A stretch of 64,000 bases of DNA, from positions 64,001 through 128,000 of the IMG/VR virus record IMGVR_UViG_3300025096_000001; one strand, given 5' to 3'. Source of the stretch: a virus. Below are positions 1 through 64,000 of this stretch, piece after piece (position 1 is the stretch's first letter; the number at the start of each line of letters is the position of its first letter). The position numbers and the translations under genes are program-made. A model generated the notes under the pieces. The model did no database searches and was not told where the DNA came from. It saw only the letters and a program-made list of their open reading frames with translations.

Positions 1-791
1 TCTAGATAATGTTGAATCTCATGCAGGTCGTTACCAGCAATATGAAATATTTCCCCATCTTTCACTTTTCCACCAAAATAAGCCATCATGAGTTGATAGT
101 ATACATCAACAATATCACGGACATCCGCCACAATTCGTTTTGCCTTCATATTTCCGATTTTAATGACCGGGTCTTGTTCACCGCGTAGAATCCTAGCTAT
201 CTGTATGGCGTCTGAGGAGATGGAAAAGTTACTTCCCCTCCGAGGTCCGGTATGAGAGAAGGCCCGGGTTAGAAACCCCTTGAGGGCGGTTGTTTGTGTT
301 CTCTCTATCATATACATATCTGCGCCTGCCTTTGAAACTCCATAAGGATTATTAGGGCGCATCGGAAAGTCTTCTGTTATTTTCTTATCGCCGGGGCATA
401 TGCCGTATACTTCGGGTGTTGAGCAATTCATTAAAACACACTCTGGCATCCTTTCAAGGATTTTATCGCACATGTGGGCTGTTCCAATTATATTGGTCTG
501 GCTAGCTAATAATGGAGTAATAAAAGATGAGGGTGGGTGAGCAAACGCACCAAGATGAAAAACACCATCAAATATATGGCTATTAAACACTCTAGAAATT
601 GTATCGAGTTCTGATAGGTCTCCATGTACAAATTGGATGTCATGCAAATTGTTCTCTCCAACCACATTAACTATGCCAGGACACTTGCTCATATCGCGGG
701 CCATGGCCACAACTTCGTGGCCATCGTTTAAGATCCTATTGATCATATGGGGGCCTGCGAATCCTGTGGTGCCGGTCACTAAAAATTTCAT
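1..791 (-). CDS. NAD(P)-dependent sugar epimerase/dehydratase, GDP-mannose dehydratase/reductase-like (partial)
   Basis: Extended short-chain dehydrogenase. It starts at 791 with a Rossmann motif (MKFLVTGTTGFAGPHM, GxxGxxG-like) and carries the catalytic Ser in NCSTPEVYG and the YGVSK Tyr/Lys pair. A C-terminal stretch resembling GDP-6-deoxy-hexulose reductases (HTGPRRGSNF, then IGNMKAKRIVADVRD) suggests GDP-mannose-derived deoxysugar synthesis. The frame runs off the left window edge, so the C-terminus is missing. Its ATG overlaps the stop of the aminotransferase gene (ATGA), placing it last in the visible glycan operon. GMD versus RMD activity cannot be settled by eye. Confidence 0.85.
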   Translation of the reverse strand, partial: MKFLVTGTTGFAGPHMINRILNDGHEVVAMARDMSKCPGIVNVVGENNLHDIQFVHGDLSELDTISRVFNSHIFDGVFHLGAFAHPPSSFITPLLASQTNIIGTAHMCDKILERMPECVLMNCSTPEVYGICPGDKKITEDFPMRPNNPYGVSKAGADMYMIERTQTTALKGFLTRAFSHTGPRRGSNFSISSDAIQIARILRGEQDPVIKIGNMKAKRIVADVRDIVDVYYQLMMAYFGGKVKDGEIFHIAGNDLHEIQHYL

Positions 792-1375
792 CTAAAAATC
801 TCCATTTGAGTTAAATCGGGCCAGTCTTCTGTAGTCCATTGTTTCGGTTGACTGGCTATAGCTGCGGGAAGTTTTTTTAATCCTAAATTGGCAGTCTCCG
901 GGGTCATATAATAATGATAGCCCATCGAACTTATGTTTTGGGTAGCCCATGGAGTATCTGGAGTACGACCATCATAAGACATTTTCTTTAATTCTGCAGC
1001 ATCTTCCTTGTTATCTAATAGTATAACACCTCCACGGCCAAGTGACAAGTGTTTTTTAAATTGAAAGCTAACACACATGTAGGTGCCAGAAACATAACTT
1101 TTTTCTTTCCATAAAACGGCAGCGTCTATGATGTCCTCCGTTAAATAATAGTAATCTTGCCAATGTGTGTCTTTCCAATTTAGTTCTATACCAAGTTTCA
1201 CTGAAAGCATCGGAACGGAGATATATGTGTGTTTTGGTACAGATATTTCTTTTATATCTTTTAGTCTAAGACACAGTTCAAGGGCATGAGTACAACAGTC
1301 GGTGGCCACCGCATAGGGGGCACCGAAAAAATCTGCAATTGCGTCTTCAAAATCTTTTATTGGTTTAAAACTCAT
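788..1375 (-). CDS. Reduced DegT/DnrJ/EryC1 PLP-dependent aminotransferase
   Basis: 195 aa from the ATG preceded by AAAGGAG; a longer upstream frame exists but that start fits the ribosome site. The N-terminal family signature is intact (FEDAIADFFGAPYAVAT). The DAA segment and the PLP-lysine region FKKHLSLGRGG are present, and a family-like YHYYMTPETANLGL motif follows. Family members are usually about 370 aa. Here the linker before the lysine is compressed and the whole C-terminal small domain is absent. Membership is seen in the sequence; sugar aminotransferase activity is inferred and may be compromised by the truncation. It sits between a hexapeptide acyltransferase and an epimerase, consistent with making an N-acylated amino sugar. 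Confidence 0.75.
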   Translation of the reverse strand: MSFKPIKDFEDAIADFFGAPYAVATDCCTHALELCLRLKDIKEISVPKHTYISVPMLSVKLGIELNWKDTHWQDYYYLTEDIIDAAVLWKEKSYVSGTYMCVSFQFKKHLSLGRGGVILLDNKEDAAELKKMSYDGRTPDTPWATQNISSMGYHYYMTPETANLGLKKLPAAIASQPKQWTTEDWPDLTQMEIFR

Positions 1376-1901
1376 ATCCCATCTCCTTTGCATTGTTTAA
1401 CAATTTTGTTCCATCTATTTTTTTTACCAGTTTGGCTGGATTACCTTTATAGACACCCCACTCTTCTGTGTCGCCCATCAATAAACTGCCGGCCGTAAGA
1501 AGAACGCCTTTCCTCAATATTGTTCCCGGCAATACAATCGCATTTGTTCCGATATTTGATAGCGGTTCCATTATTACTGGTTCAAATATTTGTTTGCCTT
1601 TAAAGCGCTCGGGTATCATGGCACCAAATAATCCTGAACTATCAAATCTATCGGAACCACAGATTATTCTTGCACCAGCCATAATATTATTAAATCCTTT
1701 GCTGATAAATTCACCCTTGATACTGCCAATACAGGTAACATATGGGCTTATGTGAACATAATCTCCAATCGTGGCGCGCGTAGTGCAATAAAATCCCTTA
1801 TCTATTGCTGCATGGTTCCCTATTGAAAATTCAGACAGATGTTTTATATAAACATCATCTGCTATAAAAACATCTTTTCCAACTTTCACTTCCAATCCCA
1901 T
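1365..1901 (-). CDS. Left-handed beta-helix (hexapeptide repeat) acyl/acetyltransferase
   Basis: 178 aa made largely of imperfect hexapeptide repeats (IADDVYIKHLSEFSIGNHAAI, IGDYVHISPYV, IGTNAIVLPGTILRKGVLL), followed by GNPAKLVKKI, the usual end of sugar O- or N-acetyltransferases of the LbH fold. The active-site His is plausibly in the YVHIS segment. Its start lies inside the end of the upstream epimerase gene (16-nt overlap), and it overlaps the aminotransferase downstream, so the three are probably translated together. Substrate unknown; an amino sugar made by the neighbouring DegT protein is a reasonable guess. Confidence 0.85.
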   Translation of the reverse strand: MGLEVKVGKDVFIADDVYIKHLSEFSIGNHAAIDKGFYCTTRATIGDYVHISPYVTCIGSIKGEFISKGFNNIMAGARIICGSDRFDSSGLFGAMIPERFKGKQIFEPVIMEPLSNIGTNAIVLPGTILRKGVLLTAGSLLMGDTEEWGVYKGNPAKLVKKIDGTKLLNNAKEMGYEF

Positions 1902-2845
1902 TGTCCGTTATTGGTTTTAAAATATTCTATTGTGCGCTTGAGGGCTTCTTCTAAACTGGTGGGAATACGAGATCCGATTACGGAATATAACTTAGTGTTA
2001 TCTGACTGTAGGTGCCATATTTCCCATGGTCTGACGCGCGCTTGATCAACCTCAATCTCTACTTTATCATAACCCATAAGACTGCCAATTAAGTGAGCCA
2101 AATCGTAAATTTTAATCCCACCTTCAGAACCCATATTATAAACTTCACCGAAGGCGCCTTTTTCTAATAATTCTACTGCCATTTTAACTGCATCTCCAGA
2201 ATACTGAAAGTCTCTAAATGAATTATTTCCTAATTTTATCTTATTATCGGTGCTGAGTTGACTTATTATTTCTGGAATAACATATGCGTGTGTTTCTCTT
2301 TCTCCGACACAGTTAAACTGCCTCATGGCGATAGCTGGGACGCCTGCTTCTCGCCAGCGCACCTGTACAAGTCCATCAGCGGCAACTTTTGAAACGCCAT
2401 ATGTGGAGTGTGGTACGATTGGATCATTCTCCGATATCTTACCTTTCATATCGCCATATATTTCAGCCGACGAGACCTGTAAAACTCCCTTTATATTGGA
2501 CTTTTGGCAGGCATTTAAAACCCTAAGAACAGACGTTGCATTAATATCAAAAAAGTGCATTGGTCTTTCGAAACATTCTGGTATATACGGCTCTGCGGCA
2601 TAATTAAAAACATACTGTATTTCATTTTCCGTAAAGATTTTTGCCAATTGGTTTTCATCATCTCTAATATCAAACCACTTAAATGTGGCCTTTTCATGGA
2701 TGTGCTTGGTCAGACCAGTTATAAGATTATCTAAGACCAACACACTACATCCCCTATCTTCTATTAAGTGGTCAACTAACTGTGATCCTAGGAATCCGGC
2801 GCCGCCGATGACACAAACACTCTTATTTCTTATATCTCTGCTCAT
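1886..2845 (-). CDS. NAD-dependent nucleotide-sugar epimerase/dehydratase
   Basis: 319 aa, normal length for extended SDR enzymes. It has an N-terminal GGAGFLGSQLVDHL dinucleotide motif, an acidic end of strand 2 (VLVLDNLITG), QVSSAEIYGD around the catalytic serine, and YGVSK with the catalytic Tyr and Lys. The C-terminal part (RDFQYSGDAVKMAVELL, VYNMGSEGG) is typical of UDP-glucose 4-epimerase or dTDP-glucose dehydratase relatives. It is probably cytosolic and provides a precursor for the glycosyltransferases of this island. Exact nucleotide sugar unknown. Confidence 0.88.
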   Translation of the reverse strand: MSRDIRNKSVCVIGGAGFLGSQLVDHLIEDRGCSVLVLDNLITGLTKHIHEKATFKWFDIRDDENQLAKIFTENEIQYVFNYAAEPYIPECFERPMHFFDINATSVLRVLNACQKSNIKGVLQVSSAEIYGDMKGKISENDPIVPHSTYGVSKVAADGLVQVRWREAGVPAIAMRQFNCVGERETHAYVIPEIISQLSTDNKIKLGNNSFRDFQYSGDAVKMAVELLEKGAFGEVYNMGSEGGIKIYDLAHLIGSLMGYDKVEIEVDQARVRPWEIWHLQSDNTKLYSVIGSRIPTSLEEALKRTIEYFKTNNGQWDWK

Positions 2846-2846
2846 T

Positions 2847-3716
2847 TTATTTATCCTTTTTTAAATATTTTATTCTATCAATAATGAAGTCGACATTATC
2901 TTGTATAGTCGGGTGTGCAGCACAATACTCTTGACAATCTTTTATGTCTAATATTGGTGTATTCTCCCAAGTCTCTTTTATAACTCTTTTAAAATCTTCG
3001 TAGCTATTATCGTTGAAGTAAATTGCTCGGTCGCCAAGATAGTCGCGGGCGCCTTCATACGGAGAGTCACTTACAACGGATACTTTACCAAGATTATAAC
3101 CTTCCATCAGTGTCATACCGCCGGTTGATGTTTCGTGATACTCAGTGCACATAAAACTGCATTCGGCAATAACTTTTTGAAATTCTCGTTCTGAAAGTTT
3201 ATGGTTAGGCTCCATTAGTGGTATTCCAAGCTCTTGGCAGGCTTTCTTAAGCCAACCATAATTTTTATCATGCACATATGGTCTTACGGGATTTAATACA
3301 TATCTACCGTCTTTTATATCTCCATCGTACTCAAAAAGTCTAGCCCATATCTTCATAAGCTTACATTTATCGGGGTTTATACCCTCTTCTTGCATCCTTA
3401 AAATCACCTCGCCAGATAGACACCATAGTTCATCACATGTTTCTAACATTTTCTTGTATAAGTGCCAGTTGTAGTTGTGAGGGTTTGGTGCTGTCCAGAC
3501 AGTTTTATAAAAATCAAGAGTAAGATTTATTAAAGGAATTTCTGGTTTTGTTTTATGAAAAAGTTCAACTAATTCAATTCCAACTTGACCAGTTCCAATT
3601 ATTGCATCACAATCAGGATGTAGCCGATTTTTGTCGACTATAACTCCTCTGGATTCAAGGACCGGTATATATGGCTCTACATTTTGAGATACGGGGGTTA
3701 CAATGGAAATTCTCAT
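2847..3716 (-). CDS. Glycosyltransferase, GT-B/GT4-like
   Basis: 289 aa. It starts with MRISIVTPVSQNVEPYI, and its C-terminal half has the GT4-type donor-site pattern (TSTGGMTLMEGYNLGKVSVVSDSPYEGARDYLGDRAIYF), where the E of MEGYNLGK corresponds to the EX7E region. It is shorter than most GT4 enzymes, with a reduced N-terminal domain. One of five glycosyltransferases in the island; it starts 4 nt into the end of the GT9-like gene, indicating translational coupling. Acceptor and donor unknown. Confidence 0.75.
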   Translation of the reverse strand: MRISIVTPVSQNVEPYIPVLESRGVIVDKNRLHPDCDAIIGTGQVGIELVELFHKTKPEIPLINLTLDFYKTVWTAPNPHNYNWHLYKKMLETCDELWCLSGEVILRMQEEGINPDKCKLMKIWARLFEYDGDIKDGRYVLNPVRPYVHDKNYGWLKKACQELGIPLMEPNHKLSEREFQKVIAECSFMCTEYHETSTGGMTLMEGYNLGKVSVVSDSPYEGARDYLGDRAIYFNDNSYEDFKRVIKETWENTPILDIKDCQEYCAAHPTIQDNVDFIIDRIKYLKKDK

Positions 3717-4603
3717 TTTGTTTTCTCGATCATCTCGTCGATTACTTTAAAGATTAAATTATTATTAATGTCATTAGCCGTGGGTGCCTCAAGATAAGAA
3801 GCATTTGAATTCACAGGCCACCAGTTTTTAGTTGTGGCGACTAAACTATTATAGTTTGAGGAAAATAGTCCAACAGTTGGATGATCATATGCCGATGCAA
3901 CCCAGGGCATCCCCGAATCACACGAAACAAGGAAATCTGTTGATAACATTCTGATACATGCATCATAATAAGAACCCTGTTTTCGGACAGTGCCTTCAAT
4001 TGAAGGCTGGTGGGGGGCTGACAGTTGGTATACCTTATAGCCCTTTTCCGCTAAATAATTTACTATTGCGACTTGGTTTTCCAGACTTATTGATCTGATT
4101 CCATGGGGCCATTTGCTTGAAAACAAATGAACTGCAACTGTGTTCGGTTCTTTAACAACATCTTCTGGCATATTTAGTTGAATGTTGTTAGAATCGCTAT
4201 CTAAACCAATCATCAAGGCTGTCTCTTTGACAATGTGACGGCGATTTGCCCAATCATTTTCGGAGTGTAGGGGGATGTCTGGCGGGTATAGGGCGTCAAA
4301 TTGTTGCGCTTCTAAATATTCTAAGTCCGCAGAAGTTGGCCACTGGTCATACCCCTCAAACACTTTAAACTCGGTTATATTCTCATGATAGTTTTCGTAA
4401 AGTGGAAGTATCTGTTCGTACCGCTTAGATACAGCTAATGTGATCTTGGTCTCCGGATTATCTTTAATAAATTTTCTTAGGGCTGGTTCTTGCATAACGA
4501 TATCACCGAATTGGCCGCGGATGCCAAGACATACTTTATTGTAAGGGGGTTGTTCGTTTGGATAAACATATCTCTTTTCATCTAATGTCCATTTAATAGT
4601 CAT
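3713..4603 (-). CDS. Glycosyltransferase family 9 (heptosyltransferase-like)
   Basis: 296 aa. IRGQFGDIVMQEPALRKF near residue 28 matches the R-x-x-GD-x-(V/L)-P signature of GT9 heptosyltransferases. A second family feature is the C-terminal VSCDSGMPWVASAYDHPTVGLF segment, comparable to the D-T/S-G-P-x-H-L-A-A donor motif. Because hldE- and hldD-like genes lie 2-5 kb upstream, ADP-heptose is an attractive donor; that link is inference. Confidence 0.8.
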   Translation of the reverse strand: MTIKWTLDEKRYVYPNEQPPYNKVCLGIRGQFGDIVMQEPALRKFIKDNPETKITLAVSKRYEQILPLYENYHENITEFKVFEGYDQWPTSADLEYLEAQQFDALYPPDIPLHSENDWANRRHIVKETALMIGLDSDSNNIQLNMPEDVVKEPNTVAVHLFSSKWPHGIRSISLENQVAIVNYLAEKGYKVYQLSAPHQPSIEGTVRKQGSYYDACIRMLSTDFLVSCDSGMPWVASAYDHPTVGLFSSNYNSLVATTKNWWPVNSNASYLEAPTANDINNNLIFKVIDEMIEKTK

Positions 4604-5394
4604 TTTCTTGGCGGCTCCATGTTTGGTGTTTCTATGAGTGGCGCAACTAAAAGTATGCCCCTACAAAGAGGTAATATATCTGCAGCCCTTAGCGGGAAGA
4701 TCTGATATGAACTGTTAATATTCCAACACAGTTGGTGGACAAGTTTTTGTGAATATGGATATGTGCCCATACCACAATGATTTAAATCATCAATAATAAT
4801 AATATGATCATTTCTATTACTAAACCTTTTGATAACTATGAGTTCTTCCTCGATCCATGCGTTTAAATCAGGATCATGATCATCAAGCAAAATTAGTAAT
4901 CGTTCGTCAGGGTTTTCAATTAAATATTCTTTTAATTTTTCGTGGCCGCGGCCTAAATGGTAATTTATTTCATATTTTAAACCTTTTTTATCTTTATTGG
5001 CTTCATATACTTCTGATAATGTTTCAACGGTTTCAACTTTGAAGAAATTTGACATTGCTACGGCTGTTTGTGCGAAAGCGGTACCGCACTCGAAAAAGGT
5101 GTGGATGTCTGAAAAATCTGCTATGCCCTTGTTTGATGCCATTTCGATAACTTGCAGAAAGGGAGAATTCCATGGCCATGGTACATGTCCGTTTATTCTA
5201 ACTTTCTCTAATTCCTCCGATGATTTATCTACGGAGCCGCGGGGGTCTATAGCAAAGTTTAAAAGATACCTTTGTTTATTCTCAGATTTTTTATCTAATG
5301 GCGGATAATAATCTATATAAATATTTGAAAGCGTTATTTTATCTAATGGAGACGGTGCGCGTTGATGCTCACCAAACTTAGAATAAAAATCCAT
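4600..5394 (-). CDS. SAM-dependent methyltransferase-like protein
   Basis: 264 aa. The centre carries a Rossmann-like glycine segment (HTFFECGTAFAQTAVAM, with FECG in place of the usual xDxGxGxG), followed by VETVETLSEVYEAN as an acidic second strand. Two aspartate-rich strand ends (LILLDDHDPDLN, IIIIDDLNH) resemble methyltransferases acting on sugars or cephalosporin-hydroxylase-type enzymes. Start supported by the tight junction with the cupin gene. Function inferred from fold pattern only. Confidence 0.55.
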   Translation of the reverse strand: MDFYSKFGEHQRAPSPLDKITLSNIYIDYYPPLDKKSENKQRYLLNFAIDPRGSVDKSSEELEKVRINGHVPWPWNSPFLQVIEMASNKGIADFSDIHTFFECGTAFAQTAVAMSNFFKVETVETLSEVYEANKDKKGLKYEINYHLGRGHEKLKEYLIENPDERLLILLDDHDPDLNAWIEEELIVIKRFSNRNDHIIIIDDLNHCGMGTYPYSQKLVHQLCWNINSSYQIFPLRAADILPLCRGILLVAPLIETPNMEPPRK

Positions 5395-5399
5395 TATGT

Positions 5400-5765
5400 T
5401 TAATCTCCTTTTTGGATCCTATAAGAATCAGAATCAAAATGTTCTGTAGAAAACTCAAAAAGTTCAGTGTCCTCTAGAGCTATCATTTGGTGGCGCAGGC
5501 CGCGGTAGACATGAAAATTATCGCCCGGGCCTAAGATTAATTCTTCCGCCAAGTCTAGATCATCGTGTACAGAATATTTTACCAATATTTTGCCGGATTG
5601 TATATAAAATACCTCATCTTTCTTTATATGGTAATGCCAAGAACATCGTTTTCCCTTTACAAAGTAAAGTAATTTACCACAGTATTCCTCGCAGTTTACT
5701 ATCCATTTTTCAAATCCCCACCCTTTAGGAACGAATTTAATCTCCTGTGTTGAAGAAGTCTTCAT
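5400..5765 (-). CDS. Cupin-domain protein (mannose-6-phosphate isomerase type II-like)
   Basis: 121 aa from the ATG preceded by AAAGGAATTAGAG; an earlier in-frame Met lies within the upstream gene. A single cupin barrel is visible: motif 1 SWHYHIKKDEVFYIQSGK (HxH..E..G), an intervening LGPGDNF, and motif 2 VYRGLRHQMIALEDTELFEF. PKGWGFEKWI at the start recalls the C-terminal sugar-phosphate isomerase domain of GDP-mannose pyrophosphorylases. Likely a sugar-nucleotide or sugar-phosphate isomerase, or a ketosugar epimerase. Confidence 0.75.
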   Translation of the reverse strand: MKTSSTQEIKFVPKGWGFEKWIVNCEEYCGKLLYFVKGKRCSWHYHIKKDEVFYIQSGKILVKYSVHDDLDLAEELILGPGDNFHVYRGLRHQMIALEDTELFEFSTEHFDSDSYRIQKGD

Positions 5766-6063
5766 CTCTAATTCCTTTGTCGTCAATGTAATAATCTCCG
5801 GATGGCTTTCCTAAAAACAAATCATGAAACCTGACGCCCCAATCAAGTAACTGTTTTCTCGTCATTTCATAGAATACCCTGTTGGCATAACCTGAATTGT
5901 TGTCGCTGCGGCCCATGCCTCTTGCAGTCTGAAATATTATTGTATTTCCTTTTTCATATAGTTTGTTCACTATTGCTATTCTGTCTTGTAGTGGCTTAGC
6001 CTTGGTGTAATTACCATCTGTTTTGGTGCAAATGGTACCATCAATGTCAAATACATAAATCAT
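5737..6063 (-). CDS. HAD-superfamily phosphatase, capsule-biosynthesis type
   Basis: 108 aa, compact HAD. Motif I is FDIDGTIC at residues 5-12; motif II is FQTARGMG; a lysine lies in LGKPSGDYYIDDKG; and the acidic motif IV is YYIDDKGI. This size and motif spacing are typical of small phosphatases in capsule or O-antigen clusters that hydrolyse sugar phosphates. It lacks the zinc loop and length of GmhB, so it is not called as the heptose bisphosphatase. It overlaps both neighbours. Confidence 0.8.
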   Translation of the reverse strand: MIYVFDIDGTICTKTDGNYTKAKPLQDRIAIVNKLYEKGNTIIFQTARGMGRSDNNSGYANRVFYEMTRKQLLDWGVRFHDLFLGKPSGDYYIDDKGIRDEDFFNTGD

Positions 6064-6806
6064 CGTTTGATTCTTTCTTTGGGTATAAAAATGAACTCGC
6101 CGCCGCGCTTGTTAAGAATGCTGGGATCATTAAGTCGGCCGTGTTCATCATATATTAAATAATCAAGTTTGTGAAAGTTTTGGAAATCATATCCGCCGTC
6201 TTCAATATCAACCCAACCTGGGTATCCTTCCAAGGTAGAATAAAATTTATAGTGGTATCCCATTTGCCAAATCGGTCTTATGTTTTCTATAAGGTTGGTC
6301 ATTCCATGGAGAGCTATTGTCTCCATTCCCTCTATATCTACTTTTACTAAATCTGGTGTTGGCAGTTTGTTGTTGGCCATAAAATCATCAAGACGAAAAT
6401 AATGTATATGATCTTTTTTCTCATATCCATCATCCATACAGCTGTTGAATTTAGATTCAACTGAATATTCTTTATCGCTGACTGCGCACAAATGATTTGT
6501 TATATTATATGGCTCAGTGTTTTTCTTGCAGCGAGAGTAATTATCGGGAAATCCTTCAAATGCATGCAATTGCATGCCCTCGATGGCCATTGGAATAGAA
6601 AAGGTTCCAATATAAGATCCGACATCATATACTATAGAATCAGGCTTCAAGAGACCAACTAACATCCCAAAATGATGATCGGGGCGGCGGAACAATGAAC
6701 CATTAATTATATGTTTATCCATATTGTGGCCGGATTCCAACAAGTCATAAAACAATATGTCGTGTTGCTTGTTTTTTGTATCCGTGTAAATTATTCTTCT
6801 ATCCAT
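6060..6806 (-). CDS. FkbM-family methyltransferase
   Basis: 248 aa. SAM-binding motif SIVYDVGSYIGTFSIPMA around residue 58 and the FkbM hallmark DLVKVDIEGMETIALHGM around 155 are clear, with HAFEGFPDNY supplying the acidic second strand. FkbM enzymes O-methylate sugars or polyketides; here an O-methylated glycan is likely. Overlaps the downstream HAD gene (ATGA) and the upstream heptokinase gene, so it is co-transcribed. Confidence 0.88.
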   Translation of the reverse strand: MDRRIIYTDTKNKQHDILFYDLLESGHNMDKHIINGSLFRRPDHHFGMLVGLLKPDSIVYDVGSYIGTFSIPMAIEGMQLHAFEGFPDNYSRCKKNTEPYNITNHLCAVSDKEYSVESKFNSCMDDGYEKKDHIHYFRLDDFMANNKLPTPDLVKVDIEGMETIALHGMTNLIENIRPIWQMGYHYKFYSTLEGYPGWVDIEDGGYDFQNFHKLDYLIYDEHGRLNDPSILNKRGGEFIFIPKERIKR

Positions 6807-7582
6807 TTTATATCCTCTGGTGTTAATACATATGTGCCCATGTGTGACACTGAAATACTTGCTAATTTATTCGCTATTCTTATAGCTTTTCTCATATCTT
6901 CGTGTTTCAAAAATCCATATACTAAACTTGATAAAAACACATCGCCGGCGCCGCAAACGTCAAATACCTCAACTGTTTCAGTGGGGTATATTGAGTCTTG
7001 GTATTTGGCACCGCGCTCGCCCAAAGTAACAATAAACTTTGAGCCGCGAGGGCGGCTTTCGATATTTGAATATTCTTTTTCATTTATTTTTATATAACAG
7101 CCTTCAAAACAGCTTAAATCGGTCTTCTTTGTATCTACAAATATGGGTATCGCCGGATCTATACTTCTATAATGGCTTACTATTCTCTTACACATCTCGG
7201 ATGGTAAAAATCCTTTATTATAATCACTGATTACAACCGCATTGGGTACTTTGTTCGCGCTAATCAAATTAAGATTGAATGGTTTCAGCTTTTTTTCTTC
7301 CCCTTCATCCCAACGTAAAAGATGTTGATTATATCTTTTATCAATAAATCGGTGCTTTCTAATCTTTTCTTCATTTGTATAGTGGACCACAAACAGACCA
7401 AACGATTCCAAGTTAAGACGAACGTTCCATGACATCCCCTTCATTGAAAAGGAGTTGCTCTCTTTCAATATTGGTACCGGTGCTTCCGGACTTAGGCGAT
7501 GACATGTACCGTAGTGGTATACATCTTCGCAGCTATCACCAATCAGATCTATGTTGTAATATTCTTGTTGTTGAGTATCCAT
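6791..7582 (-). CDS. hldE1: D-glycero-beta-D-manno-heptose-7-phosphate kinase (HldE kinase domain, PfkB family)
   Basis: 263 aa from ATG (an upstream TTG is possible). PfkB fold with the HldE-specific RLSPEAPVPI near residue 28 and the anion-hole/catalytic motif VFDVCGAGDVFLSS near residue 212 (DTxGAGD with Cys for Thr and the catalytic Asp retained). The usual glycine-rich N-terminal motif is degenerate (NIDLIGDSCEDVY). It phosphorylates heptose-7-phosphate at C1 in ADP-heptose synthesis. In most bacteria it is fused to the nucleotidyltransferase; here the two are separate adjacent genes overlapping by 47 nt. Confidence 0.82.
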   Translation of the reverse strand: MDTQQQEYYNIDLIGDSCEDVYHYGTCHRLSPEAPVPILKESNSFSMKGMSWNVRLNLESFGLFVVHYTNEEKIRKHRFIDKRYNQHLLRWDEGEEKKLKPFNLNLISANKVPNAVVISDYNKGFLPSEMCKRIVSHYRSIDPAIPIFVDTKKTDLSCFEGCYIKINEKEYSNIESRPRGSKFIVTLGERGAKYQDSIYPTETVEVFDVCGAGDVFLSSLVYGFLKHEDMRKAIRIANKLASISVSHMGTYVLTPEDIKWIEE

Positions 7583-7931
7583 CGAGTTTCTCAAAAAATT
7601 CTAAGTTTCTGGCGTGTTGAGAGCCAACAACGTGGCGATTTTTATAATCGCTACCAACCACCATTAAATCGGGTGACTCTTCAAGAACCAGTTTAATTAA
7701 ATCATTCTCACAATTAAATATAACAACTTTATCAACAAATGTCAAGCTTTCAAGCATATATTTTCTATCTTTTTCGTTATTGATGGGTCTCTCTGAACCT
7801 TTTAATTCTTTAACCCTCTTATCAGAATCGATGCCGACGACCACGTATTCACATCTGCTTTTAAGATATTGCAATAGTTTTAAATGACCAACATGCAGTA
7901 TATCATAACATCCGTTAGTAAAGCCCTTCAT
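7536..7931 (-). CDS. hldE2: Heptose-1-phosphate adenylyltransferase-like nucleotidyltransferase (HldE C-terminal domain)
   Basis: 131 aa from the ATG preceded by GGAAAGG. FTNGCYDILHVGHLKLLQYL carries the HxGH nucleotidyltransferase motif in the context typical of HldE2 (FTNGCFDILHxGH), and GYSTTRIL at the end corresponds to the family's ..G.STT.ii motif. It transfers AMP to heptose-1-phosphate. ATGA overlap with hldD upstream and a 47-nt overlap with the kinase gene downstream. Confidence 0.88.
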   Translation of the reverse strand: MKGFTNGCYDILHVGHLKLLQYLKSRCEYVVVGIDSDKRVKELKGSERPINNEKDRKYMLESLTFVDKVVIFNCENDLIKLVLEESPDLMVVGSDYKNRHVVGSQHARNLEFFEKLDGYSTTRILQHRSDW

Positions 7932-8842
7932 TGGTGGCCTTTCCAATATTTTATGTATTTTTCCATTCCTGCACTTAAGCTATGAAATGGCCTTTTGTAT
8001 CCGCCAACAGAAGTCAGTTTGTTTGTATCAGCTTTAGTGAATTTTTGATAACTGGTTATTATGTTCTCAGGCATTGAAATTTCTATTGTTTCGAAATTAT
8101 AATGAGGCTTCATTGTTTCAGGAATTGCTGTAAATGGGGATGCTACCCCAGTTCCGCAGTTAAATATTCCGCTTATTTTAGGATTGTTAGCAAAATGCTT
8201 GTTAATTTCAACGACGTCATCAATGAAGATAAAATCCCTCATAAAGTTTTCGCTGCCGGCAAATATGTTTATTTTATTAGATTCATCGATTTGCTTCTTA
8301 AATTGGCAGGCTACTGACGCCATTCTTCCTTTTCTTTCTTCGCCGGGACCATAAACATTAAAATATCTCAAACCTACTATTTGTGGGTATTCTACTTTTG
8401 TGTTACTTAAAAATGTTGTTACATAATCATCAAATATCCGCTTTGAATTTGCATATAAGTTTTTAGGTGTCATCGGTGAACTCTCGGAGGCCACACCATC
8501 GCCGTAAACCGACGCAGATGAAGCATATATTAATTTGACGCCGTATTGTAAACATCTATTAAACAATTCATGACTATAATCAAAGTTCTGCTGCATCATA
8601 TGATGAGGATCCTTACATAATGTATCAGAGCAGGCGCCTTGGTGGAACACTATTTCAATATTAGAAGCAAATGAAGCTGTGTTCATTTTTTCCAAGAATT
8701 CGAGTGGGTCCATGACTTCGTGGGTTGGAGATAGATCCGTGAATTGTTCCCCATAATCAACCAATATGACATCACGCAAGTGCTTTAAAGACTGGTATAA
8801 ATTCCACCCAATAAAGCCAGCGGCGCCGGTAATCACTAACAT
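7928..8842 (-). CDS. hldD: ADP-L-glycero-D-manno-heptose 6-epimerase
   Basis: 304 aa. Several HldD-specific motifs are visible: ITGAAGFIGWNL at the N-terminus, VFHQGACSDTLCKDP, YASSASVYGDG, LYANSKRIFDDYV, RYFNVYGPGEERKGRMASVA and, near the end, KFTKADTNKL..GGYKRPF. This is the last step of ADP-L-heptose synthesis. Together with the two HldE halves downstream it gives kinase, adenylyltransferase and epimerase; gmhA and gmhB homologues are not in the window. Confidence 0.93.
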   Translation of the reverse strand: MLVITGAAGFIGWNLYQSLKHLRDVILVDYGEQFTDLSPTHEVMDPLEFLEKMNTASFASNIEIVFHQGACSDTLCKDPHHMMQQNFDYSHELFNRCLQYGVKLIYASSASVYGDGVASESSPMTPKNLYANSKRIFDDYVTTFLSNTKVEYPQIVGLRYFNVYGPGEERKGRMASVACQFKKQIDESNKINIFAGSENFMRDFIFIDDVVEINKHFANNPKISGIFNCGTGVASPFTAIPETMKPHYNFETIEISMPENIITSYQKFTKADTNKLTSVGGYKRPFHSLSAGMEKYIKYWKGHQ

Positions 8843-9678
8843 ATAACTTTCTCAAACATACCCAAGGCCGAAGTGATCTGACACTCTATTTTGTCCACTA
8901 AAGGTATGCCAGAGAGTTCTGAATAATCTTCACTGAAAAATCCTAACATTTTAGGAGTAGTGATAATTTTACAATTTACCATTTTTGCTTCTGCGCAGAC
9001 TCTGGAATAAGTTTCTAATACTTGTGGGAGAAATATGAACTTCTCGCAGGATGCTAGGGTTTTAATAAAGACTTCATAATCGGTCGAAGCTATTGCTAAT
9101 ACATCATTTAAATCCAATTTCAAATTTTTACAATAGTTAAGTGCTTCTTTTGTGCCTTTAATCTCGTTATTGCTCTTTAATATCCCATACTCATGAGTTT
9201 TCTCTACTGAATTCGTGCGCCGTAAAATATCAAGCTTTTTCTTGCTCCACAATGAACACCCAATATTAACTACATTATCAATATTCAAGTTTTTTTCGAT
9301 AACTTCTTTACAGATCTTACTTAATACAAAAACTTTTTTTGCATTTGCATAAAAATCTCTATTGATAATATGGCTTGGGGGTGCTTTAAAGTCTTCGTAT
9401 GCGGCCGGATTACGAGTCTTAACATATTTGTGATCATGTTCGTAGATTATATAATTCTTCTTTTGAATTAAATATTGTTTAACATCTTGTGGTAATCTTG
9501 TGAAATTACTTACAATAAAAAAATCATAACATTCAATCACAGGTGCTATCATATAAGTGTGTACTGGTACCACATGATGGCCCAGAACTGACATATGTTC
9601 TAAAAGAACAGCATCGTTTTGTTCTGCGCCACCAATTAATTCATTATCAAAGAAATCTTGCAAAAATGCAATCTTCAT
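8836..9678 (-). CDS. Glycosyltransferase, GT4-like
   Basis: 280 aa from the internal ATG (the upstream TTG is less likely). MKIAFLQDFFDNELIGGAEQND at the start has the GG.E pattern of GT4 N-terminal domains. YVIYEHDHKY-type and FVLSKICKEVIEKNLN segments match the linker of such enzymes, and the C-terminal FIFLPQVLETYSRVCAEAKMVNC corresponds to the EX7E nucleotide-sugar site. Overlaps the hldD start by 7 nt. Confidence 0.75.
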   Translation of the reverse strand: MKIAFLQDFFDNELIGGAEQNDAVLLEHMSVLGHHVVPVHTYMIAPVIECYDFFIVSNFTRLPQDVKQYLIQKKNYIIYEHDHKYVKTRNPAAYEDFKAPPSHIINRDFYANAKKVFVLSKICKEVIEKNLNIDNVVNIGCSLWSKKKLDILRRTNSVEKTHEYGILKSNNEIKGTKEALNYCKNLKLDLNDVLAIASTDYEVFIKTLASCEKFIFLPQVLETYSRVCAEAKMVNCKIITTPKMLGFFSEDYSELSGIPLVDKIECQITSALGMFEKVIC

Positions 9679-9679
9679 A

Positions 9680-10930
9680 TCATACAATCTCTATTTGAGA
9701 TAGGGTCTTTACCCATTCATTATTTTCTTGAAATTGATTAACAGAATCGACAAACTGTTTATATATTTTTTGTTCGTTGAAAGTTTCTTGTAATGTCTCG
9801 GCGTATTCGCATGCGGCGCTGGCGTGGCCTTCATTGTTATTAATGTCCGTAAAGCATTCTCGAAGCTTTTCTTTGTAGGATCCTTCGCGAGCATAGGCCC
9901 ATGCGGATTCCTTAATCAATACTCCATCCCATACTACCTCATCCGGTACTTGGGCTATATCATATCCAACATTATAAAAATGCTCATCACCGTCTTTATC
10001 TACCAAAAAGTCTAATTGACCAGACCACCCGGTGGCCACAACAGGAAGACCGGAATAGGCGGCTTCGAATAGTGGTAAACCGAAGCCTTCGCCATGGGGA
10101 ATTCCCACAAAGGCCGAAACTTTGTTATTAATATAGAGTGAATGTATTTCTCGATCAGTCATATCTCCATGCAGTAAATATATTTTACACTTTCTATCAG
10201 GATAATCAGCGACCATGGCTTTGAATTCTCCTTCACAGACTTCTCTATCCATAAGACAGTTTTTAGCTCTATTGGTTTTTATTATAAAGCCAACTCCAGC
10301 ATCGTCATGAAACTCTTCCACAAACCATCGAACCATATTAATCAAATTCTTTCGGGGGCCGAACTGCGCAACTGATAGAAAGTTAAACTCTGTTTCAACA
10401 GCAAGCTCTACACCTTCAAGGTCCGTGTATTTTTTTGCAGGATAATTCACTACATCGATCGGAGTTTCAATTACTAACTTACTTACTTCATTATTTTGTT
10501 CGTCCATGCCGGTATAATTTGACACCTCAAACACATCTTTGGAATGTTGTGATACAACTATCACTTTATCCATCTGATTTGCGGCAGTTAGCCACTCATG
10601 AGCAACCCTAGTAGTTTCAATACCAGCAGTATATCCAATGTTAATCGGGGCATGCTTCTTCCATTCATTTGGAATAGTGACCTGTAGTGAAATATCAAAG
10701 CGTGCGTTGCCTTGTTGTCCGTATAAAATAGTTTTTTCAATTAGGTCATCAATATATGTTTTTTCTTCATCATATTCGGCGACCCAAGACGTATTTCCCC
10801 ACTGTAGTGGATGTATATAAATATCATATATATCTTCACAGGTTCTTAGAGATCTTAATGCAAATCTAGCTTGCTCTCCGTAACCGGATCTGGTAAGGAC
10901 CGGTCCAACCAATAGTATCTTTGTTTTCAT
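9680..10930 (-). CDS. Glycosyltransferase family 4
   Basis: 416 aa from the ATG that overlaps the upstream stop (ATGA). N-terminal LLVGPVLTRSGYGEQARF; C-terminal donor site GIPHGEGFGLPLFEAAYSGLPVVATGWSGQLDF is an unmistakable GT4 EX7E motif. The middle (FNFLSVAQFGPRKNLINMVRWF) is the start of the second Rossmann domain. Likely one of two consecutive sugar-adding enzymes. Confidence 0.88.
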   Translation of the reverse strand: MKTKILLVGPVLTRSGYGEQARFALRSLRTCEDIYDIYIHPLQWGNTSWVAEYDEEKTYIDDLIEKTILYGQQGNARFDISLQVTIPNEWKKHAPINIGYTAGIETTRVAHEWLTAANQMDKVIVVSQHSKDVFEVSNYTGMDEQNNEVSKLVIETPIDVVNYPAKKYTDLEGVELAVETEFNFLSVAQFGPRKNLINMVRWFVEEFHDDAGVGFIIKTNRAKNCLMDREVCEGEFKAMVADYPDRKCKIYLLHGDMTDREIHSLYINNKVSAFVGIPHGEGFGLPLFEAAYSGLPVVATGWSGQLDFLVDKDGDEHFYNVGYDIAQVPDEVVWDGVLIKESAWAYAREGSYKEKLRECFTDINNNEGHASAACEYAETLQETFNEQKIYKQFVDSVNQFQENNEWVKTLSQIEIV

Positions 10931-12216
10931 GATGCAATCTCCAATAAATGCCAGCGCTGGTATCCTGTACGAGTATCCCAAGAGCCATGTTTTTCAATAA
11001 CTTCGTCCATCAAAGTGACCCACTGTTTTTCATAATCTTCAAAATTATAATTATTTTTTACGTGTTCCCTACCTTGAATAGACATTTTTTTATACTTCTG
11101 TTTGTTGGTCTTAAGTGCCTTATTTAAAGCTGCTTCAAAATCTTCTTGTGAGATTCTGTCTTCATAAATGTAAGGTACTTCTAATGAACCGATAATCGCC
11201 TTGGAGGAAGGTTTTATTCCCCATCCAAACCATTCTTTTCCATTTGTAACTTGTTCTTGTAGGCCGCCGGTCATATTAACGATAATTGGAGTGCCACAAG
11301 ATAGTGATTCTAATGTCGCTAAGCCAAAACCTTCGGCATCCGATATGTTGATTGTATAATCTACCGCATTATAATAAAGGCCCAATTCTTCAGGTGATAC
11401 TTTTGTGGTTGACAACATGATTTGACCCTCAGTGATCCCAAGATGCTCAATAAGGTGTGGCAAATCCTGTCCGTGAGGGTCTCTAGCATCTGTGTGCATT
11501 AATAAACATGCTTTATCGTGCCCAACTTTATCTAACCATTCTTTAAACCACCAGACAAGAGTACCTGATTGTTTTCGGCGCGCGTTTCGATTGTTCCAGA
11601 AGAATATCTTCTTATTCGCATTTACGGCGCGGCCTTCGCTATGGGCCATAATTTGTTCGCGGATGGTTTTAATTTTTTGCACCATTTCCGGTGATTTGTG
11701 TTTCTTAAAATGTTCTGTATGTACAGCGTGTGGTAGATAATGAGAGGACACGCCGGGTGCGCACTCTTTTAATATTTCGTGAGTAACTTTCGAAATACAT
11801 ACCACTTCATCTGTTGAGCGATAATACCTCCTATTATATAAGGGTGTTGGGAAATTATCCCAAACATGATAGTATACCATTGGTATGTTGGCGCGAATCT
11901 CATTCTCAATTTCCCACAACCAACCATAAAACCTTGGATCGGTCATGAACCAAAGTACGTCTGGGCGCTCTTTTTGCATGATAGAACGAACAATCTCATG
12001 TGTTCCATAACCATCAACAGGAAATATAACAAAATCTTCACCATATGGTTCTATTTGTTTTGGAGTATAGTCTTGGTGTTTCATTGCGCCGGCTAAACAA
12101 ACAAACTTGTATCTGCCCGTCTTTAACAGGGCTTCTATCATATATTTTGTTTGTGTTCCAACCCCCGAAGGCGAAAGCGGGTGATCAGATAATACTAAAA
12201 TTTTCTTTTTCTTCAT
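10927..12216 (-). CDS. Glycosyltransferase family 4
   Basis: 429 aa, ATG preceded by GAGGAAATAA. N-terminal KKILVLSDHPLSPSGVGTQTKYM, interdomain IFFWNNRNARRKQSGTLVWWF, and donor-site NISDAEGFGLATLESLSCGTPIIVNMTGG. A full-length GT-B enzyme and the first gene of the visible glycan operon. A short gap separates it from the nuclease gene upstream, so it may share that transcript. Confidence 0.88.
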   Translation of the reverse strand: MKKKKILVLSDHPLSPSGVGTQTKYMIEALLKTGRYKFVCLAGAMKHQDYTPKQIEPYGEDFVIFPVDGYGTHEIVRSIMQKERPDVLWFMTDPRFYGWLWEIENEIRANIPMVYYHVWDNFPTPLYNRRYYRSTDEVVCISKVTHEILKECAPGVSSHYLPHAVHTEHFKKHKSPEMVQKIKTIREQIMAHSEGRAVNANKKIFFWNNRNARRKQSGTLVWWFKEWLDKVGHDKACLLMHTDARDPHGQDLPHLIEHLGITEGQIMLSTTKVSPEELGLYYNAVDYTINISDAEGFGLATLESLSCGTPIIVNMTGGLQEQVTNGKEWFGWGIKPSSKAIIGSLEVPYIYEDRISQEDFEAALNKALKTNKQKYKKMSIQGREHVKNNYNFEDYEKQWVTLMDEVIEKHGSWDTRTGYQRWHLLEIAS

Positions 12217-12224
12217 TTATTTCC

Positions 12225-12995
12225 TCATGGACAATGTTCAGTCCTGTAAAATTTACATCCGAAGCCGCCCGTACAAGACAAACGGTTTTTGATATATCGT
12301 TGGTTTTTAATATTATACAACGCTGTGTTCAAAAGTTTAAGAGCATTTTCAGTTTTTTTATTTCCGCTCGTAACTCTAAAGAATTCAACACGATTTTTTT
12401 TCGCTGTACGTTTTAGTAATGCAAAATGAGTTTCCACATCATTTGGATCGGCATCCATCTTCTGGCAAAAATACTTTTTATATAAGGTAAGTTGATAGGT
12501 TACTATTTTGTCAGAACGTTTTTTGGCATCCCAGCCCCACGAACAAGTCTTCCAGTCAAAAATATGAATTTTTCCATCCGGGGTTGCAACTACTGCGTCA
12601 ATGTATCCTTTAAAATTATAACCATCGTGGCCGTCGATCTCTTCCATCAATGGCATTTCTACAGCCAATACTTCATACTCTTCAAAATAATCATCAAGCG
12701 CTTCTTCAATCTCGGGGATAATGTTTTTTCCTTGACCCATCATATCAACAACAAGTTTTTTATTTACTTCGTGATCTTCATCAAGTTCAGCAATGTTCTT
12801 TTTAAGCTCTTGAACAAAGAATTCCTCATCTACTTCTTCTTGAAGTAACTTTTTCTCACACACAGAGTGCATAGCAGAACCAAAAGCAGTATATTCGTTG
12901 CCGGTGAATCCGTCTATCTTATCTACGCGCGTTAGTTTGTGGTAGAAAGGACAAAATTTCCAATCCTTAAGTTCTGAGTAAGATATATGTGGCAC
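12225..12995 (-). CDS. Cas4/RecB-like PD-(D/E)XK exonuclease
   Basis: 256 aa with a GTG start placed 5 nt after GGAGG; an earlier TTG is in frame. YSELKDWKFCPFYHKL supplies the first Fe-S cysteine, GSAMHSVCE the motif-I His region, GYIDAVVATPDGKIHIFDWKT the D..DxK core, and TYQLTLYKKYF the QxxxY motif. The C-terminal CTGGFGCKFYRTEHC supplies three more cysteines. A 4Fe-4S single-strand exonuclease is likely, probably in phage recombination or replication. No CRISPR array accompanies it. Confidence 0.85.
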   Translation of the reverse strand: MPHISYSELKDWKFCPFYHKLTRVDKIDGFTGNEYTAFGSAMHSVCEKKLLQEEVDEEFFVQELKKNIAELDEDHEVNKKLVVDMMGQGKNIIPEIEEALDDYFEEYEVLAVEMPLMEEIDGHDGYNFKGYIDAVVATPDGKIHIFDWKTCSWGWDAKKRSDKIVTYQLTLYKKYFCQKMDADPNDVETHFALLKRTAKKNRVEFFRVTSGNKKTENALKLLNTALYNIKNQRYIKNRLSCTGGFGCKFYRTEHCP

Positions 12996-13025
12996 TTGGC
13001 CCTCCAAGATTTATATTTCAATCTT

Positions 13026-13054
13026 ATTATAACCTACTCAGTACAAGTTGTCAA
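13026..13054 (-). promoter_or_regulatory. Sigma70-type promoter for the nuclease gene
   Basis: TTGACA (13049-13054), a 17-bp spacer and TATAAT (13026-13031), a consensus match, 31 nt before the nuclease start. It reads leftward into the nuclease and possibly the glycan island. Confidence 0.8.
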
Positions 13055-13739
13055 CATTTTCTTGATTTAATAATAAAAGTTTTTCATATATTTCTGGACT
13101 AACCATCTTCAATGATGTGTGGTCATCCGAATTCATATAAAAATCGACAAAACCTGTTGCAAAATATTCTCTTAAAGATGTTGGAGCATATGCATTAATA
13201 AACAGACCGCTACAAATAACATTCAATTTATCATAACCAACCGTATTTAATAAAAAATTGTCAAATTCTTTATTGTATTCGATCTCGGAGAAAAAAGCTT
13301 TAGGTGCTTTATAATCTATACTCCATAATTCATCGTGTAGTCGCATGCGTTTACTCAAAAATTCGTTTTTGACCTTGTGATCACCATATATTTCATACCC
13401 ATATGTCTCTTCTAACGAATGTGCTATTTCATGTATTATGTCATCGACCATATCTTCGTGATCATCTTGTTTATTTGATATGTGCAGTATCGCATCTTGA
13501 TAAAAGGCGTTAATCTGCCTCTCTTCAAATTCTGGAAACCAACCCACAACAATCATCTCGATTTCAGACATAAGATGGCGCGGCAATATATTTTCAACCG
13601 AACCTACTACTTCTTCAACATTTACGGCACCATTTTCCATCTTATCTTTAAAATAAACATGAGTACCACGGGGTGTATAAAAATCGATTTGTTTATTGTT
13701 CAATTGTTTTTGTTTGTTTTCTAAATAAGTTCTCAGCAT
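13038..13739 (-). CDS. Zinc metallopeptidase-like protein (HExxH)
   Basis: 233 aa. DDIIHEIAHSLEETYG around residue 102 is an HExxH zinc site, and SLREYFATGF about 90 residues later offers a glutamate that could be the third ligand (gluzincin style). There is no signal peptide, so it would act in the cytosol or virion. Its start lies 47 nt inside the upstream gene. Its 3' end overlaps the -35 region of the promoter at 13026-13054. Substrate unknown. Confidence 0.65.
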   Translation of the reverse strand: MLRTYLENKQKQLNNKQIDFYTPRGTHVYFKDKMENGAVNVEEVVGSVENILPRHLMSEIEMIVVGWFPEFEERQINAFYQDAILHISNKQDDHEDMVDDIIHEIAHSLEETYGYEIYGDHKVKNEFLSKRMRLHDELWSIDYKAPKAFFSEIEYNKEFDNFLLNTVGYDKLNVICSGLFINAYAPTSLREYFATGFVDFYMNSDDHTSLKMVSPEIYEKLLLLNQENVDNLY

Positions 13740-13983
13740 CGTCTAATCCTAATTGATATCCTCTAAGGAAATTCTCTTCTGCAAATGCAAACACAAATTC
13801 CGGAAATTCGGCAGCCAACACTTCTGATATCATGTTAACTGTAACGTCTTCATTCTCTAATTTTGTTCCGACATATTCTACTAAATAATTCTTTAGCTTC
13901 GATTCACTTCCCGGTTCGACACCAAGTGCCAACATCGGGTTTTCGTGAATTTCTAATTCAGATATTACTTTTTCTTCACTCAT
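13693..13983 (-). CDS. Conserved phage hypothetical protein
   Basis: 96 aa, acidic and helical. The C-terminal FAEENFLRGYQLGLDDAENLF resembles a motif I associate with small T4-like phage proteins of unknown role; no catalytic residues are recognisable. A gene start with GGAGCA before the ATG is credible, and it overlaps the metallopeptidase gene by 47 nt. Confidence 0.65.
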   Translation of the reverse strand: MSEEKVISELEIHENPMLALGVEPGSESKLKNYLVEYVGTKLENEDVTVNMISEVLAAEFPEFVFAFAEENFLRGYQLGLDDAENLFRKQTKTIEQ

Positions 13984-14028
13984 TGAGTGCTCCTTTGTTG
14001 TTGTAGCTTAAAAATAAGCTCTTGTTTA

Positions 14029-15357
14029 TTATAAAACTTTTGATGCGATTGTGGCGACTTCCGAACGTTCACCTTTTCGGAAAGTCATATGGCCAGAAAT
14101 ATGAAAGTCTTTAAATTTTTCAACCGCGTGTGCCAAGCCATTTGAAGTTTCATTAACATATACATTATCAATCTGTTCTACATCGCCGGTCAAGATAATC
14201 TTTGTTCCTTCACCTATACGAGTTATTATAGTCTTAATTTCGTGTTTTGTCAAGTTTTGAGCCTCGTCGATTACTATAAATGCATTAGAAATAGATCGAC
14301 CACGAATATAAGTTAATGCTTCGATTTCGATTTTGCCTTTTTCTATATACATCTCAAGATTAGTACGATCACCCATTAAAAATTTAAGGTTATCTTGGAT
14401 AGGCATAAGCCATGGCAACATTTTCTCTTCCATTGTTCCTGGCAAAAAACCAATATCCTTTCCAAGAGGTTGTATAGGACGAGACACTATTAATCGCGAA
14501 TAGTGATTGTTTTCTGATCTCAGGCCAATCGTTTGTTGCAACCCAGCAGCAATAGCCAAAAGCGTTTTACCGGATCCGGCGCGGCCAACTAATGAAATTA
14601 CTTTTATCTCTGGGTTCATAAGCATATCTATAGCAAACGCTTGTTCTTTGTTTCTGGCGTCTATCTTCCAATCTGGAAGGTTCTTATGCACAATATTTTT
14701 AAGCGGCTCGTGGGGGCTTCTGAAGCGTGCTAAGGCTGATTTCTTCTCATTAGCATTGGATATCATCATAATATATTGATTTGGGTATAAAATTTCGTCT
14801 GCTTCATCATCGATGATTATATCTTCGCCGGCATAATATCGATCGATGACTTCATCATCAAACGGAATTACCACAAAACCATTGTATAAGTCATCAGAAG
14901 ATATTACTGCTTTTTCAGATGTGTAATCTTCTGACAATAGACCAATAGAATCACACACAACTCGCATATTAATATCGCGGCTTATAACTATGGTTTTTCG
15001 ATTGCTTTGAGCTTGAATGGTTTTTGCTGTGGCCATTATAACATGATCTGGTAATCTAATATCCAAATCTGCCGGGAATATTACTTCTTTAAGGTCTGTA
15101 AAAGATACTACTTTTAATATTCCTTGACCTTTATCGATCCTTATTCCTTTCTCCAGGGATCCTTTTTGGCGAAGCTCATCCATTGTTCTAATAAATTTGC
15201 GAGCGTTCGCACCGACAGAATCTTGTCTTTTTTTATGATTATCTATTTCTTCTAATACTTTCAATGGTATGAAGATGTCATTGTTATCAAATTTGAATAA
15301 AACATCAGCGTCAGTTAAGCAGACGCTAGTATCGATAACGTAATTTTTTTTAGCCAT
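14029..15357 (-). CDS. phoH: PIN-PhoH fusion ATPase
   Basis: 442 aa in two parts. Residues 1-150 form a PIN-type nuclease domain (YVIDTSVCLTD at the start, VISRDINMRVVCDSIG later). From about 230 there is a PhoH P-loop ATPase with Walker A VGRAGSGKTLLA, Walker B NAFIVIDEAQNL and an RIGEGTKIILTGD sensor segment. This is the long PhoH2 architecture associated with RNA cleavage and unwinding. PhoH proteins are among the most frequent auxiliary genes of marine phages. Confidence 0.92.
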   Translation of the reverse strand: MAKKNYVIDTSVCLTDADVLFKFDNNDIFIPLKVLEEIDNHKKRQDSVGANARKFIRTMDELRQKGSLEKGIRIDKGQGILKVVSFTDLKEVIFPADLDIRLPDHVIMATAKTIQAQSNRKTIVISRDINMRVVCDSIGLLSEDYTSEKAVISSDDLYNGFVVIPFDDEVIDRYYAGEDIIIDDEADEILYPNQYIMMISNANEKKSALARFRSPHEPLKNIVHKNLPDWKIDARNKEQAFAIDMLMNPEIKVISLVGRAGSGKTLLAIAAGLQQTIGLRSENNHYSRLIVSRPIQPLGKDIGFLPGTMEEKMLPWLMPIQDNLKFLMGDRTNLEMYIEKGKIEIEALTYIRGRSISNAFIVIDEAQNLTKHEIKTIITRIGEGTKIILTGDVEQIDNVYVNETSNGLAHAVEKFKDFHISGHMTFRKGERSEVATIASKVL

Positions 15358-15414
15358 GTATTCCTACTTGCTTTGTCTATGTTTAAATAGTACGGTTTCT
15401 TAAATGATAACATC

Positions 15415-15699
15415 TTAACCTGTTCGTTTTCGATGGTTCTTCTTTCTTCTTGCTTTTTTTATAATATCTTTTTCATAAACAAATGTTTCAACATCATCGG
15501 GGTATTTGAAGGGTATTGACCACTTTTTTCTGAGCATATTTACTTCTTTTTCATATATTAATTTAGCTTCCCAGCCAATATATCCTTTGGTATATTTGTC
15601 TGGCTTAACCACTATCTTCTTTAATAGTTTTACATGAACTGAAGGTATGGCTGGGCCGGCTGCAGACTTAACTAATACTATATCATTAACTTTGTACAT
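15415..15699 (-). CDS. Small SH3-like beta-barrel hypothetical protein
   Basis: 94 aa. Begins MYKVNDIVLVKSAAGPAIPS, the same opening pattern (K-V-x-D-[IL]-V) as the array proteins further right, and ends in a strongly basic tail (KKARRKKNHRKR), suggesting nucleic-acid contact. No known enzyme motif. AATAAATAAATG lies just upstream, similar to T4-like late promoters. Confidence 0.55.
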   Translation of the reverse strand: MYKVNDIVLVKSAAGPAIPSVHVKLLKKIVVKPDKYTKGYIGWEAKLIYEKEVNMLRKKWSIPFKYPDDVETFVYEKDIIKKARRKKNHRKRTG

Positions 15700-15724
15700 T
15701 TGTATCGCATTTATTTATTTAAAC

Positions 15725-15812
15725 TGGCAGCGAGAGTGGGATTCGAACCCACGGTAGCTTTCACTACGCCGGTTTTCAAGACCGGTACCTTAAGCCTCTC
15801 GGTCATCTCGCT
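15725..15812 (-). tRNA. tRNA-Ser (TGA)
   Basis: Class II tRNA, 88 nt with an encoded CCA. Acceptor AGCGAGA pairs with TCTCGCT; anticodon loop CTTGAAA gives TGA; there is a long variable arm; T-arm GTGGG-TTCGAAT-CCCAC. Its first nucleotide is the last base of the thymidine kinase stop codon. Confidence 0.93.
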
Positions 15813-16366
15813 TAAAGTGGTGATTCTAAAAAATCTATATGAGACCAACACCTAGGTTCATAAAGCTCGGCACCACCCACCGCAATTTCTTCTAAATCTT
15901 TTACCTTTCTATGGGTATAGTAGGCATCTTGACCGCAAACAGTACAAACTGCCGGGCATTTCTCTATATGTGTTGCCCATGGAAACATAGCCGTGATTTC
16001 TTCGAAATCTTTTCCAGACGCGGATAAGTCTAGAGAAGAAACAACAATAGTTTTCCCTCTTTTAAATAAGTCAATAAGTACCCAAGAAATTCCCTTTAAC
16101 ATAAAAGCCTCATCTACTGCTATCACGTCATATTCATCATGATGCCTCATATAATGCATCACGTCGGCGCCGTGTTTGACTATTCTGGCTGGCATGGAGG
16201 CGCCTGAGTGTGTTGTTATAAAATCAGTAGAATACCTATCGTCTATTTTGGGTTTAAAAGCTACTATGTTCCGTTTTTGATATTTATATCTATCAAGAGC
16301 AGCAAACAATCTTGTGGTTTTTGAACCGAACATGGGTCCGGTGAATATGATAAATTTTGGATTCAT
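15812..16366 (-). CDS. tdk: Thymidine kinase
   Basis: 184 aa, usual size. N-terminal FIIFTGPMFGSKTTRL is the P-loop, EYDVIAVDEAFML the Walker B/active-site segment, and CPAVCTVCG..C the zinc-binding lasso; the family pattern is clear. The P-loop reads GPMFGSKT rather than the usual GPMFSGKS/T, a swap of the Ser and Gly before the lysine. It converts thymidine to dTMP for viral DNA synthesis. The start overlaps the upstream stop (ATGA). Confidence 0.92.
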   Translation of the reverse strand: MNPKFIIFTGPMFGSKTTRLFAALDRYKYQKRNIVAFKPKIDDRYSTDFITTHSGASMPARIVKHGADVMHYMRHHDEYDVIAVDEAFMLKGISWVLIDLFKRGKTIVVSSLDLSASGKDFEEITAMFPWATHIEKCPAVCTVCGQDAYYTHRKVKDLEEIAVGGAELYEPRCWSHIDFLESPL

Positions 16367-16545
16367 TCTTCCCTATAAGGTATTAAAGGTGTTTGTTCTA
16401 CTGATATATCTATGTTTAAATTATCGGATATATTGAACACTCCGGTGCCGGCTGGAATTATAAAGACTTTTAAAAACCAAAAATAAGCCAAAGCACCACA
16501 CAACATAGACAATAAAGCTTGAAATAATAATTCACCCACTTCCAT
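16363..16545 (-). CDS. Small membrane protein
   Basis: 60 aa from the ATG downstream of the tRNA; the frame is open further upstream but would run through the tRNA. One hydrophobic segment (LLSMLCGALAYFWFLKVFII) after a short acidic N-terminus, then a polar tail. Function unknown; coupled to tdk by ATGA. Confidence 0.6.
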   Translation of the reverse strand: MEVGELLFQALLSMLCGALAYFWFLKVFIIPAGTGVFNISDNLNIDISVEQTPLIPYREE

Positions 16546-16557
16546 GTAATAGATAGG

Positions 16558-16651
16558 CTGGAGGGGAAGGATTCGAACCTCCAAGGTGCGTTTTCACGGA
16601 TTCACCGCCCGAGAAACAGTCGGGTGCGTCTGCCAATTTCGCCACCCCCCA
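16558..16651 (-). tRNA. Class II (Leu/Ser-type) tRNA with apparent GTT anticodon
   Basis: 94 nt without encoded CCA. Acceptor TGGGGGG pairs with CCCTCCA (one G-T); the D-arm GGCGAAATTGGCAGACGC is Leu-like; the anticodon stem CCCGA/TCGGG holds loop CTGTTTC, reading GTT (Asn) with T at position 37. A long variable arm (about 25 nt) and T-arm GGAGG-TTCGAAT-CCTTC follow. An Asn anticodon in a long-variable-arm body is anomalous. The discriminator base is G. Confidence 0.7.
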
Positions 16652-16652
16652 A

Positions 16653-16745
16653 GGGCCGGTTTTTTGTCATGAACTAAGGAACCGGAAAACCTCCGCCTAC
16701 GTAACGATCGGCGGCCACGCTTGCTTATAAAGCGAGCAAGTAGCG
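16653..16745 (-). ncRNA. Three consecutive hairpins between a CDS and a tRNA (structured RNA candidate)
   Basis: On the transcribed strand three hairpins follow one another: CTTGCT..AGCAAG, CCGCC..GGCGG, and CCGGTT..AACCGG. They fill the whole 93-nt gap between the stop of the upstream gene and the tRNA 5' end. None has a U-run, so they are not simple terminators. They could be processing signals or a small structured RNA. Confidence 0.4.
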
Positions 16746-17222
16746 CTATGTATCAAATGTCAAGGTGCCATTTTCTGTGCTTACCGAGGCTGTCCAACCC
16801 GACAAGAATGGAGATACTGTGATCATATCCTTCACTGTAACTTGTACCTCTGTTGACAAAGTGCAGAACCCTCGTTTGTGGTCATACTTTTCTGTTGAAT
16901 ATTCAATGAATTCTTGATCATAGAAATTTTCAGTCAAATACTCAGTAAGATAATCTTCAAAAGCAAAGCTTCCTCGTTCATAATCATCAAGATGGCCGTC
17001 GCTTCGCAAAGATTCCAAAATTTCACCAGACCAGCGGCTTGAAACTCTGAGACCTGGGGTTGCAATAAGATTAGCAAATGAGCTTACTACATCAGTATCA
17101 GAAAGCGCTGTTTCTACTTCTGTTTCATTATGGACAAACACGTCGGCGCCCTCTCTATATGTAAGAGTAACCAAAGCGTCATCGGTAAGGTTGAGGTTTT
17201 TAATTTTTTGTGTGATGGACAT
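16746..17222 (-). CDS. Hypothetical protein
   Basis: 158 aa, preceded by AAAGGAGATTAA. Acidic, with alternating Thr/Val-rich beta segments at the C-terminus (STEVQVTVKDMITVSPF, WTASVSTENGTLTF) and an EY-rich centre (YLTEYLTENFYDQEF). No recognisable family motif. The upstream AATAAATAAATAAAGG recalls a T4-like late promoter, which would fit a structural or late role; this is inference. Confidence 0.6.
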   Translation of the reverse strand: MSITQKIKNLNLTDDALVTLTYREGADVFVHNETEVETALSDTDVVSSFANLIATPGLRVSSRWSGEILESLRSDGHLDDYERGSFAFEDYLTEYLTENFYDQEFIEYSTEKYDHKRGFCTLSTEVQVTVKDMITVSPFLSGWTASVSTENGTLTFDT

Positions 17223-17236
17223 TTAATCTCCTTTAT

Positions 17237-17476
17237 TTATTTATTAATCCACACAATGATATATTCATCACTGTTCATTATATTATTAACATAATTGGTA
17301 TCAAGTGTCAATGGAATTATGAATCTTTTTTTAACTTTAACAGCTTGAAGTTTATTATGGTCAGTTCCGGAGACCCACGGTATGTGTTCTAAAACGGCGC
17401 CTCGTTCTATAAAAGCTTTTGTTTTGGTTGCGTAATAAAAATTATTATGACCCACTTCTGACAAATAACAAATCAT
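17237..17476 (-). CDS. Hypothetical protein
   Basis: 79 aa with GGGAATAAAAT before the ATG and a 3-nt gap to the HNH gene. Mixed beta pattern ending DEYIIVWINK; no family recognised. Expressed with the HNH nuclease by position. Confidence 0.5.
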   Translation of the reverse strand: MICYLSEVGHNNFYYATKTKAFIERGAVLEHIPWVSGTDHNKLQAVKVKKRFIIPLTLDTNYVNNIMNSDEYIIVWINK

Positions 17477-17479
17477 ATT

Positions 17480-18025
17480 TTATTCCCACAAATAGTCGGT
17501 CCACAATTCACTTATTTGGTTTTTTGTCAAAACTCTTAATACACTAGATTTTGGTTTTTTTGGCTGGTTTAACAAAAACATACACGCCTCAGATGGTGTC
17601 TTACAACCTTTTTTTTGGTTACATTTTTTGCATGATGCCACTAAATTAGTCCATGTATTTTTACCACCGCGACTTTTCGGTATTATGTGGTCGACGGTCA
17701 GTTGTTCTGTTGGGAAGGTTTTAGTACAATATTGACATCTGTTTTTGTCTCTAATAATAACATTTGTTCTATTGCAGGCTACTCCGCTGATTCTAAACTT
17801 TACCATTGTTTTTAGTACTATAACTGCTGGGACCTTAAAAGTTAAGTATGCGGAGGATATGCTTTTATCATAATTTTCGACAGAGATTGCTTTCCCCACT
17901 ATACACATAACAAGCGCTTCTATAGCATCAATAACCTCAATAGGTCTATAAGAGGCATCTAACTTTAATGCTTTCATATTCGTGTCCATACTATAACTAC
18001 TTTCTACAAAGTCGTCAAGTATCAC
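17480..18025 (-). CDS. HNH endonuclease
   Basis: 181 aa from a GTG that overlaps the upstream stop; an ATG 12 codons later is also plausible because the family core begins there (MKALKLDASYRPIEVI). Zinc pair CQYC at about 113, HNH core DHIIPKSRGGKNTWTNLV, second zinc pair CKKC. The Asp-His and Asn residues of the HNH motif are present. The N-terminal domain matches HNH proteins found beside phage packaging or nucleotide genes. Homing versus host-directed role is open. Confidence 0.85.
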   Translation of the reverse strand: MILDDFVESSYSMDTNMKALKLDASYRPIEVIDAIEALVMCIVGKAISVENYDKSISSAYLTFKVPAVIVLKTMVKFRISGVACNRTNVIIRDKNRCQYCTKTFPTEQLTVDHIIPKSRGGKNTWTNLVASCKKCNQKKGCKTPSEACMFLLNQPKKPKSSVLRVLTKNQISELWTDYLWE

Positions 18026-18516
18026 TTATCCGAAATCTTTGAAGACCTTCGAAGAGGTGGAAGATCAAAATCCCTTACTTTTTTTGCTAGATTAGAAGAA
18101 CTATCCAATTTTTCTTCGCCGCCGATGCCCCATAATAATTTTACTCCCAATTCTTCACATACCGCTTGTTCGGGTGTATTTGTCTTTCCGCGGTCGCCTC
18201 CATTGGCAAAGTATGTGGGCTGCAATCTTCTGATAGCTTCACAAACAGTACCATCTGCATCATCTACCGAATCAACCAAGATAACCCCTTTGATTGCATT
18301 TAAAATTTCGATTCGGCGCTCGTATTCCATGAATACGAAACCCTTTTTTCGGAAAAGCCAATCATCAGAATTGGCTATTATAACTACGTCTCCATACTGT
18401 GCGGCATGCCTAATCATTCTAATGTGACCAGCATGGACCGGATCAAAACCCCCAGACACCATTACTGTGGGGGTATCTCCTGCTTTATTTTTAAACATAT
18501 CTTTATGTATCGTCAT
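18022..18516 (-). CDS. Cytidylyltransferase-like nucleotidyltransferase
   Basis: 164 aa from the ATG behind AAGGAGTACAC. VSGGFDPVHAGHIRMIRHA carries the HxGH motif, and PTYFANGGDRG..NTPEQ follows the family's second conserved block. Related to glycerol-3-phosphate cytidylyltransferase or HldE2-type enzymes; substrate unknown. Driven by its own promoter at 18543-18570. Confidence 0.82.
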   Translation of the reverse strand: MTIHKDMFKNKAGDTPTVMVSGGFDPVHAGHIRMIRHAAQYGDVVIIANSDDWLFRKKGFVFMEYERRIEILNAIKGVILVDSVDDADGTVCEAIRRLQPTYFANGGDRGKTNTPEQAVCEELGVKLLWGIGGEEKLDSSSNLAKKVRDFDLPPLRRSSKISDK

Positions 18517-18542
18517 GTGTACTCCTTGATAAGACAATCTTT

Positions 18543-18570
18543 ATTATAACATATCAATAGAGAATGTCAA
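18543..18570 (-). promoter_or_regulatory. Sigma70-type promoter
   Basis: TTGACA (18565-18570), a 16-bp spacer, TATAAT (18543-18548), just before the nucleotidyltransferase start. The -35 is followed by TTCTC as in the box-1 element of the right-hand promoters, but the second and third boxes are missing. Confidence 0.75.
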
Positions 18571-18574
18571 GAAT

Positions 18575-19630
18575 TTAAAATCCAGTATCACCAGTATCTG
18601 TTTCGGAGGCGGTACCATATGGATCGTCCGGATCATAATGATAAGCAATCTCCACATGGTCGTTGCCGGAAGGAATCACATCAAAGTATACAGTATTATC
18701 AGAAGCCTGATAGTGCCAGTCCCAATTCAAAGCACCATTTATAAACACCCTAACTGTAGCCTCATCACTTACTACATATGTAAGTTCGATTTGTTCATAT
18801 GGTTCTAATCGACTGGAGGCATCTTGTACCCCGGGTGCCCAATCTTCGGCGCAGATATCTACGACAACCCCACCAAAATGATTGGTTGCTTCCATATATC
18901 TATCACCGATATCAATCGAACTGGGGGTTATATCACAAATAGAATCTGTTGCAGCCACATTATTAATGCTAGCTAAAAAAGCAGAGCCGCCGCGTAATGA
19001 GGCATACCATGATTTAAAATCAGCAATATCTGGAAAGTGATCATCACTTTGTTCTTCTTCATCTGAAACAAACACCACTAACAGCGCAGCGTCAGGTCTT
19101 AGCCATGTGGCGCCATAGGGATTATTCACAATATATTCGTATGCAGCGTCGAACCCCTCTTCTCGATGGCCGCGGCCCATAGCAGCATACATATCCATTG
19201 CGTCAGCGATATCATCACCGGGCACAAGAGGAAACTGGGCTTCTATAGAAGCTTGTGCTGGATCATTACTCATCATAGCTAATCGCCATCCGGACTCTGG
19301 AAGAGCTTCCAGCATAGCCTCGATACCAGCCATCAATTCGGGGTCATAACGATTCATTGAACCTGATGTATCAATAATCCAGAGGATATCCACACCATCA
19401 ACACTCAAAGGTTGATCAAAAGAATCTACCCAGATTTCACCATATTCAGTGTCTCCGGGTACTTCTACTTCAATATAAATGGGAATTTCTATTTCTTCAA
19501 CTACTGTCTCGGTGATATAAACCGTTTCGCCAGTACCATCTGTATGGACTACATAGTCGATTCCACCCGTGCAACCAGTTACTGTTGCAACGATCATTAA
19601 AAACGCCGCTTTTAATAATTTGTGTGCCAT
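18575..19630 (-). CDS. Lipoprotein with von Willebrand factor A domain
   Basis: 351 aa. A lipoprotein signal with lipobox VTGC (Cys20) is followed by a repetitive beta linker rich in Glu/Ile/Val. A VWA domain from about residue 80 has a complete MIDAS start DTSGSM at 87-92 and a later VFVSDEEEQSDDHF metal-site segment. The C-terminus EASETDTGDTGF-type tail resembles surface lipoproteins of myxobacteria and Bdellovibrio relatives. Probably anchored to the host envelope facing the periplasm or outside. Unusual cargo for a phage; host-derived origin is inferred. Confidence 0.85.
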   Translation of the reverse strand: MAHKLLKAAFLMIVATVTGCTGGIDYVVHTDGTGETVYITETVVEEIEIPIYIEVEVPGDTEYGEIWVDSFDQPLSVDGVDILWIIDTSGSMNRYDPELMAGIEAMLEALPESGWRLAMMSNDPAQASIEAQFPLVPGDDIADAMDMYAAMGRGHREEGFDAAYEYIVNNPYGATWLRPDAALLVVFVSDEEEQSDDHFPDIADFKSWYASLRGGSAFLASINNVAATDSICDITPSSIDIGDRYMEATNHFGGVVVDICAEDWAPGVQDASSRLEPYEQIELTYVVSDEATVRVFINGALNWDWHYQASDNTVYFDVIPSGNDHVEIAYHYDPDDPYGTASETDTGDTGF

Positions 19631-19635
19631 CCCTA

Positions 19636-19845
19636 TTAGTAGGTAGGGTCTGGGATTGGAAAAAGTTGATGTTCACGAACTTTTTTTATTTTTCCGGTGC
19701 CATCGATGATGATTTCGTAGTCATAAAAGTCCTCTTTTGGAAAGACCCATAAAATTAATGACCTTTTTTCGATTTCAGATAAAAATTTACTTTGATCATT
19801 TGGAAAAGGTTTATAAATTACCCAATCATCTATTCTGTACTTCAC
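19636..19845 (-). CDS. Small SH3-like beta protein
   Basis: 69 aa from a GTG inside the end of the amidase gene (20-nt overlap). It opens MKYRIDDWVIYKPF, comparable to the KVGDLV opening of the array proteins, and continues with beta segments (ILWVFPKEDFYDYEIII). The longer upstream frame is the shadow of the neighbour. Function unknown. Confidence 0.55.
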   Translation of the reverse strand: MKYRIDDWVIYKPFPNDQSKFLSEIEKRSLILWVFPKEDFYDYEIIIDGTGKIKKVREHQLFPIPDPTY

Positions 19846-20308
19846 TTTCGGAATCTCTAATAATATTATAAAGAACAGCCGGTGATAAGTCGGCTCTGTC
19901 ATAAATTTTAATTAGTCTCCAATCAACCACACAACTTATTCTTAACGCATATGCAATCCATTCACTGCAATACCACTTTCCTTTTCTTTTTATTGTATAA
20001 GGTAAGAATTGTGAAGAAAGCATGCCGATCCAGTCATATCCACACCCTTTAGTAAAATTGTAAAACTCGGTTATGACATTTAATTGTTGTTGTGTTATAT
20101 CGATTTCAACAAAATCCCATTTTTCTTCACAATAGTTGGGTTTAAATCTAGATTGTACTTTTGAAGTAAGCAGAGGACTTATTGAAATCCAGGTTTTTTT
20201 ATCAGGCAATACCAGTTCAGCATGACTATAGGGACTCTTTGTCCACCATCTTATAATTTTATTTTTCCAATCGCCTTTTCCTTTATAAAAGGCCACGCTT
20301 ATTTTCAT
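19826..20308 (-). CDS. Permuted papain-like amidase (YiiX/NlpC-P60 family)
   Basis: 160 aa. SPYSHAELVLPDKKTW near residue 27 holds the catalytic His and WYCSEWIAYAL near 115 holds the catalytic Cys, in the permuted order of YiiX/YaeF-type enzymes. FYKGKGDWKNKIIRWWT is the usual N-terminal strand-helix. Such proteins may hydrolyse peptide or lipid amide bonds; in phages the role is unknown. Confidence 0.8.
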   Translation of the reverse strand: MKISVAFYKGKGDWKNKIIRWWTKSPYSHAELVLPDKKTWISISPLLTSKVQSRFKPNYCEEKWDFVEIDITQQQLNVITEFYNFTKGCGYDWIGMLSSQFLPYTIKRKGKWYCSEWIAYALRISCVVDWRLIKIYDRADLSPAVLYNIIRDSESEVQNR

Positions 20309-20419
20309 TTTAAAAAGTCCCAGTTATATAAACACCCCTATAATAATATAGCACATTTATGAAACAAAGTCTTAAAAATACTATATATTTTGAATGTATT
20401 TTATATTGGAGGGTGCCCT
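20309..20419. promoter_or_regulatory. Divergent intergenic region
   Basis: AT-rich 110 bp between the minus-strand amidase gene and the only plus-strand gene. It contains several TATA-like stretches but no clean TTGACA/TATAAT pair in either direction. It must hold the promoter of the plus-strand gene. Confidence 0.45.
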
Positions 20420-20701
20420 ATGGAATATCTAATGTTTGTATTGGGCGTCTCTTTGGCCGTTATAGCCTATTTTGGATATAATTTTTATATTTTTCAGAAA
20501 GAACAAGAAAGAAGAAACGATCGCTTCAACCAACTTGCCAAAAACAGAATAGAATATCGGAAGGCTAGAATGCGAGAAATGAGTGAGACTCATAAAAAAA
20601 CTGGAATCTTTCGAGAGATGGCTGTGGACTCTATTGTTAAGCAAAATCTAATCTTTGATGAAAAATCTGGTAAATATATTAGACTAACAGAAATTGATTA
20701 G
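20420..20701 (+). CDS. Small membrane protein, the only plus-strand gene
   Basis: 93 aa; the start is the ATG following TTGGAGGGTGCCCT. One N-terminal transmembrane helix (YLMFVLGVSLAVIAYFGYNF), then a basic, highly charged helix (KEQERRNDRFNQLAKNR). Orientation is opposite to every other CDS in the window, so it has independent control. Inner-membrane location with a cytosolic tail is likely; function unknown. Confidence 0.75.
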   Translation: MEYLMFVLGVSLAVIAYFGYNFYIFQKEQERRNDRFNQLAKNRIEYRKARMREMSETHKKTGIFREMAVDSIVKQNLIFDEKSGKYIRLTEID

Positions 20702-20721
20702 TTTATCTTCCACAGTTGTGA

Positions 20722-21282
20722 TTATTCCGCCGGCGGGTCGGCTGCAGGTATCTGCCCAAAGGGATATTTAATCTCTAAAACAGTGCCTATTGCCTTACCA
20801 TGACCCATTGAGTCGGATTCCGACCATTGGAGAGCCTCTTTTGAATGTGCTTCCCACCTTATCTTTTTGGCTCCGCACGTATAAGAATATTTAATAATTT
20901 CATCAAACATTAATTTGCTTATTTTCTGGCGCCGATAATTGAGTTGAATGAAACCGTCATTAACAAAGACATATTTTAAAATATTATCATAAGCTGCTTG
21001 CATTGTGCCAATAGGCACATTATTGTGTTTGGCTATTATACAGCAATAAAGATGATTATCAACCAGAATCTCTAAACGGCCGGTTAGTCTTTTAAGAAGC
21101 AAGTCGTTTGATGTGCCATTAGAATCACTGATCCAAACACCAGACATATCCAACATCGTTTTCGCAACAAACAATATTTCGTCATCTTCAATATTTTCTT
21201 TTGTTAGTCTTTTAATTTGGATAGAGAATAAATCAAAATCTTCCTTTTTTGAAAAATCTAGTTCTTTTAATTCAATAGCCAT
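20722..21282 (-). CDS. GNAT-family acetyltransferase
   Basis: 186 aa. GFIQLNYRRQKISKLMFDEII resembles the acetyl-CoA loop (Q/RxxGxG/A, degenerate: RRQKIS), preceded by VPIGTMQAAYDN and followed by AKKIRWEAHSKEALQW. The fold assignment is good, the substrate unknown. It is convergent with the plus-strand gene (20-bp gap). Confidence 0.65.
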   Translation of the reverse strand: MAIELKELDFSKKEDFDLFSIQIKRLTKENIEDDEILFVAKTMLDMSGVWISDSNGTSNDLLLKRLTGRLEILVDNHLYCCIIAKHNNVPIGTMQAAYDNILKYVFVNDGFIQLNYRRQKISKLMFDEIIKYSYTCGAKKIRWEAHSKEALQWSESDSMGHGKAIGTVLEIKYPFGQIPAADPPAE

Positions 21283-21497
21283 GGTGATTCTTCTTCTTTA
21301 TTGTTAGTGCATTTGCATTCACGCGATGTAACCGATTCCATTGTGGTTGTTATATTATCACAAGCCTCTTGACACTCAATAATAATGTCTGGACTAACTT
21401 TACACCCGTCAACCCAGGATCCGAATATTATCGAAATACTAAGAACGGTGATCACTCTCACAATTCCTTTTACTATAATTTCTGCTTCATTGCCCAT
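21267..21497 (-). CDS. Small cysteine-rich membrane protein
   Basis: 76 aa. One transmembrane segment (RVITVLSISIIFGSWVDG), then a putative periplasmic tail with five cysteines (DGC, ECQEAC, ECKC), consistent with disulfides. Overlaps the GNAT start by 16 nt. No family recognised. Confidence 0.6.
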   Translation of the reverse strand: MGNEAEIIVKGIVRVITVLSISIIFGSWVDGCKVSPDIIIECQEACDNITTTMESVTSRECKCTNNKEEESPWLLN

Positions 21498-21524
21498 GAT
21501 ATATACACATTACTTATTTTTAAA

Positions 21525-21864
21525 TGGTGGAGGCGGCGGGAATCGAACCCGCGTCCAAAATAAGTCCAATAGAAGTCATTCACAAGTTTATTCAGTTTTT
21601 ATCACAAACTGAAAAGTTAGACGGTTATAATCTAGCGCTTACCGTCCTGTTGCATTAGATTGTTTTGATTTTTGCAACTTATCTGTTGTTTTGACCAGAT
21701 TGGAAAGAAGGCTCTGATCCGCCTCCCTATTAAGCGGCTAAGCGCTGTTCGAAATAGTTATTGTTATTAGCAATTATATTTTGTATCTGCCTTTAAAGTC
21801 TGCTGGTACGTTAGACTACTTGCACTCTTTTTCTTTCTTACCCTGTCGAGACCATTTCGCCCCC
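21525..21864 (-). ncRNA. ssrA: tmRNA (one-piece)
   Basis: 340 nt. 5' GGGGGCG pairs with 3' CGCCTCC followed by A and an encoded CCA; the T-arm is GCGGG-TTCGATT-CCCGC. The conserved 5' segment GGTCTCGACAGGG and 3' segment GGACGCGGG are present. The tag reading frame runs from 21771 to 21733: GCT AAT AAC AAT AAC TAT TTC.. giving A-N-N-N-N-Y-F-E-Q-R-L-A-A and two stops, a typical LAA-ending degradation tag. Pseudoknot-like stems lie on both sides. It rescues stalled ribosomes and tags the product for proteolysis. Confidence 0.95.
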
Positions 21865-21868
21865 TTAA

Positions 21869-22075
21869 TTATTTAGATTTTTTGACAATCACACCCAGCG
21901 GATCGCCGGTGGGGCCATCAAGCCAGATAAATGTTTCTTTACCTTTCTTTTCTTTTTCTGTTCTAGAAAATTTAATTGATTTCTTGGCTGCTTTTAAGGC
22001 GGCCGCTTCTGAGGAATGTTTACTAATTAAGTCACCCATAATATAATGACCATTCCATTTATATACTTTCCACAT
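21869..22075 (-). CDS. Small basic hypothetical protein
   Basis: 68 aa, lysine-rich. The centre (SSEAAALKAAKKSIKF) is a helix, and the end (FIWLDGPTGDPLGVIVKK) resembles small DUF2188-like beta-alpha proteins. It lies 4 nt before the tmRNA 5' end and overlaps the HTH gene, so the three could share one transcript. Confidence 0.6.
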   Translation of the reverse strand: MWKVYKWNGHYIMGDLISKHSSEAAALKAAKKSIKFSRTEKEKKGKETFIWLDGPTGDPLGVIVKKSK

Positions 22076-22415
22076 TATTAAAGAAATCCTCCAGTTGATA
22101 TCTCTTATACAGATTACTAAATTCTGAATATGTTACACCCAAGAATCTTGCTGCATCCTTTTTAGACTTAGTAGTCGAGACAGCAAATTTCAGCATGGCA
22201 TCTTTAATAATATAATCTGATTTCTTCCAAATGTCAAGCCCATAAAGTCTATTGTTGATATTATTTGCTGAAAGTTCTAGCTTTATTGCCAATAAGTCTT
22301 CAATCGTAAGTGTATTAATCACCACAAGAGTCTCATCGTTGATTTTATTTTCATCTTTGAACTTCTGCACGACACTGAGGTTGACAGAAGTTGATTTTGT
22401 GTTACTATTAGACAT
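22059..22415 (-). CDS. Fis-type helix-turn-helix protein
   Basis: 118 aa. The C-terminal KSKKDAARFLGVTYSEFSNLYKRY has the A-A-x-x-L-G-[VI]-x-x-x-x-[FL] pattern of Fis/NtrC-type HTH segments. The N-terminal part is helical and polar. Likely a DNA-binding regulator. It has a strong sigma70-type promoter of its own, so it may act early. Confidence 0.65.
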   Translation of the reverse strand: MSNSNTKSTSVNLSVVQKFKDENKINDETLVVINTLTIEDLLAIKLELSANNINNRLYGLDIWKKSDYIIKDAMLKFAVSTTKSKKDAARFLGVTYSEFSNLYKRYQLEDFFNNVESI

Positions 22416-22482
22416 AAGATTAATTAATTAAGTGATAGACACTGTGATAGACACATGTGATTAACAGCGCATCCACAAATAT

Positions 22483-22511
22483 AATATAAGCGATTTTAAA
22501 ATGCTTGTCAA
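22483..22511 (-). promoter_or_regulatory. Consensus sigma70-type promoter
   Basis: TTGACA (22506-22511), 17-bp spacer, TATATT (22483-22488). Downstream, two copies of TGTCTATCAC(A/T) 12 bp apart precede the HTH gene and could be an operator for it. Confidence 0.82.
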
Positions 22512-22528
22512 GTAAAAAATTAATTATT

Positions 22529-23317
22529 TTACAATTGAATATCTAAATCTGCTGGTTCTTCCCCAGACACAGCGCCGCCCACATCGTCTACAGCATCATC
22601 ATATGCTTGATTTGACGGCTCCTCTACTGAGGTTGATAACTCATCTTCAAATTTATTGAAGTAAAGTTTAAGATTGGCAATCAAGTAATCATAAAACAAT
22701 TCTTGATCATCAGGATCCGAAAGCAATTCATAAGCATCTAATATCGCAGTTTCTATTTTTTTAAATGACTGGTATGCCATATTCCGGCCAGTTTCATCGC
22801 CATCTACACCATCCCCGAATTCTTCCTTTTCATCTGGTTGATCCGCTTCTTCTTCTGCTTTCTTTTCGGAATCTGTTCTGATATCAATAAATTTATCATC
22901 ACCCGGCTCGTCGACGATATCAATATCTATTTCTTCATCAATAGCACCAGCATCGATGTCATCGACACCAGCTGCATCATTTGCTATAGCCGGTGTCAAC
23001 GTTTGAACAACTGCATTAACAATATGCGCTCTGAATGAAGCGCGCTGTTCTTCGTTTGTCGTCAATGATTTATAATCGGTCTTAAGTACAGGTACGATCT
23101 TTTTTAATAATTCTTCCAGAACATTGATACCTGTTGATTTGTTTGGAGTTGGATCTACATCAGGCCCACCAGCTTCGTTTAGCATAGATCTAAGTTCAAG
23201 CTCCGCTAACCTGATTATTTGTTGCTCAAAAATAGTATTCTTCTGCAGCTTTTTATGCTTGACATGCCTTACTAATTGGCGTATACTATATCTAAGTGTT
23301 TCTTCTTCTTGGTTCAT
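22529..23317 (-). CDS. Acidic hypothetical protein, possible assembly/core protein
   Basis: 262 aa. N-terminal basic helices (RQLVRHVKHKKLQKNTIF), a very acidic middle (IDEEIDIDIVDEPGDD, EKKAEEEADQPDEKEE), then a helical C-terminal third. Composition resembles scaffold or internal head proteins but no family is recognised. Coupled (ATGA) to the large fusion protein upstream. Confidence 0.6.
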   Translation of the reverse strand: MNQEEETLRYSIRQLVRHVKHKKLQKNTIFEQQIIRLAELELRSMLNEAGGPDVDPTPNKSTGINVLEELLKKIVPVLKTDYKSLTTNEEQRASFRAHIVNAVVQTLTPAIANDAAGVDDIDAGAIDEEIDIDIVDEPGDDKFIDIRTDSEKKAEEEADQPDEKEEFGDGVDGDETGRNMAYQSFKKIETAILDAYELLSDPDDQELFYDYLIANLKLYFNKFEDELSTSVEEPSNQAYDDAVDDVGGAVSGEEPADLDIQL

Positions 23318-25545
23318 CTCATGATACCCCTTTCCATAATTAGTCTCATCACCTCATCAACGGTGACTAAATCGTTATTTTCTCTTGTTTCGAGTTTACT
23401 TTTTTGTTTTTCATCTTCGTTACCGTCTTCTATTTCCTTATCGTTCACCCATGGACCACCATCAGGGCTAGCGATCGCACCAGCGACTGCTCCCACGCCA
23501 GTCATTTCTGACATTGGAAAACTAAGATCTAAGATAGATAATAACTTTTCAACGTTGTCTCTACCGATAAAGTCTCCAATAACCTCCATATTAGCTGCGA
23601 TATCCCCTAGGGCGGCCCGGAAGTCTGTCGCACTGTACGATTCTCCATTGGGTCTCGCTGTAGGTTCTACCGCACTCGACTGTGGGTCGATTAGTTCAAC
23701 ACCATCTTTAATATATTTTTCAGCACCAAGCCAACGACTTGCATCATTACCCTTGGTACTGGCACCCAATATTACTTTAGTGCCTGGCACCAATGGTCCG
23801 TCGCGTCCAACGTATTCATACGCGGCTGTTAACGGGGAAGCATGGTTGGAAATTCCAACCTCTACATTTGATAGTCCAGCCGTCAAAAGCTCCCATATCT
23901 TAAGAGAATCATCAGCTGTAATTTCGCGACCGTTTGGCAGCGCGCGGCCGCTCTTAGTTGGTCGCGATATAAGTACAATCACTTCATCTGCAATGGCAGC
24001 ATATTCTCGTACCATAGCAAGATGCCCATTGTGAGGTGGCTTGAATGCACCCGGTACGACTGCAACTGTTTTTGAATAGTCTGCATCAACGACTGGATCT
24101 TCATCTTCGGTTTCTTCTTCATTAAAAGGGTTTAAATTTAATCTTTCCAGAGATAGTTCTATAACCGTATTATAGATAGCTTTTTCAGCTTTCTCTTCTG
24201 GGACTATATCTATTAAAGGTACTCCTGCTAATATGTCAGCGTAAACCATTCGTGGTAATTTTTGAAACTTGTGGTCTGTTGTTTTTATTTCTTTTAACCA
24301 TTCTGATAATATTTTAGTAATGCTTTTATCTTTGGAAATTTGAATTGTTAACATGGTTGATTTTGATTCATTAGTAAACTTGGCTGATTTATCTACCATA
24401 AAATTTGCACGACTAAATTCTAATCTATCTACAAACTTGACTCCGTTTCCTGCGTGATCGACAGCCACATAACCTTCTGGGTTACTAGCAACCAAATCTC
24501 CGGTACCATTATCAACAAAGTGTTTTGTTTTATAAACAGCATTATTATATTTTTGAATAAATATATTCTTTGCTTCAAATAATAATTTAGATACCCTGAA
24601 CAAGTTAAGAAGATCTTCACTGCGCTCCTTGAAAGAACGCATCTGTTCTTCACCTTTTTGGGTGGCCTTGGCCCGGCCACGATCGCTTTTAAGACTATTA
24701 ATCCGCTTTTCTAATCTGGTTGAATACCATAAAATAAAACCCTCTAATGAGTTTTGAGGATCTTCTAAAAATTGGCCGGCTTTGATTTCGCTATTAATGT
24801 ATATATTTAATAATGCTAGTGGGAGTTCTTCATAATTAATCTTGTCGTTTAATGAATCAGATTCACTAACTAAACTAATAACTTGTGATTCCTCTTCCTC
24901 GGTTAATGTCACTGTACCAGTATCATCCGTAAAGAAAGCGTCGTCAAACCAGACACCCGGCGCACGATTTAATCCAGAAACATCTGCACCAAAGCGCGCT
25001 CCGCTATCTAAGCTATCATAAGTTGTATGAAATACAATCCCAAACTTAGATTGGCCGATTTCTCTACCAATATCAGAATTAACCGGAACAGCATATACAA
25101 TAGTGTTTGGTTTAAAGCGATAGTGAGGTTCGCCATCAATCTGTACTATATCAAGCATTCCATCGTCAAACATGAAATCGCCTTGAAGTATATTTTTAAT
25201 ACCAAGTTGGGGTAAATATTTCAGTGCTTTGGTTAGTTTATCAACCAGCCCCGGAGCATGCCCATGGTTTTTTTTGACGTCTTCTTCGGTATAGTTAATC
25301 TTAGGGACTTTATTAAAAATCGATTTCGTCCCTACAAAAAAGTGACCATTCTCAGGATTAATACCAGCAAAAATTGCGGGTGCACCATCCCACTTGACGG
25401 ATGTTTGAATCTGTGATTCAGAATTGCCTTTTAAAGTTTCTAATAATTCTAAAAGAAATGCCCGGGCCATTGAATAGCCGGCTTCACCCTGAGTGAGCAC
25501 CAATTCTTCAAGATGGGTCAGGTGTGTATTTGCGCCACCAGCCAT
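23314..25545 (-). CDS. Ligase-like nucleotidyltransferase fused to HxGH adenylyl/cytidylyltransferase
   Basis: 743 aa. The N-terminal part contains a covalent-nucleotidyltransferase motif SVKWDGAPAIFAG (Lys51-x-D-G), then FVGTKS, LQGDFMF, FGIVFHTTYDS, and EGYVAVDHAG..KFVD, matching motifs I-V of DNA/RNA ligases and capping enzymes. After an acidic linker (EEETEDEDPVVDAD) a second domain begins VVPGAFKPPHNGHLAMVREY, an HxGH nucleotidyltransferase motif with ..VLISRPTKSGR. An RNA repair or cofactor-related bifunctional enzyme is inferred. Related ligase-like proteins occur in T4-like marine phages. Confidence 0.85.
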   Translation of the reverse strand: MAGGANTHLTHLEELVLTQGEAGYSMARAFLLELLETLKGNSESQIQTSVKWDGAPAIFAGINPENGHFFVGTKSIFNKVPKINYTEEDVKKNHGHAPGLVDKLTKALKYLPQLGIKNILQGDFMFDDGMLDIVQIDGEPHYRFKPNTIVYAVPVNSDIGREIGQSKFGIVFHTTYDSLDSGARFGADVSGLNRAPGVWFDDAFFTDDTGTVTLTEEEESQVISLVSESDSLNDKINYEELPLALLNIYINSEIKAGQFLEDPQNSLEGFILWYSTRLEKRINSLKSDRGRAKATQKGEEQMRSFKERSEDLLNLFRVSKLLFEAKNIFIQKYNNAVYKTKHFVDNGTGDLVASNPEGYVAVDHAGNGVKFVDRLEFSRANFMVDKSAKFTNESKSTMLTIQISKDKSITKILSEWLKEIKTTDHKFQKLPRMVYADILAGVPLIDIVPEEKAEKAIYNTVIELSLERLNLNPFNEEETEDEDPVVDADYSKTVAVVPGAFKPPHNGHLAMVREYAAIADEVIVLISRPTKSGRALPNGREITADDSLKIWELLTAGLSNVEVGISNHASPLTAAYEYVGRDGPLVPGTKVILGASTKGNDASRWLGAEKYIKDGVELIDPQSSAVEPTARPNGESYSATDFRAALGDIAANMEVIGDFIGRDNVEKLLSILDLSFPMSEMTGVGAVAGAIASPDGGPWVNDKEIEDGNEDEKQKSKLETRENNDLVTVDEVMRLIMERGIMR

Positions 25546-25551
25546 AGTAGT

Positions 25552-26343
25552 TTAACCCTTTATTTTTAGTGCATACGCAATAATTTCTTTAAGCCTTGCT
25601 TCAGAAAGATCTGATTTGTGTTGGTCCATATCGCGTTTTCCGGGAAAGTCTTCTTCGACAACTTCATCGTCTTCCATAAGTTCTTCGCCGTCGCCCTCTT
25701 CATCCGTGCAGTCATCGCCTTCCTCATCCAATCTACGGCCGGCAGTGTTACGACCAGCAACCCGATCGGGCCTATCCGTTTTAGTCTGCTCTTCGATCTC
25801 TTCTTCTTCCTCGATGGCATCTTCGGCCGATTCACTGAGCTTATTGAGATCCATTTTGAATCCCCATGCTTCTGAAAGGAGACTCTTGATTTCTCCGTTT
25901 TTCCAATCTTTTGTTGACATTATAATGTCTCCTTTTTGTAAATGTTCAAAATAAATAGTATTCTCGCGCTTTAAAGTGTCCTCAAAATCGCGAAGGCACA
26001 TACTGCCTTTCATATTTGCTTCTTGCTCCATTTTCCGCAAGTGAGGGTTGGTTTGAGCATAACCTTCGCCCATTTCGCCTACATCATCAAATTGGCCATC
26101 GCAGTTTTGTTTATGATGTACTAACTCATGTCCTAAAGAACGTAAAATATCTTTTGGGTGTCTATTAGAGATATAAAGAGTGACAGATCTTTGCTCTGGA
26201 TCATAAAAAGCAGTTTTTCCTAACGGATTGGTTGCGTTTTTTGAGTCTTGTCGGAGAAACAGTCTGGGGGGATTTTCAAAACCAATTTGATCTTGAGCAA
26301 AAGGCATAAATTGCTTGATCAAGGATTTTAAAATATCATGCAT
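25552..26343 (-). CDS. Putative zinc metallopeptidase with acidic C-terminal tail
   Basis: 263 aa from ATG; a TTG seven codons earlier is in frame. RSLGHELVHHKQNCDG around residue 78 is an HExxH site and KMEQEANMKG offers the downstream glutamate ligand. The second half is extremely acidic (EEEEEIEEQT, EEGDDCTDEEGDGEELMEDDE) and ends with a helical SEARLKEIIAYALK. It could be a virion-associated protease, or a maturation enzyme with an acidic scaffold-like tail. Confidence 0.65.
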   Translation of the reverse strand: MHDILKSLIKQFMPFAQDQIGFENPPRLFLRQDSKNATNPLGKTAFYDPEQRSVTLYISNRHPKDILRSLGHELVHHKQNCDGQFDDVGEMGEGYAQTNPHLRKMEQEANMKGSMCLRDFEDTLKRENTIYFEHLQKGDIIMSTKDWKNGEIKSLLSEAWGFKMDLNKLSESAEDAIEEEEEIEEQTKTDRPDRVAGRNTAGRRLDEEGDDCTDEEGDGEELMEDDEVVEEDFPGKRDMDQHKSDLSEARLKEIIAYALKIKG

Positions 26344-26375
26344 AATAGTATATTCCCATATCAATATATAAATAG

Positions 26376-26654
26376 TTACTGTTCTGTCAATTTATCTTGA
26401 TTTTGCTCCGATGCACGCGAAACCAAACGCAAACTTAGCGAAAATAATTCAATTTCTCCATCATTGCCATCGATTGGTAGTACAGTAGAGATAGAAACTA
26501 GCCGGTTAGACATAAATTTATTTTTAGATTCAATAACAACACCATAATGAGAAGTCCAACTTTCATCTAACGAGTCCCACCGTCGCCATTCGACAATATC
26601 CCCGGCAGATAAATCCTCGGAACAAATTTCGCCATACGGTTTTTTTTCTTTCAT
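26376..26654 (-). CDS. SH3/KOW-like small protein
   Basis: 92 aa. DLSAGDIVEWRRWDSLDESW followed by YGVVIESKNKFM matches the opening x-x-G-D-[IL]-V and the second strand [YG]-[GIV]-V-V of the array family, so it is a distant member outside the array. CTATTTATTTGTCGAG precedes the ATG. Confidence 0.6.
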   Translation of the reverse strand: MKEKKPYGEICSEDLSAGDIVEWRRWDSLDESWTSHYGVVIESKNKFMSNRLVSISTVLPIDGNDGEIELFSLSLRLVSRASEQNQDKLTEQ

Positions 26655-26686
26655 CTCGACAAATAAATAGACTTATTTATCATATA

Positions 26687-26839
26687 TTAGACTATTCTAT
26701 CGGTATTTTTAAATTTTGAAGCATATAATAGCGCCAATATGGTCACTACAGTATATTCGAAACCAAAAAACCCATAAAATGCCCAAGTTGATAGGAGGAA
26801 AAGCATAGTTTTCCAGCCTTTACCAAATGTAAACAACAT
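26687..26839 (-). CDS. Tiny membrane protein
   Basis: 50 aa; the ATG overlaps the upstream stop as TAATG. Two hydrophobic stretches (MLFLLSTWAFYGFFGF and YTVVTILALLYASKF) with positive ends. Likely an inner-membrane protein; a holin-like role is possible but unsupported. Confidence 0.6.
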   Translation of the reverse strand: MLFTFGKGWKTMLFLLSTWAFYGFFGFEYTVVTILALLYASKFKNTDRIV

Positions 26840-27132
26840 TAATCACACTCTGTTAATATAAGTTCGTCTGGGTCAATACAAATAGTCAACCCATCTGTAG
26901 TATACACTAGGTTTCTTCCTTTGTAATCATATTTTTCAGCTAATATATATGCTTTGGTCCCTCTGGCAACCCTAACCATCATTTTTGTTGTTGGATCGAA
27001 GCACCATATATAGCCACCACTTCCTACAATACAGTATTCTGGTATTAACTCATACTCTTTATCTATTTCTTCACCAGAGAGTTGATTCATTAAACGTTTA
27101 AAGTAGTCGGAAGTGTCTTGTTTCTTTGCCAT
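26839..27132 (-). CDS. Hypothetical beta-rich protein
   Basis: 97 aa from the second Met of the open frame. N-terminal helix (KKQDTSDYFKRLMNQL), then beta segments with YCIVGSGGYIWCFDP and VARGTKAYILAEKYDYKGRNLVY. No family recognised. Same operon as the coiled-coil membrane protein. Confidence 0.5.
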   Translation of the reverse strand: MAKKQDTSDYFKRLMNQLSGEEIDKEYELIPEYCIVGSGGYIWCFDPTTKMMVRVARGTKAYILAEKYDYKGRNLVYTTDGLTICIDPDELILTECD

Positions 27133-27152
27133 CAAAGTAACTAGCGAGCTTG

Positions 27153-27476
27153 TTACATAAAATTTGATATAAAGAGAGCACAAGCCATTGCAAATTGTAT
27201 TACGGCAAAAATAGTCACCGCTTTTGTCTTGAAAGTCTTCAAATCTTCAATTTCTTGAAGAGCATTTTTTAACTGTGGTGGTGAAGCAATATCATCCATT
27301 TTCTCTTTCCAGGCTTTCAGATCTTGGACTCTATCCTCTTTGGCTTTTAGTTCAGTTAATTGGCCCTTTACATCTTGAAGTTCGTTACGCAACCCTTCGA
27401 TCCCACCAGATAGGGTTTCCAATTGTTGTAAAACTAGTTTTGAGTAGGTTTCCCACCCGTTTCCATTATCAGACAT
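27153..27476 (-). CDS. Coiled-coil protein with C-terminal transmembrane anchor (XhlA/holin-like)
   Basis: 107 aa from the ATG 8 nt after GGAGG; the longer frame start is less likely. A heptad-rich helix (LQQLETLSGGIEGLRNELQD to KEDRVQDLKAWKEKM) is followed by one C-terminal TM helix (VTIFAVIQFAMACALFISNF). This layout is shared with hemolysin XhlA and tail-anchored phage lysis accessory proteins. Lysis role is inferred. Confidence 0.6.
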   Translation of the reverse strand: MSDNGNGWETYSKLVLQQLETLSGGIEGLRNELQDVKGQLTELKAKEDRVQDLKAWKEKMDDIASPPQLKNALQEIEDLKTFKTKAVTIFAVIQFAMACALFISNFM

Positions 27477-27507
27477 AAGCGCATCCTCCAAAATAAATAG
27501 TTTTAAA

Positions 27508-28113
27508 CTAAGTTAAATTTGGATTTCCTTCGCTCACTTTATAAATGTCAAACTTTTCGATGCGGTTGGTATTAGATGTTTCCTTTTTTATTGCTGCCAT
27601 ATCAGAGATGTTGTTATCGGAGTCATCAAAAAACTCTATTTCTCTGATATTATCATATTTTGAAAGGATGATATCTCTTATGTATTCGCCTTTATTTCCG
27701 CCGGCATTACCAACCATAATAATATCTTTCGTTTCAATAGGTTCATCAAAAGTTTGTAAAACTCTATGAATATCATCGATAGAGACCGGTGCACGGGCGG
27801 TTAAAACCATTACTTGTGTATTGGGATCCGCCAACCGATCTCTTAAAATTGATGTAATACTGGGATTTTCAACTGCATTATGTACTTCATCAAGCGGCGA
27901 GAAATCAAAATCGTAATTGCCATCGGCTTTCAATTGATCATACTTCTTTTGTGTGCGAATTTTAAATTCTTGACCAGTTCGTTTGTCAATAGCATTAATA
28001 TGTCCCTCAGAAAAAGCAATTGTTTCATCGAAATCAAAGACTGACAACCGTGTGACAGTCTCAATATTCTCAAGTAAAACAAAACTGCGCCAATTTTCAA
28101 ATAGAAACTTCAC
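27508..28113 (-). CDS. HAD-superfamily phosphatase with capsid-targeting-like N-terminal tag
   Basis: 201 aa. Residues 1-15 read MKFLFENWRSFVLLE, the recurrent tag of this region ending in L-L-E. The catalytic domain follows: motif I VFDFDETIA, motif II VMVLTARAP, acidic motif FFDDSDNNI. This resembles the small HAD/polynucleotide-kinase-3'-phosphatase-like proteins of T4-like phages. If the tag works as inferred, the enzyme is packaged in the head and delivered with the DNA. ATGA overlap with the next tagged gene. Confidence 0.75.
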   Translation of the reverse strand: MKFLFENWRSFVLLENIETVTRLSVFDFDETIAFSEGHINAIDKRTGQEFKIRTQKKYDQLKADGNYDFDFSPLDEVHNAVENPSITSILRDRLADPNTQVMVLTARAPVSIDDIHRVLQTFDEPIETKDIIMVGNAGGNKGEYIRDIILSKYDNIREIEFFDDSDNNISDMAAIKKETSNTNRIEKFDIYKVSEGNPNLT

Positions 28114-28622
28114 GAAGTTTCATCTCGTATAACAACATGTTTATCGGTTTCTTTAGCAATCGCCATTCGAATAAAATCATTAATAGTCATAATATCGCTT
28201 ATACAAGTCTCTGCACGTACTTTACTGAGAACTTGTTCTTCGTACATTTCGTCTAATTGTCTAAGGATATCGTCTTCGAGAACCTTAATCAACTCGGGGT
28301 CAATTTTAAGATGCCCAAGTATTGGATAATCTGCTACTTGATCATATTGAACCTCTGAGTCAGCAAATTCATGCTTTACTTTTAAAAGTACATCGTGTAT
28401 ATCTAATCCAGCAGAAATAATATCCCCAATAACGGGTATCCATCCAATTAATTTTTTACCTAAATCAACCCCCCATCCTTTTAACCGGTCAACATCTTCC
28501 CCGCGTTTTTCGGCGTCTTGCATTTTATCTATGGTGCCCATTAAAGAACCAACAGTAACGCATTTTTGTGGTTGCTCTTCTTCGTCTAAATAACGGCGCC
28601 AATTTTCAAATAGGTGTTTCAT
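28110..28622 (-). CDS. Tagged protein with an amphipathic/hydrophobic helix
   Basis: 170 aa beginning MKHLFENWRRYLDEEEQ (tag ending L-D-E). The middle holds a glycine-rich hydrophobic helix (GKKLIGWIPVIGDIISAGLD) that could insert in a membrane; the C-terminal half is acidic and helical. No enzyme motif. A head-packaged protein acting at entry is one possibility. Confidence 0.65.
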   Translation of the reverse strand: MKHLFENWRRYLDEEEQPQKCVTVGSLMGTIDKMQDAEKRGEDVDRLKGWGVDLGKKLIGWIPVIGDIISAGLDIHDVLLKVKHEFADSEVQYDQVADYPILGHLKIDPELIKVLEDDILRQLDEMYEEQVLSKVRAETCISDIMTINDFIRMAIAKETDKHVVIRDETS

Positions 28623-28665
28623 TTGTCGCTCCTCTTTTTTTCTTTTTTAAGTCTTCTATGTTTCA

Positions 28666-29682
28666 TTATATACTCTTTAAGTCAAACAAACCGAGATCAG
28701 TAATTACAAAACCTTTTGTACTAGGTCGCACCATTACATTACCAGAGTGTACATCTTTGGGTTGCCAGTTTTGTTGATCGAGAAAATACTTCATTGCACG
28801 CATTAAGCCTTCAGCTTCAGGAAAGTTTCTCTCAACTTTCTCTCCGTGTTTGCCAGCGGCGCTGACTCTTCCGTGCCCACCATGGATTGGCACAATTTGT
28901 TTTTCAAGAATATCTTGAAGCACATCTTCTAAATCACGTTTAAGATACTGAGGACTGTCAGAATAAAGAGGATCGTTTTTTAAGTACTCCATAGACTCTT
29001 CAACAATTAAATCAGCAAGAGTACTCCACGGTGCCCCTTCCCAATTATATCCAACCATTTCAGTGACTCTTTTCATTACTGCGTTTGGTACATTGTGTAT
29101 AATATCTTGGTATACTTGGCGATCGCCCTGCATCAACATAAGATTACCATGGAGAGCCATATTGATAACTTCATAAATTGCTTCAGTGTCTTTAAATAAT
29201 CTAGTGTACTTTTCGTGTCGTGAGATATCAGAGTCTTCGTCGTTTAGTCTGAGTATATCTGCTTTTATCCTATCGGGAATATCCTCTAACAATTCCATAA
29301 AAATAAAATAATCTTTTGTTGTTTCTATTATATTATACACGTCTGGGAGGTATTTTGCAAATTTTTCATTCATTGACGCTTTGTTATCCATGGCAAAGCG
29401 GTAGTTTTGCGCTTCTCTCTTAGAACTTTTCGGACCGCCGTAGAGAGCCTTTACCACATGCTTCATCGCATTTCGCTCGCCGGTCTTTTTGTTCTCGACC
29501 AAATAAACTTCGCCCATTTGACCTTTACCTAGCTTACGGTCAAAATGATATCCTGCTTCTTCAGCACCCTGTCTTGCTCTCTTTTTTTGATCGCTCTCGA
29601 CGTCTCTCCAAGACTTACCACCCATGTCCATGGTTTCTTCTTCGTTTAAAAACCTTCGCCAGTTTTCAAGTAGGAGTTTCAT
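28666..29682 (-). CDS. Serine/threonine protein kinase-like protein with capsid-targeting-like tag
   Basis: 338 aa. Tag MKLLLENWRRFLNEEE at 1-16. Kinase features: glycine loop KLGKGQMGEVYLVEN (51-63), lysine in NAMKHVV (Lys74), hinge FIFMELLED, catalytic loop PKDVHSGNVMV (D..N, with HRD replaced by KDV-H) and ITDLGLFDL in place of DFG. All core polar residues for catalysis are present, though with substitutions. A kinase packaged in the virion would be analogous in role to injected modifying enzymes of T4 or T7; that is inference. Confidence 0.82.
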   Translation of the reverse strand: MKLLLENWRRFLNEEETMDMGGKSWRDVESDQKKRARQGAEEAGYHFDRKLGKGQMGEVYLVENKKTGERNAMKHVVKALYGGPKSSKREAQNYRFAMDNKASMNEKFAKYLPDVYNIIETTKDYFIFMELLEDIPDRIKADILRLNDEDSDISRHEKYTRLFKDTEAIYEVINMALHGNLMLMQGDRQVYQDIIHNVPNAVMKRVTEMVGYNWEGAPWSTLADLIVEESMEYLKNDPLYSDSPQYLKRDLEDVLQDILEKQIVPIHGGHGRVSAAGKHGEKVERNFPEAEGLMRAMKYFLDQQNWQPKDVHSGNVMVRPSTKGFVITDLGLFDLKSI

Positions 29683-29895
29683 TTATTGTTTCCTCTTACA
29701 TAAGCGCTCGATTTCTTTAATATTATCTGAAACGGCCGATGTAAATAAAAAAGGAAAAACTGAGTGTATTAAACACTGGATAGACAATACTCCCAAAAGG
29801 AAGCTGATGCTTGTCGCGCCAATTAAATGTTCAAAGTATGTTTCATTCTGAGATTCTATATGTAACTTTAACTTTGAATCATTAAACCAATGCAT
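29683..29895 (-). CDS. Membrane protein, DUF6356-like
   Basis: 70 aa. NETYFEHLIGATSISFLLGVLS followed by IQCLIHSVFPFLFT matches my recollection of the short DUF6356 family (ETYFEH.. then LIHALFPFLF). One or two TM helices. The start overlaps the end of the nuclease gene by 1 nt. Function unknown. Confidence 0.65.
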   Translation of the reverse strand: MHWFNDSKLKLHIESQNETYFEHLIGATSISFLLGVLSIQCLIHSVFPFLFTSAVSDNIKEIERLCKRKQ

Positions 29896-30227
29896 TATCT
29901 ATATTCCTTTGCTAAACCTTCTTTAATTAGTAATTTATTAACATTAACGTCATTAATTAATATTGTTCCTAGACATCTTCCATATTTTCCAACACCATGA
30001 GATTCTAAAATAAAATTGTCTTTAGAATCCCTCATAAGCTCTATTAAATACTCCTTGGCTGCAATACCCGCTTTCTTTTCTTTAAGGTCCCTGGTGCGTG
30101 TTTCTGGCGCATTAATGCCATATAAGCGGATAAGTATCTGGTACCGTAAACCAAACCCAAGATCAACTGAGGCTTCAATCGTGTCACCGTCTATAACTCT
30201 GATAAGCTTTGCATGATATTTATACAT
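29895..30227 (-). CDS. Staphylococcal nuclease-like (thermonuclease) protein
   Basis: 110 aa. KLIRVIDGDTIEASVDLGFG, then IRLYGINAPETRTRDLKE carrying the catalytic Arg/Glu region, AAKEYLIELM, and GKYGRCLGTILIN with the second catalytic Arg. A compact SNase fold without signal peptide. The ATG follows CTATTTATTATA without an obvious Shine-Dalgarno site. Confidence 0.85.
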   Translation of the reverse strand: MYKYHAKLIRVIDGDTIEASVDLGFGLRYQILIRLYGINAPETRTRDLKEKKAGIAAKEYLIELMRDSKDNFILESHGVGKYGRCLGTILINDVNVNKLLIKEGLAKEYR

Positions 30228-30241
30228 TATAATAAATAGGT

Positions 30242-30727
30242 TTAGGGTCGCGCACGCAGATTCTTATCCCCGCGCCCGCCTTTGATCCAAGCCCGATGCA
30301 TCATATGGCCAGTGATAGAATTATCCGAAAAACCTAGTGCGTGCCCTATCTCATGTTCTAATACTCTCTCAGTAGATTCCCAGCCTGTTTTGATCTCGAT
30401 TTTTGATTTAATAATTTCCCCAGTGGTAGTATTCCACCATGTTTTAGTTGTTCCTAAATGGCTGTTAAAATTAAAACCCTGGCTTGGTATATCAATCATG
30501 ATTACCCCATATGGCGGCTCGCCTCTGGCACAAAATATATTATCTGGCAGCGCCTTTCTAATATTACCAAATGAGTGTCCAAGCGGCCGCCAAAAATCGA
30601 CGGCTTTATTAACCCTTGATATAGTAACGCGGGAACTATCACATATTAATATATCCGGATTATGTGGCCATGTTTGAAAACCGCTGAACAGCTGAGATAC
30701 TAATAGCAAGCCTGTATATAAACCCAC
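30242..30727 (-). CDS. Secreted matrixin-like metalloprotease
   Basis: 161 aa with a GTG start behind AAGGAGG. The N-terminus (VGLYTGLLLVSQLFSGF) is a short signal-like segment. The zinc site EHEIGHALGFSDN (HExxHxxGxxD) near residue 127 is diagnostic of matrixins/metzincins, followed by MMHRAW as the Met-turn. Two cysteines (ILICDSS, NIFCARG) could form a disulfide. Likely exported to the periplasm or outside. Confidence 0.82.
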   Translation of the reverse strand: MGLYTGLLLVSQLFSGFQTWPHNPDILICDSSRVTISRVNKAVDFWRPLGHSFGNIRKALPDNIFCARGEPPYGVIMIDIPSQGFNFNSHLGTTKTWWNTTTGEIIKSKIEIKTGWESTERVLEHEIGHALGFSDNSITGHMMHRAWIKGGRGDKNLRARP

Positions 30728-30770
30728 AAGGTACCCTCCTTCATGGTCATATATTAATACTTAGTTTTGT

Positions 30771-31364
30771 TTATAATAAACTATCAATCACTGAACGAAC
30801 ATATTGTTCATTGAAACCAACAGCACCCACATGGATTTTTAGATTTTTGTCTATAAACACATATGTTGGAAAACCTCCCACAAGATATCCAGTTTCACCG
30901 GTTGGGTCAAGGACACTTCTATCAGCATACAAGACTGGCGCAGTTGTTATATTGTGTGAGGACACCCATTGATCAATTTCCGCCTCGGTCGGTGGTTCAC
31001 CACTAACTCCATCAACCAAGACTGTTACAAAATTAATTTTATCAGCGTACTCATCTTGCAGCGGCTGAACATAATGTCCTGCATTTTGACACGGCCCACA
31101 CCACACGGTTGAAAAATCAAGAATTACTACCTTGCCTTCTTGTTCATACAGTTGCCACACTTCCTTGTTCTGATCATAGAAGATCATATTACAAACTTTT
31201 GAACCAATAGCTTTCTGATCACAGTCTATTGTATTAATAATTCCGAATTGTTCTGGAATTTGCTCTTCTTCAACAACTGAAACAGCAGAATCTTCCGAAA
31301 CTTCTAAAACCGTTGGACCACATGCTTCACATCCTAAAGCAAAAAACAGTATATATTTTAGCAT
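30771..31364 (-). CDS. Thioredoxin-fold (TlpA/redoxin-like) envelope protein
   Basis: 197 aa. The N-terminal MLKYILFFALGCEACG looks like a short lipoprotein-type signal (Cys12), followed by a Glu-rich linker. The thioredoxin domain has VVILDFSTVWCGPCQNAG (WCGPC active site near residue 90) and a cis-Pro loop VGGFPTYVFI. Probably a membrane-attached thiol oxidoreductase acting on envelope proteins. Confidence 0.82.
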   Translation of the reverse strand: MLKYILFFALGCEACGPTVLEVSEDSAVSVVEEEQIPEQFGIINTIDCDQKAIGSKVCNMIFYDQNKEVWQLYEQEGKVVILDFSTVWCGPCQNAGHYVQPLQDEYADKINFVTVLVDGVSGEPPTEAEIDQWVSSHNITTAPVLYADRSVLDPTGETGYLVGGFPTYVFIDKNLKIHVGAVGFNEQYVRSVIDSLL

Positions 31365-31399
31365 TTTAACTTACCCCCTAAAGTATTTAGTGAGCAAAA

Positions 31400-31468
31400 T
31401 CACGAAGAATAAAAATGTCTCCAATTTTTAAGCAGGAGCTTCCTAAGATATTTAATAATTGTTTTCAT
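31400..31468 (-). CDS. 22-aa ORF consisting of an ENWR-like tag
   Basis: Encodes MKTIIKYLRKLLLKNWRHFY plus two Ser. KLLLKNWRHFY clearly resembles the MKLLLENWRRF tag of neighbouring genes but lacks the [LI]-x-E end and any following domain. It starts 1 nt after the upstream stop. It could be a decayed tagged gene or a free peptide. Confidence 0.4.
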   Translation of the reverse strand: MKTIIKYLRKLLLKNWRHFYSS

Positions 31469-31469
31469 T

Positions 31470-31928
31470 TTAGTTTACCGACGCCGTTGAATAAATAAAC
31501 CCACCAGCCTGCATTCTGGAAGTAACCTCTGCTCCTTGCAAACCGTTATCAGCGGCTCCCTCTAGAGCGTATGAATCTGCTGCTTGCATAGACAACTGTA
31601 TATCACCTGCTACTTCAAATTTAGCAGTGAAAGACTTACCGTCATCAGAAAGTCCCTCTGAAGGAGCCTCTTGCTGCTGACTACTTTCTGCTCCTCCCCC
31701 GAACCAATCTCCTATGCCAGCCTCAGCAGACTGTCCAACGCCTCCTGCGCCGGCCAGAGTGGCTGCCAGCGCCGCTCCAGTCCCAAGTTTCTTCAGCCAC
31801 TTTGGCATCGCTTCTTCTAATTCTTCTTCGGTGAGAATAATATTATTTTCTTTTAGATAAGCTAAAATTTGTTCTCTATGCTGATCTTCGGTTAAATATT
31901 GTCGCCAGTTTTCCATTAATAATTTCAT
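31470..31928 (-). CDS. Tagged internal-protein candidate with Gly/Ala-rich body
   Basis: 152 aa from the ATG after GGAGAAGG. Tag MKLLMENWRQYLTEDQ (L-T-E). Helices follow (HREQILAYLKENNI, EEELEEAMPKWLKKLG), then a Gly/Ala-rich hydrophobic stretch (TGAALAATLAGAGGVG) and a Ser/Gln/Glu-rich, possibly beta C-terminus. LEEAMPKWL could be a second protease-site region. No enzymatic motif. Confidence 0.6.
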   Translation of the reverse strand: MKLLMENWRQYLTEDQHREQILAYLKENNIILTEEELEEAMPKWLKKLGTGAALAATLAGAGGVGQSAEAGIGDWFGGGAESSQQQEAPSEGLSDDGKSFTAKFEVAGDIQLSMQAADSYALEGAADNGLQGAEVTSRMQAGGFIYSTASVN

Positions 31929-34324
31929 GATATAAACCTTCTCCAATTTCCTACAAGTTGTTCATTAATATCGTGAGTCCATCGCCCGGACATGTTATCC
32001 GCTTTAATTTGCGCAAGGGTTTTTCTAAAGTAAACAGTAAGATTATCCTCATCGTCCATTTCGCCCGTGACCAATTCTTTAAAAAGTTCTACACGTTCGG
32101 CGTTGTCGTCTGCGTCGACTTTAAACTGTATTTGCACAACTCTTTCTTCACCACTTCTAGTGACAGTATAATGAGCAATATCTAAATAATATTCAGTTCC
32201 AACTTCCTGTCTTGCGCTGGCTAACAAATTCGTTCTTAGAAGCAGCCTAAACTCGCGAGAATCTAAAAGCCTCTCTAGTATCTGCGGAGACATTTTCCAT
32301 TCTTCTGAGTCGTACTCAAAGCTGTAAGAGGCATATGATTCATAGCTGTTCTCATACTCCCCATCAGTTTCCACATCCCACTCATAAGAATCTATCTCGC
32401 CGTTCTCAATATCCATAGCTAGCTGTATATATTCGCCACCGACCATTTGACCTTCGCGCTTGAAGTATGTTGACAAAATTTCTTTCCATGCGTCATGCCG
32501 GTCATCGATTATAGAGTCAATTTTTTGACAAGCTTCATTGAACTCCTCTGGCATAACATAATAAGATTGTCCGCCTAATTCCGGGTGTTCAAGGTTTACA
32601 CGGCATGTCCAAAAAATAGTATCACCTTGGCGCCCCATATACGCGCCATCATTAAATAAATCACCATATATATCATTAATCGCATCTGCAGAATGTTGCA
32701 CAGACGGCCAAGCACTTGTGGGTAATACCTTCCAATCATCTTTATCCCATTCAATCACAACTTTAGCAGAACCTATGATATATAAACCTTCGCCGCCATC
32801 ATCCTCAACTTGAAAGTTAATTGTTGTAACGGCCGCTCTTCGATTCCATTCATCAATAATTTCTTGACATTGGTTTTCATATGATGTAGCAAGATCCCCG
32901 ATCAAATCGGCGTCTAAATTTTCTTCAGTTTCGGTGTTCTGCTTCATTGAACCTTCAACTTCTACACCCGGTCCAACAAGTTGGCGCATTAATGCTAAAC
33001 GACCTTCTTTGTTAGCAGTATCCTCATAAGAACCCCCAAATATCATAAATTTGCTGAGATCAATCATACCATCTTGTTTTGGCATATTTGCGATGACTTC
33101 TTCTTGATTTGATCTCGCCCAATTAGTAACTTGGTTAGCTAAACCGGGAATATCTGCGCCATATACACGTTTTTCAGGCATTCCAACATCTTGTCCATCA
33201 TCCCAGCGCGCTGGAGGCTCATCACCTTCGTAATATCTGACATGACGGACACGAATTCTAGAAACTGGCTCAATATCACCGCTAAATGAGCGTTTATCGT
33301 CGGCAAATACCTCACCTTCTTGAATTTCCTGCTCTGCACTGTCTATATTGCTCGTATTAGTGGCTGAGAGCAGGTCTTCCGTCATTACCACATAAGCAAC
33401 CGCCCCATGCCCTTGAGCCTCGGCTACAGCGCACTTATAGTACGATTGATAGGCACTTGCACGACTAGCTGGAGAATGACAAGAGGTAATCTCGTCAAAA
33501 TCGCTCATTCTGAGCACATCTATCGGATGTCGAGTGATAATAATGGAAAATTTGTCATTATCGAGGTTATTTATCTCTTTTTTGATGAATCCGGCGTTAT
33601 CTTTCCAATATTGGAAGTATTTTGTGGCTAATTCGGTTAAATTATAGCCAGCAGGTCCTACAACACCCGGATTTACGATGTATAAATATATCTGAGCGAG
33701 AATTCTGTCTAAATTCTCTGCTTCCTTCTCATCAAGCGCAGCGTTACGCATTTTTACTGTAACTTGGTGTGGTTGAGTAACTGGCTTACCAGTTGGGAGT
33801 TTATACCCTGAATCGCCGATACCAGCCAAGTGATCATAGACTTTTTGGTATAATTCGTCCTTTTTTCTGCTTAAATCGGCTATTTTTTTGAATAATTTGC
33901 CAATTTTCATCTGAATCTTCTTAGTTTTCTTCTTTTCGGGTTGTCCTTGGGTCATACCGATCAAAGTATTCATCAAATCATCGGCTGTGGCGGTGTTTCG
34001 CTCAGCAAAGACCATGCCTTTATCCCAATCTACATCATACTCTTGAGATTTGAAGAATTTTGCAAACTTTCCAAGTTCTGTACCCGGATCAATGGTTGGA
34101 AAAGGAATGATTGCACGCATCTTACCACCAAAAAGGTCATTTAGAGGCAGTTCTGCTGGATCAAGGTCATCTAATACGTCCTCAATCACCAACATTTCAT
34201 TATCGGTGATTTCTCGGAGCACTTTTTCATTAAATTCATATAAATCTACTACTTTCGGATCCGAAATATCGATATTTTCTAGTAATTTGACTGCTTTTAG
34301 CAGAATTTGTTCATCATTTAGCAT
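31925..34324 (-). CDS. Large virion-associated hypothetical protein
   Basis: 799 aa. Lysine-rich region near 130 (EKKKTKKIQMKIGKLFKK). A conserved-looking block SIIITRHPIDVLRMSDFD then ITSCHSPASRASAYQSYYKC and GHGAVAYVVM has His, Cys and Arg residues that look catalytic but fit no family I can name. The C-terminal half is acidic and beta-rich. It ends VGNWRRFIS, similar to the ENWR tag but at the C-terminus. Coupled to the tagged gene downstream by ATGA. Confidence 0.65.
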   Translation of the reverse strand: MLNDEQILLKAVKLLENIDISDPKVVDLYEFNEKVLREITDNEMLVIEDVLDDLDPAELPLNDLFGGKMRAIIPFPTIDPGTELGKFAKFFKSQEYDVDWDKGMVFAERNTATADDLMNTLIGMTQGQPEKKKTKKIQMKIGKLFKKIADLSRKKDELYQKVYDHLAGIGDSGYKLPTGKPVTQPHQVTVKMRNAALDEKEAENLDRILAQIYLYIVNPGVVGPAGYNLTELATKYFQYWKDNAGFIKKEINNLDNDKFSIIITRHPIDVLRMSDFDEITSCHSPASRASAYQSYYKCAVAEAQGHGAVAYVVMTEDLLSATNTSNIDSAEQEIQEGEVFADDKRSFSGDIEPVSRIRVRHVRYYEGDEPPARWDDGQDVGMPEKRVYGADIPGLANQVTNWARSNQEEVIANMPKQDGMIDLSKFMIFGGSYEDTANKEGRLALMRQLVGPGVEVEGSMKQNTETEENLDADLIGDLATSYENQCQEIIDEWNRRAAVTTINFQVEDDGGEGLYIIGSAKVVIEWDKDDWKVLPTSAWPSVQHSADAINDIYGDLFNDGAYMGRQGDTIFWTCRVNLEHPELGGQSYYVMPEEFNEACQKIDSIIDDRHDAWKEILSTYFKREGQMVGGEYIQLAMDIENGEIDSYEWDVETDGEYENSYESYASYSFEYDSEEWKMSPQILERLLDSREFRLLLRTNLLASARQEVGTEYYLDIAHYTVTRSGEERVVQIQFKVDADDNAERVELFKELVTGEMDDEDNLTVYFRKTLAQIKADNMSGRWTHDINEQLVGNWRRFIS

Positions 34325-34766
34325 TTTTTGACATCTCTATAGCTTTCTCTAATAAATAGATCGGAATTTCACTATTGGTAATGTCTTTTATCTCATCAAT
34401 ACTGGCCCATCGCCAGTCATCATGCTCAATCTCGCCGGTTTCTGGGTTTTCATTGTCGACGTCGACTTCTCCGGACCACTGGGTGGTTAAAAAATAGTAT
34501 TTCTTGGGCTTTGGTTTACCTAAAAAAACTAAATCAGCGATATCGCAAGTTAAATTGGCTTCTTCTTTGAGTTCGCGAACTGCACCAGCCTCGATCGAGC
34601 CATCCTTAGTATCAATATGACCCCCTGGCATTGTCCACTGACCGGCACGTTTATCAATATCAGATCTCCGAATGATCAAAAATCGTTGTTTATCATCTAA
34701 ACAAACAACGACTCCAACTGTTTTCAGTTCCGATTCATCAAGAAAAGTGATCCACTTACGATTCAT
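34314..34766 (-). CDS. Nudix hydrolase
   Basis: 150 aa. The Nudix box is complete: GGHIDTKDGSIEAGAVRELKEEANL (shown here as GGHID.. E-A-G-A-V-REL-K-EE). LKTVGVVVCLDDKQRFLIIRRS is the first strand pair. Likely hydrolyses a nucleoside diphosphate derivative; specificity unknown. Overlaps both neighbours. Confidence 0.88.
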   Translation of the reverse strand: MNRKWITFLDESELKTVGVVVCLDDKQRFLIIRRSDIDKRAGQWTMPGGHIDTKDGSIEAGAVRELKEEANLTCDIADLVFLGKPKPKKYYFLTTQWSGEVDVDNENPETGEIEHDDWRWASIDEIKDITNSEIPIYLLEKAIEMSKNAK

Positions 34767-35515
34767 CTACATGCTCTTGGGTTATCCGGCAAACTGTTAC
34801 ATAGAGCAGCTAAAGCTAGGTCTATATTTAGATTTTGAATCGGAGAAACCCATATAATGTTTTCTTGCACTTGTAAAGTCGGCCGGCCTTCTACATCCAC
34901 AGCCCATAAAACCCCAATAATCCTCCCATCAGGATCATATATCACTGAACCACTACAACCAAACCACCCATATGTGTGCAAAATTATTTGCCGGCCGGCC
35001 TCGGGATGAGTTTCAAACCCTGCGACATGTCCTCTAAAACTCATAAGACTGTGCCATGATGGATATCCAGAATATGTTATACTTTGGCCAACATCGACCA
35101 ACGCCGGTCTCGGTCTCCACCTCATAGGTTCGGCATATTTGAAATGAGTTGGAACATATAACAACGACATGTCGTTTAAGGGGTCCTTGTAAACTAATAC
35201 TCCCCATTCCTGTTCGGTCTCTGTAGATAATAAATAAGCTTGGCCAATTGCTCCATCCGCAACATGGTGTGCTGTTAATACAAGATGTAGTCCTCGATAT
35301 TTAATTAAGCTTCCCGTTCCATGACCTTGGTGCGTTACAACTCTAACAGAGGCATTTCGGACTCTTCTCTCATTTGAACTAAGTGAATTACTGATTTGTG
35401 TAGTGGCGTTGACACCGGCTGTCTCAGTCTCAGTGGCAGTAATCGTATCCGGCTCGATCGCTCCTGCCGGACCAGCAAATAATAGTGCAAGAGCACATAA
35501 TAGTATCTTTTTCAT
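34763..35515 (-). CDS. Secreted trypsin-like serine protease
   Basis: 250 aa. Sec signal peptide (KKILLCALALLFAGPAGA). Catalytic triad: His84 in LVLTAHHVAD, Asp115 in DPLNDMSLLY, Ser188 in FGCSGSVIYD. A Thr-rich linker (TITATETETAG) follows the signal. DegP/HtrA-like chymotrypsin fold without a visible PDZ domain. Acts in the periplasm or outside the cell. The start overlaps the tiny membrane-protein gene upstream (ATGA). Confidence 0.85.
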   Translation of the reverse strand: MKKILLCALALLFAGPAGAIEPDTITATETETAGVNATTQISNSLSSNERRVRNASVRVVTHQGHGTGSLIKYRGLHLVLTAHHVADGAIGQAYLLSTETEQEWGVLVYKDPLNDMSLLYVPTHFKYAEPMRWRPRPALVDVGQSITYSGYPSWHSLMSFRGHVAGFETHPEAGRQIILHTYGWFGCSGSVIYDPDGRIIGVLWAVDVEGRPTLQVQENIIWVSPIQNLNIDLALAALCNSLPDNPRACR

Positions 35516-35676
35516 TCCTGTTCTCCTTTAATAAATAAAAATCTTGTACTTAACAAGGTAATATTTATGATTGACAACGACGACAGGTATGTATCTCTGT
35601 AGCCAACGCCTATACCAAAAAGAATGACATTTAAAAATATTGCTATTTTACATATGTTGGTTATAACATCATTCAA
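35512..35676 (-). CDS. Tiny membrane protein with TTG start
   Basis: 54 aa. The TTG is preceded by GAGGGATTATT, and the stop overlaps the protease ATG (ATGA), supporting reality. One TM segment (KIAIFLNVILFGIGVGY) and a second hydrophobic stretch (LSIINITLLSTRFLF). Function unknown. Confidence 0.5.
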   Translation of the reverse strand: MNDVITNICKIAIFLNVILFGIGVGYRDTYLSSLSIINITLLSTRFLFIKGEQE

Positions 35677-35706
35677 AATAATCCCTCAAATTATATAGGG
35701 CTGATA

Positions 35707-35937
35707 TTAGCTATTTGATACAATTTCTATTGAGCCAGCCCCAAAGGATTCTATTTTCTTTGTTTTAAATACATAAACGTCGACTTCTGGAAACATCAAG
35801 ATCTGGTTATCAGTAGGGTGTCCCACGACAACACCATACAGTATTTCCTCTGCTGTACCCCCATCCCAAAAACGATGATATTTTATTTTGACGAGATCCC
35901 CTCTCTTTATAGTCCAGTGAATCTCATGTACTGACAT
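35707..35937 (-). CDS. SH3/KOW-like array-family protein
   Basis: 76 aa. IKRGDLVKIKYHRFWDGG, then YGVVVGHP and a beta-rich remainder ending IEIVSNS, matching the xGDLV...GVVV...EIV plan of the family. Overlaps the upstream gene by 14 nt. Confidence 0.7.
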   Translation of the reverse strand: MSVHEIHWTIKRGDLVKIKYHRFWDGGTAEEILYGVVVGHPTDNQILMFPEVDVYVFKTKKIESFGAGSIEIVSNS

Positions 35938-36358
35938 TAATTTGTTCTTTCATCCAAGCTTGGGCCGCCTCATAGCTGTCAAAAGGATCAGATAAGCCTG
36001 CAACATAGTTGCTTGTGGCGGCCTCAAGTGCCGCCCATTGCCACTTCCAGCCAGATTGTTTACAATATATGAGGCCTCCAACACACCTTCTACCCTCAAT
36101 ACCGATTTTCTTTCTTCGTAAAAACTTTGCCAAAACTCGATTTTTTTCCGTTGTAAATTTTTTCTCAACTGTATCTTCTTTAACGCGTGTTTGGCTTTCG
36201 TCAGCATTGAGCACAAGATAATCCGACTTTGTTTCGTTAATAGATTTAAAGTGTGCTATAGCATCATGTTTTTCTCCTTCAAAATAAAACGATTGTATCG
36301 GTGCCTTAGCTCGATTTCCGTTTTTAAAAATTTTGTATACATTCCAATTAAAATTCAT
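35924..36358 (-). CDS. Hypothetical protein
   Basis: 144 aa. Begins NFNWNVYKIFKNGNRAKAPI, resembling phage proteins whose N-terminus mimics a beta-strand/helix motif; basic middle (EKNRVLAKFLRRKKIG), C-terminal AALEAATSNYVAGLSDPFDS. The last 14 nt also encode the start of the next gene. No function recognised. Confidence 0.55.
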   Translation of the reverse strand: MNFNWNVYKIFKNGNRAKAPIQSFYFEGEKHDAIAHFKSINETKSDYLVLNADESQTRVKEDTVEKKFTTEKNRVLAKFLRRKKIGIEGRRCVGGLIYCKQSGWKWQWAALEAATSNYVAGLSDPFDSYEAAQAWMKEQINVST

Positions 36359-36641
36359 GTTTATCCTCTTCTGGTGAATAGATTGTAAGGGTTCCTACTG
36401 CGATGGAAAGCTTAAGGCCCTCTTCTTCTACGTGACTTAACATATTTATGTCATCCGGTGTTGGGCCGGTTTTGTTTTTGTTTTTGATCCATTTGACGTG
36501 CCAAAAATATATATCATCCATAAACATGTCAATGCGACGTTCTCGACGCACCATCACTCCAACGAGACCGGTTTCTTCATCAACTATCAAGTCACCTACT
36601 TTTATTATAACATGATCCATCAATTCTTGCAAGTATTCCAT
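36348..36641 (-). CDS. SH3/KOW-like array-family protein
   Basis: 97 aa (an internal ATG at codon 8 could be the start). HVIIKVGDLIVDEETGLVGVMVRRERR then IYFWHVKWIKN: VGDLI opening, GVMV second strand and a V-x-W strand, as in the array. Longer than most members. Confidence 0.7.
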   Translation of the reverse strand: MEYLQELMDHVIIKVGDLIVDEETGLVGVMVRRERRIDMFMDDIYFWHVKWIKNKNKTGPTPDDINMLSHVEEEGLKLSIAVGTLTIYSPEEDKHEF

Positions 36642-36644
36642 GGC

Positions 36645-36911
36645 TCATTTATCAACTCTTTTTAATAGTTCAAAAGTGCCAGCCCGGATCATATTATAAA
36701 GGCCACCCTCAGTATAAGGAATACACCTTTTATTGTCTTTGTCACCTCCTCCGGTCCAATATATGTCCCATGCCCACAAGTTAACCAAATCGTACTCGTT
36801 AGGGAGAGGCTCACTCTGTTCAGGTAAAATAAGCCATCTACGAGTTAAAAGCCCAATTTCGCCGGTAACTCGATCAAGTAATATATCGCCCACTTGAAGT
36901 ATAATGTCCAC
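36645..36911 (-). CDS. SH3/KOW-like array-family protein
   Basis: 88 aa, GTG start. MDIILQVGDILLDRVTGEIG then LLTRRW, WAWDIYWTGG; same plan as its neighbour, with which it shares LxDxxTGxxGxxxRR, so the two look like a tandem duplication. Confidence 0.65.
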   Translation of the reverse strand: MDIILQVGDILLDRVTGEIGLLTRRWLILPEQSEPLPNEYDLVNLWAWDIYWTGGGDKDNKRCIPYTEGGLYNMIRAGTFELLKRVDK

Positions 36912-36929
36912 ATACTATATAGGCACATG

Positions 36930-37307
36930 CTATTGAGTCAGTGACTGTCGTATTCTTTGTGCACGGATACAGGCAATAATATGTTCTTCTATTGTACGAT
37001 CGGGAGAAATATCAGTGTTTATTATGCATACATTATTTGGAAGAATTATGGTCGGAATCGCCCGGGCAGTCGACTCAGCGGCCGCCGGGTCAGCATCAGG
37101 TGGTGTGTGTGTTTGGGATGGCGCCCGGTATACCTGTTCGCGCGAAATTTCTTCGGTAAATTTTTCCGTGTCAGTGTCGGTACCAACCGCAGTGTTGTCA
37201 ACAGTTAGAGAACCAGCGGCCGCCGCATTAGCCCCCACATCATTGGCCACACCGTAAACAGCAGCGCTGCCGGCTATCACCGCCAACACAAAATAATACT
37301 TTATCAT
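36930..37307 (-). CDS. Secreted low-complexity protein
   Basis: 125 aa from the ATG after ACGAGGTTCTGTG. Sec-type signal (IKYYFVLAVIAGSAAVYGVA), then Ala/Thr/Asp/Pro-rich sequence with no domain. Two cysteines near the end (NNVCIINTD, IIACIRA). The longer frame upstream lacks a start signal. CTATTTATTG lies upstream. Function unknown. Confidence 0.6.
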   Translation of the reverse strand: MIKYYFVLAVIAGSAAVYGVANDVGANAAAAGSLTVDNTAVGTDTDTEKFTEEISREQVYRAPSQTHTPPDADPAAAESTARAIPTIILPNNVCIINTDISPDRTIEEHIIACIRAQRIRQSLTQ

Positions 37308-37360
37308 CACAGAACCTCGTTTTAATAGCAATAAATAGTTGATGTTGTACCCAATGCCTT

Positions 37361-37561
37361 TTATGAATTTACAACTTTGTAGTGACCACCGTTCGACCAC
37401 ACAACCCAGTGGTTTTTGCCGATTTTAGGATATTTAACATACATCATATTGGTCTGCTCATCGATCGTCAGTACAAAGCCCAAAGAACGATCTTTGCGAT
37501 AACTGTCTTTGACCCAAGAGCCAATGACGGCATCAGTAAATGGTGGTTTTTTAAAAAACAT
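37361..37561 (-). CDS. SH3/KOW-like array-family protein
   Basis: 66 aa from the ATG overlapping the upstream stop (TGATG). AVIGSWVKDSYRKDRSLGFV, NHWVVWSNGGHYKVVNS: the V-x-W-S-N-G-G strand and terminal VVNS fit the family, the N-terminal GDLV is replaced by GSWV. Confidence 0.6.
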   Translation of the reverse strand: MFFKKPPFTDAVIGSWVKDSYRKDRSLGFVLTIDEQTNMMYVKYPKIGKNHWVVWSNGGHYKVVNS

Positions 37562-37830
37562 CAAACCTTGATTCTATCGATAATATACGGATGGTGGTAT
37601 GACAAATCTTTATATAACTTCTTTATAACCTTTTTAGCAACTTCCCCGATATCAGCCTTAATGTCCTTAGACTTAAGCGCTTTTGCAAGCTCATCTTCTA
37701 AGATTTTGCGCAAGTCAGTCTTGATTCTTTTATCAAGTTCGGTGCCGATCATTTTCTTAATATCAGACTTGTCCTCAGAGGACAGGGTTTCATTAAGTAT
37801 GGCGGCAATTGTGGTTTTGTTAAGAAGCAT
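37561..37830 (-). CDS. Helical hypothetical protein
   Basis: 89 aa, Lys/Glu/Ile-rich amphipathic helices (SSEDKSDIKKMIGTELDKRI, LEDELAKALKSKDIKADI). No motif recognised. Between two array-type genes, with which it is translationally coupled. Confidence 0.55.
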   Translation of the reverse strand: MLLNKTTIAAILNETLSSEDKSDIKKMIGTELDKRIKTDLRKILEDELAKALKSKDIKADIGEVAKKVIKKLYKDLSYHHPYIIDRIKV

Positions 37831-37837
37831 AATGTAA

Positions 37838-38065
37838 TTAGTCGACTTTTCTATTATACACCAAATCTAAATTATTTGCAAGGTGTTCTGAGAAAATATT
37901 ATCGTTAAACCAAAAAACTACATACCTGGGAAAGTGTTGCCCCGTGAAAACTTCCTTGATGACACCCATCCGCCGATTCGTCACGATCAAATCCAAATGG
38001 CCAGTTCTATAATATACCAGATCACCCACATCATAGTGGATTAAACCATACACAGTATGTGACAT
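37838..38065 (-). CDS. SH3/KOW-like array-family protein
   Basis: 75 aa from the ATG 11 nt after AAGGGGG (a GTG eight codons earlier is possible). HYDVGDLVYYRTGHLDLIV, RRMGVIKEVF, RYVVFWFNDN..: VGDLV opening, GVI strand and VVFW strand. Confidence 0.7.
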   Translation of the reverse strand: MSHTVYGLIHYDVGDLVYYRTGHLDLIVTNRRMGVIKEVFTGQHFPRYVVFWFNDNIFSEHLANNLDLVYNRKVD

Positions 38066-38081
38066 ATAATACGACGCCCCC

Positions 38082-38378
38082 TTATCCACGCATTAGAGAA
38101 ACATCCACGTTCTCCACTTTAATTAGGTGGTCCCCATTAAACATGCCCCGGGTAAATGCACTTAAAGGGTGATTCGTCCAAACTACCATGTATTCGCGGT
38201 TAACGTACGCCTCCACGATTATGCCAATATACTTGCCAAAGTCGACTGTGGACATTGTTAGGCTATACCTAAAGTCTGGTGACAGTGTTACTAAGTCACC
38301 TACCTCAAACGCACGTACCAAAACACGCGTGTCTTGCGTTTTACTGCTGCCCATACAATATATATGAAGCAATGCCAC
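38082..38378 (-). CDS. SH3/KOW-like array-family protein
   Basis: 98 aa from GTG; an ATG at codon 9 is possible. AFEVGDLVTLSPDFRYSLTM, YIGIIVEAYV, EYMVVWTNH, GDHLIKVENV: full family plan. The GTG with its GAG site lies inside a tandem 21-bp repeat (38372-38412), so the start signal is duplicated. Confidence 0.7.
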   Translation of the reverse strand: MALLHIYCMGSSKTQDTRVLVRAFEVGDLVTLSPDFRYSLTMSTVDFGKYIGIIVEAYVNREYMVVWTNHPLSAFTRGMFNGDHLIKVENVDVSLMRG

Positions 38379-38412
38379 AATTGCTCAATAGCATGCCACA
38401 ATTGCTCAATAG
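38372..38412. repeat. Tandem direct repeat of 21 bp (2 copies)
   Basis: ATGCCACAATTGCTCAATAG occurs twice, the copies separated by one base. On the coding strand each copy contains GAGCAATTGTGG, a ribosome site plus GTG; the first copy on that strand also contains the stop codon of the zinc-ribbon gene. Confidence 0.85.
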
Positions 38413-38630
38413 TATATTTCTACTTTCCCGTCGGGCCTTCGCTCAACGCGGCCTTCCCACATGCATATCTTAATGTTTAGCGAGTCTCCGGGTTCGAACA
38501 CTCTGGTTACCATAGGTCCGTTAGAGCAACTAGCGATACCGGTCGCCTGCGTGCAACTCCAACGGATCCTCGATCCACACAACGGACACAAGTACACGGC
38601 AACTGGTGGTATTACTATTCTCTCGCTCAT
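38406..38630 (-). CDS. Small zinc-ribbon protein
   Basis: 74 aa. VYLCPLCGSRIRWSC then GIASCSNG gives CxxC and two more cysteines, a zinc-ribbon pattern; EPGDSLNIKI follows. The ATG comes 3 nt after CTATTTATTGT with no clear Shine-Dalgarno site. Nucleic-acid or protein binding likely. Confidence 0.6.
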   Translation of the reverse strand: MSERIVIPPVAVYLCPLCGSRIRWSCTQATGIASCSNGPMVTRVFEPGDSLNIKICMWEGRVERRPDGKVEIYY

Positions 38631-38639
38631 ACAATAAAT

Positions 38640-39552
38640 AGTGCGGCGGTAATCTCACATTTATTTCAGGGATAATTTTTAGGAACGAAAATCTCAGAAA
38701 TTTAGCAGCGATCGAGAGAACGACCTATACCCGACCGCATGGTAACACAGGTTACAAGGACATATATTCCGGGTAGGGGGGAGGGGGGGTATGGTGCTTT
38801 CAAACTGGGTTTTCGTGTCGCATATATTGTGTATTAAATGTGACAGCGCAGTGAATGTCAAAAGAATGTCAACAAACCACATGTGAATGTTAATTATTTG
38901 TCAACACTATCGGGGTATCCTCTAACAGTATAGTGTAACATACATATATATAACATAGATAGACACACCCCCCAATAAGCAAGGTTGCAAGCGGTGTTTG
39001 CTGATACATCATATGTTTCATGTATTATTTTCTTTACTCTCGGCCATTTTCTCCGTGACTGTCGCATATTATTCCTCTCCCTATAAGGCAAACGTTAACT
39101 AAGTGCCTGTAATCATTAAGTATTTTATTTTATGTATCTCGCTGAAACATCTGTAACATCCAAATGTATACACACAATTGCGCCTGTCGCATTTGTAACA
39201 CATTAATGTTACAGATATACGAATGTTTAACGTACGTCGCGCCGCATGCTATCGATCATTAATGTATTTTATGCTACGAATAGTTTAACGCACCCCCCCG
39301 CAATGCTGTCACATATTGTATACACTTGTATACATGTGTCACAAATAAATGTATCACATGTGACAGACGGCGCGCGCATGCGGCCGCAATGCCGGACAAT
39401 TATTGACTTGACATCAAAAATATGTTGACGATTCGTTCTGCATGTGTATACTAAGCCCCACCGCATGTGAACGACAGAAACAAAACATATACTAACACAT
39501 GCATAAAATAATATGCGTAACAAAGTTTAGCGCACTACCACCACCCATAACA
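38640..39552. promoter_or_regulatory. Repeat-rich regulatory/origin-like region
   Basis: About 900 bp with one small gene. It contains: GTAAC-ACAG-GTTAC (38742-38755); TGTAACA-N6-TGTTACA (39194-39213); two TTGTATACA direct repeats flanked by TGTCACA and GTGTCACA (39307-39343); ATCACATGTGACA (39353-39365); and a G-tract (38771-38789, three runs of at least 3 G). A plus-strand promoter-like set (TTGACA 39409, TTGACG 39424, TATACT near 39446) and minus-strand TTGACA boxes near 38859-38907 point outward. Replication origin or master control region are the leading ideas. Confidence 0.5.
38894..39067 (-). CDS. Small membrane protein
   Basis: 57 aa from the ATG behind GGGAGAGGAATAAT. Basic N-terminus (MRQSRRKWPRVKKII) and one TM segment (LAYWGVCLSMLYICML). 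The only credible CDS within the repeat-rich region. Function unknown. Confidence 0.5.
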   Translation of the reverse strand: MRQSRRKWPRVKKIIHETYDVSANTACNLAYWGVCLSMLYICMLHYTVRGYPDSVDK

Positions 39553-39672
39553 TTAAAATGCTCCTAACACAGTGTCTTTAACAGTGATACACACTGGTAC
39601 TATACTTTCTCTATTTTCCCATATACATATAATACCAATAACTATAAGTATATTTTTTATGATTCTCGACAT
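39553..39672 (-). CDS. Tiny membrane protein
   Basis: 39 aa; ATG preceded by AGAGGTAAAATC inside the end of the upstream array gene. RIIKNILIVIGIICIW is a single TM helix; a polar tail follows. Last gene of its operon. Confidence 0.55.
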   Translation of the reverse strand: MSRIIKNILIVIGIICIWENRESIVPVCITVKDTVLGAF

Positions 39673-39827
39673 GATTTTACCTCTAAATGTTTGTAGTGTA
39701 CATATCTCACCTGACCGTTAGGCCAGAGTACACCAATTAGCGCCTTAGCCGTTTCATGGGTCGATACTACCAGTCTCGGCATATGCCAAAGGCCGCGCGC
39801 AGACACCACCAGATCACCGACTTTCAC
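39657..39827 (-). CDS. Array-family protein (GTG start)
   Basis: 56 aa. MKVGDLVVSARGLWHMPRLV, LIGVLWPNGQVRYVHYKHLE: family plan with a V-L-W-P-N-G strand. Its first 14 nt (GTGAAAGTCGGTGA) also encode the SESR end of the upstream protein. It is followed by a 16-nt overlap with the tiny membrane gene. Confidence 0.75.
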   Translation of the reverse strand: MKVGDLVVSARGLWHMPRLVVSTHETAKALIGVLWPNGQVRYVHYKHLEVKSCRES

Positions 39828-40002
39828 TAACTACCTCGCAGCTTTTACTGTTCCAACGAAGCACAACACCTCTCACCATGACATCAACCACAACAGTGCC
39901 ATCGTCATAATTGGTGACTTTTGTGATAATGCCATCTGCATTGCCTCCATAATAGTCTGGATTAAATTCATTAGTCCACTTTACCAGATCACCTACTTGC
40001 AT
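39814..40002 (-). CDS. Array-family protein
   Basis: 62 aa. MQVGDLVKWTNEFNPDYYGG, DGIITKVTNYDDGTVVVDVM, ending CEVVSESR. The tail is encoded by the ribosome site and start of the next gene (14-nt overlap at both ends). Confidence 0.8.
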   Translation of the reverse strand: MQVGDLVKWTNEFNPDYYGGNADGIITKVTNYDDGTVVVDVMVRGVVLRWNSKSCEVVSESR

Positions 40003-40177
40003 TGATCACCATTAAGTTTCGATCACTAATGATCTCGGATTTACCATCGGACCATTGAACCAGCCACCAAGCGACAGGAACACTATCCATTCCAGTGTTC
40101 TTGACAACGATACCGACAAGAGCCGAAAGGTTAAACATATTGCGCCTGTACTTTACCAGATCACCTATCTTTATCAT
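39989..40177 (-). CDS. Array-family protein
   Basis: 62 aa. MIKIGDLVKYRRNMFNLSAL, VGIVVKNTGM, WWLVQWSDGKSEIISD, ending LMVINASR by overlap with the next start. ATGA junction to the upstream 281-aa gene. Confidence 0.8.
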   Translation of the reverse strand: MIKIGDLVKYRRNMFNLSALVGIVVKNTGMDSVPVAWWLVQWSDGKSEIISDRNLMVINASR

Positions 40178-41019
40178 TTTGTACCTTTTCTCTTGGGGGT
40201 TCTCGATTTCATAATATAGCGTTCTTCCATGAAAATTGTTTCGGGCATGCCCATCGGAAGCAGTTTATATACCTTTGCGCCTTTGGCCGCAGAAGTGACG
40301 GGTTGAGCGTCCACGGCAATAACCACACACGGCACCTTAAAGGCCGCCAGTGGCGCGCCAGCACCGCCCCAGCCCTTACGAGGGGCGCCAGTGCGTAACT
40401 TCACCAGAGAGCCGACAGCGTACAAAGGAGCGGCAAAGTGAGCGGTGATGGCCTTCAGAGCAAATTTGTTCTTAGTCATCTTGTTAAAGGTAGCCAAGTC
40501 AGGTACAAATTCAGCAGATGCATCAAAACTTGCGACCACTGATCCAAAGTAGGATGTGGCGCGGTAGTAGTCGATTGCTACGGCAAAAATGGATCGAGCA
40601 TCATCTTTATCCTCGCGATAATCGGACTGCCATGCATGTAGATCGGCTATAGCTTCATCACTGTGTTCAGCTTCGATCTTCTTGAGTGTTACGATCTGCT
40701 TCTCAGACAATTTACGCCCACCCATGACCTGACCTTGAAGGCTGTTGATGAACCCGCGCGCCCACGACGACGCACCAGTACGCTCACAGACGCGGTTCAG
40801 GCGCTCAAGAGTCTCCTGACCCTTGATAGCATTGGCAGCAAGGGCATCGGGATTGTAGCGTTCCTCAAGGGTCTTGACCCATGACACTCGGCCAGAGGTC
40901 AGAGAACCCTTCCGCTCATAGTAGCGAAGAAGGGAATTAGCAAAATCCTTATCGCGACTGCTAATAGCAGGACTGGCGATAAGGTCTTGAAGACGATGGC
41001 GATATGTGCGGCGAGGCAT
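40174..41019 (-). CDS. Two-part protein with C-terminal array-type domain
   Basis: 281 aa from ATG after AGGAGTTTGCCC. The first 200 residues are helical and Arg/Lys-rich (RRTYRHRLQDLIASP, LSEKQIVTLKKIEAEH). From about 205, LYAVGSLVKLRTGAPRKG, VPCVVIAVDAQPV and YKLLPMG..EERYIMKS repeat the GDLV..VVIAV..plan, i.e. an array-type beta-barrel fused to a helical domain. Function unknown; a nucleic-acid role is suggested by the basic helices. Confidence 0.65.
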   Translation of the reverse strand: MPRRTYRHRLQDLIASPAISSRDKDFANSLLRYYERKGSLTSGRVSWVKTLEERYNPDALAANAIKGQETLERLNRVCERTGASSWARGFINSLQGQVMGGRKLSEKQIVTLKKIEAEHSDEAIADLHAWQSDYREDKDDARSIFAVAIDYYRATSYFGSVVASFDASAEFVPDLATFNKMTKNKFALKAITAHFAAPLYAVGSLVKLRTGAPRKGWGGAGAPLAAFKVPCVVIAVDAQPVTSAAKGAKVYKLLPMGMPETIFMEERYIMKSRTPKRKGTK

Positions 41020-41047
41020 GGGCAAACTCCTTGGTTCTTACTTAGTA

Positions 41048-41101
41048 AGTATACCATAAGGACGATTAAAGATCAATTGGTTTATGTTAAGAGATTGTCA
41101 A
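41048..41101 (-). promoter_or_regulatory. Three-box early-type promoter
   Basis: Box 1 TTGACA (41096-41101), box 2 TTAACA, box 3/-35 TTGATC, then 17 bp and -10 TATACT (41048-41053). Followed by TACTAAGTAAG, a palindrome over the expected start. Spacing of box 2 to box 3 is 8 rather than the usual 9 bp. Confidence 0.75.
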
Positions 41102-41400
41102 GACTGTTCATCTTTAGCTTTACTCTCCGCTTCCAATTCCGCGAGGTCATTAGCTACGTCAGCAACGGTCATTTTTCGGGTCTTCAATCGCTTGTTACTT
41201 TCGCGATTGAGTTTGCCCCATCGTCGGGAATTCTCAGGGTGTTTACACAGGTGTAGATGCTCGATTCCAAGGGCTGAGAGCCTTCTGAGGCTGTTCTGGG
41301 CCGCTTTAAGAGAGTCAGGCTTAGTGAGTACCGATTCGTAGCCTGTGATACGCCCAGCGGCACTCAATTCAACAGTAGTTTGACTTATGTAATACTTCAT
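41098..41400 (-). CDS. Hypothetical helical protein
   Basis: 100 aa. YYISQTTVELSAAGRITGYE beta start, then basic helices (SRRWGKLNRESNKRLKTRKM) and an acidic tail. The stop TGA is part of the TTGACA box 1 of the next promoter. No family recognised. Confidence 0.6.
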   Translation of the reverse strand: MKYYISQTTVELSAAGRITGYESVLTKPDSLKAAQNSLRRLSALGIEHLHLCKHPENSRRWGKLNRESNKRLKTRKMTVADVANDLAELEAESKAKDEQS

Positions 41401-41402
41401 AT

Positions 41403-41492
41403 TTATCGACCCTCATAGAAAGCGGCGACGGGAAGGCACGCGAGCGCGAGTACCCAAAGTGAAGTGGTGATAATAGCGGCGATTGTGAACAT
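41403..41492 (-). CDS. Tiny membrane protein
   Basis: 29 aa behind AAGGAGATATATCT: one TM helix (MFTIAAIITTSLWVLALACL) and a short tail. Leader gene of the operon. Similar single-helix micro-proteins recur in this region. Confidence 0.55.
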   Translation of the reverse strand: MFTIAAIITTSLWVLALACLPVAAFYEGR

Positions 41493-41521
41493 AGATATAT
41501 CTCCTTACTTGATATGCTATC

Positions 41522-41576
41522 ATTATACACGAAAAATGGGGGAAAGTCAACAACTAAGTTGTCAAGTGAATGTCAA
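41522..41576 (-). promoter_or_regulatory. Three-box early-type promoter
   Basis: TTGACA-5-TTGACA-9-TTGACT-17-TATAAT (41576 down to 41522). The box2-box3 linker ACTTAGTTG is identical to that at 45.4 kb. Confidence 0.85.
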
Positions 41577-41612
41577 GAGTTCAAACCCTCGAAAGAAAAG
41601 TTTAACGCACCC

Positions 41613-42914
41613 TTAGCTGTCGATAGCTATGATGCGCTCGTTGGTTGAGAAGTAGGGGCGCGCGGCGTATGCCTTGGTTGTCATCCACATCCTTTGACAC
41701 TTGCTGGCAATAGGCTTCGGCGCGCAAAGATCGGTCAGGACTATATGACCGTCAAAGCCTTGTGCGTTGACGTACTTGGTTGGAGCATCGAAGCATGTAC
41801 CACCAGTCAGAACGCGCTCGGTTTTCTTGTTTTGGCCTTTCTTCCAAGTATATACCTTATCCTCGGCTACGCGCGTATCAAAGGGGATCACGGTAAACTC
41901 CGCGATTTCGGCCAGTTTGTTCAACTCAGAAAAGAAGGCCGAGAGCATCTGATCATCCACCGATCCAGACTGGTCGATGCTGATAGCGATCTTGGCTTGA
42001 CGGCGTACGCGCTTGCCTGCATGGATGCGAGGGAAACGCTTGTTAAGGCGGCGAGGCGTCGAGGTCTTATCGGCGCGCTGGCTGGTCTTGACGAAGTATC
42101 GGAGTACCTTGCGCCAATCTACCTTAGTAGAGATACGATCAAGGATGTCGGAGCGCATACTATGAGACACCGATCCCCAATTGCGCGTCTTTTCGGCTTC
42201 TTCGGCGGCTTGCTTGACAGCTTCTTTCAATCGCTCTTTAGCAATTTCTTGAGTGGTTCCATCTACTTCACCAAATTCTTCATGTGAATCAAAAGAATCA
42301 GCCCCATCAAACGGGTCGCCGTTGCCTTGACCTTGGCCTTGACCTTGGCCTTGGCCGGGTTCACCCTCGCCATCCTGTTGGCCATCAGTACCATCACCGT
42401 CGCCTTGCTGGTCTTCCATATCCTTCAATGCTGCCAAGTACCACTCGTAAGACTTGCCAGCGGGCAAGTGAGCGAAGGGGCCTTCACATGGAAAAACACC
42501 CTGCATCGGTTGACCATCATACATGATCGGGCCGGGATCTGAGGCACTTGGTAATTTTCCCTTCATCTCAGGTAGGCCATTGATAGCAAGATCCATCGCG
42601 ATGTTATCAATACGTTGAAGCCCATCAATCGGCTTGCGACCAGTCACATGCTCAAGGATGATATGATAAAACTCGTGCATTAGAACGCCCAATTTGTGTT
42701 CATCGCTCAACTGGCCCATGAAGTCAGGGTTATAGAGCAACTCAAATTGGGCTGTGTGCGGGTTTACGCGCACACCAGCCGTAGGCAGCGATGTGCATGC
42801 AGTCTTGTCGATGCGACGAGACAGGGCGGCAAAGAACGGCTCACGCATAAGCAAGCGTGCTGTGTGCATATTCAAGTTGAATGGGGCGGCTGGTTTGTTG
42901 GCTTCGTCGGTCAT
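41613..42914 (-). CDS. VWA-like metallopeptidase-domain protein (DUF2201-type)
   Basis: 433 aa. The N-terminal domain has a zinc-peptidase-like motif LMHEFYHIILEHVTGR (HExxH, near residue 79). A Gly/Gln/Asp low-complexity linker (GQGQGQGQGQGNGD, from a CAAGGC/T-type repeat) lies near 190-200. The C-terminal VWA-like domain has MIDAS IDQSGSV near 315 and HIVLTDLCAP. Such proteins pair with MoxR ATPases, as here (43246-44328), to form a chaperone or metal-insertion machine. DNA here looks more GC-rich than in neighbouring operons, hinting at acquisition. Confidence 0.88.
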   Translation of the reverse strand: MTDEANKPAAPFNLNMHTARLLMREPFFAALSRRIDKTACTSLPTAGVRVNPHTAQFELLYNPDFMGQLSDEHKLGVLMHEFYHIILEHVTGRKPIDGLQRIDNIAMDLAINGLPEMKGKLPSASDPGPIMYDGQPMQGVFPCEGPFAHLPAGKSYEWYLAALKDMEDQQGDGDGTDGQQDGEGEPGQGQGQGQGQGNGDPFDGADSFDSHEEFGEVDGTTQEIAKERLKEAVKQAAEEAEKTRNWGSVSHSMRSDILDRISTKVDWRKVLRYFVKTSQRADKTSTPRRLNKRFPRIHAGKRVRRQAKIAISIDQSGSVDDQMLSAFFSELNKLAEIAEFTVIPFDTRVAEDKVYTWKKGQNKKTERVLTGGTCFDAPTKYVNAQGFDGHIVLTDLCAPKPIASKCQRMWMTTKAYAARPYFSTNERIIAIDS

Positions 42915-42939
42915 GCTGATCTCTCCTGATTACTTAGTA

Positions 42940-42995
42940 AGTATACCATAAAAACAGGGGGTTGGTCAAGGGGTTTCTTGTCAAGAGTATGTCAA
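42940..42995 (-). promoter_or_regulatory. Three-box early-type promoter
   Basis: TTGACA (42990-42995)-5-TTGACA-9-TTGACC-18-TATACT (42940-42945), followed by TACTAAGTAA. Box 1 supplies the TGA stop of the upstream gene. Confidence 0.85.
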
Positions 42996-43246
42996 GTGTC
43001 TTTTACGTCATACTCTGCGGCTATCTCAAATTCTGTAAGGTTTAACTCAGCACCAGTAGCAGGGTTGACAACGCGATAACGAAGCCGTGTTCCCTTCTGA
43101 GAGCCGTATCGAGGTATGCCGGTGTCAGACACCTCTAAGACCACGTGCGGCTTCTCAGAGCCTTCGGCGCGGCTCCTAAAGATCAAGTCTCCCCTTTGGA
43201 GATCCCTGACCCTTGGGAGTGCCATTCTGCTGGCGATTCGGCCCAT
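42992..43246 (-). CDS. SH3/KOW-like array-family protein
   Basis: 84 aa, ATG overlapping the MoxR stop (TAATG) with GGAGGTAACCAGTA upstream. RDLQRGDLIFRSRAEGSEKP, HVVLEVSDTGIPRYG, RYRVVNPATG. Placed between MoxR and a promoter, so it belongs to the MoxR operon. Confidence 0.65.
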   Translation of the reverse strand: MGRIASRMALPRVRDLQRGDLIFRSRAEGSEKPHVVLEVSDTGIPRYGSQKGTRLRYRVVNPATGAELNLTEFEIAAEYDVKDT

Positions 43247-44328
43247 TACTGGTTACCTCCGAGAATTTCAACAAGGTGTTCTGACACTGATTGACCGCTC
43301 GCAGTCGTCGCCTTGTGGAGCGCGATGGTGTTATCAATCTGATCGGAGTCTCCGATCACAGTCCATAGCTTCATAGCTACCTCGGAAGGCAAGGTTACAA
43401 AGTATTCCGCGACGTTGGTGATCTGGCTCTCGGTCAGAATTTCAGCGAATACCTTGCTCGCTTCCATCTTTTCGATCATCGCAGCATGGTCGTTGATACC
43501 CCAATTTGAGGTCTTTTCAAGTTGCCCATTGTCTACAAGGTCTTCGATGGTTACTTGCCATTCGTACTTTTCAACAAAGTCGCGCAAAGCTACCGCACCC
43601 TCAAAGCCGACAAACGACGTTGCAAGGTTGAATAGAAGATCGCGATCACCATCTTCACCAAAGACACCAGCGGGAGTCACGGTATCATTAAACCGCTTCC
43701 AGCTACGGCGGGATGGGTAAACCTTGTTAGGCTCAAAGTCGCCAACATGCTCAAGGTGAGCGCGGTTCTGGTTGATGAAATCCCACAAGATCCCATCAAC
43801 GTTATCCTGCGCCCACTTCAACCAATCTTCGGTGGAAGGCTCCACATCGAAGACTGTCCAGCGATCCAATTCGGCAGGGTCCATTTCACCCACCTGATAT
43901 TGAGCGCCATGCTCACCACCATTGACAGCGGCGATGATCAGAGTCTCAGGGTGAAGGTGCCAGCCGTTGATCTTGCGGCTGTCAGTCAACTCAAAGAGGC
44001 CCTGACGGACTTCCTGAGTCGCGCGGTCCACTTCATCGAGGAATAGCACCACTGGTTGCTCACAAGCGGTCACAAGCCAATCAGGGGCGTTCCAAGTGGT
44101 AGCCTTGCGGCCATTAATTTCGGTGTCAGCCGTATCAGGCAGACCAAGAAGATCACCCTCTGTCATCTGTGAGGCGCGGCGTTCTACCACGGGCAGATCA
44201 CGGACCTTAGCAGTCTGATAGACTACTTCGGATTTACCGACACCGTGACGACCACGAATAAGCACGGGCAATTTGGCGTTGAGGATATGGGGGACTACGG
44301 ACGTGAAGGTTGCGAAATCGACGGACAT
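43246..44328 (-). CDS. MoxR-type AAA+ ATPase
   Basis: 360 aa. Walker A IRGRHGVGKSEVVY near residue 27, Walker B PVVLFLDEVDRATQEVRQGL near 94, sensor-1 ETLIIAAVNGG, arginine-finger region SRRSWKRFND. The MoxR subgroup is indicated by the helix-2-like insert and the adjacent VWA partner gene downstream. Likely acts with that partner, possibly remodelling a host or viral complex. Confidence 0.9.
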   Translation of the reverse strand: MSVDFATFTSVVPHILNAKLPVLIRGRHGVGKSEVVYQTAKVRDLPVVERRASQMTEGDLLGLPDTADTEINGRKATTWNAPDWLVTACEQPVVLFLDEVDRATQEVRQGLFELTDSRKINGWHLHPETLIIAAVNGGEHGAQYQVGEMDPAELDRWTVFDVEPSTEDWLKWAQDNVDGILWDFINQNRAHLEHVGDFEPNKVYPSRRSWKRFNDTVTPAGVFGEDGDRDLLFNLATSFVGFEGAVALRDFVEKYEWQVTIEDLVDNGQLEKTSNWGINDHAAMIEKMEASKVFAEILTESQITNVAEYFVTLPSEVAMKLWTVIGDSDQIDNTIALHKATTASGQSVSEHLVEILGGNQ

Positions 44329-44369
44329 GTGATTCTCCTAAAAGGGTTCTCTCTCTAACTTACTTAGTA

Positions 44370-44424
44370 AGTATACCATAAGAGCAGGTAAAGGTCAACA
44401 GGTTTATTGTAAAGTAAATGTCAA
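44370..44424 (-). promoter_or_regulatory. Three-box early-type promoter
   Basis: TTGACA (44419-44424)-5-TTTACA-9-TTGACC-17-TATACT (44370-44375), then TACTAAGTAAG. An additional TTGACA at 44431-44436 holds the upstream stop codon, so four boxes occur here. Confidence 0.85.
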
Positions 44425-44432
44425 GGGATTTG

Positions 44433-45305
44433 TCAAGCATCATAAGCGTTAACTGGGAGGCCAAGTTCCTCGCGCAACTGGCTATGCCAGCAGTCACGGT
44501 CATACCCTCTAAAATCCCACGGGCGCTCGTCTGAGGTTGGAAAGACCTCCTTAATCGGGCGGGCGTCTTCAAGCCAGCCAAGGGGCGCTGGGGCCGTTAT
44601 ACCAGTGGGTAAGATTGTCTTAAACTTTGTCGCGTCACTATCTGGAAGCAACTGGTGGAGTGGGATGTTGCCCAGCGTATTGGCGTGATAATTTTTAATG
44701 CCCTTGATCTGATCGTTGGTCTTGGTCTGAATCACGCGCGCTGTGGGGCTGTAAGCATCAATGCCATGCCACTCTACGCCAGTCACCAGCGCCGTAACCG
44801 TGTACTTGCCATAATCACCAGAAGACCTATATCCTTGCTGATCAGCAACGATCAACGTTCCGATCCCTATTCCAGTTTCCTTATAATTCTCAAGCCATCG
44901 GCTGCGTACTTGTGCAGTGCGCTTAGTCCAGATCAGGTAGTCATTCTTTACGTTCTGGCAAACTCGGCGCGTGTGGCCGCGATGTTCGCAATAGCCACAC
45001 TTCATCTTCTTCATGCGTTCGGCTTTAGCTGCCTTGTTCGTTACTTTCTGGCCAGTCGCAAGATCGATCTTGGTGCGCTTGAGGTAACCTTCGCGCGCTC
45101 TTTCGGCGCGTTTTTCGTGCCATTCAACATTCCATGAACGATCTTCGCCGCCCAATTCAGTTTCGGATTTTGTGCGGTAAAGTTCGGCATTCTTCTTCTC
45201 ACTCTCAAACGTTTTCTTCAATTGAAGCGTGAGTTCAGGACACTTGCGTTTGTTGTGTCCACGTTGGTAGCAGTGTGAGCAGGTGACGGTTCCAGACCAT
45301 GACAT
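44433..45305 (-). CDS. Two-zinc-knuckle (CCHC) protein
   Basis: 290 aa. Two CCHC knuckles: CSHCYQRGHNKRKC near residue 9 and CGYCEHRGHTRRVC near 103, separated by a basic helix (KRTKIDLATGQKVTNKAAKA). The remainder has an SH3-like segment (IGIGTLIVADQQGYRSSGDY, VTALVTGVEW). Probably binds single-stranded nucleic acid. Ends with TGA inside a TTGACA box. Confidence 0.75.
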   Translation of the reverse strand: MSWSGTVTCSHCYQRGHNKRKCPELTLQLKKTFESEKKNAELYRTKSETELGGEDRSWNVEWHEKRAERAREGYLKRTKIDLATGQKVTNKAAKAERMKKMKCGYCEHRGHTRRVCQNVKNDYLIWTKRTAQVRSRWLENYKETGIGIGTLIVADQQGYRSSGDYGKYTVTALVTGVEWHGIDAYSPTARVIQTKTNDQIKGIKNYHANTLGNIPLHQLLPDSDATKFKTILPTGITAPAPLGWLEDARPIKEVFPTSDERPWDFRGYDRDCWHSQLREELGLPVNAYDA

Positions 45306-45353
45306 AATGTTTTCTCCAGTGGAGGGGTGATTGATTTCTCTAACTTATGATCT

Positions 45354-45408
45354 ATTATCTCATATGCGAGAGCGAAAGTCAACAACTAAGTTGTCAAGCA
45401 AATGTCAA
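45354..45408 (-). promoter_or_regulatory. Three-box early-type promoter
   Basis: TTGACA (45403-45408)-5-TTGACA-9-TTGACT-17-GATAAT (45354-45359). Drives the zinc-knuckle gene. Confidence 0.85.
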
Positions 45409-45557
45409 GAAGCATTTACTAACTGCATGTATTCAATGGCGACTTTGTTGCCATTGTGAAGTTTAACGAACCTGCCGGTTTCTCTACTGCCCCACATTTC
45501 CACGATGATGCTGTGATTTCTATGGTATCTGTCATATACCAGATCACCGACTTTCAT
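45405..45557 (-). CDS. Array-family protein
   Basis: 50 aa. MKVGDLVYDRYHRNHSIIVE, GRFVKLHNGNKVAIEYMQLV, ending NAS because its TGA lies in box 1 of the next promoter. Start overlaps the upstream stop (ATGA). Confidence 0.75.
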   Translation of the reverse strand: MKVGDLVYDRYHRNHSIIVEMWGSRETGRFVKLHNGNKVAIEYMQLVNAS

Positions 45558-45748
45558 ACTTCCACCTTTATTAGATCATATTCCCACATTCGATCGCTAA
45601 TGCCGCCACAAGTCCACCGCACCCTGAATGCATCGTTGTCGGCTGTGCTTGTCTTGCCGCTGACCTCTGCCAAGATAAGACCAAGCAACGGGCGTTCTGG
45701 CTCCACGTCACGCAAATATACTGCTTTTACCAAATCACCGACTTTCAT
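45554..45748 (-). CDS. Array-family protein
   Basis: 64 aa. MKVGDLVKAVYLRDVEPERP, LLGLILAEVSGK, FRVRWTCGGISDRMWEYDLI: complete family plan. ATGA junctions on both sides. Confidence 0.8.
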   Translation of the reverse strand: MKVGDLVKAVYLRDVEPERPLLGLILAEVSGKTSTADNDAFRVRWTCGGISDRMWEYDLIKVEV

Positions 45749-45954
45749 GCTTCTACCTCGGTCATATACTTTAACAGACCCCGATCAATGATCGTCGACG
45801 CAGGAGCGCCAACCTTCAAGATCCTGTGATTCTCAACGATCACACCGTCATCGCGATGAATAAAATCCTCACCAAGATATATTGCCAGCGTTCCATCTAA
45901 GCCGCTGCGCGCCAAGCCCCAACCTTCAAATTTATACATCTTACCTATTTGCAT
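45745..45954 (-). CDS. Array-family protein, divergent
   Basis: 69 aa from the ATG in the array junction. MQIGKMYKFEGWGLARSGLD, GTLAIYLGEDF, NHRILKVG. GDLV is replaced by GKMY but start, overlap and length fit. Confidence 0.65.
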   Translation of the reverse strand: MQIGKMYKFEGWGLARSGLDGTLAIYLGEDFIHRDDGVIVENHRILKVGAPASTIIDRGLLKYMTEVEA

Positions 45955-46105
45955 TGATGACCTCCACAAACTGAATCATGTGACTATCGAGAACACAGAC
46001 CTTTCCAGCTTCGGTAAAGCTGATCGTGTGATCGGCCGCTTCATCAATCTCGATAATGATGCCTTGACCATAATAATCGTCATAAATCAGATCACCGACC
46101 TGCAT
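45941..46105 (-). CDS. Array-family protein
   Basis: 54 aa. MQVGDLIYDDYYGQGIIIEI, ISFTEAGKVCVLDSHMIQFV, tail EVINANR from the 14-nt overlap with the next start. Confidence 0.8.
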   Translation of the reverse strand: MQVGDLIYDDYYGQGIIIEIDEAADHTISFTEAGKVCVLDSHMIQFVEVINANR

Positions 46106-46259
46106 TGATAACCTCCAACAATAGACCAGACTCGATTTTAGGTCTGTCTTCATCTGTCCACATCACCCACACATCGGCAGGCTTTGCCCATCGCTTTTTG
46201 CAAGCGCCCATAACAAGACCAACTGATCCCCGAAACCTCACCAGATCACCGACTTTCAT
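46092..46259 (-). CDS. Array-family protein
   Basis: 55 aa. MKVGDLVRFRGSVGLVMGAC, DVWVMWTDEDRPKI, tail LLEVINAGR. 14-nt overlaps at both ends. Confidence 0.82.
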   Translation of the reverse strand: MKVGDLVRFRGSVGLVMGACKKRWAKPADVWVMWTDEDRPKIESGLLLEVINAGR

Positions 46260-46389
46260 TATCTGCCTCCATAGAATCGAGAAAGGCGTTCCAATGTTTC
46301 CAAGGGAATACCGCAAGGGCAGCGACACCGAGAATAGGCAAAAGCCAAATTCCGTTGTCGAGTAGAATGATTTGCCAGTCGTTGAGCAT
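46246..46389 (-). CDS. Small membrane protein
   Basis: 47 aa behind GGAAAGGTGTAC. TM helix GIWLLPILGVAALAVF. Its C-terminal DNESR is produced by the 14-nt overlap with the next array gene, although the protein itself is unrelated to the family. Confidence 0.6.
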   Translation of the reverse strand: MLNDWQIILLDNGIWLLPILGVAALAVFPWKHWNAFLDSMEADNESR

Positions 46390-46414
46390 GTACACCTTTC
46401 CTTGATTGTTCCTT

Positions 46415-46469
46415 ATTATCTCATAAGCGAGAGAGAAAGTCAACAGGTTTCTTGTCAAGTAAATGTCAA
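46415..46469 (-). promoter_or_regulatory. Three-box early-type promoter
   Basis: TTGACA (46464-46469)-5-TTGACA-9-TTGACT-17-GATAAT (46415-46420). Box 1 contains the upstream TGA. Confidence 0.85.
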
Positions 46470-46666
46470 GGGATTCTAATATCTTTAACGAACATGAGTC
46501 CGCTACTCTTTTCGGTTTGTGCGTTGGGGGTGTTCGTCCACAAAACTTTAACGTCGGTGTTGCCGGTATACTTTCCAACCTCAACGATCAGACCAACATT
46601 GACAGATAGACCTTTACGCCATCGTGCAGCTTGAAAGGCATATGTCACCAGATCACCCGGCTTCAT
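46466..46666 (-). CDS. Array-family protein
   Basis: 66 aa. MKPGDLVTYAFQAARWRKGL, SVNVGLIVEVGKYTG, VKVLWTNTPNA, LMFVKDIRIP. ATGA junction to the upstream gene; last gene of its operon. Confidence 0.8.
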   Translation of the reverse strand: MKPGDLVTYAFQAARWRKGLSVNVGLIVEVGKYTGNTDVKVLWTNTPNAQTEKSSGLMFVKDIRIP

Positions 46667-46989
46667 GCTTCAAGTGTCCTTAAATTAACATCGAGACTAT
46701 AGCCCCAATCATTATCCCAAGTCAATTCGCTCCACTTTGCAAAAATGGCCCACAAATCGACGCGAGACATAGCCCGCAATTTATCGTGATCCCATTCGAT
46801 AATTGTGATTTCTTCTGACGCCGTTAGAAATTGCTTTGAGCGTATTACAGACTCGGCCGCTTCTTCGTCGTCAACACCCAAAAAATCCAACACATCGCCA
46901 ATAGCGGCCAGTGCTGCACCCTTTTCAGTCAGGTGGACCGACGAAAACATTTCACCTTCATGCTGACCCATCAATACCCATACTTTCAT
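46663..46989 (-). CDS. Hypothetical protein
   Basis: 108 aa from ATG overlapping the upstream TGA. MKVWVLMGQHEGEMFSSVHL then helical EKGAALAAIGDVLDFLG, EEAAESVIRSKQF and EITIIEWDHDKL. Resembles small phage alpha-beta proteins that start with (K)VWVL; function unknown. Confidence 0.6.
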   Translation of the reverse strand: MKVWVLMGQHEGEMFSSVHLTEKGAALAAIGDVLDFLGVDDEEAAESVIRSKQFLTASEEITIIEWDHDKLRAMSRVDLWAIFAKWSELTWDNDWGYSLDVNLRTLEA

Positions 46990-47138
46990 CACCCTATCAC
47001 CTCAAATGCAGCTTTGTTCGCCCACATCTTATGGTTTGTTTTTTGGCTGACCACCAACACAGTATCGGCAATCTCATCAAGTGCAATCCATTTACTGTGA
47101 TTGCCCCACATTCTAAGTAATGATCCAACTTCAATCAT
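46989..47138 (-). CDS. Array-family protein, divergent
   Basis: 49 aa. MIEVGSLLRMWGNHSKWIAL, TVLVVSQKTNHKMWANKAAF, ends EVIG. TAATG junction upstream and TGATG downstream support it. Confidence 0.65.
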   Translation of the reverse strand: MIEVGSLLRMWGNHSKWIALDEIADTVLVVSQKTNHKMWANKAAFEVIG

Positions 47139-47482
47139 TATGCGCTCTCCCTCTTGGTCTTACTATCGGCAAGCATTTTATTCACCCATGCCCCATTAAA
47201 CTCGGCTGCATACTTGTCGCGAAGAACCAACAGTTTTTCACCATCCTTAGTTTCATTCTTGAGTTTATAGCCGGGGATCAGAAATTCGGTGCCTACTGGC
47301 GCGCCCAAGAAACATTCGCAGATAGCATAAGGTACTGATTTCCATCGGCGTTTAGTTTCGCCGGTCTTCTTATCCTTCCAGCTACTACGGAAGCGCCGGA
47401 ATTGCATGTCAACTACGCGGGCTTGGATGGTTGAACCACCAGTCCTAATAATTACGAGGTCGTCTTTTGTGAGGTATGCCAT
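47138..47482 (-). CDS. SH3-like hypothetical protein
   Basis: 114 aa from ATG behind AAGGAGAAAACACAC. TKDDLVIIRTGGSTIQARVV opening (DDLV), a basic loop (SSWKDKKTGETKRRWKSV) and EFLIPGYKLK. Probably a longer relative of the array proteins, with likely RNA or DNA contact. Confidence 0.6.
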   Translation of the reverse strand: MAYLTKDDLVIIRTGGSTIQARVVDMQFRRFRSSWKDKKTGETKRRWKSVPYAICECFLGAPVGTEFLIPGYKLKNETKDGEKLLVLRDKYAAEFNGAWVNKMLADSKTKRESA

Positions 47483-47510
47483 GTGTGTTTTCTCCTTACT
47501 TGGTATAACC

Positions 47511-47565
47511 ATTATACTTGAAAATCAAGGGGAAGTCAATAGAATAATTGTCAAGAAGATGTCAA
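47511..47565 (-). promoter_or_regulatory. Three-box early-type promoter
   Basis: TTGACA (47560-47565)-5-TTGACA-9-TTGACT-17-TATAAT (47511-47516). Confidence 0.85.
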
Positions 47566-47583
47566 CTGATTAGTGCATGTTAT

Positions 47584-47844
47584 CTACCCCTTAGTCGGTT
47601 CTGCTTGCCATGCAGAAGACGATGCGTGTCGGTCAGCTTTAGAGCCATAGGACACAATAGAAAGATCGGTTGCCTCCCCCTCATCACCAGACGCGAAGCC
47701 CAGATATTTAACGGCGGTTTCTGTCTCAAGTTCTTCCACACACGATGGACATTCGTTAATTTTACCGCCAGCCAATCGCTTAAAGTGACCGTCAAGATCA
47801 AACGTATCGTTGCAGTGTTTACAGATTTTCATATTCATTTTCAT
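47584..47844 (-). CDS. Zinc-finger protein
   Basis: 86 aa. MKICKHCNDTFDLDGHFKRL and INECPSCVEELE give two CxxC pairs, a classic small zinc ribbon. Start AAAGGAG..ATG; three in-frame Mets leave the exact start open. Tail polar. Possibly a transcription- or replication-linked factor. Confidence 0.7.
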   Translation of the reverse strand: MKMNMKICKHCNDTFDLDGHFKRLAGGKINECPSCVEELETETAVKYLGFASGDEGEATDLSIVSYGSKADRHASSSAWQAEPTKG

Positions 47845-47859
47845 AATAATTTAACTCCT

Positions 47860-48327
47860 TTACCAGTCAATAGGATCGTTCATAAACTCAGATACACACG
47901 GCATCGCAGTACCTTTCATAAGGCGCTCATTTCGTCGCTGGGCGGCTAATGAAGCAGTACGAGTGTCAGTATCAGCGAATGGGCGTGACGACGGCTCAGG
48001 GGCCTTAGACACCTCAAACTCACCAAAGGCTTGGTTGTTGTGCTGCTCTCTGCGGATTTCCTTGAGGCGTTCGCGGGCCATGATTCCAGCATCAATAAAA
48101 TCATCTTCGGCTACTCTAAAAGTGTTTCCCACAAGGCTACCGTTTTCCTCCGTTGTTGGTTCCGGCCAACCCCATTCAGGTCGCGCGTTTTGTTCCCGAA
48201 TATCATCGGAAAGTTCATTGAGATCGGATTGTTCCCAGCCTGTGCCTTCTGGATTGAAAGCAAACAGAGCCTCTTGGATCAATTTGATCTCGTTCATTGT
48301 TAATTTGATCATGCGAATGTCATCCAT
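47860..48327 (-). CDS. Hypothetical protein
   Basis: 155 aa from ATG preceded by AGGAGGTATTTAT. N-terminal helix LTMNEIKLIQEALFAF, then Glu/Asp-rich segments and a basic end (LAAQRRNERLMKGT). No family recognised. Confidence 0.6.
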   Translation of the reverse strand: MDDIRMIKLTMNEIKLIQEALFAFNPEGTGWEQSDLNELSDDIREQNARPEWGWPEPTTEENGSLVGNTFRVAEDDFIDAGIMARERLKEIRREQHNNQAFGEFEVSKAPEPSSRPFADTDTRTASLAAQRRNERLMKGTAMPCVSEFMNDPIDW

Positions 48328-48352
48328 ATAAATACCTCCTAAGTATGTATAT

Positions 48353-48407
48353 ATTATCTCACAATAACGTAAGAAAGTCAATAAAAATGTTGTAAAGAAA
48401 ATGTCAA
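48353..48407 (-). promoter_or_regulatory. Three-box early-type promoter
   Basis: TTGACA (48402-48407)-5-TTTACA-9-TTGACT-17-GATAAT (48353-48358). Box 1 overlaps the 3' arm of the inverted repeat at 48403-48594. Confidence 0.85.
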
Positions 48408-48594
48408 GACCCCTGAGAAGATGGCGCTGTCTTCACCGCGCCATCACTCGCTATCCTCCCTTCAACTTCTATTGTTCCCAAGTCGAGATTTCAACATTCA
48501 ATTCTGCTTAATTGCTACTTGAATTGTTGTGGTCGTTCGTTGGAGATATTGAACGGCCGATCCTTTATAATATATTCTCAGGGGGTCTTGACAA
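48403..48594 (-). ncRNA. Multi-hairpin structured element (novel RNA candidate)
   Basis: A 190-bp gap without a credible gene. GTCAAGACCCCTGAGAA (48403-48419) is the reverse complement of TTCTCAGGGGGTCTTGAC (48577-48594), with one extra G, giving a closing stem. Inside, on the minus strand, are GGCCGTTC..GAACGACC (one mismatch), CAATTC..GAATTG and a perfect GATGGCGC..GCGCCATC hairpin. The nested layout suggests a multibranched RNA. Strand is uncertain; minus is chosen from the transcription direction. Confidence 0.45.
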
Positions 48595-48607
48595 AGATTA
48601 ACTAAAT

Positions 48608-48982
48608 TTAATAGGTTGCGCTTCTTTCGATGTGAATATCAAAGCCCCAGCCCTGAACCTCATTATCGTCCATTTCTTCACCGATGCGAACAAAGCGATA
48701 ATACTCGGCGGCATCAACCTCCTTGCCCTCGACTTCAATGGTTTCGTTCGCGCACCAATCAACGAAGCCTTGGATGGCGGCGATTTCTTCAAAAGAATCA
48801 TACCATTTGACATGACCCCAACGGAACAGGAACGCACCCTTGATGTTGCAGTAGTCTTTGATCATTTCGTCATGCTCGGACCAACACATCTTACGAGCCT
48901 CGGGTGACTTCGCCATTGTGACCATAAACTGTGGCATGACTTCGGGACCAATAGCTAAAATAACTTCTGAACGATAACCCAT
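48608..48982 (-). CDS. Conserved phage hypothetical protein
   Basis: 124 aa behind CGGAGGCATAAAC. MGYRSEVILAIGPEVMPQFM, HVKWYDSFEEIAAIQGFVDW, EYYRFVRIGEEMDDNEVQGW: a beta-alpha pattern (YRSEV..., then FVRIGE) that I have seen in other phages and bacteria as a protein of unknown function. Confidence 0.75.
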   Translation of the reverse strand: MGYRSEVILAIGPEVMPQFMVTMAKSPEARKMCWSEHDEMIKDYCNIKGAFLFRWGHVKWYDSFEEIAAIQGFVDWCANETIEVEGKEVDAAEYYRFVRIGEEMDDNEVQGWGFDIHIERSATY

Positions 48983-48984
48983 GT

Positions 48985-49167
48985 TTATGCCTCCGCAGGG
49001 CGATTAAGTGCCGCCGCAATAATTGTCATATTCTCAGCAACAGTGTCGGGTGCTTCCGCGATCTGCCCTACGAGCATGATCATAGTGATCATGATTTCAA
49101 GATTCTCTTGGTTCGTTTCCAGTGGTGTATTCACTGGACGTTCATTTATAAGTGGATATTCTGTCAT
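48985..49167 (-). CDS. Hypothetical protein
   Basis: 60 aa, first gene after the promoter, AAGGAGTACAACACG before ATG. Helical, hydrophobic centre (LEIMITMIMLVGQIAEAP). No family recognised. Confidence 0.6.
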   Translation of the reverse strand: MTEYPLINERPVNTPLETNQENLEIMITMIMLVGQIAEAPDTVAENMTIIAAALNRPAEA

Positions 49168-49194
49168 CGTGTTGTACTCCTTGACTACTCTTGT

Positions 49195-49249
49195 ATTATC
49201 TCACAGGCGACAGGAAATGTCAATAAGAATGTTGTAAAGGAAATGTCAA
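49195..49249 (-). promoter_or_regulatory. Three-box early-type promoter
   Basis: TTGACA (49244-49249)-5-TTTACA-9-TTGACA-17-GATAAT (49195-49200). Box 1 carries the stop of the last array gene upstream. Confidence 0.85.
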
Positions 49250-49428
49250 GAAGAATTAATAATCGGAAGTCTACGGCCGACGCGGATAGTTTCAGCACCC
49301 ACCAAAATATCCCAGCTACGATCATAGCGCCAATCACCATCGGGGTTACCATCGGGTACGGCGCGCTTGTGTTCTTTAACGATGGTCGCAACAGTGGCGC
49401 GCCACTTAACCAAATCACCTACTTTCAC
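49246..49428 (-). CDS. Array-family protein (GTG start)
   Basis: 60 aa. MKVGDLVKWRATVATIVKEH then WDILVGAETIRVGRRLPIIN. Ends INSS with TGA in promoter box 1 rather than in the array junction, as expected for the last gene of an operon. Confidence 0.8.
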   Translation of the reverse strand: MKVGDLVKWRATVATIVKEHKRAVPDGNPDGDWRYDRSWDILVGAETIRVGRRLPIINSS

Positions 49429-49573
49429 TAACCACCTCCAATGATAGACAATTAACATCTTGAACAGTCCCACACTGCCATCGAACAGTAGCATACTGAT
49501 ACCCAATGTTAAGGATGATCCCCGTCATACCGCGCGGATCGCGTTTCGTCTTTATTAGATCACCTACTTGCAT
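49415..49573 (-). CDS. Array-family protein
   Basis: 52 aa. MQVGDLIKTKRDPRGMTGII, YATVRWQCGTVQDV, LSLEVVSESR. 14-nt overlap at both ends. Confidence 0.82.
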   Translation of the reverse strand: MQVGDLIKTKRDPRGMTGIILNIGYQYATVRWQCGTVQDVNCLSLEVVSESR

Positions 49574-49718
49574 TGATCACCTTCAATAAAGAGCGTACAC
49601 ACCACCTGACACCTCCGTCTGTCCAAGCGACAAACAACTTGTCATGGCCTTTCCTGACCACTACGCCAAGCATACCAGATTCGGAGAACCTGTGCCGCAC
49701 CAGATCACCGACTTGCAT
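49560..49718 (-). CDS. Array-family protein
   Basis: 52 aa. MQVGDLVRHRFSESGMLGVV, KLFVAWTDGGVRWCVRSLLK, tail VINASR. The long open frame upstream of its ATG is only the shadow of the neighbour. Confidence 0.82.
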   Translation of the reverse strand: MQVGDLVRHRFSESGMLGVVVRKGHDKLFVAWTDGGVRWCVRSLLKVINASR

Positions 49719-49887
49719 TGACAACCTCCATATCTGCCTCTCGGCAGAACAACAAACCCCCTGCACCAAGAACTTGCCAATACGCGCCAAGCCCATCGTC
49801 CGGAGCATGATCATGCTTCCGCACAATGATACCCACTTGTTGCTTTTTGTCCCACGAAATCCATTTGATCAAATCACCGACTTGCAC
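49705..49887 (-). CDS. Array-family protein (GTG start)
   Basis: 60 aa. MQVGDLIKWISWDKKQQVGI, YWQVLGAGGLLFCREADMEV, tail VNASR. 14-nt overlaps. Confidence 0.82.
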   Translation of the reverse strand: MQVGDLIKWISWDKKQQVGIIVRKHDHAPDDGLGAYWQVLGAGGLLFCREADMEVVNASR

Positions 49888-50032
49888 TGATCAACTCCAA
49901 ATATAGTGTGTGCATTGCAATCACGCGGCCGCGCAATAGAATGTTCCAATAATCGTGATGCGCTCTTGAAACAACAGTACACAACACGGGGTCTGCGCCA
50001 AACGTACAATACATCAAATCACCGACTTGCAC
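49874..50032 (-). CDS. Array-family protein (GTG start)
   Basis: 52 aa. MQVGDLMYCTFGADPVLCTV, YWNILLRGRVIAMHTLYLEL, tail ISASR. More divergent core but identical junctions. Confidence 0.78.
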   Translation of the reverse strand: MQVGDLMYCTFGADPVLCTVVSRAHHDYWNILLRGRVIAMHTLYLELISASR

Positions 50033-50186
50033 TTAATACCTCCAAGTGTTGCCGTTGAAAGCAACACATAGCGCCATTGTGGGACAGGATGACGCCCCAC
50101 AAACCGGATACCTTGAAGAACTCAACAACGATGCCCGTAGCACCATCGCTCACCGTCCGACATTTAACTAAATCACCAACTTTCAT
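50019..50186 (-). CDS. Array-family protein, leaderless start
   Basis: 55 aa. MKVGDLVKCRTVSDGATGIV, LWGVILSHNGAMCCFQRQHL, tail EVLSASR. The ATG lies 6 nt after the -10 box (TATATT-ATATAT-ATG) with no ribosome site, so the transcript should begin at or next to the A of ATG. Confidence 0.82.
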   Translation of the reverse strand: MKVGDLVKCRTVSDGATGIVVEFFKVSGLWGVILSHNGAMCCFQRQHLEVLSASR

Positions 50187-50192
50187 ATATAT

Positions 50193-50247
50193 AATATAAC
50201 ACAAGGGAGTGGGGTTTGCAAGGATAATTCTGTCAAGAGGTTGTCAA
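50193..50247 (-). promoter_or_regulatory. Three-box early-type promoter, leaderless
   Basis: TTGACA (50242-50247)-5-TTGACA-9-TTGCAA-17-TATATT (50193-50198). The only copy placed directly against a start codon. Confidence 0.82.
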
Positions 50248-50426
50248 GAGATCCAACGATTTCTCGCCGCACCATTCTTTATTGCCGGGACCGAAAAGCG
50301 ATAGACCCTGCGTACGCAGGCCTGCGTTGTCCACAAAATACGCACCATATCACAGTCGTCGCGTATAGAAAGTATAACGCCGATCTGCTCTGTAAGAAAA
50401 TGTTTAACTAAGTCACCGACTTTCAT
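50244..50426 (-). CDS. Array-family protein
   Basis: 60 aa. MKVGDLVKHFLTEQIGVILS, MVRILWTTQACVRRVYRFSV; ends RWIS with the stop in promoter box 1. Confidence 0.82.
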   Translation of the reverse strand: MKVGDLVKHFLTEQIGVILSIRDDCDMVRILWTTQACVRRVYRFSVPAIKNGAARNRWIS

Positions 50427-50601
50427 TGATTACCTCCATGTCCTTAGCTTCAACCCACCCAGTATCGCTGCGGTGGGGCCAGAACACTTGAGCAAGTGGT
50501 TGCCCCTCGTAGGCACCCGCGCGCAGTTTGATAACGATACCCATGCGTGCGCGATGCCCGCCAATCGTGTATTTGCTTTTAACAATGCTACCGACTTTCA
50601 C
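50413..50601 (-). CDS. Array-family protein (GTG start)
   Basis: 62 aa. MKVGSIVKSKYTIGGHRARM, GIVIKLRAGAYEGQ, AQVFWPHRSDTGWVEAKDME, tail VINESR. Confidence 0.82.
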   Translation of the reverse strand: MKVGSIVKSKYTIGGHRARMGIVIKLRAGAYEGQPLAQVFWPHRSDTGWVEAKDMEVINESR

Positions 50602-50779
50602 TTACTACCTCCAGCCAACTCTCAGGTTCCCAGTCCACCTTGCCTGAACCTCCAAGCCATTTTATACCTATCTGAATAGAACTACGGTGATAGTCCCTAT
50701 CAATAACAATGCCGACTATTCCCGTATCATATTGAGAACCCTTCATTTTCACCAGATCACCTATTTTAATGCCCAGCAC
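50588..50779 (-). CDS. Array-family protein (GTG start)
   Basis: 63 aa. MLGIKIGDLVKMKGSQYDTG, IVGIVIDRDY, GIKWLGGSGKVDWEPESWLE, tail VVSESR. Three extra residues precede the IGDLV. Confidence 0.8.
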   Translation of the reverse strand: MLGIKIGDLVKMKGSQYDTGIVGIVIDRDYHRSSIQIGIKWLGGSGKVDWEPESWLEVVSESR

Positions 50780-50975
50780 TAATCACCGTCGCGACTTGTC
50801 TAAGATGAACCAAGCGAAACAAATTTGGGTTTTTCGCTTCAAGGTGTGATGGACTCCAGTTGTGTATAAAAACTTTGGCAGTGAACGATGAATCATCAAT
50901 AAAATCCTGTCCAATGTTTATAATCGTCCCAACTCGGCCGGTCCTATTAAATTTTATAACGTCGCCAGTTTGCAT
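50766..50975 (-). CDS. Array-family protein
   Basis: 69 aa. MQTGDVIKFNRTGRVGTIIN, SFTAKVFIHNWSPSHLEAKN, tail VATVISAGH. The upstream junction here is not overlapping (3-nt gap). Confidence 0.78.
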   Translation of the reverse strand: MQTGDVIKFNRTGRVGTIINIGQDFIDDSSFTAKVFIHNWSPSHLEAKNPNLFRLVHLRQVATVISAGH

Positions 50976-50978
50976 TGA

Positions 50979-51161
50979 TTACCTCCGCCTCATCTGTTCC
51001 CGTTTTTCTAGCTTACCTTTGATCAGCACCTCCACATCGAGAGGGCCTTGTTCATCTTCGCTGAACACCCGTGTAATAATTCCAATACGATCAGGATAGG
51101 TCGGGCCGAGCCTAACAAGATCGCCAATTTTCATTTTGTTTCTAAGTCTAACTATTTTCAC
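50979..51161 (-). CDS. Array-family protein with N-terminal extension
   Basis: 60 aa from GTG behind GGAGGTAATCA. MKIVRLRNKMKIGDLVRLGP: the array start signal (GTGAAAAT..) is followed nine codons later by a second MKIGDLV, as if two starts had recombined. DRIGIITRVFSEDEQGPLDV, LIKGKLEKREQMRRR. Confidence 0.72.
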   Translation of the reverse strand: MKIVRLRNKMKIGDLVRLGPTYPDRIGIITRVFSEDEQGPLDVEVLIKGKLEKREQMRRR

Positions 51162-51225
51162 TGATTACCTCCAAGTAATACGTTGAATGATTGCAACAGG
51201 TTCCGTCACTCCAGAATACTAACAC
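51148..51225 (-). pseudogene. Truncated array gene remnant
   Basis: 25 codons from a GTG behind AGGAGAAAACTAATGA: MLVFWSDGTCCNHSTYYLEV then ISENS. This is the last two strands and tail of a family member (compare V-x-W-x-D-G..LEVIS) with the N-terminal GDLV half missing. First reading frame after its promoter. Confidence 0.6.
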
Positions 51226-51253
51226 TCATTAGTTTTCTCCTGATTACTCATAT

Positions 51254-51308
51254 AATATACCACGGCGGCGCGCAGAAGTCAACATATATCTTGTCAAGAG
51301 AATGTCAA
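51254..51308 (-). promoter_or_regulatory. Three-box early-type promoter
   Basis: TTGACA (51303-51308)-5-TTGACA-9-TTGACT-17-TATATT (51254-51259). The second box, not the first, supplies the TGA of the upstream membrane-protein gene. Confidence 0.85.
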
Positions 51309-51416
51309 GAGCGAAAGCGCGATAACTGCAATTGCGGAAATAATACCGATCCAGCTAACAATAAGAATCTTTCTCTCTGCCTCTGCAATTTCGTCCTTAA
51401 AATTATTTTGTTTCAT
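51294..51416 (-). CDS. Tiny membrane protein
   Basis: 40 aa. Acidic helical N-terminus (MKQNNFKDEIAEAERK) and one TM helix (ILIVSWIGIISAIAVIALSL). The TGA is in a TTGACA box. Starts inside the end of the lipoprotein gene. Confidence 0.6.
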   Translation of the reverse strand: MKQNNFKDEIAEAERKILIVSWIGIISAIAVIALSLLTFS

Positions 51417-51660
51417 ACTCAACCTTCACTGTTTTAACATAAAAAACAACTTTATCGCCGGGTTTTACATGTTTCAACTGCCTCTTGTTGAGTTTGATCC
51501 ACATGCCTGAATCCGGCGCATTTGTGACTTCAACCGCTACCATTCGATCAAAGTACATCTGATCGTTTAGTACCGTGCCAGTCATTCTTGCTCTGTTTGT
51601 AGAACAACCTCCGATAAGCACCAGCAGGCATAGTGTTATAAACTTGCTTATAGCTAACAT
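51403..51660 (-). CDS. Small lipoprotein
   Basis: 85 aa from ATG behind CAGGAGAAAAGAAA. Signal SKFITLCLLVLIGGC with lipobox IGGC, mature part begins STNRARMTG. The mature domain has KPGDKVVFYVKTVKVEY, a GDKV barrel-like pattern. Phage lipoproteins of this size often block superinfection; here that is only a suggestion. Confidence 0.72.
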   Translation of the reverse strand: MLAISKFITLCLLVLIGGCSTNRARMTGTVLNDQMYFDRMVAVEVTNAPDSGMWIKLNKRQLKHVKPGDKVVFYVKTVKVEYETK

Positions 51661-51959
51661 TTTCTTTTCTCCTGAATATGGCGACATTTGCGCCGAAAAC
51701 CGTAACCGGGGCAAGAGCAAGAATAAATGCCCTTAGAGAGTTTAACGGTATAAAAATTTCCTTTGCTGCCCTTTACACTCCAAGAGTTTTCACCGACAAC
51801 AGGGACCACCTCACGCGGCTTATAGACCATATATGCAGACAGCTCACTGAACGCGGTGTCTTTCGGCACCTCCACCCACACCGAACCAGCAATTGCATAT
51901 CGAACGCCCTTGTGATTTGTAAATAATGCCGGTGGAATTGAAACTTCAATAGGGTTCAT
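51654..51959 (-). CDS. SWIM-type zinc-finger protein
   Basis: 101 aa. FYTVKLSKGIYSCSCPGYGF then RRKCRHIQ gives CxC..CxH with the hydrophobic spacing of SWIM domains. The N-terminus (VSIPPALFTNHKGVRYAIAG) is a separate beta segment. Nucleic-acid or protein interaction likely. Start overlaps the stop of a 20-aa ORF (ATGA). Confidence 0.78.
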   Translation of the reverse strand: MNPIEVSIPPALFTNHKGVRYAIAGSVWVEVPKDTAFSELSAYMVYKPREVVPVVGENSWSVKGSKGNFYTVKLSKGIYSCSCPGYGFRRKCRHIQEKRKC

Positions 51960-52018
51960 GTAAGAAGCGCCCCAAGCGCAAAGCCAATGGCAACAAGAAA
52001 AATAAATTCTAAACGCAT
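51956..52018 (-). CDS. 20-aa hydrophobic peptide
   Basis: MRLEFIFLVAIGFALGALLT behind AGGAGGATTAAC, with its stop overlapping the SWIM gene start (ATGA). A single TM helix or a leader peptide for translational coupling. Confidence 0.5.
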   Translation of the reverse strand: MRLEFIFLVAIGFALGALLT

Positions 52019-52030
52019 GTTAATCCTCCT

Positions 52031-52135
52031 TTATGCCACAGGGCAAGTAAAAAAGTGGATACTAAGGAACAAAAGCGCCCCCCAACAGACTGCATCAGCC
52101 GCAATAGCGATGTTACGAACGGTTTTAATAGACAT
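52031..52135 (-). CDS. 34-aa membrane peptide
   Basis: First ORF after the promoter, ATG behind GGAGGACAAA. TM helix NIAIAADAVCWGALLFLSI; short tail. Unknown function. Confidence 0.5.
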   Translation of the reverse strand: MSIKTVRNIAIAADAVCWGALLFLSIHFFTCPVA

Positions 52136-52155
52136 TTTGTCCTCCATATATAAAT

Positions 52156-52210
52156 AATATATCATCGTTTTGATCATAAGTCAAGCACTCTCTTGTAAAG
52201 AAGATGTCAA
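52156..52210 (-). promoter_or_regulatory. Three-box early-type promoter
   Basis: TTGACA (52205-52210)-5-TTTACA-9-TTGACT-17-TATATT (52156-52161). The upstream gene reads through boxes 1 and 2 and stops in box 3 (TTGACT). Confidence 0.85.
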
Positions 52211-52393
52211 GTGAACAACATCATAGTTTTCTTCATCAACAAGACACTCAAAGCCTTCGCACCAGACTACCCACATTTCAGGTAAAGTGGCTCTTGCTGT
52301 AGGCTCAAACCGATGCAAAACAATCGCAGGGTTTGAATAATCATTATCAGAATAACCTCCGGGTTTGAAGGATATTAGATCACCTACTTTCAC
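52181..52393 (-). CDS. Array-family protein (GTG start)
   Basis: 70 aa. MKVGDLISFKPGGYSDNDYS, NPAIVLHRFE, MWVVWCEGFECLVDEENYDV. The last ten residues (HLTSSLQESA) are encoded by the promoter boxes. Confidence 0.8.
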   Translation of the reverse strand: MKVGDLISFKPGGYSDNDYSNPAIVLHRFEPTARATLPEMWVVWCEGFECLVDEENYDVVHLTSSLQESA

Positions 52394-52583
52394 TTACCAC
52401 CTCAAGTTCATCTTCATACATGATAGAGCCACCATCTTCTGATAGCCACACGGGGTTTCTCCACATAACTTTAATACTGGGTGGGTCTTGGGGCTGCCCC
52501 CACATAACAACGCCAGTTTCCATAACGATGCCGATGCCGTGTTCAGGCTCGTTCACATTTAATACCAAATCACCTACTTTCAT
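52380..52583 (-). CDS. Array-family protein
   Basis: 67 aa. MKVGDLVLNVNEPEHGIGIV, IKVMWRNPVWLSEDGGSIMY, tail ELEVVSESR. ATGA junction to the Smr-like gene upstream. Confidence 0.82.
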   Translation of the reverse strand: MKVGDLVLNVNEPEHGIGIVMETGVVMWGQPQDPPSIKVMWRNPVWLSEDGGSIMYEDELEVVSESR

Positions 52584-52786
52584 TCGATCACCACTCTACC
52601 GGAATTATTATAGGTATCGCGCACTGATAGTCCTAAAGGCTTAACGGCTTGTGCCACCAATCTTTTCATATCATCGGATTTACCAGTGATGACAATAAAC
52701 GGTGGGTTGTGTTCTAAGCATGCACTGTGTAAAATACGCTCAACATTTTCGTGTTTAACTCCGTGCAGATCAATTATTACGTGCAT
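52580..52786 (-). CDS. Smr-domain-like mini-protein
   Basis: 68 aa. VIIDLHGVKHENVERIL (the [LI]DLHG motif) and PPFIVITGKSDDMKRLV (TGK) match the Smr nuclease/nicking domain at its minimal length. It may bind or nick nucleic acid. Embedded between two array genes. Confidence 0.72.
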   Translation of the reverse strand: MHVIIDLHGVKHENVERILHSACLEHNPPFIVITGKSDDMKRLVAQAVKPLGLSVRDTYNNSGRVVIE

Positions 52787-52964
52787 TAACCACCACTAAA
52801 GCATCCGTACCGATCCATGCAATCTCGCCATCCTTAAATAAAACTTCGGCTGATTTTGTTTTGTGTCCGGTTCTAGAAAGTTTAACGACGATCCCATAAT
52901 CTAGTTGAGATTCAATATCATCACTATCCACATTCTCAAACTGTACTAAATCACCTACTTTCAT
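52770..52964 (-). CDS. Array-family protein
   Basis: 64 aa. MKVGDLVQFENVDSDDIESQ, LDYGIVVKLSRTGHKTKSAE, VLFKDGEIAWIG, ends VVVNARNN. Confidence 0.8.
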   Translation of the reverse strand: MKVGDLVQFENVDSDDIESQLDYGIVVKLSRTGHKTKSAEVLFKDGEIAWIGTDALVVVNARNN

Positions 52965-53257
52965 TTATCAACTCCTTCCTTTGTTATAAATGTTGGTGTA
53001 CCCTCACCGGCCCAAAAGCCGGATGTATTATAATCAAACCATTCGTTAGCTTCCTGTTCTGAGCATTTTAGCCAACCTTGGATCGCTTGAATACACAAAT
53101 TTATATCGTACGCCGCAACATTCATTGAATCAACACGGGGCCAATGATCAACAGGAGAAGCAATAACTCCCACAAGCGCATGATCAAAATGCTCGCGCGG
53201 TTCTAAAAGAAGGGCCTCCGGATGCAACTCAGTAATTGGTTGTATTATATTATTCAT
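52961..53257 (-). CDS. Hypothetical protein
   Basis: 98 aa from ATG (a TTG lies just before). SMNVAAYDINLCIQAIQGWL then CSEQEANEWFDYNTSGFW; helical with Trp/Tyr-rich end, seen in other phages as an uncharacterised protein. Overlaps both neighbours. Confidence 0.6.
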   Translation of the reverse strand: MNNIIQPITELHPEALLLEPREHFDHALVGVIASPVDHWPRVDSMNVAAYDINLCIQAIQGWLKCSEQEANEWFDYNTSGFWAGEGTPTFITKEGVDK

Positions 53258-53420
53258 CAAGTACCTCTAAACTTTTGGCCTGGTCCATAGTATAATGCCA
53301 ATGGCCATTAACCTTATCCCAAACAACTACAACGTACCCTTCGGTGATTTTTTCAATGGTGCCGAGTGCATTATCTACTGTCATAACTTTATCTTTTCTT
53401 ACGCGATTGCCGACTATCAT
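53250..53420 (-). CDS. Array-family protein
   Basis: 56 aa. MIVGNRVRKDKVMTVDNALG, TIEKITEGYVVVVWDKVNGH, SLEVLDE. Family plan with GNRV for GDLV. ATGA junction upstream. Confidence 0.7.
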   Translation of the reverse strand: MIVGNRVRKDKVMTVDNALGTIEKITEGYVVVVWDKVNGHWHYTMDQAKSLEVLDE

Positions 53421-53638
53421 TGTACATGCTCCAAAAACATTTCGTGAACCTTTAGTTTAACGCCATTAACCATAAAAACCTCCCAAACTCCAGTAGGAAC
53501 CGGACCTCTGTTAGTATAATGTACGACCTCGTGGATTTCTTCGCCCACAATATGACCAAGCCTTGATGCTGGTATACTATCTTGATGTGTTCTTTCATTA
53601 ATGCGAACAAAATCGCCAGTCTTAAAAGTCTTCCTCAT
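53417..53638 (-). CDS. Array-family protein
   Basis: 73 aa (upstream Mets at 53641 and 53650 possible). MRKTFKTGDFVRINERTHQD, GHIVGEEIHEVVHY, WEVFMVNGVKLKVHEMFLEH: family plan. Confidence 0.7.
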   Translation of the reverse strand: MRKTFKTGDFVRINERTHQDSIPASRLGHIVGEEIHEVVHYTNRGPVPTGVWEVFMVNGVKLKVHEMFLEHVQ

Positions 53639-53954
53639 CATCTTCCTCATCTATCCAGCTTTTTTCATAATACCCATCGCTATCATAACCGGCTTCGTGA
53701 TAATATGTACTCAAATTATTATAGCCGCCGGTCGGATAGTATCCATACGGTTGGTCGTCCATATCATAATACCCCATTGACGAACCACTAAGAGCGCCCC
53801 CAAAACTGATCATAATTCGGCTCAAGACGCTTCGCATATATTCTATTTCAGCATCTTCTTCCGCAGCTTTAGCTTCAAGTTCAGCTTTTACTTTAGCTTC
53901 TTCTTCTTCCTCACGCTGCTTTCGGAAAGCATCTAAATCAACAATCTCGCCCAT
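53622..53954 (-). CDS. Coiled-coil protein with Tyr/Gly/Asp-rich tail
   Basis: 110 aa from the ATG overlapping the upstream stop (TAATG), with GGAG in that gene's end. Charged helix (KQREEEEEAKVKAELEAKAA), then a Tyr/Gly-rich disordered tail and an acidic end. Could be a scaffold or phase-forming segment; no family recognised. Confidence 0.6.
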   Translation of the reverse strand: MGEIVDLDAFRKQREEEEEAKVKAELEAKAAEEDAEIEYMRSVLSRIMISFGGALSGSSMGYYDMDDQPYGYYPTGGYNNLSTYYHEAGYDSDGYYEKSWIDEEDDEEDF

Positions 53955-54259
53955 TAGAAAGGGATCTCCTGAGAAGAAAGCGGTGATGTCTCCCATACAA
54001 GTGGGTGCATAACCATATCGGCGGTGCGTTTAGCAAGCGAGACATGCTGGGAAGTGGTCATGGAGCGGAACCCGCCGGTTGCCGCCATGAAATCAGCGAG
54101 AACACAGACGCCGGCATCCGTGCGCGCACCAATCTTCAAACGATAGGAGAACAATTCCCCGTCAAGTGTTATCAGTGTGTTCTTATGGTTGCGCGCATTT
54201 TTTCCTTCCTTCCATGCACGGATAACGTTAAGATTCTTTGTTATTTCTACTTTCGACAT
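53954..54259 (-). CDS. Hypothetical protein
   Basis: 101 aa behind AAGGAGGCTTAC. KNLNVIRAWKEGKNARNHKN, SYRLKIGARTDAGVCVLADF, SLAKRTADMVMHPLVWE. Looks like a small alpha-beta protein, possibly DNA-related; unassigned. Confidence 0.6.
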   Translation of the reverse strand: MSKVEITKNLNVIRAWKEGKNARNHKNTLITLDGELFSYRLKIGARTDAGVCVLADFMAATGGFRSMTTSQHVSLAKRTADMVMHPLVWETSPLSSQEIPF

Positions 54260-54285
54260 GTAAGCCTCCTTTGCTTTACTCTATA

Positions 54286-54340
54286 AATATACCCCATAAT
54301 CAGAAAAAAGTCAATGTATTTCTTGTCAGGGAAATGTCAA
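54286..54340 (-). promoter_or_regulatory. Three-box early-type promoter
   Basis: TTGACA (54335-54340)-5-CTGACA-9-TTGACT-17-TATATT (54286-54291). Box 1 contains the TGA of the gene upstream. Confidence 0.82.
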
Positions 54341-54609
54341 CGCAGCGTTGATGCTTTCTCAACAAAAATATCATCGGCAAAAGTCTTTGTAAACCGCAGA
54401 CTTGCAGGATCAATGCCTTCGTGTTGTGCTTCGGATGCCGACCGCGCAAACTTCCGCAACATTTTAATATACTCGATCTTACCAAAGGTAACCTGCGCGC
54501 CGAAATGTGATGCGTCCGGTACATACTTGGTATAAAAATGCTTTATGATCTTAAAAGTATCTTTAATACCATCAAGATCCTCTGTATCAATCACTAATGT
54601 TAATTTCAC
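54337..54609 (-). CDS. Hypothetical protein (GTG start)
   Basis: 90 aa. KLTLVIDTEDLDGIKDTFKI, FGKIEYIKMLRKFARSASEA: alternating beta and basic helix segments. Overlaps the array gene upstream by 23 nt. Confidence 0.6.
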   Translation of the reverse strand: MKLTLVIDTEDLDGIKDTFKIIKHFYTKYVPDASHFGAQVTFGKIEYIKMLRKFARSASEAQHEGIDPASLRFTKTFADDIFVEKASTLR

Positions 54610-54805
54610 TTATCACCTCTATAGAATCTTTACGCGGTGCAATGATATGTACTTTACCGCGCTCAATACACCACATTTTCCAGACACAATTTTCTCCCAT
54701 GTCCGGTGTTTCAAAAATAACGCCATGAAAAGGCTTTGTCCATTCCACATCATTCAAGTCATTTCTTTCACGGTAGCGAACCCTGACCAAATCACCTACT
54801 TTCAT
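54587..54805 (-). CDS. Array-family protein
   Basis: 72 aa. MKVGDLVRVRYRERNDLNDV, FHGVIFETPDMG, WKMWCIERGKVHIIAPRKDS, ends IEVISEINISD. 14-nt overlap upstream. Confidence 0.8.
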   Translation of the reverse strand: MKVGDLVRVRYRERNDLNDVEWTKPFHGVIFETPDMGENCVWKMWCIERGKVHIIAPRKDSIEVISEINISD

Positions 54806-54986
54806 TAAGGACCGCCAACCATTTGGCGGGTTCCCACGATACCTCGCCGGGTGTGTCTGTAAGCCACAGCACGCGCACACGTTTATGACTTGTTCCTCGA
54901 CGGATGCAGTCGGGGTTGGTTCGCGTAATAACACCTATCGCGTTACCCGGCGCGCCGGGCATGTGTATTAAATCACCTACTTTCAT
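54792..54986 (-). CDS. Array-family protein
   Basis: 64 aa. MKVGDLIHMPGAPGNAIGVI, RVRVLWLTDTPGEVSWEPAK, ends WLAVLNESR. 14-nt overlaps at both ends. Confidence 0.82.
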   Translation of the reverse strand: MKVGDLIHMPGAPGNAIGVITRTNPDCIRRGTSHKRVRVLWLTDTPGEVSWEPAKWLAVLNESR

Positions 54987-55098
54987 TTTTCTTCTGCCTC
55001 TCAAGGTTTTTAATTTGGTTACGAATGTGCTTAATAGTCCGTTTGTATGCGGCTATGCTTTCATCAATTAGTTTAGTTTCTTCTTTATTCAGACTCAT
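54973..55098 (-). CDS. Small coiled-coil protein
   Basis: 41 aa. MSLNKEETKLIDESIAAYKR then IKHIRNQIKNLERQKK, a short coiled coil. Its terminal NESR comes from the 14-nt overlap with the next array gene; likewise its own start lies in the end of an array gene. Confidence 0.6.
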   Translation of the reverse strand: MSLNKEETKLIDESIAAYKRTIKHIRNQIKNLERQKKNESR

Positions 55099-55291
55099 CG
55101 ATCATCCTCAAGTCTACTTGTGGTATGCCGCGCAATTTTCCATCAAAAAGAATTCGCGCAAACGGTTCGTAAGGAACTGCTCCCCAATTTACTTTTTTAC
55201 CCCTTTCGTCGGTGCGCCAACATTTACTTTCGTAAACCTCTGTCACCAAACAAGCGGTATCGTGCCACATTACTAAATCACCTGCTTTCAT
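55085..55291 (-). CDS. Array-family protein
   Basis: 68 aa. MKAGDLVMWHDTACLVTEVY, VPYEPFARILFDGKLRGIPQ, ends LRMIDESE. ATGA junction upstream. Confidence 0.78.
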   Translation of the reverse strand: MKAGDLVMWHDTACLVTEVYESKCWRTDERGKKVNWGAVPYEPFARILFDGKLRGIPQVDLRMIDESE

Positions 55292-55563
55292 TTAACAAAC
55301 CTCAAATCGTTACGCAAAAAATAATCATTCCATGCTGTGTGGGCGCTATTGTGACGGTTCGGTGGACCTTCACCACACCACCTAACAACATATTTCATTT
55401 TCTCATTCTTGGAACCGTACGGTTGCCAGTATGGATTTTCCTTAACCTCGACTATAACTCCAACAGTTATTTTATCACCCTTGTCGGCGTGACGCTTATA
55501 TTTCCACATCGGACCCATCCTCAAACCATACGCTGACAGCGTTACCAAATCACCAGCCTTCAT
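55288..55563 (-). CDS. Array-family protein, long
   Basis: 91 aa. MKAGDLVTLSAYGLRMGPMW, KITVGVIVEVKENPYWQPYG, MKYVVRWCGEGPPNRHN. Two longer loops than other members. ATGA junctions both sides. Confidence 0.78.
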   Translation of the reverse strand: MKAGDLVTLSAYGLRMGPMWKYKRHADKGDKITVGVIVEVKENPYWQPYGSKNEKMKYVVRWCGEGPPNRHNSAHTAWNDYFLRNDLRFVK

Positions 55564-55682
55564 TCTGCCCCCTTGTGCTTAACCTTGCGGCTATACTTTG
55601 ACTTATCTTTGTGTTTTCCTGCGCCTGAACGTAGGAACGCTCGGACTGCTAACCAGTTGCGAGTTTTAACTTTCTTGGACAT
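55560..55682 (-). CDS. Small very basic protein
   Basis: 40 aa behind AAGGAGGCGATAT. KKVKTRNWLAVRAFLRSGAG then KHKDKSKYSRKVKHKG; RNWLAV..FRSGAG..HxxKK resembles a short basic protein I recall from many T7- and T4-like phages. Nucleic-acid binding or ribosome association possible. Confidence 0.65.
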   Translation of the reverse strand: MSKKVKTRNWLAVRAFLRSGAGKHKDKSKYSRKVKHKGAE

Positions 55683-55701
55683 ATCGCCTCCTTACCTATA
55701 T

Positions 55702-55756
55702 AATATATCCTATCGTGCGGATAAAGTCAATGATTTAAATGTAAAGGAAATGTAAA
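55702..55756 (-). promoter_or_regulatory. Three-box early-type promoter
   Basis: TTTACA (55751-55756)-5-TTTACA-9-TTGACT-17-TATATT (55702-55707). Both upstream boxes are TTTACA variants. Confidence 0.8.
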
Positions 55757-55772
55757 GGAAAATTTTAGGCGG

Positions 55773-55790
55773 AAAAAAAATCGCGAGCGA
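55773..55790 (-). terminator. Weak hairpin plus U-run
   Basis: On the minus strand TCGC-TC-GCGA is followed by eight Ts. The stem is only 4 bp, but the U-run and its place after the last gene of an operon support termination. Confidence 0.35.
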
Positions 55791-55796
55791 GAGAAT

Positions 55797-55988
55797 TCAA
55801 AGTGGGACAAGCCCTGATGGAACATATCTTCTTATCTCATCTATTCTCGCCCACTTAACTCCTACCTTGGGATCGCCGTGGTAATAATCAACCGAAACCA
55901 CGATCCCCACTCTCTTGTCCCAATACTCTTGGTTGTGGAGGTCGCGACGGAGGACTAAATCCCCAACCTTAAACTTGCATATTGACAT
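55797..55988 (-). CDS. Array-family protein
   Basis: 63 aa. MSICKFKVGDLVLRRDLHNQ, RVGIVVSVDYYHGDPKVGVK, RYVPSGLVPL. Overlaps the upstream gene by 20 nt. Confidence 0.8.
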   Translation of the reverse strand: MSICKFKVGDLVLRRDLHNQEYWDKRVGIVVSVDYYHGDPKVGVKWARIDEIRRYVPSGLVPL

Positions 55989-56292
55989 TTTTCGGCGCCT
56001 TCAAGAACGCAACACCGGGTGGAACCTCGCCGGAAACAATACCGCCGTGCTTCGCTATCACGTTAGTAATTACCATAGATGGAACCCAAGCATATACAGT
56101 TTCAGTTGGGGAATTTGGTTCTTCCGCATATTCAATTAGTAGAGGCTCCGAACAAGAAGGAAACCCACACTCCACCTCCGTATACCGATCAGCATTGTTG
56201 ATGCGGGGGGTGCAATATGCGTTCTCATTGGCTTGAACGGATATTTCAAACCCATCGGAACAAATAATTATTTTATTAAGTTTGTGTGTCAT
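55969..56292 (-). CDS. Hypothetical protein
   Basis: 107 aa from ATG (a GTG six codons earlier is possible). IIICSDGFEISVQANENAYC then ECGFPSCSEPLL; the NENAYCTPR pattern recalls proteins of T4-like phages of unknown role. Three cysteines. Ends inside the next gene. Confidence 0.6.
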   Translation of the reverse strand: MTHKLNKIIICSDGFEISVQANENAYCTPRINNADRYTEVECGFPSCSEPLLIEYAEEPNSPTETVYAWVPSMVITNVIAKHGGIVSGEVPPGVAFLKAPKNVNMQV

Positions 56293-56328
56293 TTTGGTTG
56301 TTGACCTCACTGTCCTTTTAATTAATAG

Positions 56329-56404
56329 TGGTACATCCGGTAGGATTTGAACCTACGACTCTCGGCTTAGAAGGCCGATACTCTATCCACTGAGTTACGG
56401 ATGC
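56329..56404 (-). tRNA. tRNA-Arg (TCT)
   Basis: 76 nt with encoded CCA. Acceptor GCATCCG pairs with CGGATGT (G1-T72), anticodon loop CTTCTAA, T-arm GTAGG-TTCAAAT-CCTAC. Decodes AGA/AGG. Confidence 0.95.
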
Positions 56405-56414
56405 AAATATTTTA

Positions 56415-56660
56415 CTAGTCTTCTATAATAGTAAAAACATCGTGATTTTGGGCGCGGCTTCTTTGTGGATGATTATCCTCTACAAAGTTTTGGTAAAAAT
56501 ATACAGGATGATCGCCAGAAACAAGGGCGATCAATCGGTCGCCAACAGAAGCCCCCATTTTAGTGGCGTTAAGCCATGCATGCGTGCGGTCCAGTTCTCC
56601 GGTATATCGGGTTCGCGTCAGCTTTCCCTGTTCATTTTGAAAAATAGCAGTATAAATCAT
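56415..56660 (-). CDS. Hypothetical protein
   Basis: 81 aa from ATG behind GGAGACTAATGAA. MIYTAIFQNEQGKLTRTRYT, HAWLNATKMGASVGDRLIAL, SGDHPVYFYQNFV. Small alpha-beta fold, unassigned. Confidence 0.6.
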   Translation of the reverse strand: MIYTAIFQNEQGKLTRTRYTGELDRTHAWLNATKMGASVGDRLIALVSGDHPVYFYQNFVEDNHPQRSRAQNHDVFTIIED

Positions 56661-56664
56661 TTCA

Positions 56665-56910
56665 TTAGTCTCCATCATAAGGTTCATTTGCTCCGAGTTC
56701 ACATACGATAACAGGTGTTGAATCTTCTGTCAACTTCAAAATATAAAAGGTGTCGCCTTCTTGGATCTCACAAGGAAAAGCATGAAGCGGCAGGACGGCC
56801 ATGCTTGCCTCGACCGTAGGAGGGTTTAAGTTAATTTCAACGGACGCAAAGAATTGATCTGTCGAATCAACAATTCCAGTTAAAACAAAAGTTGTCAAGT
56901 ATAGTTTCAT
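56665..56910 (-). CDS. Hypothetical protein
   Basis: 81 aa. KLYLTTFVLTGIVDSTDQFF, AVLPLHAFPCEIQEGDTFYI, PVIVCELGANEPYDGD. The N-terminus is hydrophobic but not a clear signal; QEGDTF-like barrel pattern. Unassigned. Confidence 0.6.
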   Translation of the reverse strand: MKLYLTTFVLTGIVDSTDQFFASVEINLNPPTVEASMAVLPLHAFPCEIQEGDTFYILKLTEDSTPVIVCELGANEPYDGD

Positions 56911-56940
56911 AGTAGTTATTGTGTGTAATCTAGGTTAAAG

Positions 56941-57017
56941 TGGTAGGGGAACCGGGATTTGAACCCGGAACCATCTGTTTATGAGACAGATGCTCTGACC
57001 AATTGAGCTATTCCCCT
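56941..57017 (-). tRNA. tRNA with CAT anticodon (Met or Ile2)
   Basis: 77 nt with encoded CCA. Acceptor AGGGGAA/TTCCCCT, anticodon loop CTCATAA, T-arm CCGGG-TTCAAAT-CCCGG, discriminator A. Not an initiator (no GGG/CCC anticodon stem or unpaired first base). Because a TilS-like gene lies directly upstream, it may be tRNA-Ile2 whose C34 becomes lysidine. Confidence 0.93.
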
Positions 57018-57025
57018 ATGGTTCT

Positions 57026-57054
57026 ATTTTATCTCAGTCGGGCATGCTTGTCAA
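57026..57054 (-). promoter_or_regulatory. Promoter for the CAT tRNA
   Basis: TTGACA (57049-57054), 17 bp, TAAAAT (57026-57031), ending 9 nt before the tRNA 5' end and lying inside the 3' end of the TilS-like gene. Confidence 0.65.
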
Positions 57055-57637
57055 GCACTTTCTTTCTTAAAGTTTTATGAATTCCTGCATTAATTTCCAA
57101 AGCATGTGGCATTAATTTGTGGCGAATATAATTTCTACGGTACTTGGTGTTGTCGTTGCTTGGATCTTTAACGTAGGGTACTGATTTTCGATCAGCCCAA
57201 TCCTCAAACTCACTCTTGCGAGTGGCCAAAAAAGGTCGAATATATTGATCCCGCTGGCTTGGAATTAAAAAGGGATTACCATTCAGACTTGTGAAGATCC
57301 AGTTTTCCACAACATCATCAAGATGATGCGCGGTGATAATCGGCAAATCCGTAGCCCATTCAAAAAAACTATAACGTTGTTTCCTCCACCACGCTTCGGA
57401 AGATACACCACGTGGCATTTGTTTTGTATTTGTTCCCACCAAACAATCAATGCTGTTTGCATCACAATAGTCGCGCACTAATGCCTCTGCCTTTGGAGCA
57501 TACGGAGTACCATGATTATAGTGTAACACAAGAACATTACGACTTCGGCGTACGAAATCTAAAACTGCCATACTATCTACACCACCACTGACAGCGATTG
57601 CAACACGGTATGGAATTTGTCCTAAGATATGAATCAT
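57029..57637 (-). CDS. tilS: tRNA(Ile)-lysidine synthetase-like PP-loop ATPase
   Basis: 202 aa. PP-loop VAIAVSGGVDSMAVLDFV near residue 12; HHLDDVVENWIF near 103; RPFLATRKSEFEDWA and DPSNDNTKYRRNYIRHKLMP, all TilS catalytic-domain motifs. Bacterial TilS has an extra C-terminal half that is absent here. It modifies C34 of tRNA-Ile(CAU) so that AUA is read as Ile; the partner tRNA is probably the CAT tRNA 12 nt downstream. Confidence 0.9.
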   Translation of the reverse strand: MIHILGQIPYRVAIAVSGGVDSMAVLDFVRRSRNVLVLHYNHGTPYAPKAEALVRDYCDANSIDCLVGTNTKQMPRGVSSEAWWRKQRYSFFEWATDLPIITAHHLDDVVENWIFTSLNGNPFLIPSQRDQYIRPFLATRKSEFEDWADRKSVPYVKDPSNDNTKYRRNYIRHKLMPHALEINAGIHKTLRKKVLDKHARLR

Positions 57638-57661
57638 TCTTTGTTTGTTTCCTTAAATAAA

Positions 57662-57737
57662 TGGCTCCGACAGCAGGACTTGAACCTGCGACCCGATGAT
57701 TAACAGTCATCTGCTCTACCAACTGAGCTATGTCGGA
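57662..57737 (-). tRNA. tRNA-Asn (GTT)
   Basis: 76 nt with encoded CCA. Acceptor TCCGACA/TGTCGGA, anticodon loop CTGTTAA, T-arm GCAGG-TTCAAGT-CCTGC. Canonical class I. Confidence 0.95.
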
Positions 57738-57741
57738 ATAA

Positions 57742-57817
57742 TGGTGGGTCAACCGGGACTTGAACCCGGAACCTGCGGCTTAAAAGGCCGATGCTCTGCC
57801 AATTGAGCTATTGACCC
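57742..57817 (-). tRNA. tRNA-Lys (TTT)
   Basis: 76 nt with encoded CCA. Acceptor GGGTCAA/TTGACCC, anticodon loop CTTTTAA. Four nt from tRNA-Asn. Its first G is the last base of the upstream gene's TAG stop. Confidence 0.95.
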
Positions 57818-58038
57818 TATGCGATACAGATTACCTCTGAATCAGTTTCGATCCAAACTTTAGCGCCGCATGGAAGTGGCTTGTCTGGTGAATATATGAC
57901 CTTTGACGGTCCTTTTATCTCAGCGGTTGTACAATAATCATTGCTCTTGTAGGTTTTCACAGTGATTACTGGCTCTCTTTCGCCGCTCTTGGCGTTTGAG
58001 CGTATTTTATGTTGATTAACATGGATACGTCTAATCAT
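57817..58038 (-). CDS. Hypothetical protein
   Basis: 73 aa from ATG behind GGAGGTTACAG. Basic N-terminus (MIRRIHVNQHKIRSNAKSGE), beta middle (EPVITVKTYKSNDYCTTAEI), LPCGAKVWIETDSEVICIA. OB- or SH3-like; may bind RNA. The stop shares its last base with tRNA-Lys. Confidence 0.65.
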   Translation of the reverse strand: MIRRIHVNQHKIRSNAKSGEREPVITVKTYKSNDYCTTAEIKGPSKVIYSPDKPLPCGAKVWIETDSEVICIA

Positions 58039-58237
58039 CTGTAACCTCCAACGGTGCAGTTTGCGGCGGTTTGCACAATCCTTCCTCAATCAAAGACATG
58101 GCGCGGCGGCCAAACCAACCTTGCAGGGTCCAAGCAAGGCCCGTGTCGATCAGATGCTGCCATGCTTGATAATATTCTTCTGGGCGCTCGTGTTCTACGA
58201 ACCCCTCTGCAATACCTATTGCTTCAAAATCAGACAT
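58031..58237 (-). CDS. Conserved phage hypothetical protein (DUF7417-like)
   Basis: 68 aa from ATG behind GGAGAGATGG. SDFEAIGIAEGFVEHERPEE then AWQHLIDTGLAWTLQGWFGR: a helical repeat (AWQ.LIDTGLAW.LQG.FGR) widely seen in phages. Function unknown. Confidence 0.75.
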   Translation of the reverse strand: MSDFEAIGIAEGFVEHERPEEYYQAWQHLIDTGLAWTLQGWFGRRAMSLIEEGLCKPPQTAPLEVTDD

Positions 58238-58442
58238 CCATCTCTCCATTGTGTAAAGTTTCTTCGTGTACTGTGAGCATCTCGCCGGTTTGGAGAAGGT
58301 GAATCACCCATCCTTGTTCTGGCTTATGCCCTCCTTGTTTCTCATATTCTTCGGGAGTGAGCGCAGCAGCTTCTACTAAACACTCCATCATTAATATGGC
58401 TGGACCCTGATCCAGCCACATTTTTATTTGACCTGCTTTCAT
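58230..58442 (-). CDS. Array-family-like protein
   Basis: 70 aa. MKAGQIKMWLDQGPAILMME, EQGWVIHLLQTGEMLTVHEE, ends ETLHNGEMDV. GQIK replaces GDLV but the M-K-[AV]-G opening and strand order fit. Confidence 0.65.
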   Translation of the reverse strand: MKAGQIKMWLDQGPAILMMECLVEAAALTPEEYEKQGGHKPEQGWVIHLLQTGEMLTVHEETLHNGEMDV

Positions 58443-58552
58443 ATATTATTTCTCCATAAATTTCTAATATTTACCAACCTTCCGTATCTATTATACACAA
58501 ACATTTCTTCTTTGTCAGTCTGTGTACATTGAACTTTAGGATATTCTTCCAT
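58439..58552 (-). CDS. Tiny protein
   Basis: 37 aa between tRNA-Leu and an array-type gene; stop overlaps that gene's ATG (ATGA). MEEYPKVQCTQTDKEEMFVY; unassigned. The longer frame through the tRNA is spurious. Confidence 0.45.
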   Translation of the reverse strand: MEEYPKVQCTQTDKEEMFVYNRYGRLVNIRNLWRNNI

Positions 58553-58558
58553 TATAGA

Positions 58559-58645
58559 TGGTAGGACAGGCGGGACTCGAACCCGCACGCTCATTAGAGC
58601 AGGAGATTTTAAGTCTCCTGTGTCTACCGATTCCACCACTGTCCC
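58559..58645 (-). tRNA. tRNA-Leu (TAA)
   Basis: Class II, 87 nt with encoded CCA. Acceptor GGGACAG/CTGTCCT (G1-T72), anticodon loop CTTAAAA, T-arm GCGGG-TTCGAGT-CCCGC, discriminator A, variable arm CTCTAATGAG. Confidence 0.95.
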
Positions 58646-58661
58646 TCTCATTTACTCTCTT

Positions 58662-58726
58662 AATATATCATCGATTCACTCTGATGTCAACAACTAATCC
58701 AACCTTTTCTGTAAAAAAGATGTCAA
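58662..58726 (-). promoter_or_regulatory. Three-box early-type promoter with long linker
   Basis: TTGACA (58721-58726)-5-TTTACA-19-TTGACA-17-TATATT (58662-58667). The box2-box3 linker is 10 bp longer than in the other copies, one helical turn. Confidence 0.78.
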
Positions 58727-58971
58727 GAGAGCTTTGTTAGTTCTTCTTCAACAAAGAAGCGGTACATACGGTCAGTACAAAAAACAACATAGACCACCTC
58801 TCCGGGCCAATCTTCATATTGGGCCACATCTACATCGACCACGATTCCGTAATACGGTGGCTCATCATCGAAGTCCTCCGCATAGTGTGGATAATAAAAT
58901 TGGTAGAAAGTATATCTGCACCGCACAAAATCGCCAATTGCATAACGCGACTCTGGTACTTTATCATCCAC
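58723..58971 (-). CDS. Array-family protein
   Basis: 82 aa. SRYAIGDFVRCRYTFYQFYY, YYGIVVDVDVAQYEDWPGEV, VYVVFCTDRMYRFFVEEELT. Family plan; stop in promoter box 1. Confidence 0.75.
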   Translation of the reverse strand: MDDKVPESRYAIGDFVRCRYTFYQFYYPHYAEDFDDEPPYYGIVVDVDVAQYEDWPGEVVYVVFCTDRMYRFFVEEELTKLS

Positions 58972-58986
58972 ATAGTAACTATCTCA

Positions 58987-59361
58987 TCAAATCTTTCTGA
59001 GCCAATCAATCGGACACCATTGTTCTTCTTCGGTAATTTTGTTAGTCTCGTACAGTGAGGGTGCGTCGAACCAACGCACACGCACAAACTCTTTTTTTGG
59101 TTTCTTGGCCCAGCCTGCATTGTAAACTACGCACGTGTGAACCATATCGGGATGTTCTGCTGTTTCTTCAACGTTCTTTCGACACTCCCTACGTTTATTA
59201 TAATTATTTCCAGCTTCTTCAAGCATAAGCATAAACTCTTCAAACGAAATCCCTGAACCTGATTTTTCGATAATGTCATGCGTATGTTCTAACACAATTC
59301 CCATTCCCTTATTCTTACGACGATACATACAAACTAGATCGCCAACTTTAACTTTAGCCAT
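58987..59361 (-). CDS. Array-family protein with helical insertion
   Basis: 124 aa behind AGGAGAGGCT. MAKVKVGDLVCMYRRKNKGM, GIVLEHTHDIIEKSGSG; then a helical insert (FEEFMLMLEEAGNNYNKRRE) and the terminal strands EFVRVRWFDAPS.. CPIDWLRKI. The largest free-standing family member. Confidence 0.78.
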   Translation of the reverse strand: MAKVKVGDLVCMYRRKNKGMGIVLEHTHDIIEKSGSGISFEEFMLMLEEAGNNYNKRRECRKNVEETAEHPDMVHTCVVYNAGWAKKPKKEFVRVRWFDAPSLYETNKITEEEQWCPIDWLRKI

Positions 59362-59379
59362 AGCCTCTCCTATGTTCTT

Positions 59380-59433
59380 AATATAGCATACTCAGTCTAA
59401 AATGCAAGCAATTAGCTGTCAAGTATTTGTCAA
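59380..59433 (-). promoter_or_regulatory. Three-box early-type promoter
   Basis: TTGACA (59428-59433)-5-TTGACA-9-TTGCAT-16-TATATT (59380-59385). Rightmost copy. Confidence 0.8.
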
Positions 59434-59723
59434 TAGTCATCTCGCTTGGGTGCTTCTAAAATTGCATCAATATAACCTACGGGAACCTTTTTAATGAGAT
59501 ATCGCCACCCCAACCACTTGCTGTCCCACAGAGCATCGGATAAAAACGGGTCTAATTGTTTTGAGGGTTCTTCAACCTCTATCACCAATACAATATGATT
59601 CCCGCCGTCGTCTGATTCAAACCGTACGGTGAATCTGCCATCAAATACAGCCGCTGCATGTCTCATTAACTCCTTTCGGGCCTCATCCTTATTAGATTTT
59701 TCTCCCAGTACAAATTTAGCCAT
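59430..59723 (-). CDS. Hypothetical protein
   Basis: 97 aa behind GGGAGGCGCACACA. MAKFVLGEKSNKDEARKELM, RFTVRFESDDGGNHIVLVIE, LGWRYLIKKVPVGYIDAI. Alpha-beta; unassigned. Stop in box 1 of the promoter. Confidence 0.6.
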   Translation of the reverse strand: MAKFVLGEKSNKDEARKELMRHAAAVFDGRFTVRFESDDGGNHIVLVIEVEEPSKQLDPFLSDALWDSKWLGWRYLIKKVPVGYIDAILEAPKRDDY

Positions 59724-59967
59724 TGTGTGCGCCTCCCTTGCTCAACACTTCTATATCTTCTATTCTGCCATCTAAAATAACCATGCGTGGAGAGGCTTCG
59801 TGGCCATAGGTATGAACCACAATAGATTCCGGCTGCATGTGAGAAACCTGCATTATAATGCCATATTTATATATGGGATCAGAGCCGACCAACTGTTCGG
59901 GGTAAGCTGCAAACGTAGCATGGCCGATTACCCAGCGGACCAAATCGCCTTTTGAAAAAATATCCAC
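59716..59967 (-). CDS. Array-family protein
   Basis: 83 aa. MDIFSKGDLVRWVIGHATFA, KYGIIMQVSHMQPESIVVHT, RMVILDGRIEDIEVLSKGGA. Family plan; overlaps the downstream gene by 8 nt. Confidence 0.75.
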   Translation of the reverse strand: MDIFSKGDLVRWVIGHATFAAYPEQLVGSDPIYKYGIIMQVSHMQPESIVVHTYGHEASPRMVILDGRIEDIEVLSKGGAHNG

Positions 59968-59982
59968 ATAATAACTATGTCG

Positions 59983-60237
59983 TTAAAGTGCTGACAGGCC
60001 GGCTATATGTTCTTTGAGTTGTTCATGGCCCCCAATAACTACACTTTCTTCTTCAAGCTGCTGAATTATTATAGGAAAGGTGGGCCAATTATATTTATCT
60101 TTAAGCTGTTCTCGATACGTTTTAGAAAAATCAGTCTCAACAAAAACATATTCTTTATCTGGATATAGATCCATTAAATCTGCACATGCGCGCAGGCACG
60201 CAGGGCAATCAGTTATTCCATATACAATATAAATCAT
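59983..60237 (-). CDS. Glutaredoxin
   Basis: 84 aa. YIVYGITDCPACLRACADLM with active site CPAC at residues 11-14, cis-Pro segment WPTFPIIIQ and a glycine pair IGGHEQL. Likely electron donor for nucleotide reduction. ATGA junction upstream. Confidence 0.88.
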   Translation of the reverse strand: MIYIVYGITDCPACLRACADLMDLYPDKEYVFVETDFSKTYREQLKDKYNWPTFPIIIQQLEEESVVIGGHEQLKEHIAGLSAL

Positions 60238-60503
60238 TCTTTAAGCCTTGTTTTTAAAACGGTAATAATCGATCTATTAGTGCGGTATTTAACTTCAACG
60301 TCGCACCTACCCTTTAGTGTGTTACGCAAATTTGCAAGCGTAGCATCGATACGCTGATTTTCATAAAACATATGTATTTTTGAATCTCCGCGATTAGCTA
60401 GTTTAAGAGCATCGCGGTGAACTGCTTGAATTGAGGAATAAACTCCGTTAAAAGCTGAACCCGATGCGGTGTCAAACAAACAATAAATATAAATCTTAGT
60501 CAT
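60234..60503 (-). CDS. Hypothetical protein
   Basis: 89 aa. KIYIYCLFDTASGSAFNGVY then SSIQAVHRDALKLANRGDSK, basic C-terminal half. The FDxxGxxFNGVYSS pattern is familiar from phage proteins of unknown role. Confidence 0.6.
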   Translation of the reverse strand: MTKIYIYCLFDTASGSAFNGVYSSIQAVHRDALKLANRGDSKIHMFYENQRIDATLANLRNTLKGRCDVEVKYRTNRSIITVLKTRLKE

Positions 60504-60772
60504 TCTGTCGCCTCTTCGCCTGTATACATTTGTGCCGCAAGGGTCATGGTGATTCGTGAGGCTTCCATTAGCATCTTTTTTTGTTTAATTATATCTTCAC
60601 TCATGTCTTCCTCAATCGCGTTTTCATACTCTTCTTTCGTTTGTTCATACTTTTCAACCGACTGAGTTAAAAAGTAGGCGGCCAGAATATTGGTCGAAAA
60701 GACTTGTGCGTGGCGCTCGGCTTCAGCGAATGGGCCAACAAGCAGTGGTTTACGACTTGTCATCGCCATCAT
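60500..60772 (-). CDS. Helical hypothetical protein
   Basis: 90 aa; several in-frame Mets (60772, 60769, 60763) leave the start open. SVEKYEQTKEEYENAIEEDM and KQKKMLMEASRITMTLAAQM form helices. Unassigned. Confidence 0.55.
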   Translation of the reverse strand: MMAMTSRKPLLVGPFAEAERHAQVFSTNILAAYFLTQSVEKYEQTKEEYENAIEEDMSEDIIKQKKMLMEASRITMTLAAQMYTGEEATE

Positions 60773-60923
60773 CCAAACTTACTAATAAGTCGGTTAGAAA
60801 TTCAGTCTGAATCTTGCAGTCAAGAATTTCTTTTCTCAACCTCTCGGTTCGTTGCTTTACAATCTGAAGCTGGACTAAACAAAAATGTTTAATCTTTTCG
60901 GAATTGTTGGAGGGTTGGCTCAT
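60750..60923 (-). CDS. Small coiled-coil protein
   Basis: 57 aa from ATG overlapping the upstream stop (ATGA). QLQIVKQRTERLRKEILDCK helix, acidic end. Unassigned. Confidence 0.55.
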   Translation of the reverse strand: MSQPSNNSEKIKHFCLVQLQIVKQRTERLRKEILDCKIQTEFLTDLLVSLDDGDDKS

Positions 60924-61162
60924 TTTTTGCCGCACCCTCCGCATTTTCTGCGCGCTCGTTGTTCCTTTCTCTCTTTTCTATCTACCTTTATCTTTTGAAA
61001 ATTGGATATTGTGTCAGTGATCATTTTTCCAGATGCCAAGGCGCGGATCGTACCTCCTTCTCTATTGAACGCCCCGCAAAGTACAATTTGATTTGTGGGG
61101 GTATGTAATATATATTCACCTGGGAAAACTTTAACTTCTTCTGTTATCTTGCTGAATTTCAT
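60920..61162 (-). CDS. SH3-like small protein with basic Cys tail
   Basis: 80 aa. EEVKVFPGEYILHTPTNQIV, GGTIRALASGKMITDTI, then a basic tail ending RRKCGGCGKK. PGEYI mimics the GDLV strand. CxxC tail could bind metal. ATGA junction to the tagged nucleotidyltransferase. Confidence 0.6.
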   Translation of the reverse strand: MKFSKITEEVKVFPGEYILHTPTNQIVLCGAFNREGGTIRALASGKMITDTISNFQKIKVDRKERKEQRARRKCGGCGKK

Positions 61163-62310
61163 TGAAGCTCCATTGTCATCACAGCATCGTAGGCCCGGTA
61201 CTTCATATCATTTAGTCTGTCTAATACCTCATCCCGGCGTAAGATTTTAAAGGCAATATTCTCGGCCGAGAATTCTTGCTCTGCTGATTGCAGGCCGGCC
61301 CTTCTCATTGAACGAATCTTCTTTTTGAGGCGATCGATTGCTGTGAGTGCCGGGCGCGGTTTCTTTTCGATATACTTGTCGATCATGTTTACCTGTGTCA
61401 CTATGTCATCACTCTTGGCGCGAGCCAAATTAAAATCAAAGCGGACATCTTCGGGATCTGGCTTCTTTAGCCACTTGTTTTTCATAACAGAATACAATCC
61501 AGATGACCGATGATCATCGTCAATATCTTCAACATAGATCTCCACCTCATAACCATAAATGCGGATATCGTGTAGTTCGTTCCAGCGCATGCGTGATGCG
61601 TCAAAAAATGCTTTAACCAGTTCGGTATTGAGATCTATTTTTGAGAAGTCCACAACCAAATGTAAGTCAACATCTGAATATTTTGACCAGTTAAAGTTCG
61701 CTAGGCTGCCTGTAAGTTTAATATCTAACAAGTCTGTGTCTATTTCCAGACTTTTAAGGAAGTCGTCAGCAATTTTTCGTAATCTCCTAAGCACTTTCGG
61801 GCTAAGAGTTTCCTCTTTCCACAAGCGAGGCTCAAGTGATGAATTCTTTTCAAAAGACTCAGGCTCTACTTCTTCAAACCTAAGTCGGTCAGTGCCAGCG
61901 CGCTTTGTCTTGTTATCAAATGGGGCGCCACTCGACAGATTCTTGTGTCCTGCGGGTGATGAATATATATCATTCTTTCGGCGCTGTGCTTTATATTGTC
62001 GTTGCGCTTGAGTTGCGTTGACTTGGCTTGGCTCTGGCTGCGGCCGCTGGTCGCGGGCATCCTCTTCTTCAAGTGACGGGCCGGGATTGCCCACAGCACC
62101 GCCGCCGGGGGCGCCCGGTGGTGCGGAGATCTTTTTCTCATCGTCTTTGTCTTCAAGCGGGTCTTCAACCTTCTTCATGCCGGTGGGATTGCCACCTTCA
62201 TTGCCACCCTGCTGAGTTAAAACTTTAATTGATTTCTTTATGCCAGCCGCAGACTTGCGGGCAACATCTTCTGTTCTTACTTCGTTTATGTATCTAAACC
62301 ATTTGTCCAT
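61159..62310 (-). CDS. Pol-beta-superfamily nucleotidyltransferase with capsid-targeting-like tag
   Basis: 383 aa from the ATG at 62310 (preceded by ACTATTTATAAC), not the longer frame. The N-terminus MDKWFRYINEVRTEDVARKS resembles the ENWR tag (W-[FR]-x-[YF]-[IL]-N-E). A Pro/Gly-rich disordered segment leads to a nucleotidyltransferase core KLTGSLANFNWSKYSDVDLH (GS..DxD), with YEVEIYVEDID as the third acidic strand. It may adenylylate or add nucleotides to a host target after injection; this is inference. Confidence 0.75.
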   Translation of the reverse strand: MDKWFRYINEVRTEDVARKSAAGIKKSIKVLTQQGGNEGGNPTGMKKVEDPLEDKDDEKKISAPPGAPGGGAVGNPGPSLEEEDARDQRPQPEPSQVNATQAQRQYKAQRRKNDIYSSPAGHKNLSSGAPFDNKTKRAGTDRLRFEEVEPESFEKNSSLEPRLWKEETLSPKVLRRLRKIADDFLKSLEIDTDLLDIKLTGSLANFNWSKYSDVDLHLVVDFSKIDLNTELVKAFFDASRMRWNELHDIRIYGYEVEIYVEDIDDDHRSSGLYSVMKNKWLKKPDPEDVRFDFNLARAKSDDIVTQVNMIDKYIEKKPRPALTAIDRLKKKIRSMRRAGLQSAEQEFSAENIAFKILRRDEVLDRLNDMKYRAYDAVMTMELQ

Positions 62311-62332
62311 GTTATAAATAGTTTCCTTTATA

Positions 62333-63409
62333 TTAAAAGGGTTTAACCTTGTTGTATTCAACAGATATCAAATGCTGGTTAGATGACATAGTGTGGGCAA
62401 TTGTCCAACTAGCGCCTAGATCCGTAGAAACATTGATATATCCATTTCTTCCGACAACGACAATGTTTGTCCCATCAGACGCGATTGAATAGGGATTGTT
62501 GTCTGTCTGTGCGCTGCCGGGTTTCGTGAGAGTTGTTACACTCGACCAAGAAGCAGCATTGTCTGTGCTTTTATACATATTGCGTCTGGCGGCGCCAAGC
62601 ATCCATGTGCTGCCCGTGACATATGTGGCACAGTCCGCGGATCGATTCCACACGGGAGGGTTTGTTTGGGTCCATGTATCCGTAGTGTTGCTCTGAGCCA
62701 TCGAAGTGCATGTGTTAATTGATTCTCCTTCCTCTGTCGCCAACCAAACACCATTTGCATATTCCATTCCGATGTGTTTATCAGAACCCAAGTCAGCAGA
62801 TTTATACCAGTTCACGCCATCATCGTAAGATTTTAATATGACGCCCAGTGTTCCCATTCCTGCCATCCATAGGCCATTTCCATCAGTCGCTATTGAATCA
62901 CACGCTTTCGGCTTGTTCCCTGTACTGGTGATGTTGGCATCGGTCCAGCTTGCCCCATAATCGGATGAGTAGCGCATTGCGTGGTTCTCATGCTCTCGCC
63001 CCAAGATGAGGGTTTCATTTGCTCCATATTCTATTGCTGTACCGCCGCCGCTGCCTTCGGGATTTACAACAGTCCAAGAAGCTGCGTCGGTAGGATCGGT
63101 ACTATACATCACTCCGTTGTTGTCAACCGTAGAGCAGCCGTACCATGTATCTGTGCCGCTCCCATTCTTTCCAAAGGTTAAGTCTTTGAAGGCGCTGATT
63201 CCAGTCACGGTAATCTCCGTCCATGTCGATGCATCCTGATCGGTAGAGTAGGCGAGCTTCGTACCACCAACTGCTACCCACAGGGGACTGTGGCTGGCAG
63301 GAGCATCTGACGCCGTTTCCCCACTCACTTTGGCGATCTGCGACGTGGTTTTTCCACTCACCCCCGCGATGCTTGAGTAGGCGATGCCATTTATTTTGCT
63401 GACACCCAC
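62333..63409 (-). CDS. BNR/Asp-box beta-propeller tail protein
   Basis: 358 aa, GTG start just after the upstream stop. N-terminus GVSKINGIAYSSIAGVSGKT, a repeat-like segment common in marine phage tail proteins. Then several Asp-box blades (YSTDPTDAASWTVV, YSSDYGASWTDA, KSTDNAASWSSV, VSTDLGASWTIA). Probably a virion surface protein binding host glycan. Confidence 0.85.
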   Translation of the reverse strand: MGVSKINGIAYSSIAGVSGKTTSQIAKVSGETASDAPASHSPLWVAVGGTKLAYSTDQDASTWTEITVTGISAFKDLTFGKNGSGTDTWYGCSTVDNNGVMYSTDPTDAASWTVVNPEGSGGGTAIEYGANETLILGREHENHAMRYSSDYGASWTDANITSTGNKPKACDSIATDGNGLWMAGMGTLGVILKSYDDGVNWYKSADLGSDKHIGMEYANGVWLATEEGESINTCTSMAQSNTTDTWTQTNPPVWNRSADCATYVTGSTWMLGAARRNMYKSTDNAASWSSVTTLTKPGSAQTDNNPYSIASDGTNIVVVGRNGYINVSTDLGASWTIAHTMSSNQHLISVEYNKVKPF

Positions 63410-64000
63410 TTAGCTTAACTCCAGTGTCGTTGACTCCGGACAAAAATATATAACATTGGCTGTGTTCGTGCAATAACCAATGCACCTCACGATGTCGCCC
63501 GTGCCGGATGGTAATGTAGTGTCCATCGATGCAGCCGTCGTTGAAAGATACACCGGCAAGCCCGATATAAAGTTAGACAGGTAGGTGGTTGCGTCGAAAA
63601 ATCCGCGCAACAAAACTCCATCAGACGAAGAAGAACCAAGCGCAATACCCAACAAGCCATCACTCGTAGCAATTGCATCTGCGTCTGTCTCTGTCCACGC
63701 GCCACTGCTATTGAGATAGTAGATTTTACCGGCGGTCAGGTTCCCGGTACCGAATGTCACCACTTCACCGCCGCCCGTATCGTTTGCAAGGGATGTTGGA
63801 TCATGGTGAACGTCGAGAGCGGTCTTTGGGGAGTTGGTGTCTATTCCCACTTTATCAGCAGACCCGTCCACAAAAAACATATGGGTGCTAGTCTCAGACT
63901 CTACTCGAAAATCTACCAAAGAGTCGTCGCCATTAATGCCGTGCTGTTCATTAACCACAACCTCTGGAACAGCACCATTTAACCGTAAGCCTTCTCTGAC
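63410..64000 (-). CDS. Phage structural (fibre/tail-associated) protein, partial
   Basis: The frame is open to the right window edge; at least 196 residues. LVDFRVESETSTHMFFVDGS and DKVGIDTNSPKTALDVHHDP are the FRVES..FVDG..VGIGT pattern of phage tail-fibre-like proteins. Then a beta-rich ASDGLLGIALGSSSSDGVLL domain. The N-terminus lies outside the window. Directly upstream of the propeller gene. Confidence 0.8.
   Translation of the reverse strand, partial: VREGLRLNGAVPEVVVNEQHGINGDDSLVDFRVESETSTHMFFVDGSADKVGIDTNSPKTALDVHHDPTSLANDTGGGEVVTFGTGNLTAGKIYYLNSSGAWTETDADAIATSDGLLGIALGSSSSDGVLLRGFFDATTYLSNFISGLPVYLSTTAASMDTTLPSGTGDIVRCIGYCTNTANVIYFCPESTTLELS

Follow-up and report, generated by a model that had tools for sequence, protein, structure and literature searches.

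The 64,000-nt stretch of viral DNA analysed here (positions 64,001 to 128,000 of IMG/VR record IMGVR_UViG_3300025096_000001, hereafter the window) contains on its minus strand a series of small, related genes, each unit of which is treated below as a cassette. The block at 49.2-51.2 kb includes a 60-aa cassette gene (49246..49428) that is the last of its operon, followed in the direction of increasing coordinates by genes of 52 aa with the tail LEVVSESR (49415..49573), 52 aa (49560..49718), 60 aa with the tail MEVVNASR (49705..49887), 52 aa with the tail LELISASR (49874..50032) and 55 aa with the tail LEVLSASR (50019..50186), the latter having relatives at 33-91% identity in 15 other loci. A 60-aa gene (50244..50426), also the last of its operon, is followed by genes of 62 aa (50413..50601), 63 aa with the tail LEVVSESR (50588..50779) and 69 aa (50766..50975), the last of which is not overlapped by its upstream gene and uses the GGC glycine codon. 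The gene at 50979..51161 encodes 51 aa from the ATG at 51134 or 60 aa from the GTG of a degenerate joint at 51161, and adjoins a 25-codon cassette remnant (51148..51225) ending LEVISENS, also with a degenerate joint. Operon-boundary elements lie at 49233..49249 (TTGACATTTCCTTTACA) and 50231..50247 (TTGACAACCTCTTGACA) on the minus strand. The first box of each contains the stop of a cassette gene, that of 49246-49428 (a TGA within the TTGACA) and that of 50244-50426, respectively.

The remaining cassettes, all on the minus strand, are distributed among four further blocks between other genes and promoter-like elements. The block at 39657..40177 comprises three genes (39657-39827, 39814-40002 and 39989-40177) joined by two 14-nt joints. 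The block at 45405..46666 contains cassette genes at 45405-45557, 45554-45748, 45941-46105, 46092-46259 and 46466-46666, a MQIGKMYK gene at 45745-45954, and an unrelated 47-aa membrane protein (46246-46389) ending EADNESR in the joint. The block at 52181..52964 contains cassettes at 52181-52393 and 52380-52583, which share a 14-nt joint, and at 52770-52964. The block at 54587..55563 contains cassettes at 54587-54805 and 54792-54986, an unrelated 41-aa ORF (54973-55098) ending KKNESR in the joint, and KAGDLV genes at 55085-55291 and 55288-55563 that overlap by 4 nt. A gene for a MoxR-like AAA ATPase (43246..44328, minus strand) served as a neutral anchor to fetch 80 related loci.

Seventeen overlaps of exactly 14 nt were found between 39.8 and 55.0 kb, the same number as claimed in an earlier note made from the sequence alone. 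Sixteen were identified by script and one at 50779/50766, where the stop is TAA. The starts are 54986, 54805, 52393, 51161, 50779, 50601, 50426, 50032, 49887, 49718, 49573, 49428, 46259, 46105, 45954, 40002 and 39827. The start string given in the note (ATG/GTG A/C AAGTCGGTGATCTG) and the tails LEVINASR and EVVSESR were confirmed, although the array that it described as consecutive is broken into the blocks above, two of the 17 junctions follow unrelated genes (46259 after the small membrane protein and 54986 after the 41-aa ORF), the joint at 51161 is degenerate, and some neighbours instead use a 4-nt ATGA overlap (45557/45554 and 55291/55288). The joint extends over about 33 nt (-13..+20 around the start) and comprises an extended Shine-Dalgarno site (GGAGGTNATC), the start codon and the first residues MKVGDLV of the downstream protein, while in the upstream frame it encodes the last beta strand and the tail (L)EV(I/V)(N/S)(A/E)SR followed by the stop. 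On the minus strand the joints are TTGGAGGTGGTTAGTGAAAGTAGGTGATTTGGT at 49409..49441 (start 49428), TTGAAGGTGATCAATGCAAGTAGGTGATCTAAT at 49554..49586 (start 49573), ATGGAGGTTGTCAATGCAAGTCGGTGATCTGGT at 49699..49731 (start 49718), TTGGAGTTGATCAGTGCAAGTCGGTGATTTGAT at 49868..49900 (start 49887) and ATGGAGGTAATCAATGAAAGTCGGTGACTTAGT at 50407..50439 (start 50426), with further joints at 50013..50045 (start 50032) and 50582..50614 (start 50601, where the stop is TAG).

In order to determine whether the joint is local to this genome, IMG/VR contigs were searched with an exact 28-mer form, which occurred in 91 stretches; all 123 matches are a stop/start junction of this kind. In the 80 contigs chosen only by the neighbouring MoxR gene, 295 of 395 close family pairs overlap by exactly 14 nt, far beyond chance. 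The joint carries 41.5 bits over -14..+20 in 767 overlapped starts, and the Shine-Dalgarno part is strongly conserved only where the genes overlap. The glycine codon is GGT in 767/767 overlapped starts, as required to give the TGA, against 123/199 in starts with neither overlap, and a third-base T in codon 3 (Trp in the upstream frame) falls from 21% to 2%. The upstream C-terminal Arg is likewise constrained. The overlap does not follow automatically from the KVGD start, since about 31% of family starts examined lack the 14-nt overlap, and those use other glycine codons and lack the strong Shine-Dalgarno block. All 18 checked contigs with the joint also carry the MoxR gene, two of them at only 40-41% identity, so the joint belongs to one broad group and the idea that it moves between unrelated phages is not supported. 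DNA and protein searches of 50,697 annotated phage records gave no convincing family member, the few joint hits being chance, and megablast of 40-60 kb hit only a tRNA-Leu. An exact scan of 84,980 cellular species found no joint.

The cassette bodies are under purifying selection, with a median dN/dS of 0.20 and 81 of 84 clusters below 0.5. Two window proteins, 49560..49718 and 50413..50601, were modelled as five-strand SH3-like barrels with pLDDT of 95.4 and 89.2, respectively, in agreement with the SH3/KOW-like fold proposed in the note. The nearest PDB neighbours are KOW, Tudor and PWWP domains with query-normalised TM up to 0.85, although no Foldseek E-value is below 0.001. By predicted fold and weak profile similarity, the closest known domains are KOW, Tudor and SH3-like small barrels (NusG and SPT5 KOW, PHF19 and PAPI Tudor, UvrD Tudor). 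A profile built from the family finds NusG at E 0.0057 as well as SPT5 KOW domains, whereas only one of 90 scanned members matches the Pfam KOW model (PF00467), at E 0.005, no Pfam family matches more than one of the 90, and Pfam and PHROGs gave no consistent family. In contrast to these domains, the cassette proteins are free-standing, with 50-70 aa, a conserved KVGDLV start and an EVISESR tail.

Comparison of related loci (denoted by L numbers) revealed gain and loss of whole units. The near-identical genomes L013 and L015, with flanks 99.5% and 100% identical, differ by the presence or absence of one 176-bp unit, with the crossover inside the identical ATGAAAGTCGGTGATTTGGT. L066 and L056 differ by nine units, and L112 against L148 by runs of 4, 3, 3, 3 and 1 extra units. 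Fourteen insertions have unit length, against a mean of 0.05 when lengths are perturbed. The order of cassettes is also shuffled: the next cassette is conserved in 17% of pairs whose cassettes are at least 80% identical (82 pairs, all loci) and in 32% in the anchored loci (25 pairs), against 68% for control genes. Unrelated genes appear to be captured upstream of the joint. A SWIM-type zinc-finger gene ends NESR/NASR or a close variant in 13 contigs where a cassette follows by the 14-nt joint and ends otherwise elsewhere, including this window; in one exception (L123) a joint is followed by a gene that the family profile did not call. The basic VKHKG protein fits this pattern too. The closest relative of a cassette lies in another contig for 554 cassettes and in the same contig for only 19, results indicating that growth is mainly by exchange between phages and not by recent local duplication, a point that goes beyond the note. 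Profile searches of 14 large records found no tyrosine (PF00589) or serine (PF00239) recombinase in any, with positive controls, whereas a RecA/UvsX-like protein (PF00154) was present in all 14.

The results are best explained, with a probability of about 0.8, by a cassette system of a large group of uncultured double-stranded DNA phages of about 185-205 kb, in which each unit, from start codon to start codon, encodes one small predicted SH3/KOW/Tudor-like barrel protein. Because the joint has nearly the same DNA sequence everywhere, recombination between any two joints, within a genome or between co-infecting phages, would remove, add or swap whole cassettes and always restore a stop, a ribosome site and a start. 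The proposal of the note that such joints would let genes be gained, lost or shuffled is supported. The recombination mechanism itself, homologous or annealing-type and carried out by phage enzymes such as the RecA/UvsX-like protein, is inferred; the events are deduced from assembled metagenome contigs without recombination experiments or read-level polymorphism. The exact identical run between two joints of one locus is usually short (median 9 nt, 17% at least 15 nt), less than favoured by efficient RecA-type recombination, so annealing or illegitimate events filtered by selection may do part of the work. Furthermore, gene-content breakpoints fall at gene borders in phages generally because other breakpoints are removed by selection, and joints within a genome are only slightly more alike than joints of different genomes (23.86 against 23.45 of 32), giving little sign of homogenisation. 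It is also inferred that the selective benefit is a rapidly changing repertoire of small binding proteins, perhaps for host takeover or counter-defence.

The overlap with its embedded Shine-Dalgarno site could alternatively be kept only because it couples translation of neighbouring small genes, with turnover by ordinary illegitimate recombination and selection for intact genes. The restriction of the strong Shine-Dalgarno conservation to overlapped starts and the constrained C-terminal Arg are in accord with this view, as is the embedding of stops in promoter-like elements, which shows that these phages are compact in general. However, coupling does not predict that unit-length insertions begin and end in the same joint with shared joint sequence at both borders, nor the much lower neighbour conservation than in control genes of the same loci. 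Coupling may still operate alongside the cassette model but is unlikely as the whole explanation. Somewhat less likely still is an ancient tandem duplication with vertical inheritance and differences arising mainly through loss. Old tandem duplications did occur, since adjacent cassettes are somewhat more alike than non-adjacent ones (5.6% against 1.3% at 35% identity or more), yet the closest relatives lie overwhelmingly in other contigs, and cassettes at least 80% identical mostly have different neighbours, which loss alone does not readily give.

The anatomy of the cassettes and their precise borders at a conserved short sequence recall a site-specific system in which a dedicated recombinase recognises the joint. 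This possibility is remote given the absence of tyrosine and serine recombinases from the 14 large records and given that the conserved bases are explained by coding and ribosome binding, although a new type of recombinase is not excluded. An assembly artefact is equally doubtful. The joints are near-repeats that could lead assemblers to collapse or mis-join arrays, and all relatives come from metagenome assemblies, but only 4% of joint pairs in a locus share an exact run of 20 nt or more, the same cassettes and clean borders recur across many samples, and the cassette bodies are all different, so that collapse would not delete them.

Exchange of modules by homologous recombination at short conserved sequences between genes has been proposed for lambdoid phages (Susskind and Botstein 1978; Clark et al. 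2001, HK620; as cited in PMC3029335). Those sequences apparently join unrelated genes, whereas here one joint is shared by a paralogous family of predicted barrel genes, is dual-coding, and is associated with visible unit-length gain and loss. In T4-like phages, the PeSL promoter-early stem-loop cassettes (Arbiol et al. 2010; Comeau et al. 2014; cited in PMC4503421) are repeated short regulatory motifs that mediate shuffling of genes between related large phages. PeSLs are transcription signals (early promoter plus stem-loop), whereas the joint is a translation signal inside coding sequence, and cassette-to-cassette borders are coding overlaps with no intergenic room. The double-TTGACA operon element is closer to a PeSL but often contains the stop codon of the upstream gene. 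Integrons (attC sites, IntI integrase) also present arrays of small exchangeable genes with a repeated boundary element, but here no integrase was found in the 14 large records, the boundary is explained by coding and ribosome binding, and the arrays lie in phages in short operons. None of the papers searched contains KVGDLV and literature searches for such arrays returned nothing relevant; the translational, paralogue-array form appears undescribed. It is about as likely as not that the array represents a previously undescribed class of gene-cassette system, a translational counterpart of the integron, in which general recombination shuffles intact, immediately expressed genes without a dedicated recombinase and unrelated genes can be captured upstream. 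Such a system would give a whole group of phages a fast-changing repertoire of small binding proteins.

How phages exchange genes without breaking them has long been argued, either by recombination at short boundary sequences or by random illegitimate joining filtered by selection, and boundary sequences could not be identified at most borders. In the group of phages described here the boundary sequence is plain, sits at hundreds of junctions, and is associated with clean gains and losses of single genes between nearly identical genomes. The joint also shows an unusual solution to compactness, in which one short DNA word is at once a protein tail, a ribosome site and a protein start, and it exposes a family of more than a thousand distinct small proteins (1,203 clusters at 80% identity) predicted to be barrels.

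On the minus strand of the window (bases 64001-128000 of a 195,459-base virus record), 17 start codons between 39.8 and 55.0 kb were found to lie exactly 14 nt inside the end of the previous reading frame, so that the count of 17 junctions in the earlier note is exact. In most cases both genes belong to one family of 50-70 codon genes that begin MKVGDLV or MQVGDLV and end EV(I/V)(N/S)(A/E)SR. The string GGAGGTNATCA(A/G)TG(A/C)AAGTCGGTGA is Glu-Val-Ile-Asn/Ser-Ala/Glu-Ser-Arg-stop in the upstream frame, an extended Shine-Dalgarno site as RNA, and Met-Lys/Gln-Val-Gly-Asp when read from its ATG or GTG. Blocks of such genes alternate with unrelated genes and with promoter-like elements. The element TTGACATTNNNTTGACA, a second dual-purpose joint at operon ends, was identified at 17 sites on the minus strand of the window between 38856 and 59433, for example at 49233-49249, 50231-50247 and 51292-51308, against 1.15 expected. 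In related loci fetched by a neighboring MoxR-like ATPase gene the element occurs 284 times on the coding strand and 4 times on the other, and in 138 of the 284 the TGA stop of an upstream ORF of 60 aa or more sits inside the first TTGACA, the next commonest position accounting for 16. The element resembles a pair of -35 promoter boxes, and at 49.2 kb a further TTGACA is followed at 17 nt by GATAAT.

In order to determine whether the joint is restricted to this genome, IMG/VR contigs were searched with an exact 28-base form, which was found in 91 stretches (78 non-redundant loci counting the window and its flanks). All 123 matches are a family start whose upstream reading frame ends on the TGA. 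Since loci L011-L101 were chosen because they hold the joint, 80 contigs were also fetched with the neighboring MoxR-like ATPase only, and rates were taken from this MoxR-anchored set wherever possible. These contigs contain 777 family members in 79 loci, and of 395 adjacent pairs closer than 60 bp, 295 overlap by exactly 14 nt and 38 by 4 nt. Sixteen large records hold 9-31 members each, and the listed places mostly cluster in one region and on one strand. No convincing family member was found among annotated phages, and no joint was found in 84,980 cellular genomes. All 18 further contigs checked that carry the joint also carry the MoxR gene, at 40-81% identity, indicating one broad group of uncultured phages. 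The MoxR-like ATPase is next to a putative metallopeptidase/VWA-like protein (window 41613-42914 and 43246-44328), conserved at the DNA level across the group beside the cassette region; the best PHROG of the latter protein, phrog_1314, is labeled HNH endonuclease, which looks doubtful. Elsewhere in the window, at about 788-12216, the ORF starts alone revealed a run of sugar-nucleotide, epimerase and glycosyltransferase-like genes on the minus strand, suggesting surface or DNA glycosylation functions. Several different proteins encoded at 27508-31946 share the N-terminal start MKxLxENWRxxLxE, a conserved leader on otherwise different proteins that is perhaps a capsid-targeting or processing signal.

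The joint is under dual constraint. The region -14..+20 carries 41.5 bits in 767 overlapped starts, against 30.3 in 199 family starts without either overlap, and the Shine-Dalgarno block is strong only in the overlapped class. The glycine codon, which supplies the TGA, is GGT in 767 of 767 overlapped starts and in 123 of 199 others. The third base of codon 3 avoids T (2% against 21%), which would put Trp in place of the last Arg of the upstream protein. Thus, both frames are seen by selection.

Comparison of closely related loci, which relied on metagenome assemblies without reads or isolates, revealed gain and loss at the joints. Loci L013 and L015 (also fetched as L118 and L165) are 99.5-100% identical on both sides, yet L013 has one extra 176-bp unit. 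The left border of the unit reads CATTTGGAGGTTATCAATGAAAGTCGGTGATTTGGTGAGA and the right border TAGTTAAGGTGGTGGTATGAAAGTCGGTGATTTGGTAACA, while the empty site in L015 is exactly left-of-joint plus right-of-joint, CATTTGGAGGTTATCAATGAAAGTCGGTGATTTGGTAACA. Among other pairs of loci, L066 and L056 differ by nine units, L124 and L139 by one, and L032 and L064 by two, whereas L112 has runs of 4, 3, 3, 3 and 1 extra units relative to L148, most within flanks 90-95% identical. Of 102 clean insertions found between loci, 14 have a length that equals a start-to-start distance from a joint at the breakpoint to within 3 nt, 12 of them exactly; when lengths were perturbed by 10-60 nt the mean was 0.05 and the maximum 1. 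A few of the 14 are the same event seen through duplicate loci. Of the 33 other insertions that contain family starts, several look like unit events with a miscalled start and others are larger mixed insertions; since start codons were called by rule, a few unit borders are uncertain by some codons. Within the window, a 25-codon cassette remnant with a degenerate joint (GTGAAAATAGTTAG) is followed by a cassette that now seems to use an ATG further in (51148-51225 and 50979-51161), a decaying unit.

The order of the cassettes is also shuffled. For cassettes at least 80% identical in amino acids in different contigs, the next cassette is orthologous in 17% of 82 pairs over all loci and in 32% of 25 pairs in the MoxR-anchored loci, while control genes of 90 aa or more in the same anchored loci keep their next gene in 68% of 353 pairs. 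The closest relative of a cassette lies in another contig in 554 cases and in the same contig in 19, results indicating that the arrays are not made mainly by recent local duplication, although adjacent cassettes are slightly more alike than distant ones.

Unrelated genes also seem to be captured upstream of the joint. A SWIM-type zinc-finger protein of unknown role (CSCPGYGFRRKCRH; window 51654-51959), with orthologues in 24 other loci, is a frequent upstream neighbor of cassettes in related phages. In 13 contigs it is followed by a cassette through the 14-nt joint, and there it ends in NESR, NASR or a close variant. In this window and in the contigs where no such joint follows, the protein ends in other residues, for example ..HIQEKRKC in the window. 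One exception, locus L123, ends DASR at a joint whose downstream gene was not in the profile set. The basic VKHKG protein shows the same, ending ..RTNESR at the 14-nt joint and ..KHKGAE at the 4-nt overlap. In the anchored loci 85 of 360 overlapped starts follow an ORF outside the family, although some of these may be chance open frames or uncalled family members.

No tyrosine recombinase or resolvase family was detected in 14 large records, while a RecA/UvsX-like protein is in all 14. Exact identity between two joints of one locus is at least 15 nt in 17% of pairs, against 0.02% at a control position. The simplest account, in the absence of experiments, is general recombination by phage enzymes between near-identical joints, with selection for intact genes. 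To our knowledge, neither the boundary sequences of lambdoid phages nor the PeSL cassettes of T4-like phages are dual-coding or tied to one paralogous family. The arrays are therefore regarded here as a variant that differs from those systems in these two respects, with an even chance that specialists would call it a new class.

The bodies of the cassette proteins are under purifying selection, with a median dN/dS of 0.20 where computable (302 pairs) and 81 of 84 clusters below 0.5. Two proteins of the window were modeled as small beta barrels with pLDDT values of 95.4 and 89.2. A profile of 90 members finds NusG, SPT5 and ribosomal KOW domains at weak but consistent scores, and the predicted folds match KOW, Tudor and PWWP domains, although the best Foldseek E-values of about 0.006-0.1 are not proof of homology for 50-60 residues. 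Since barrels of this type generally bind peptides, RNA, DNA or other proteins, it is inferred, without direct evidence of function, that small adaptor or inhibitor roles in host takeover or counter-defence are the likeliest for this family.
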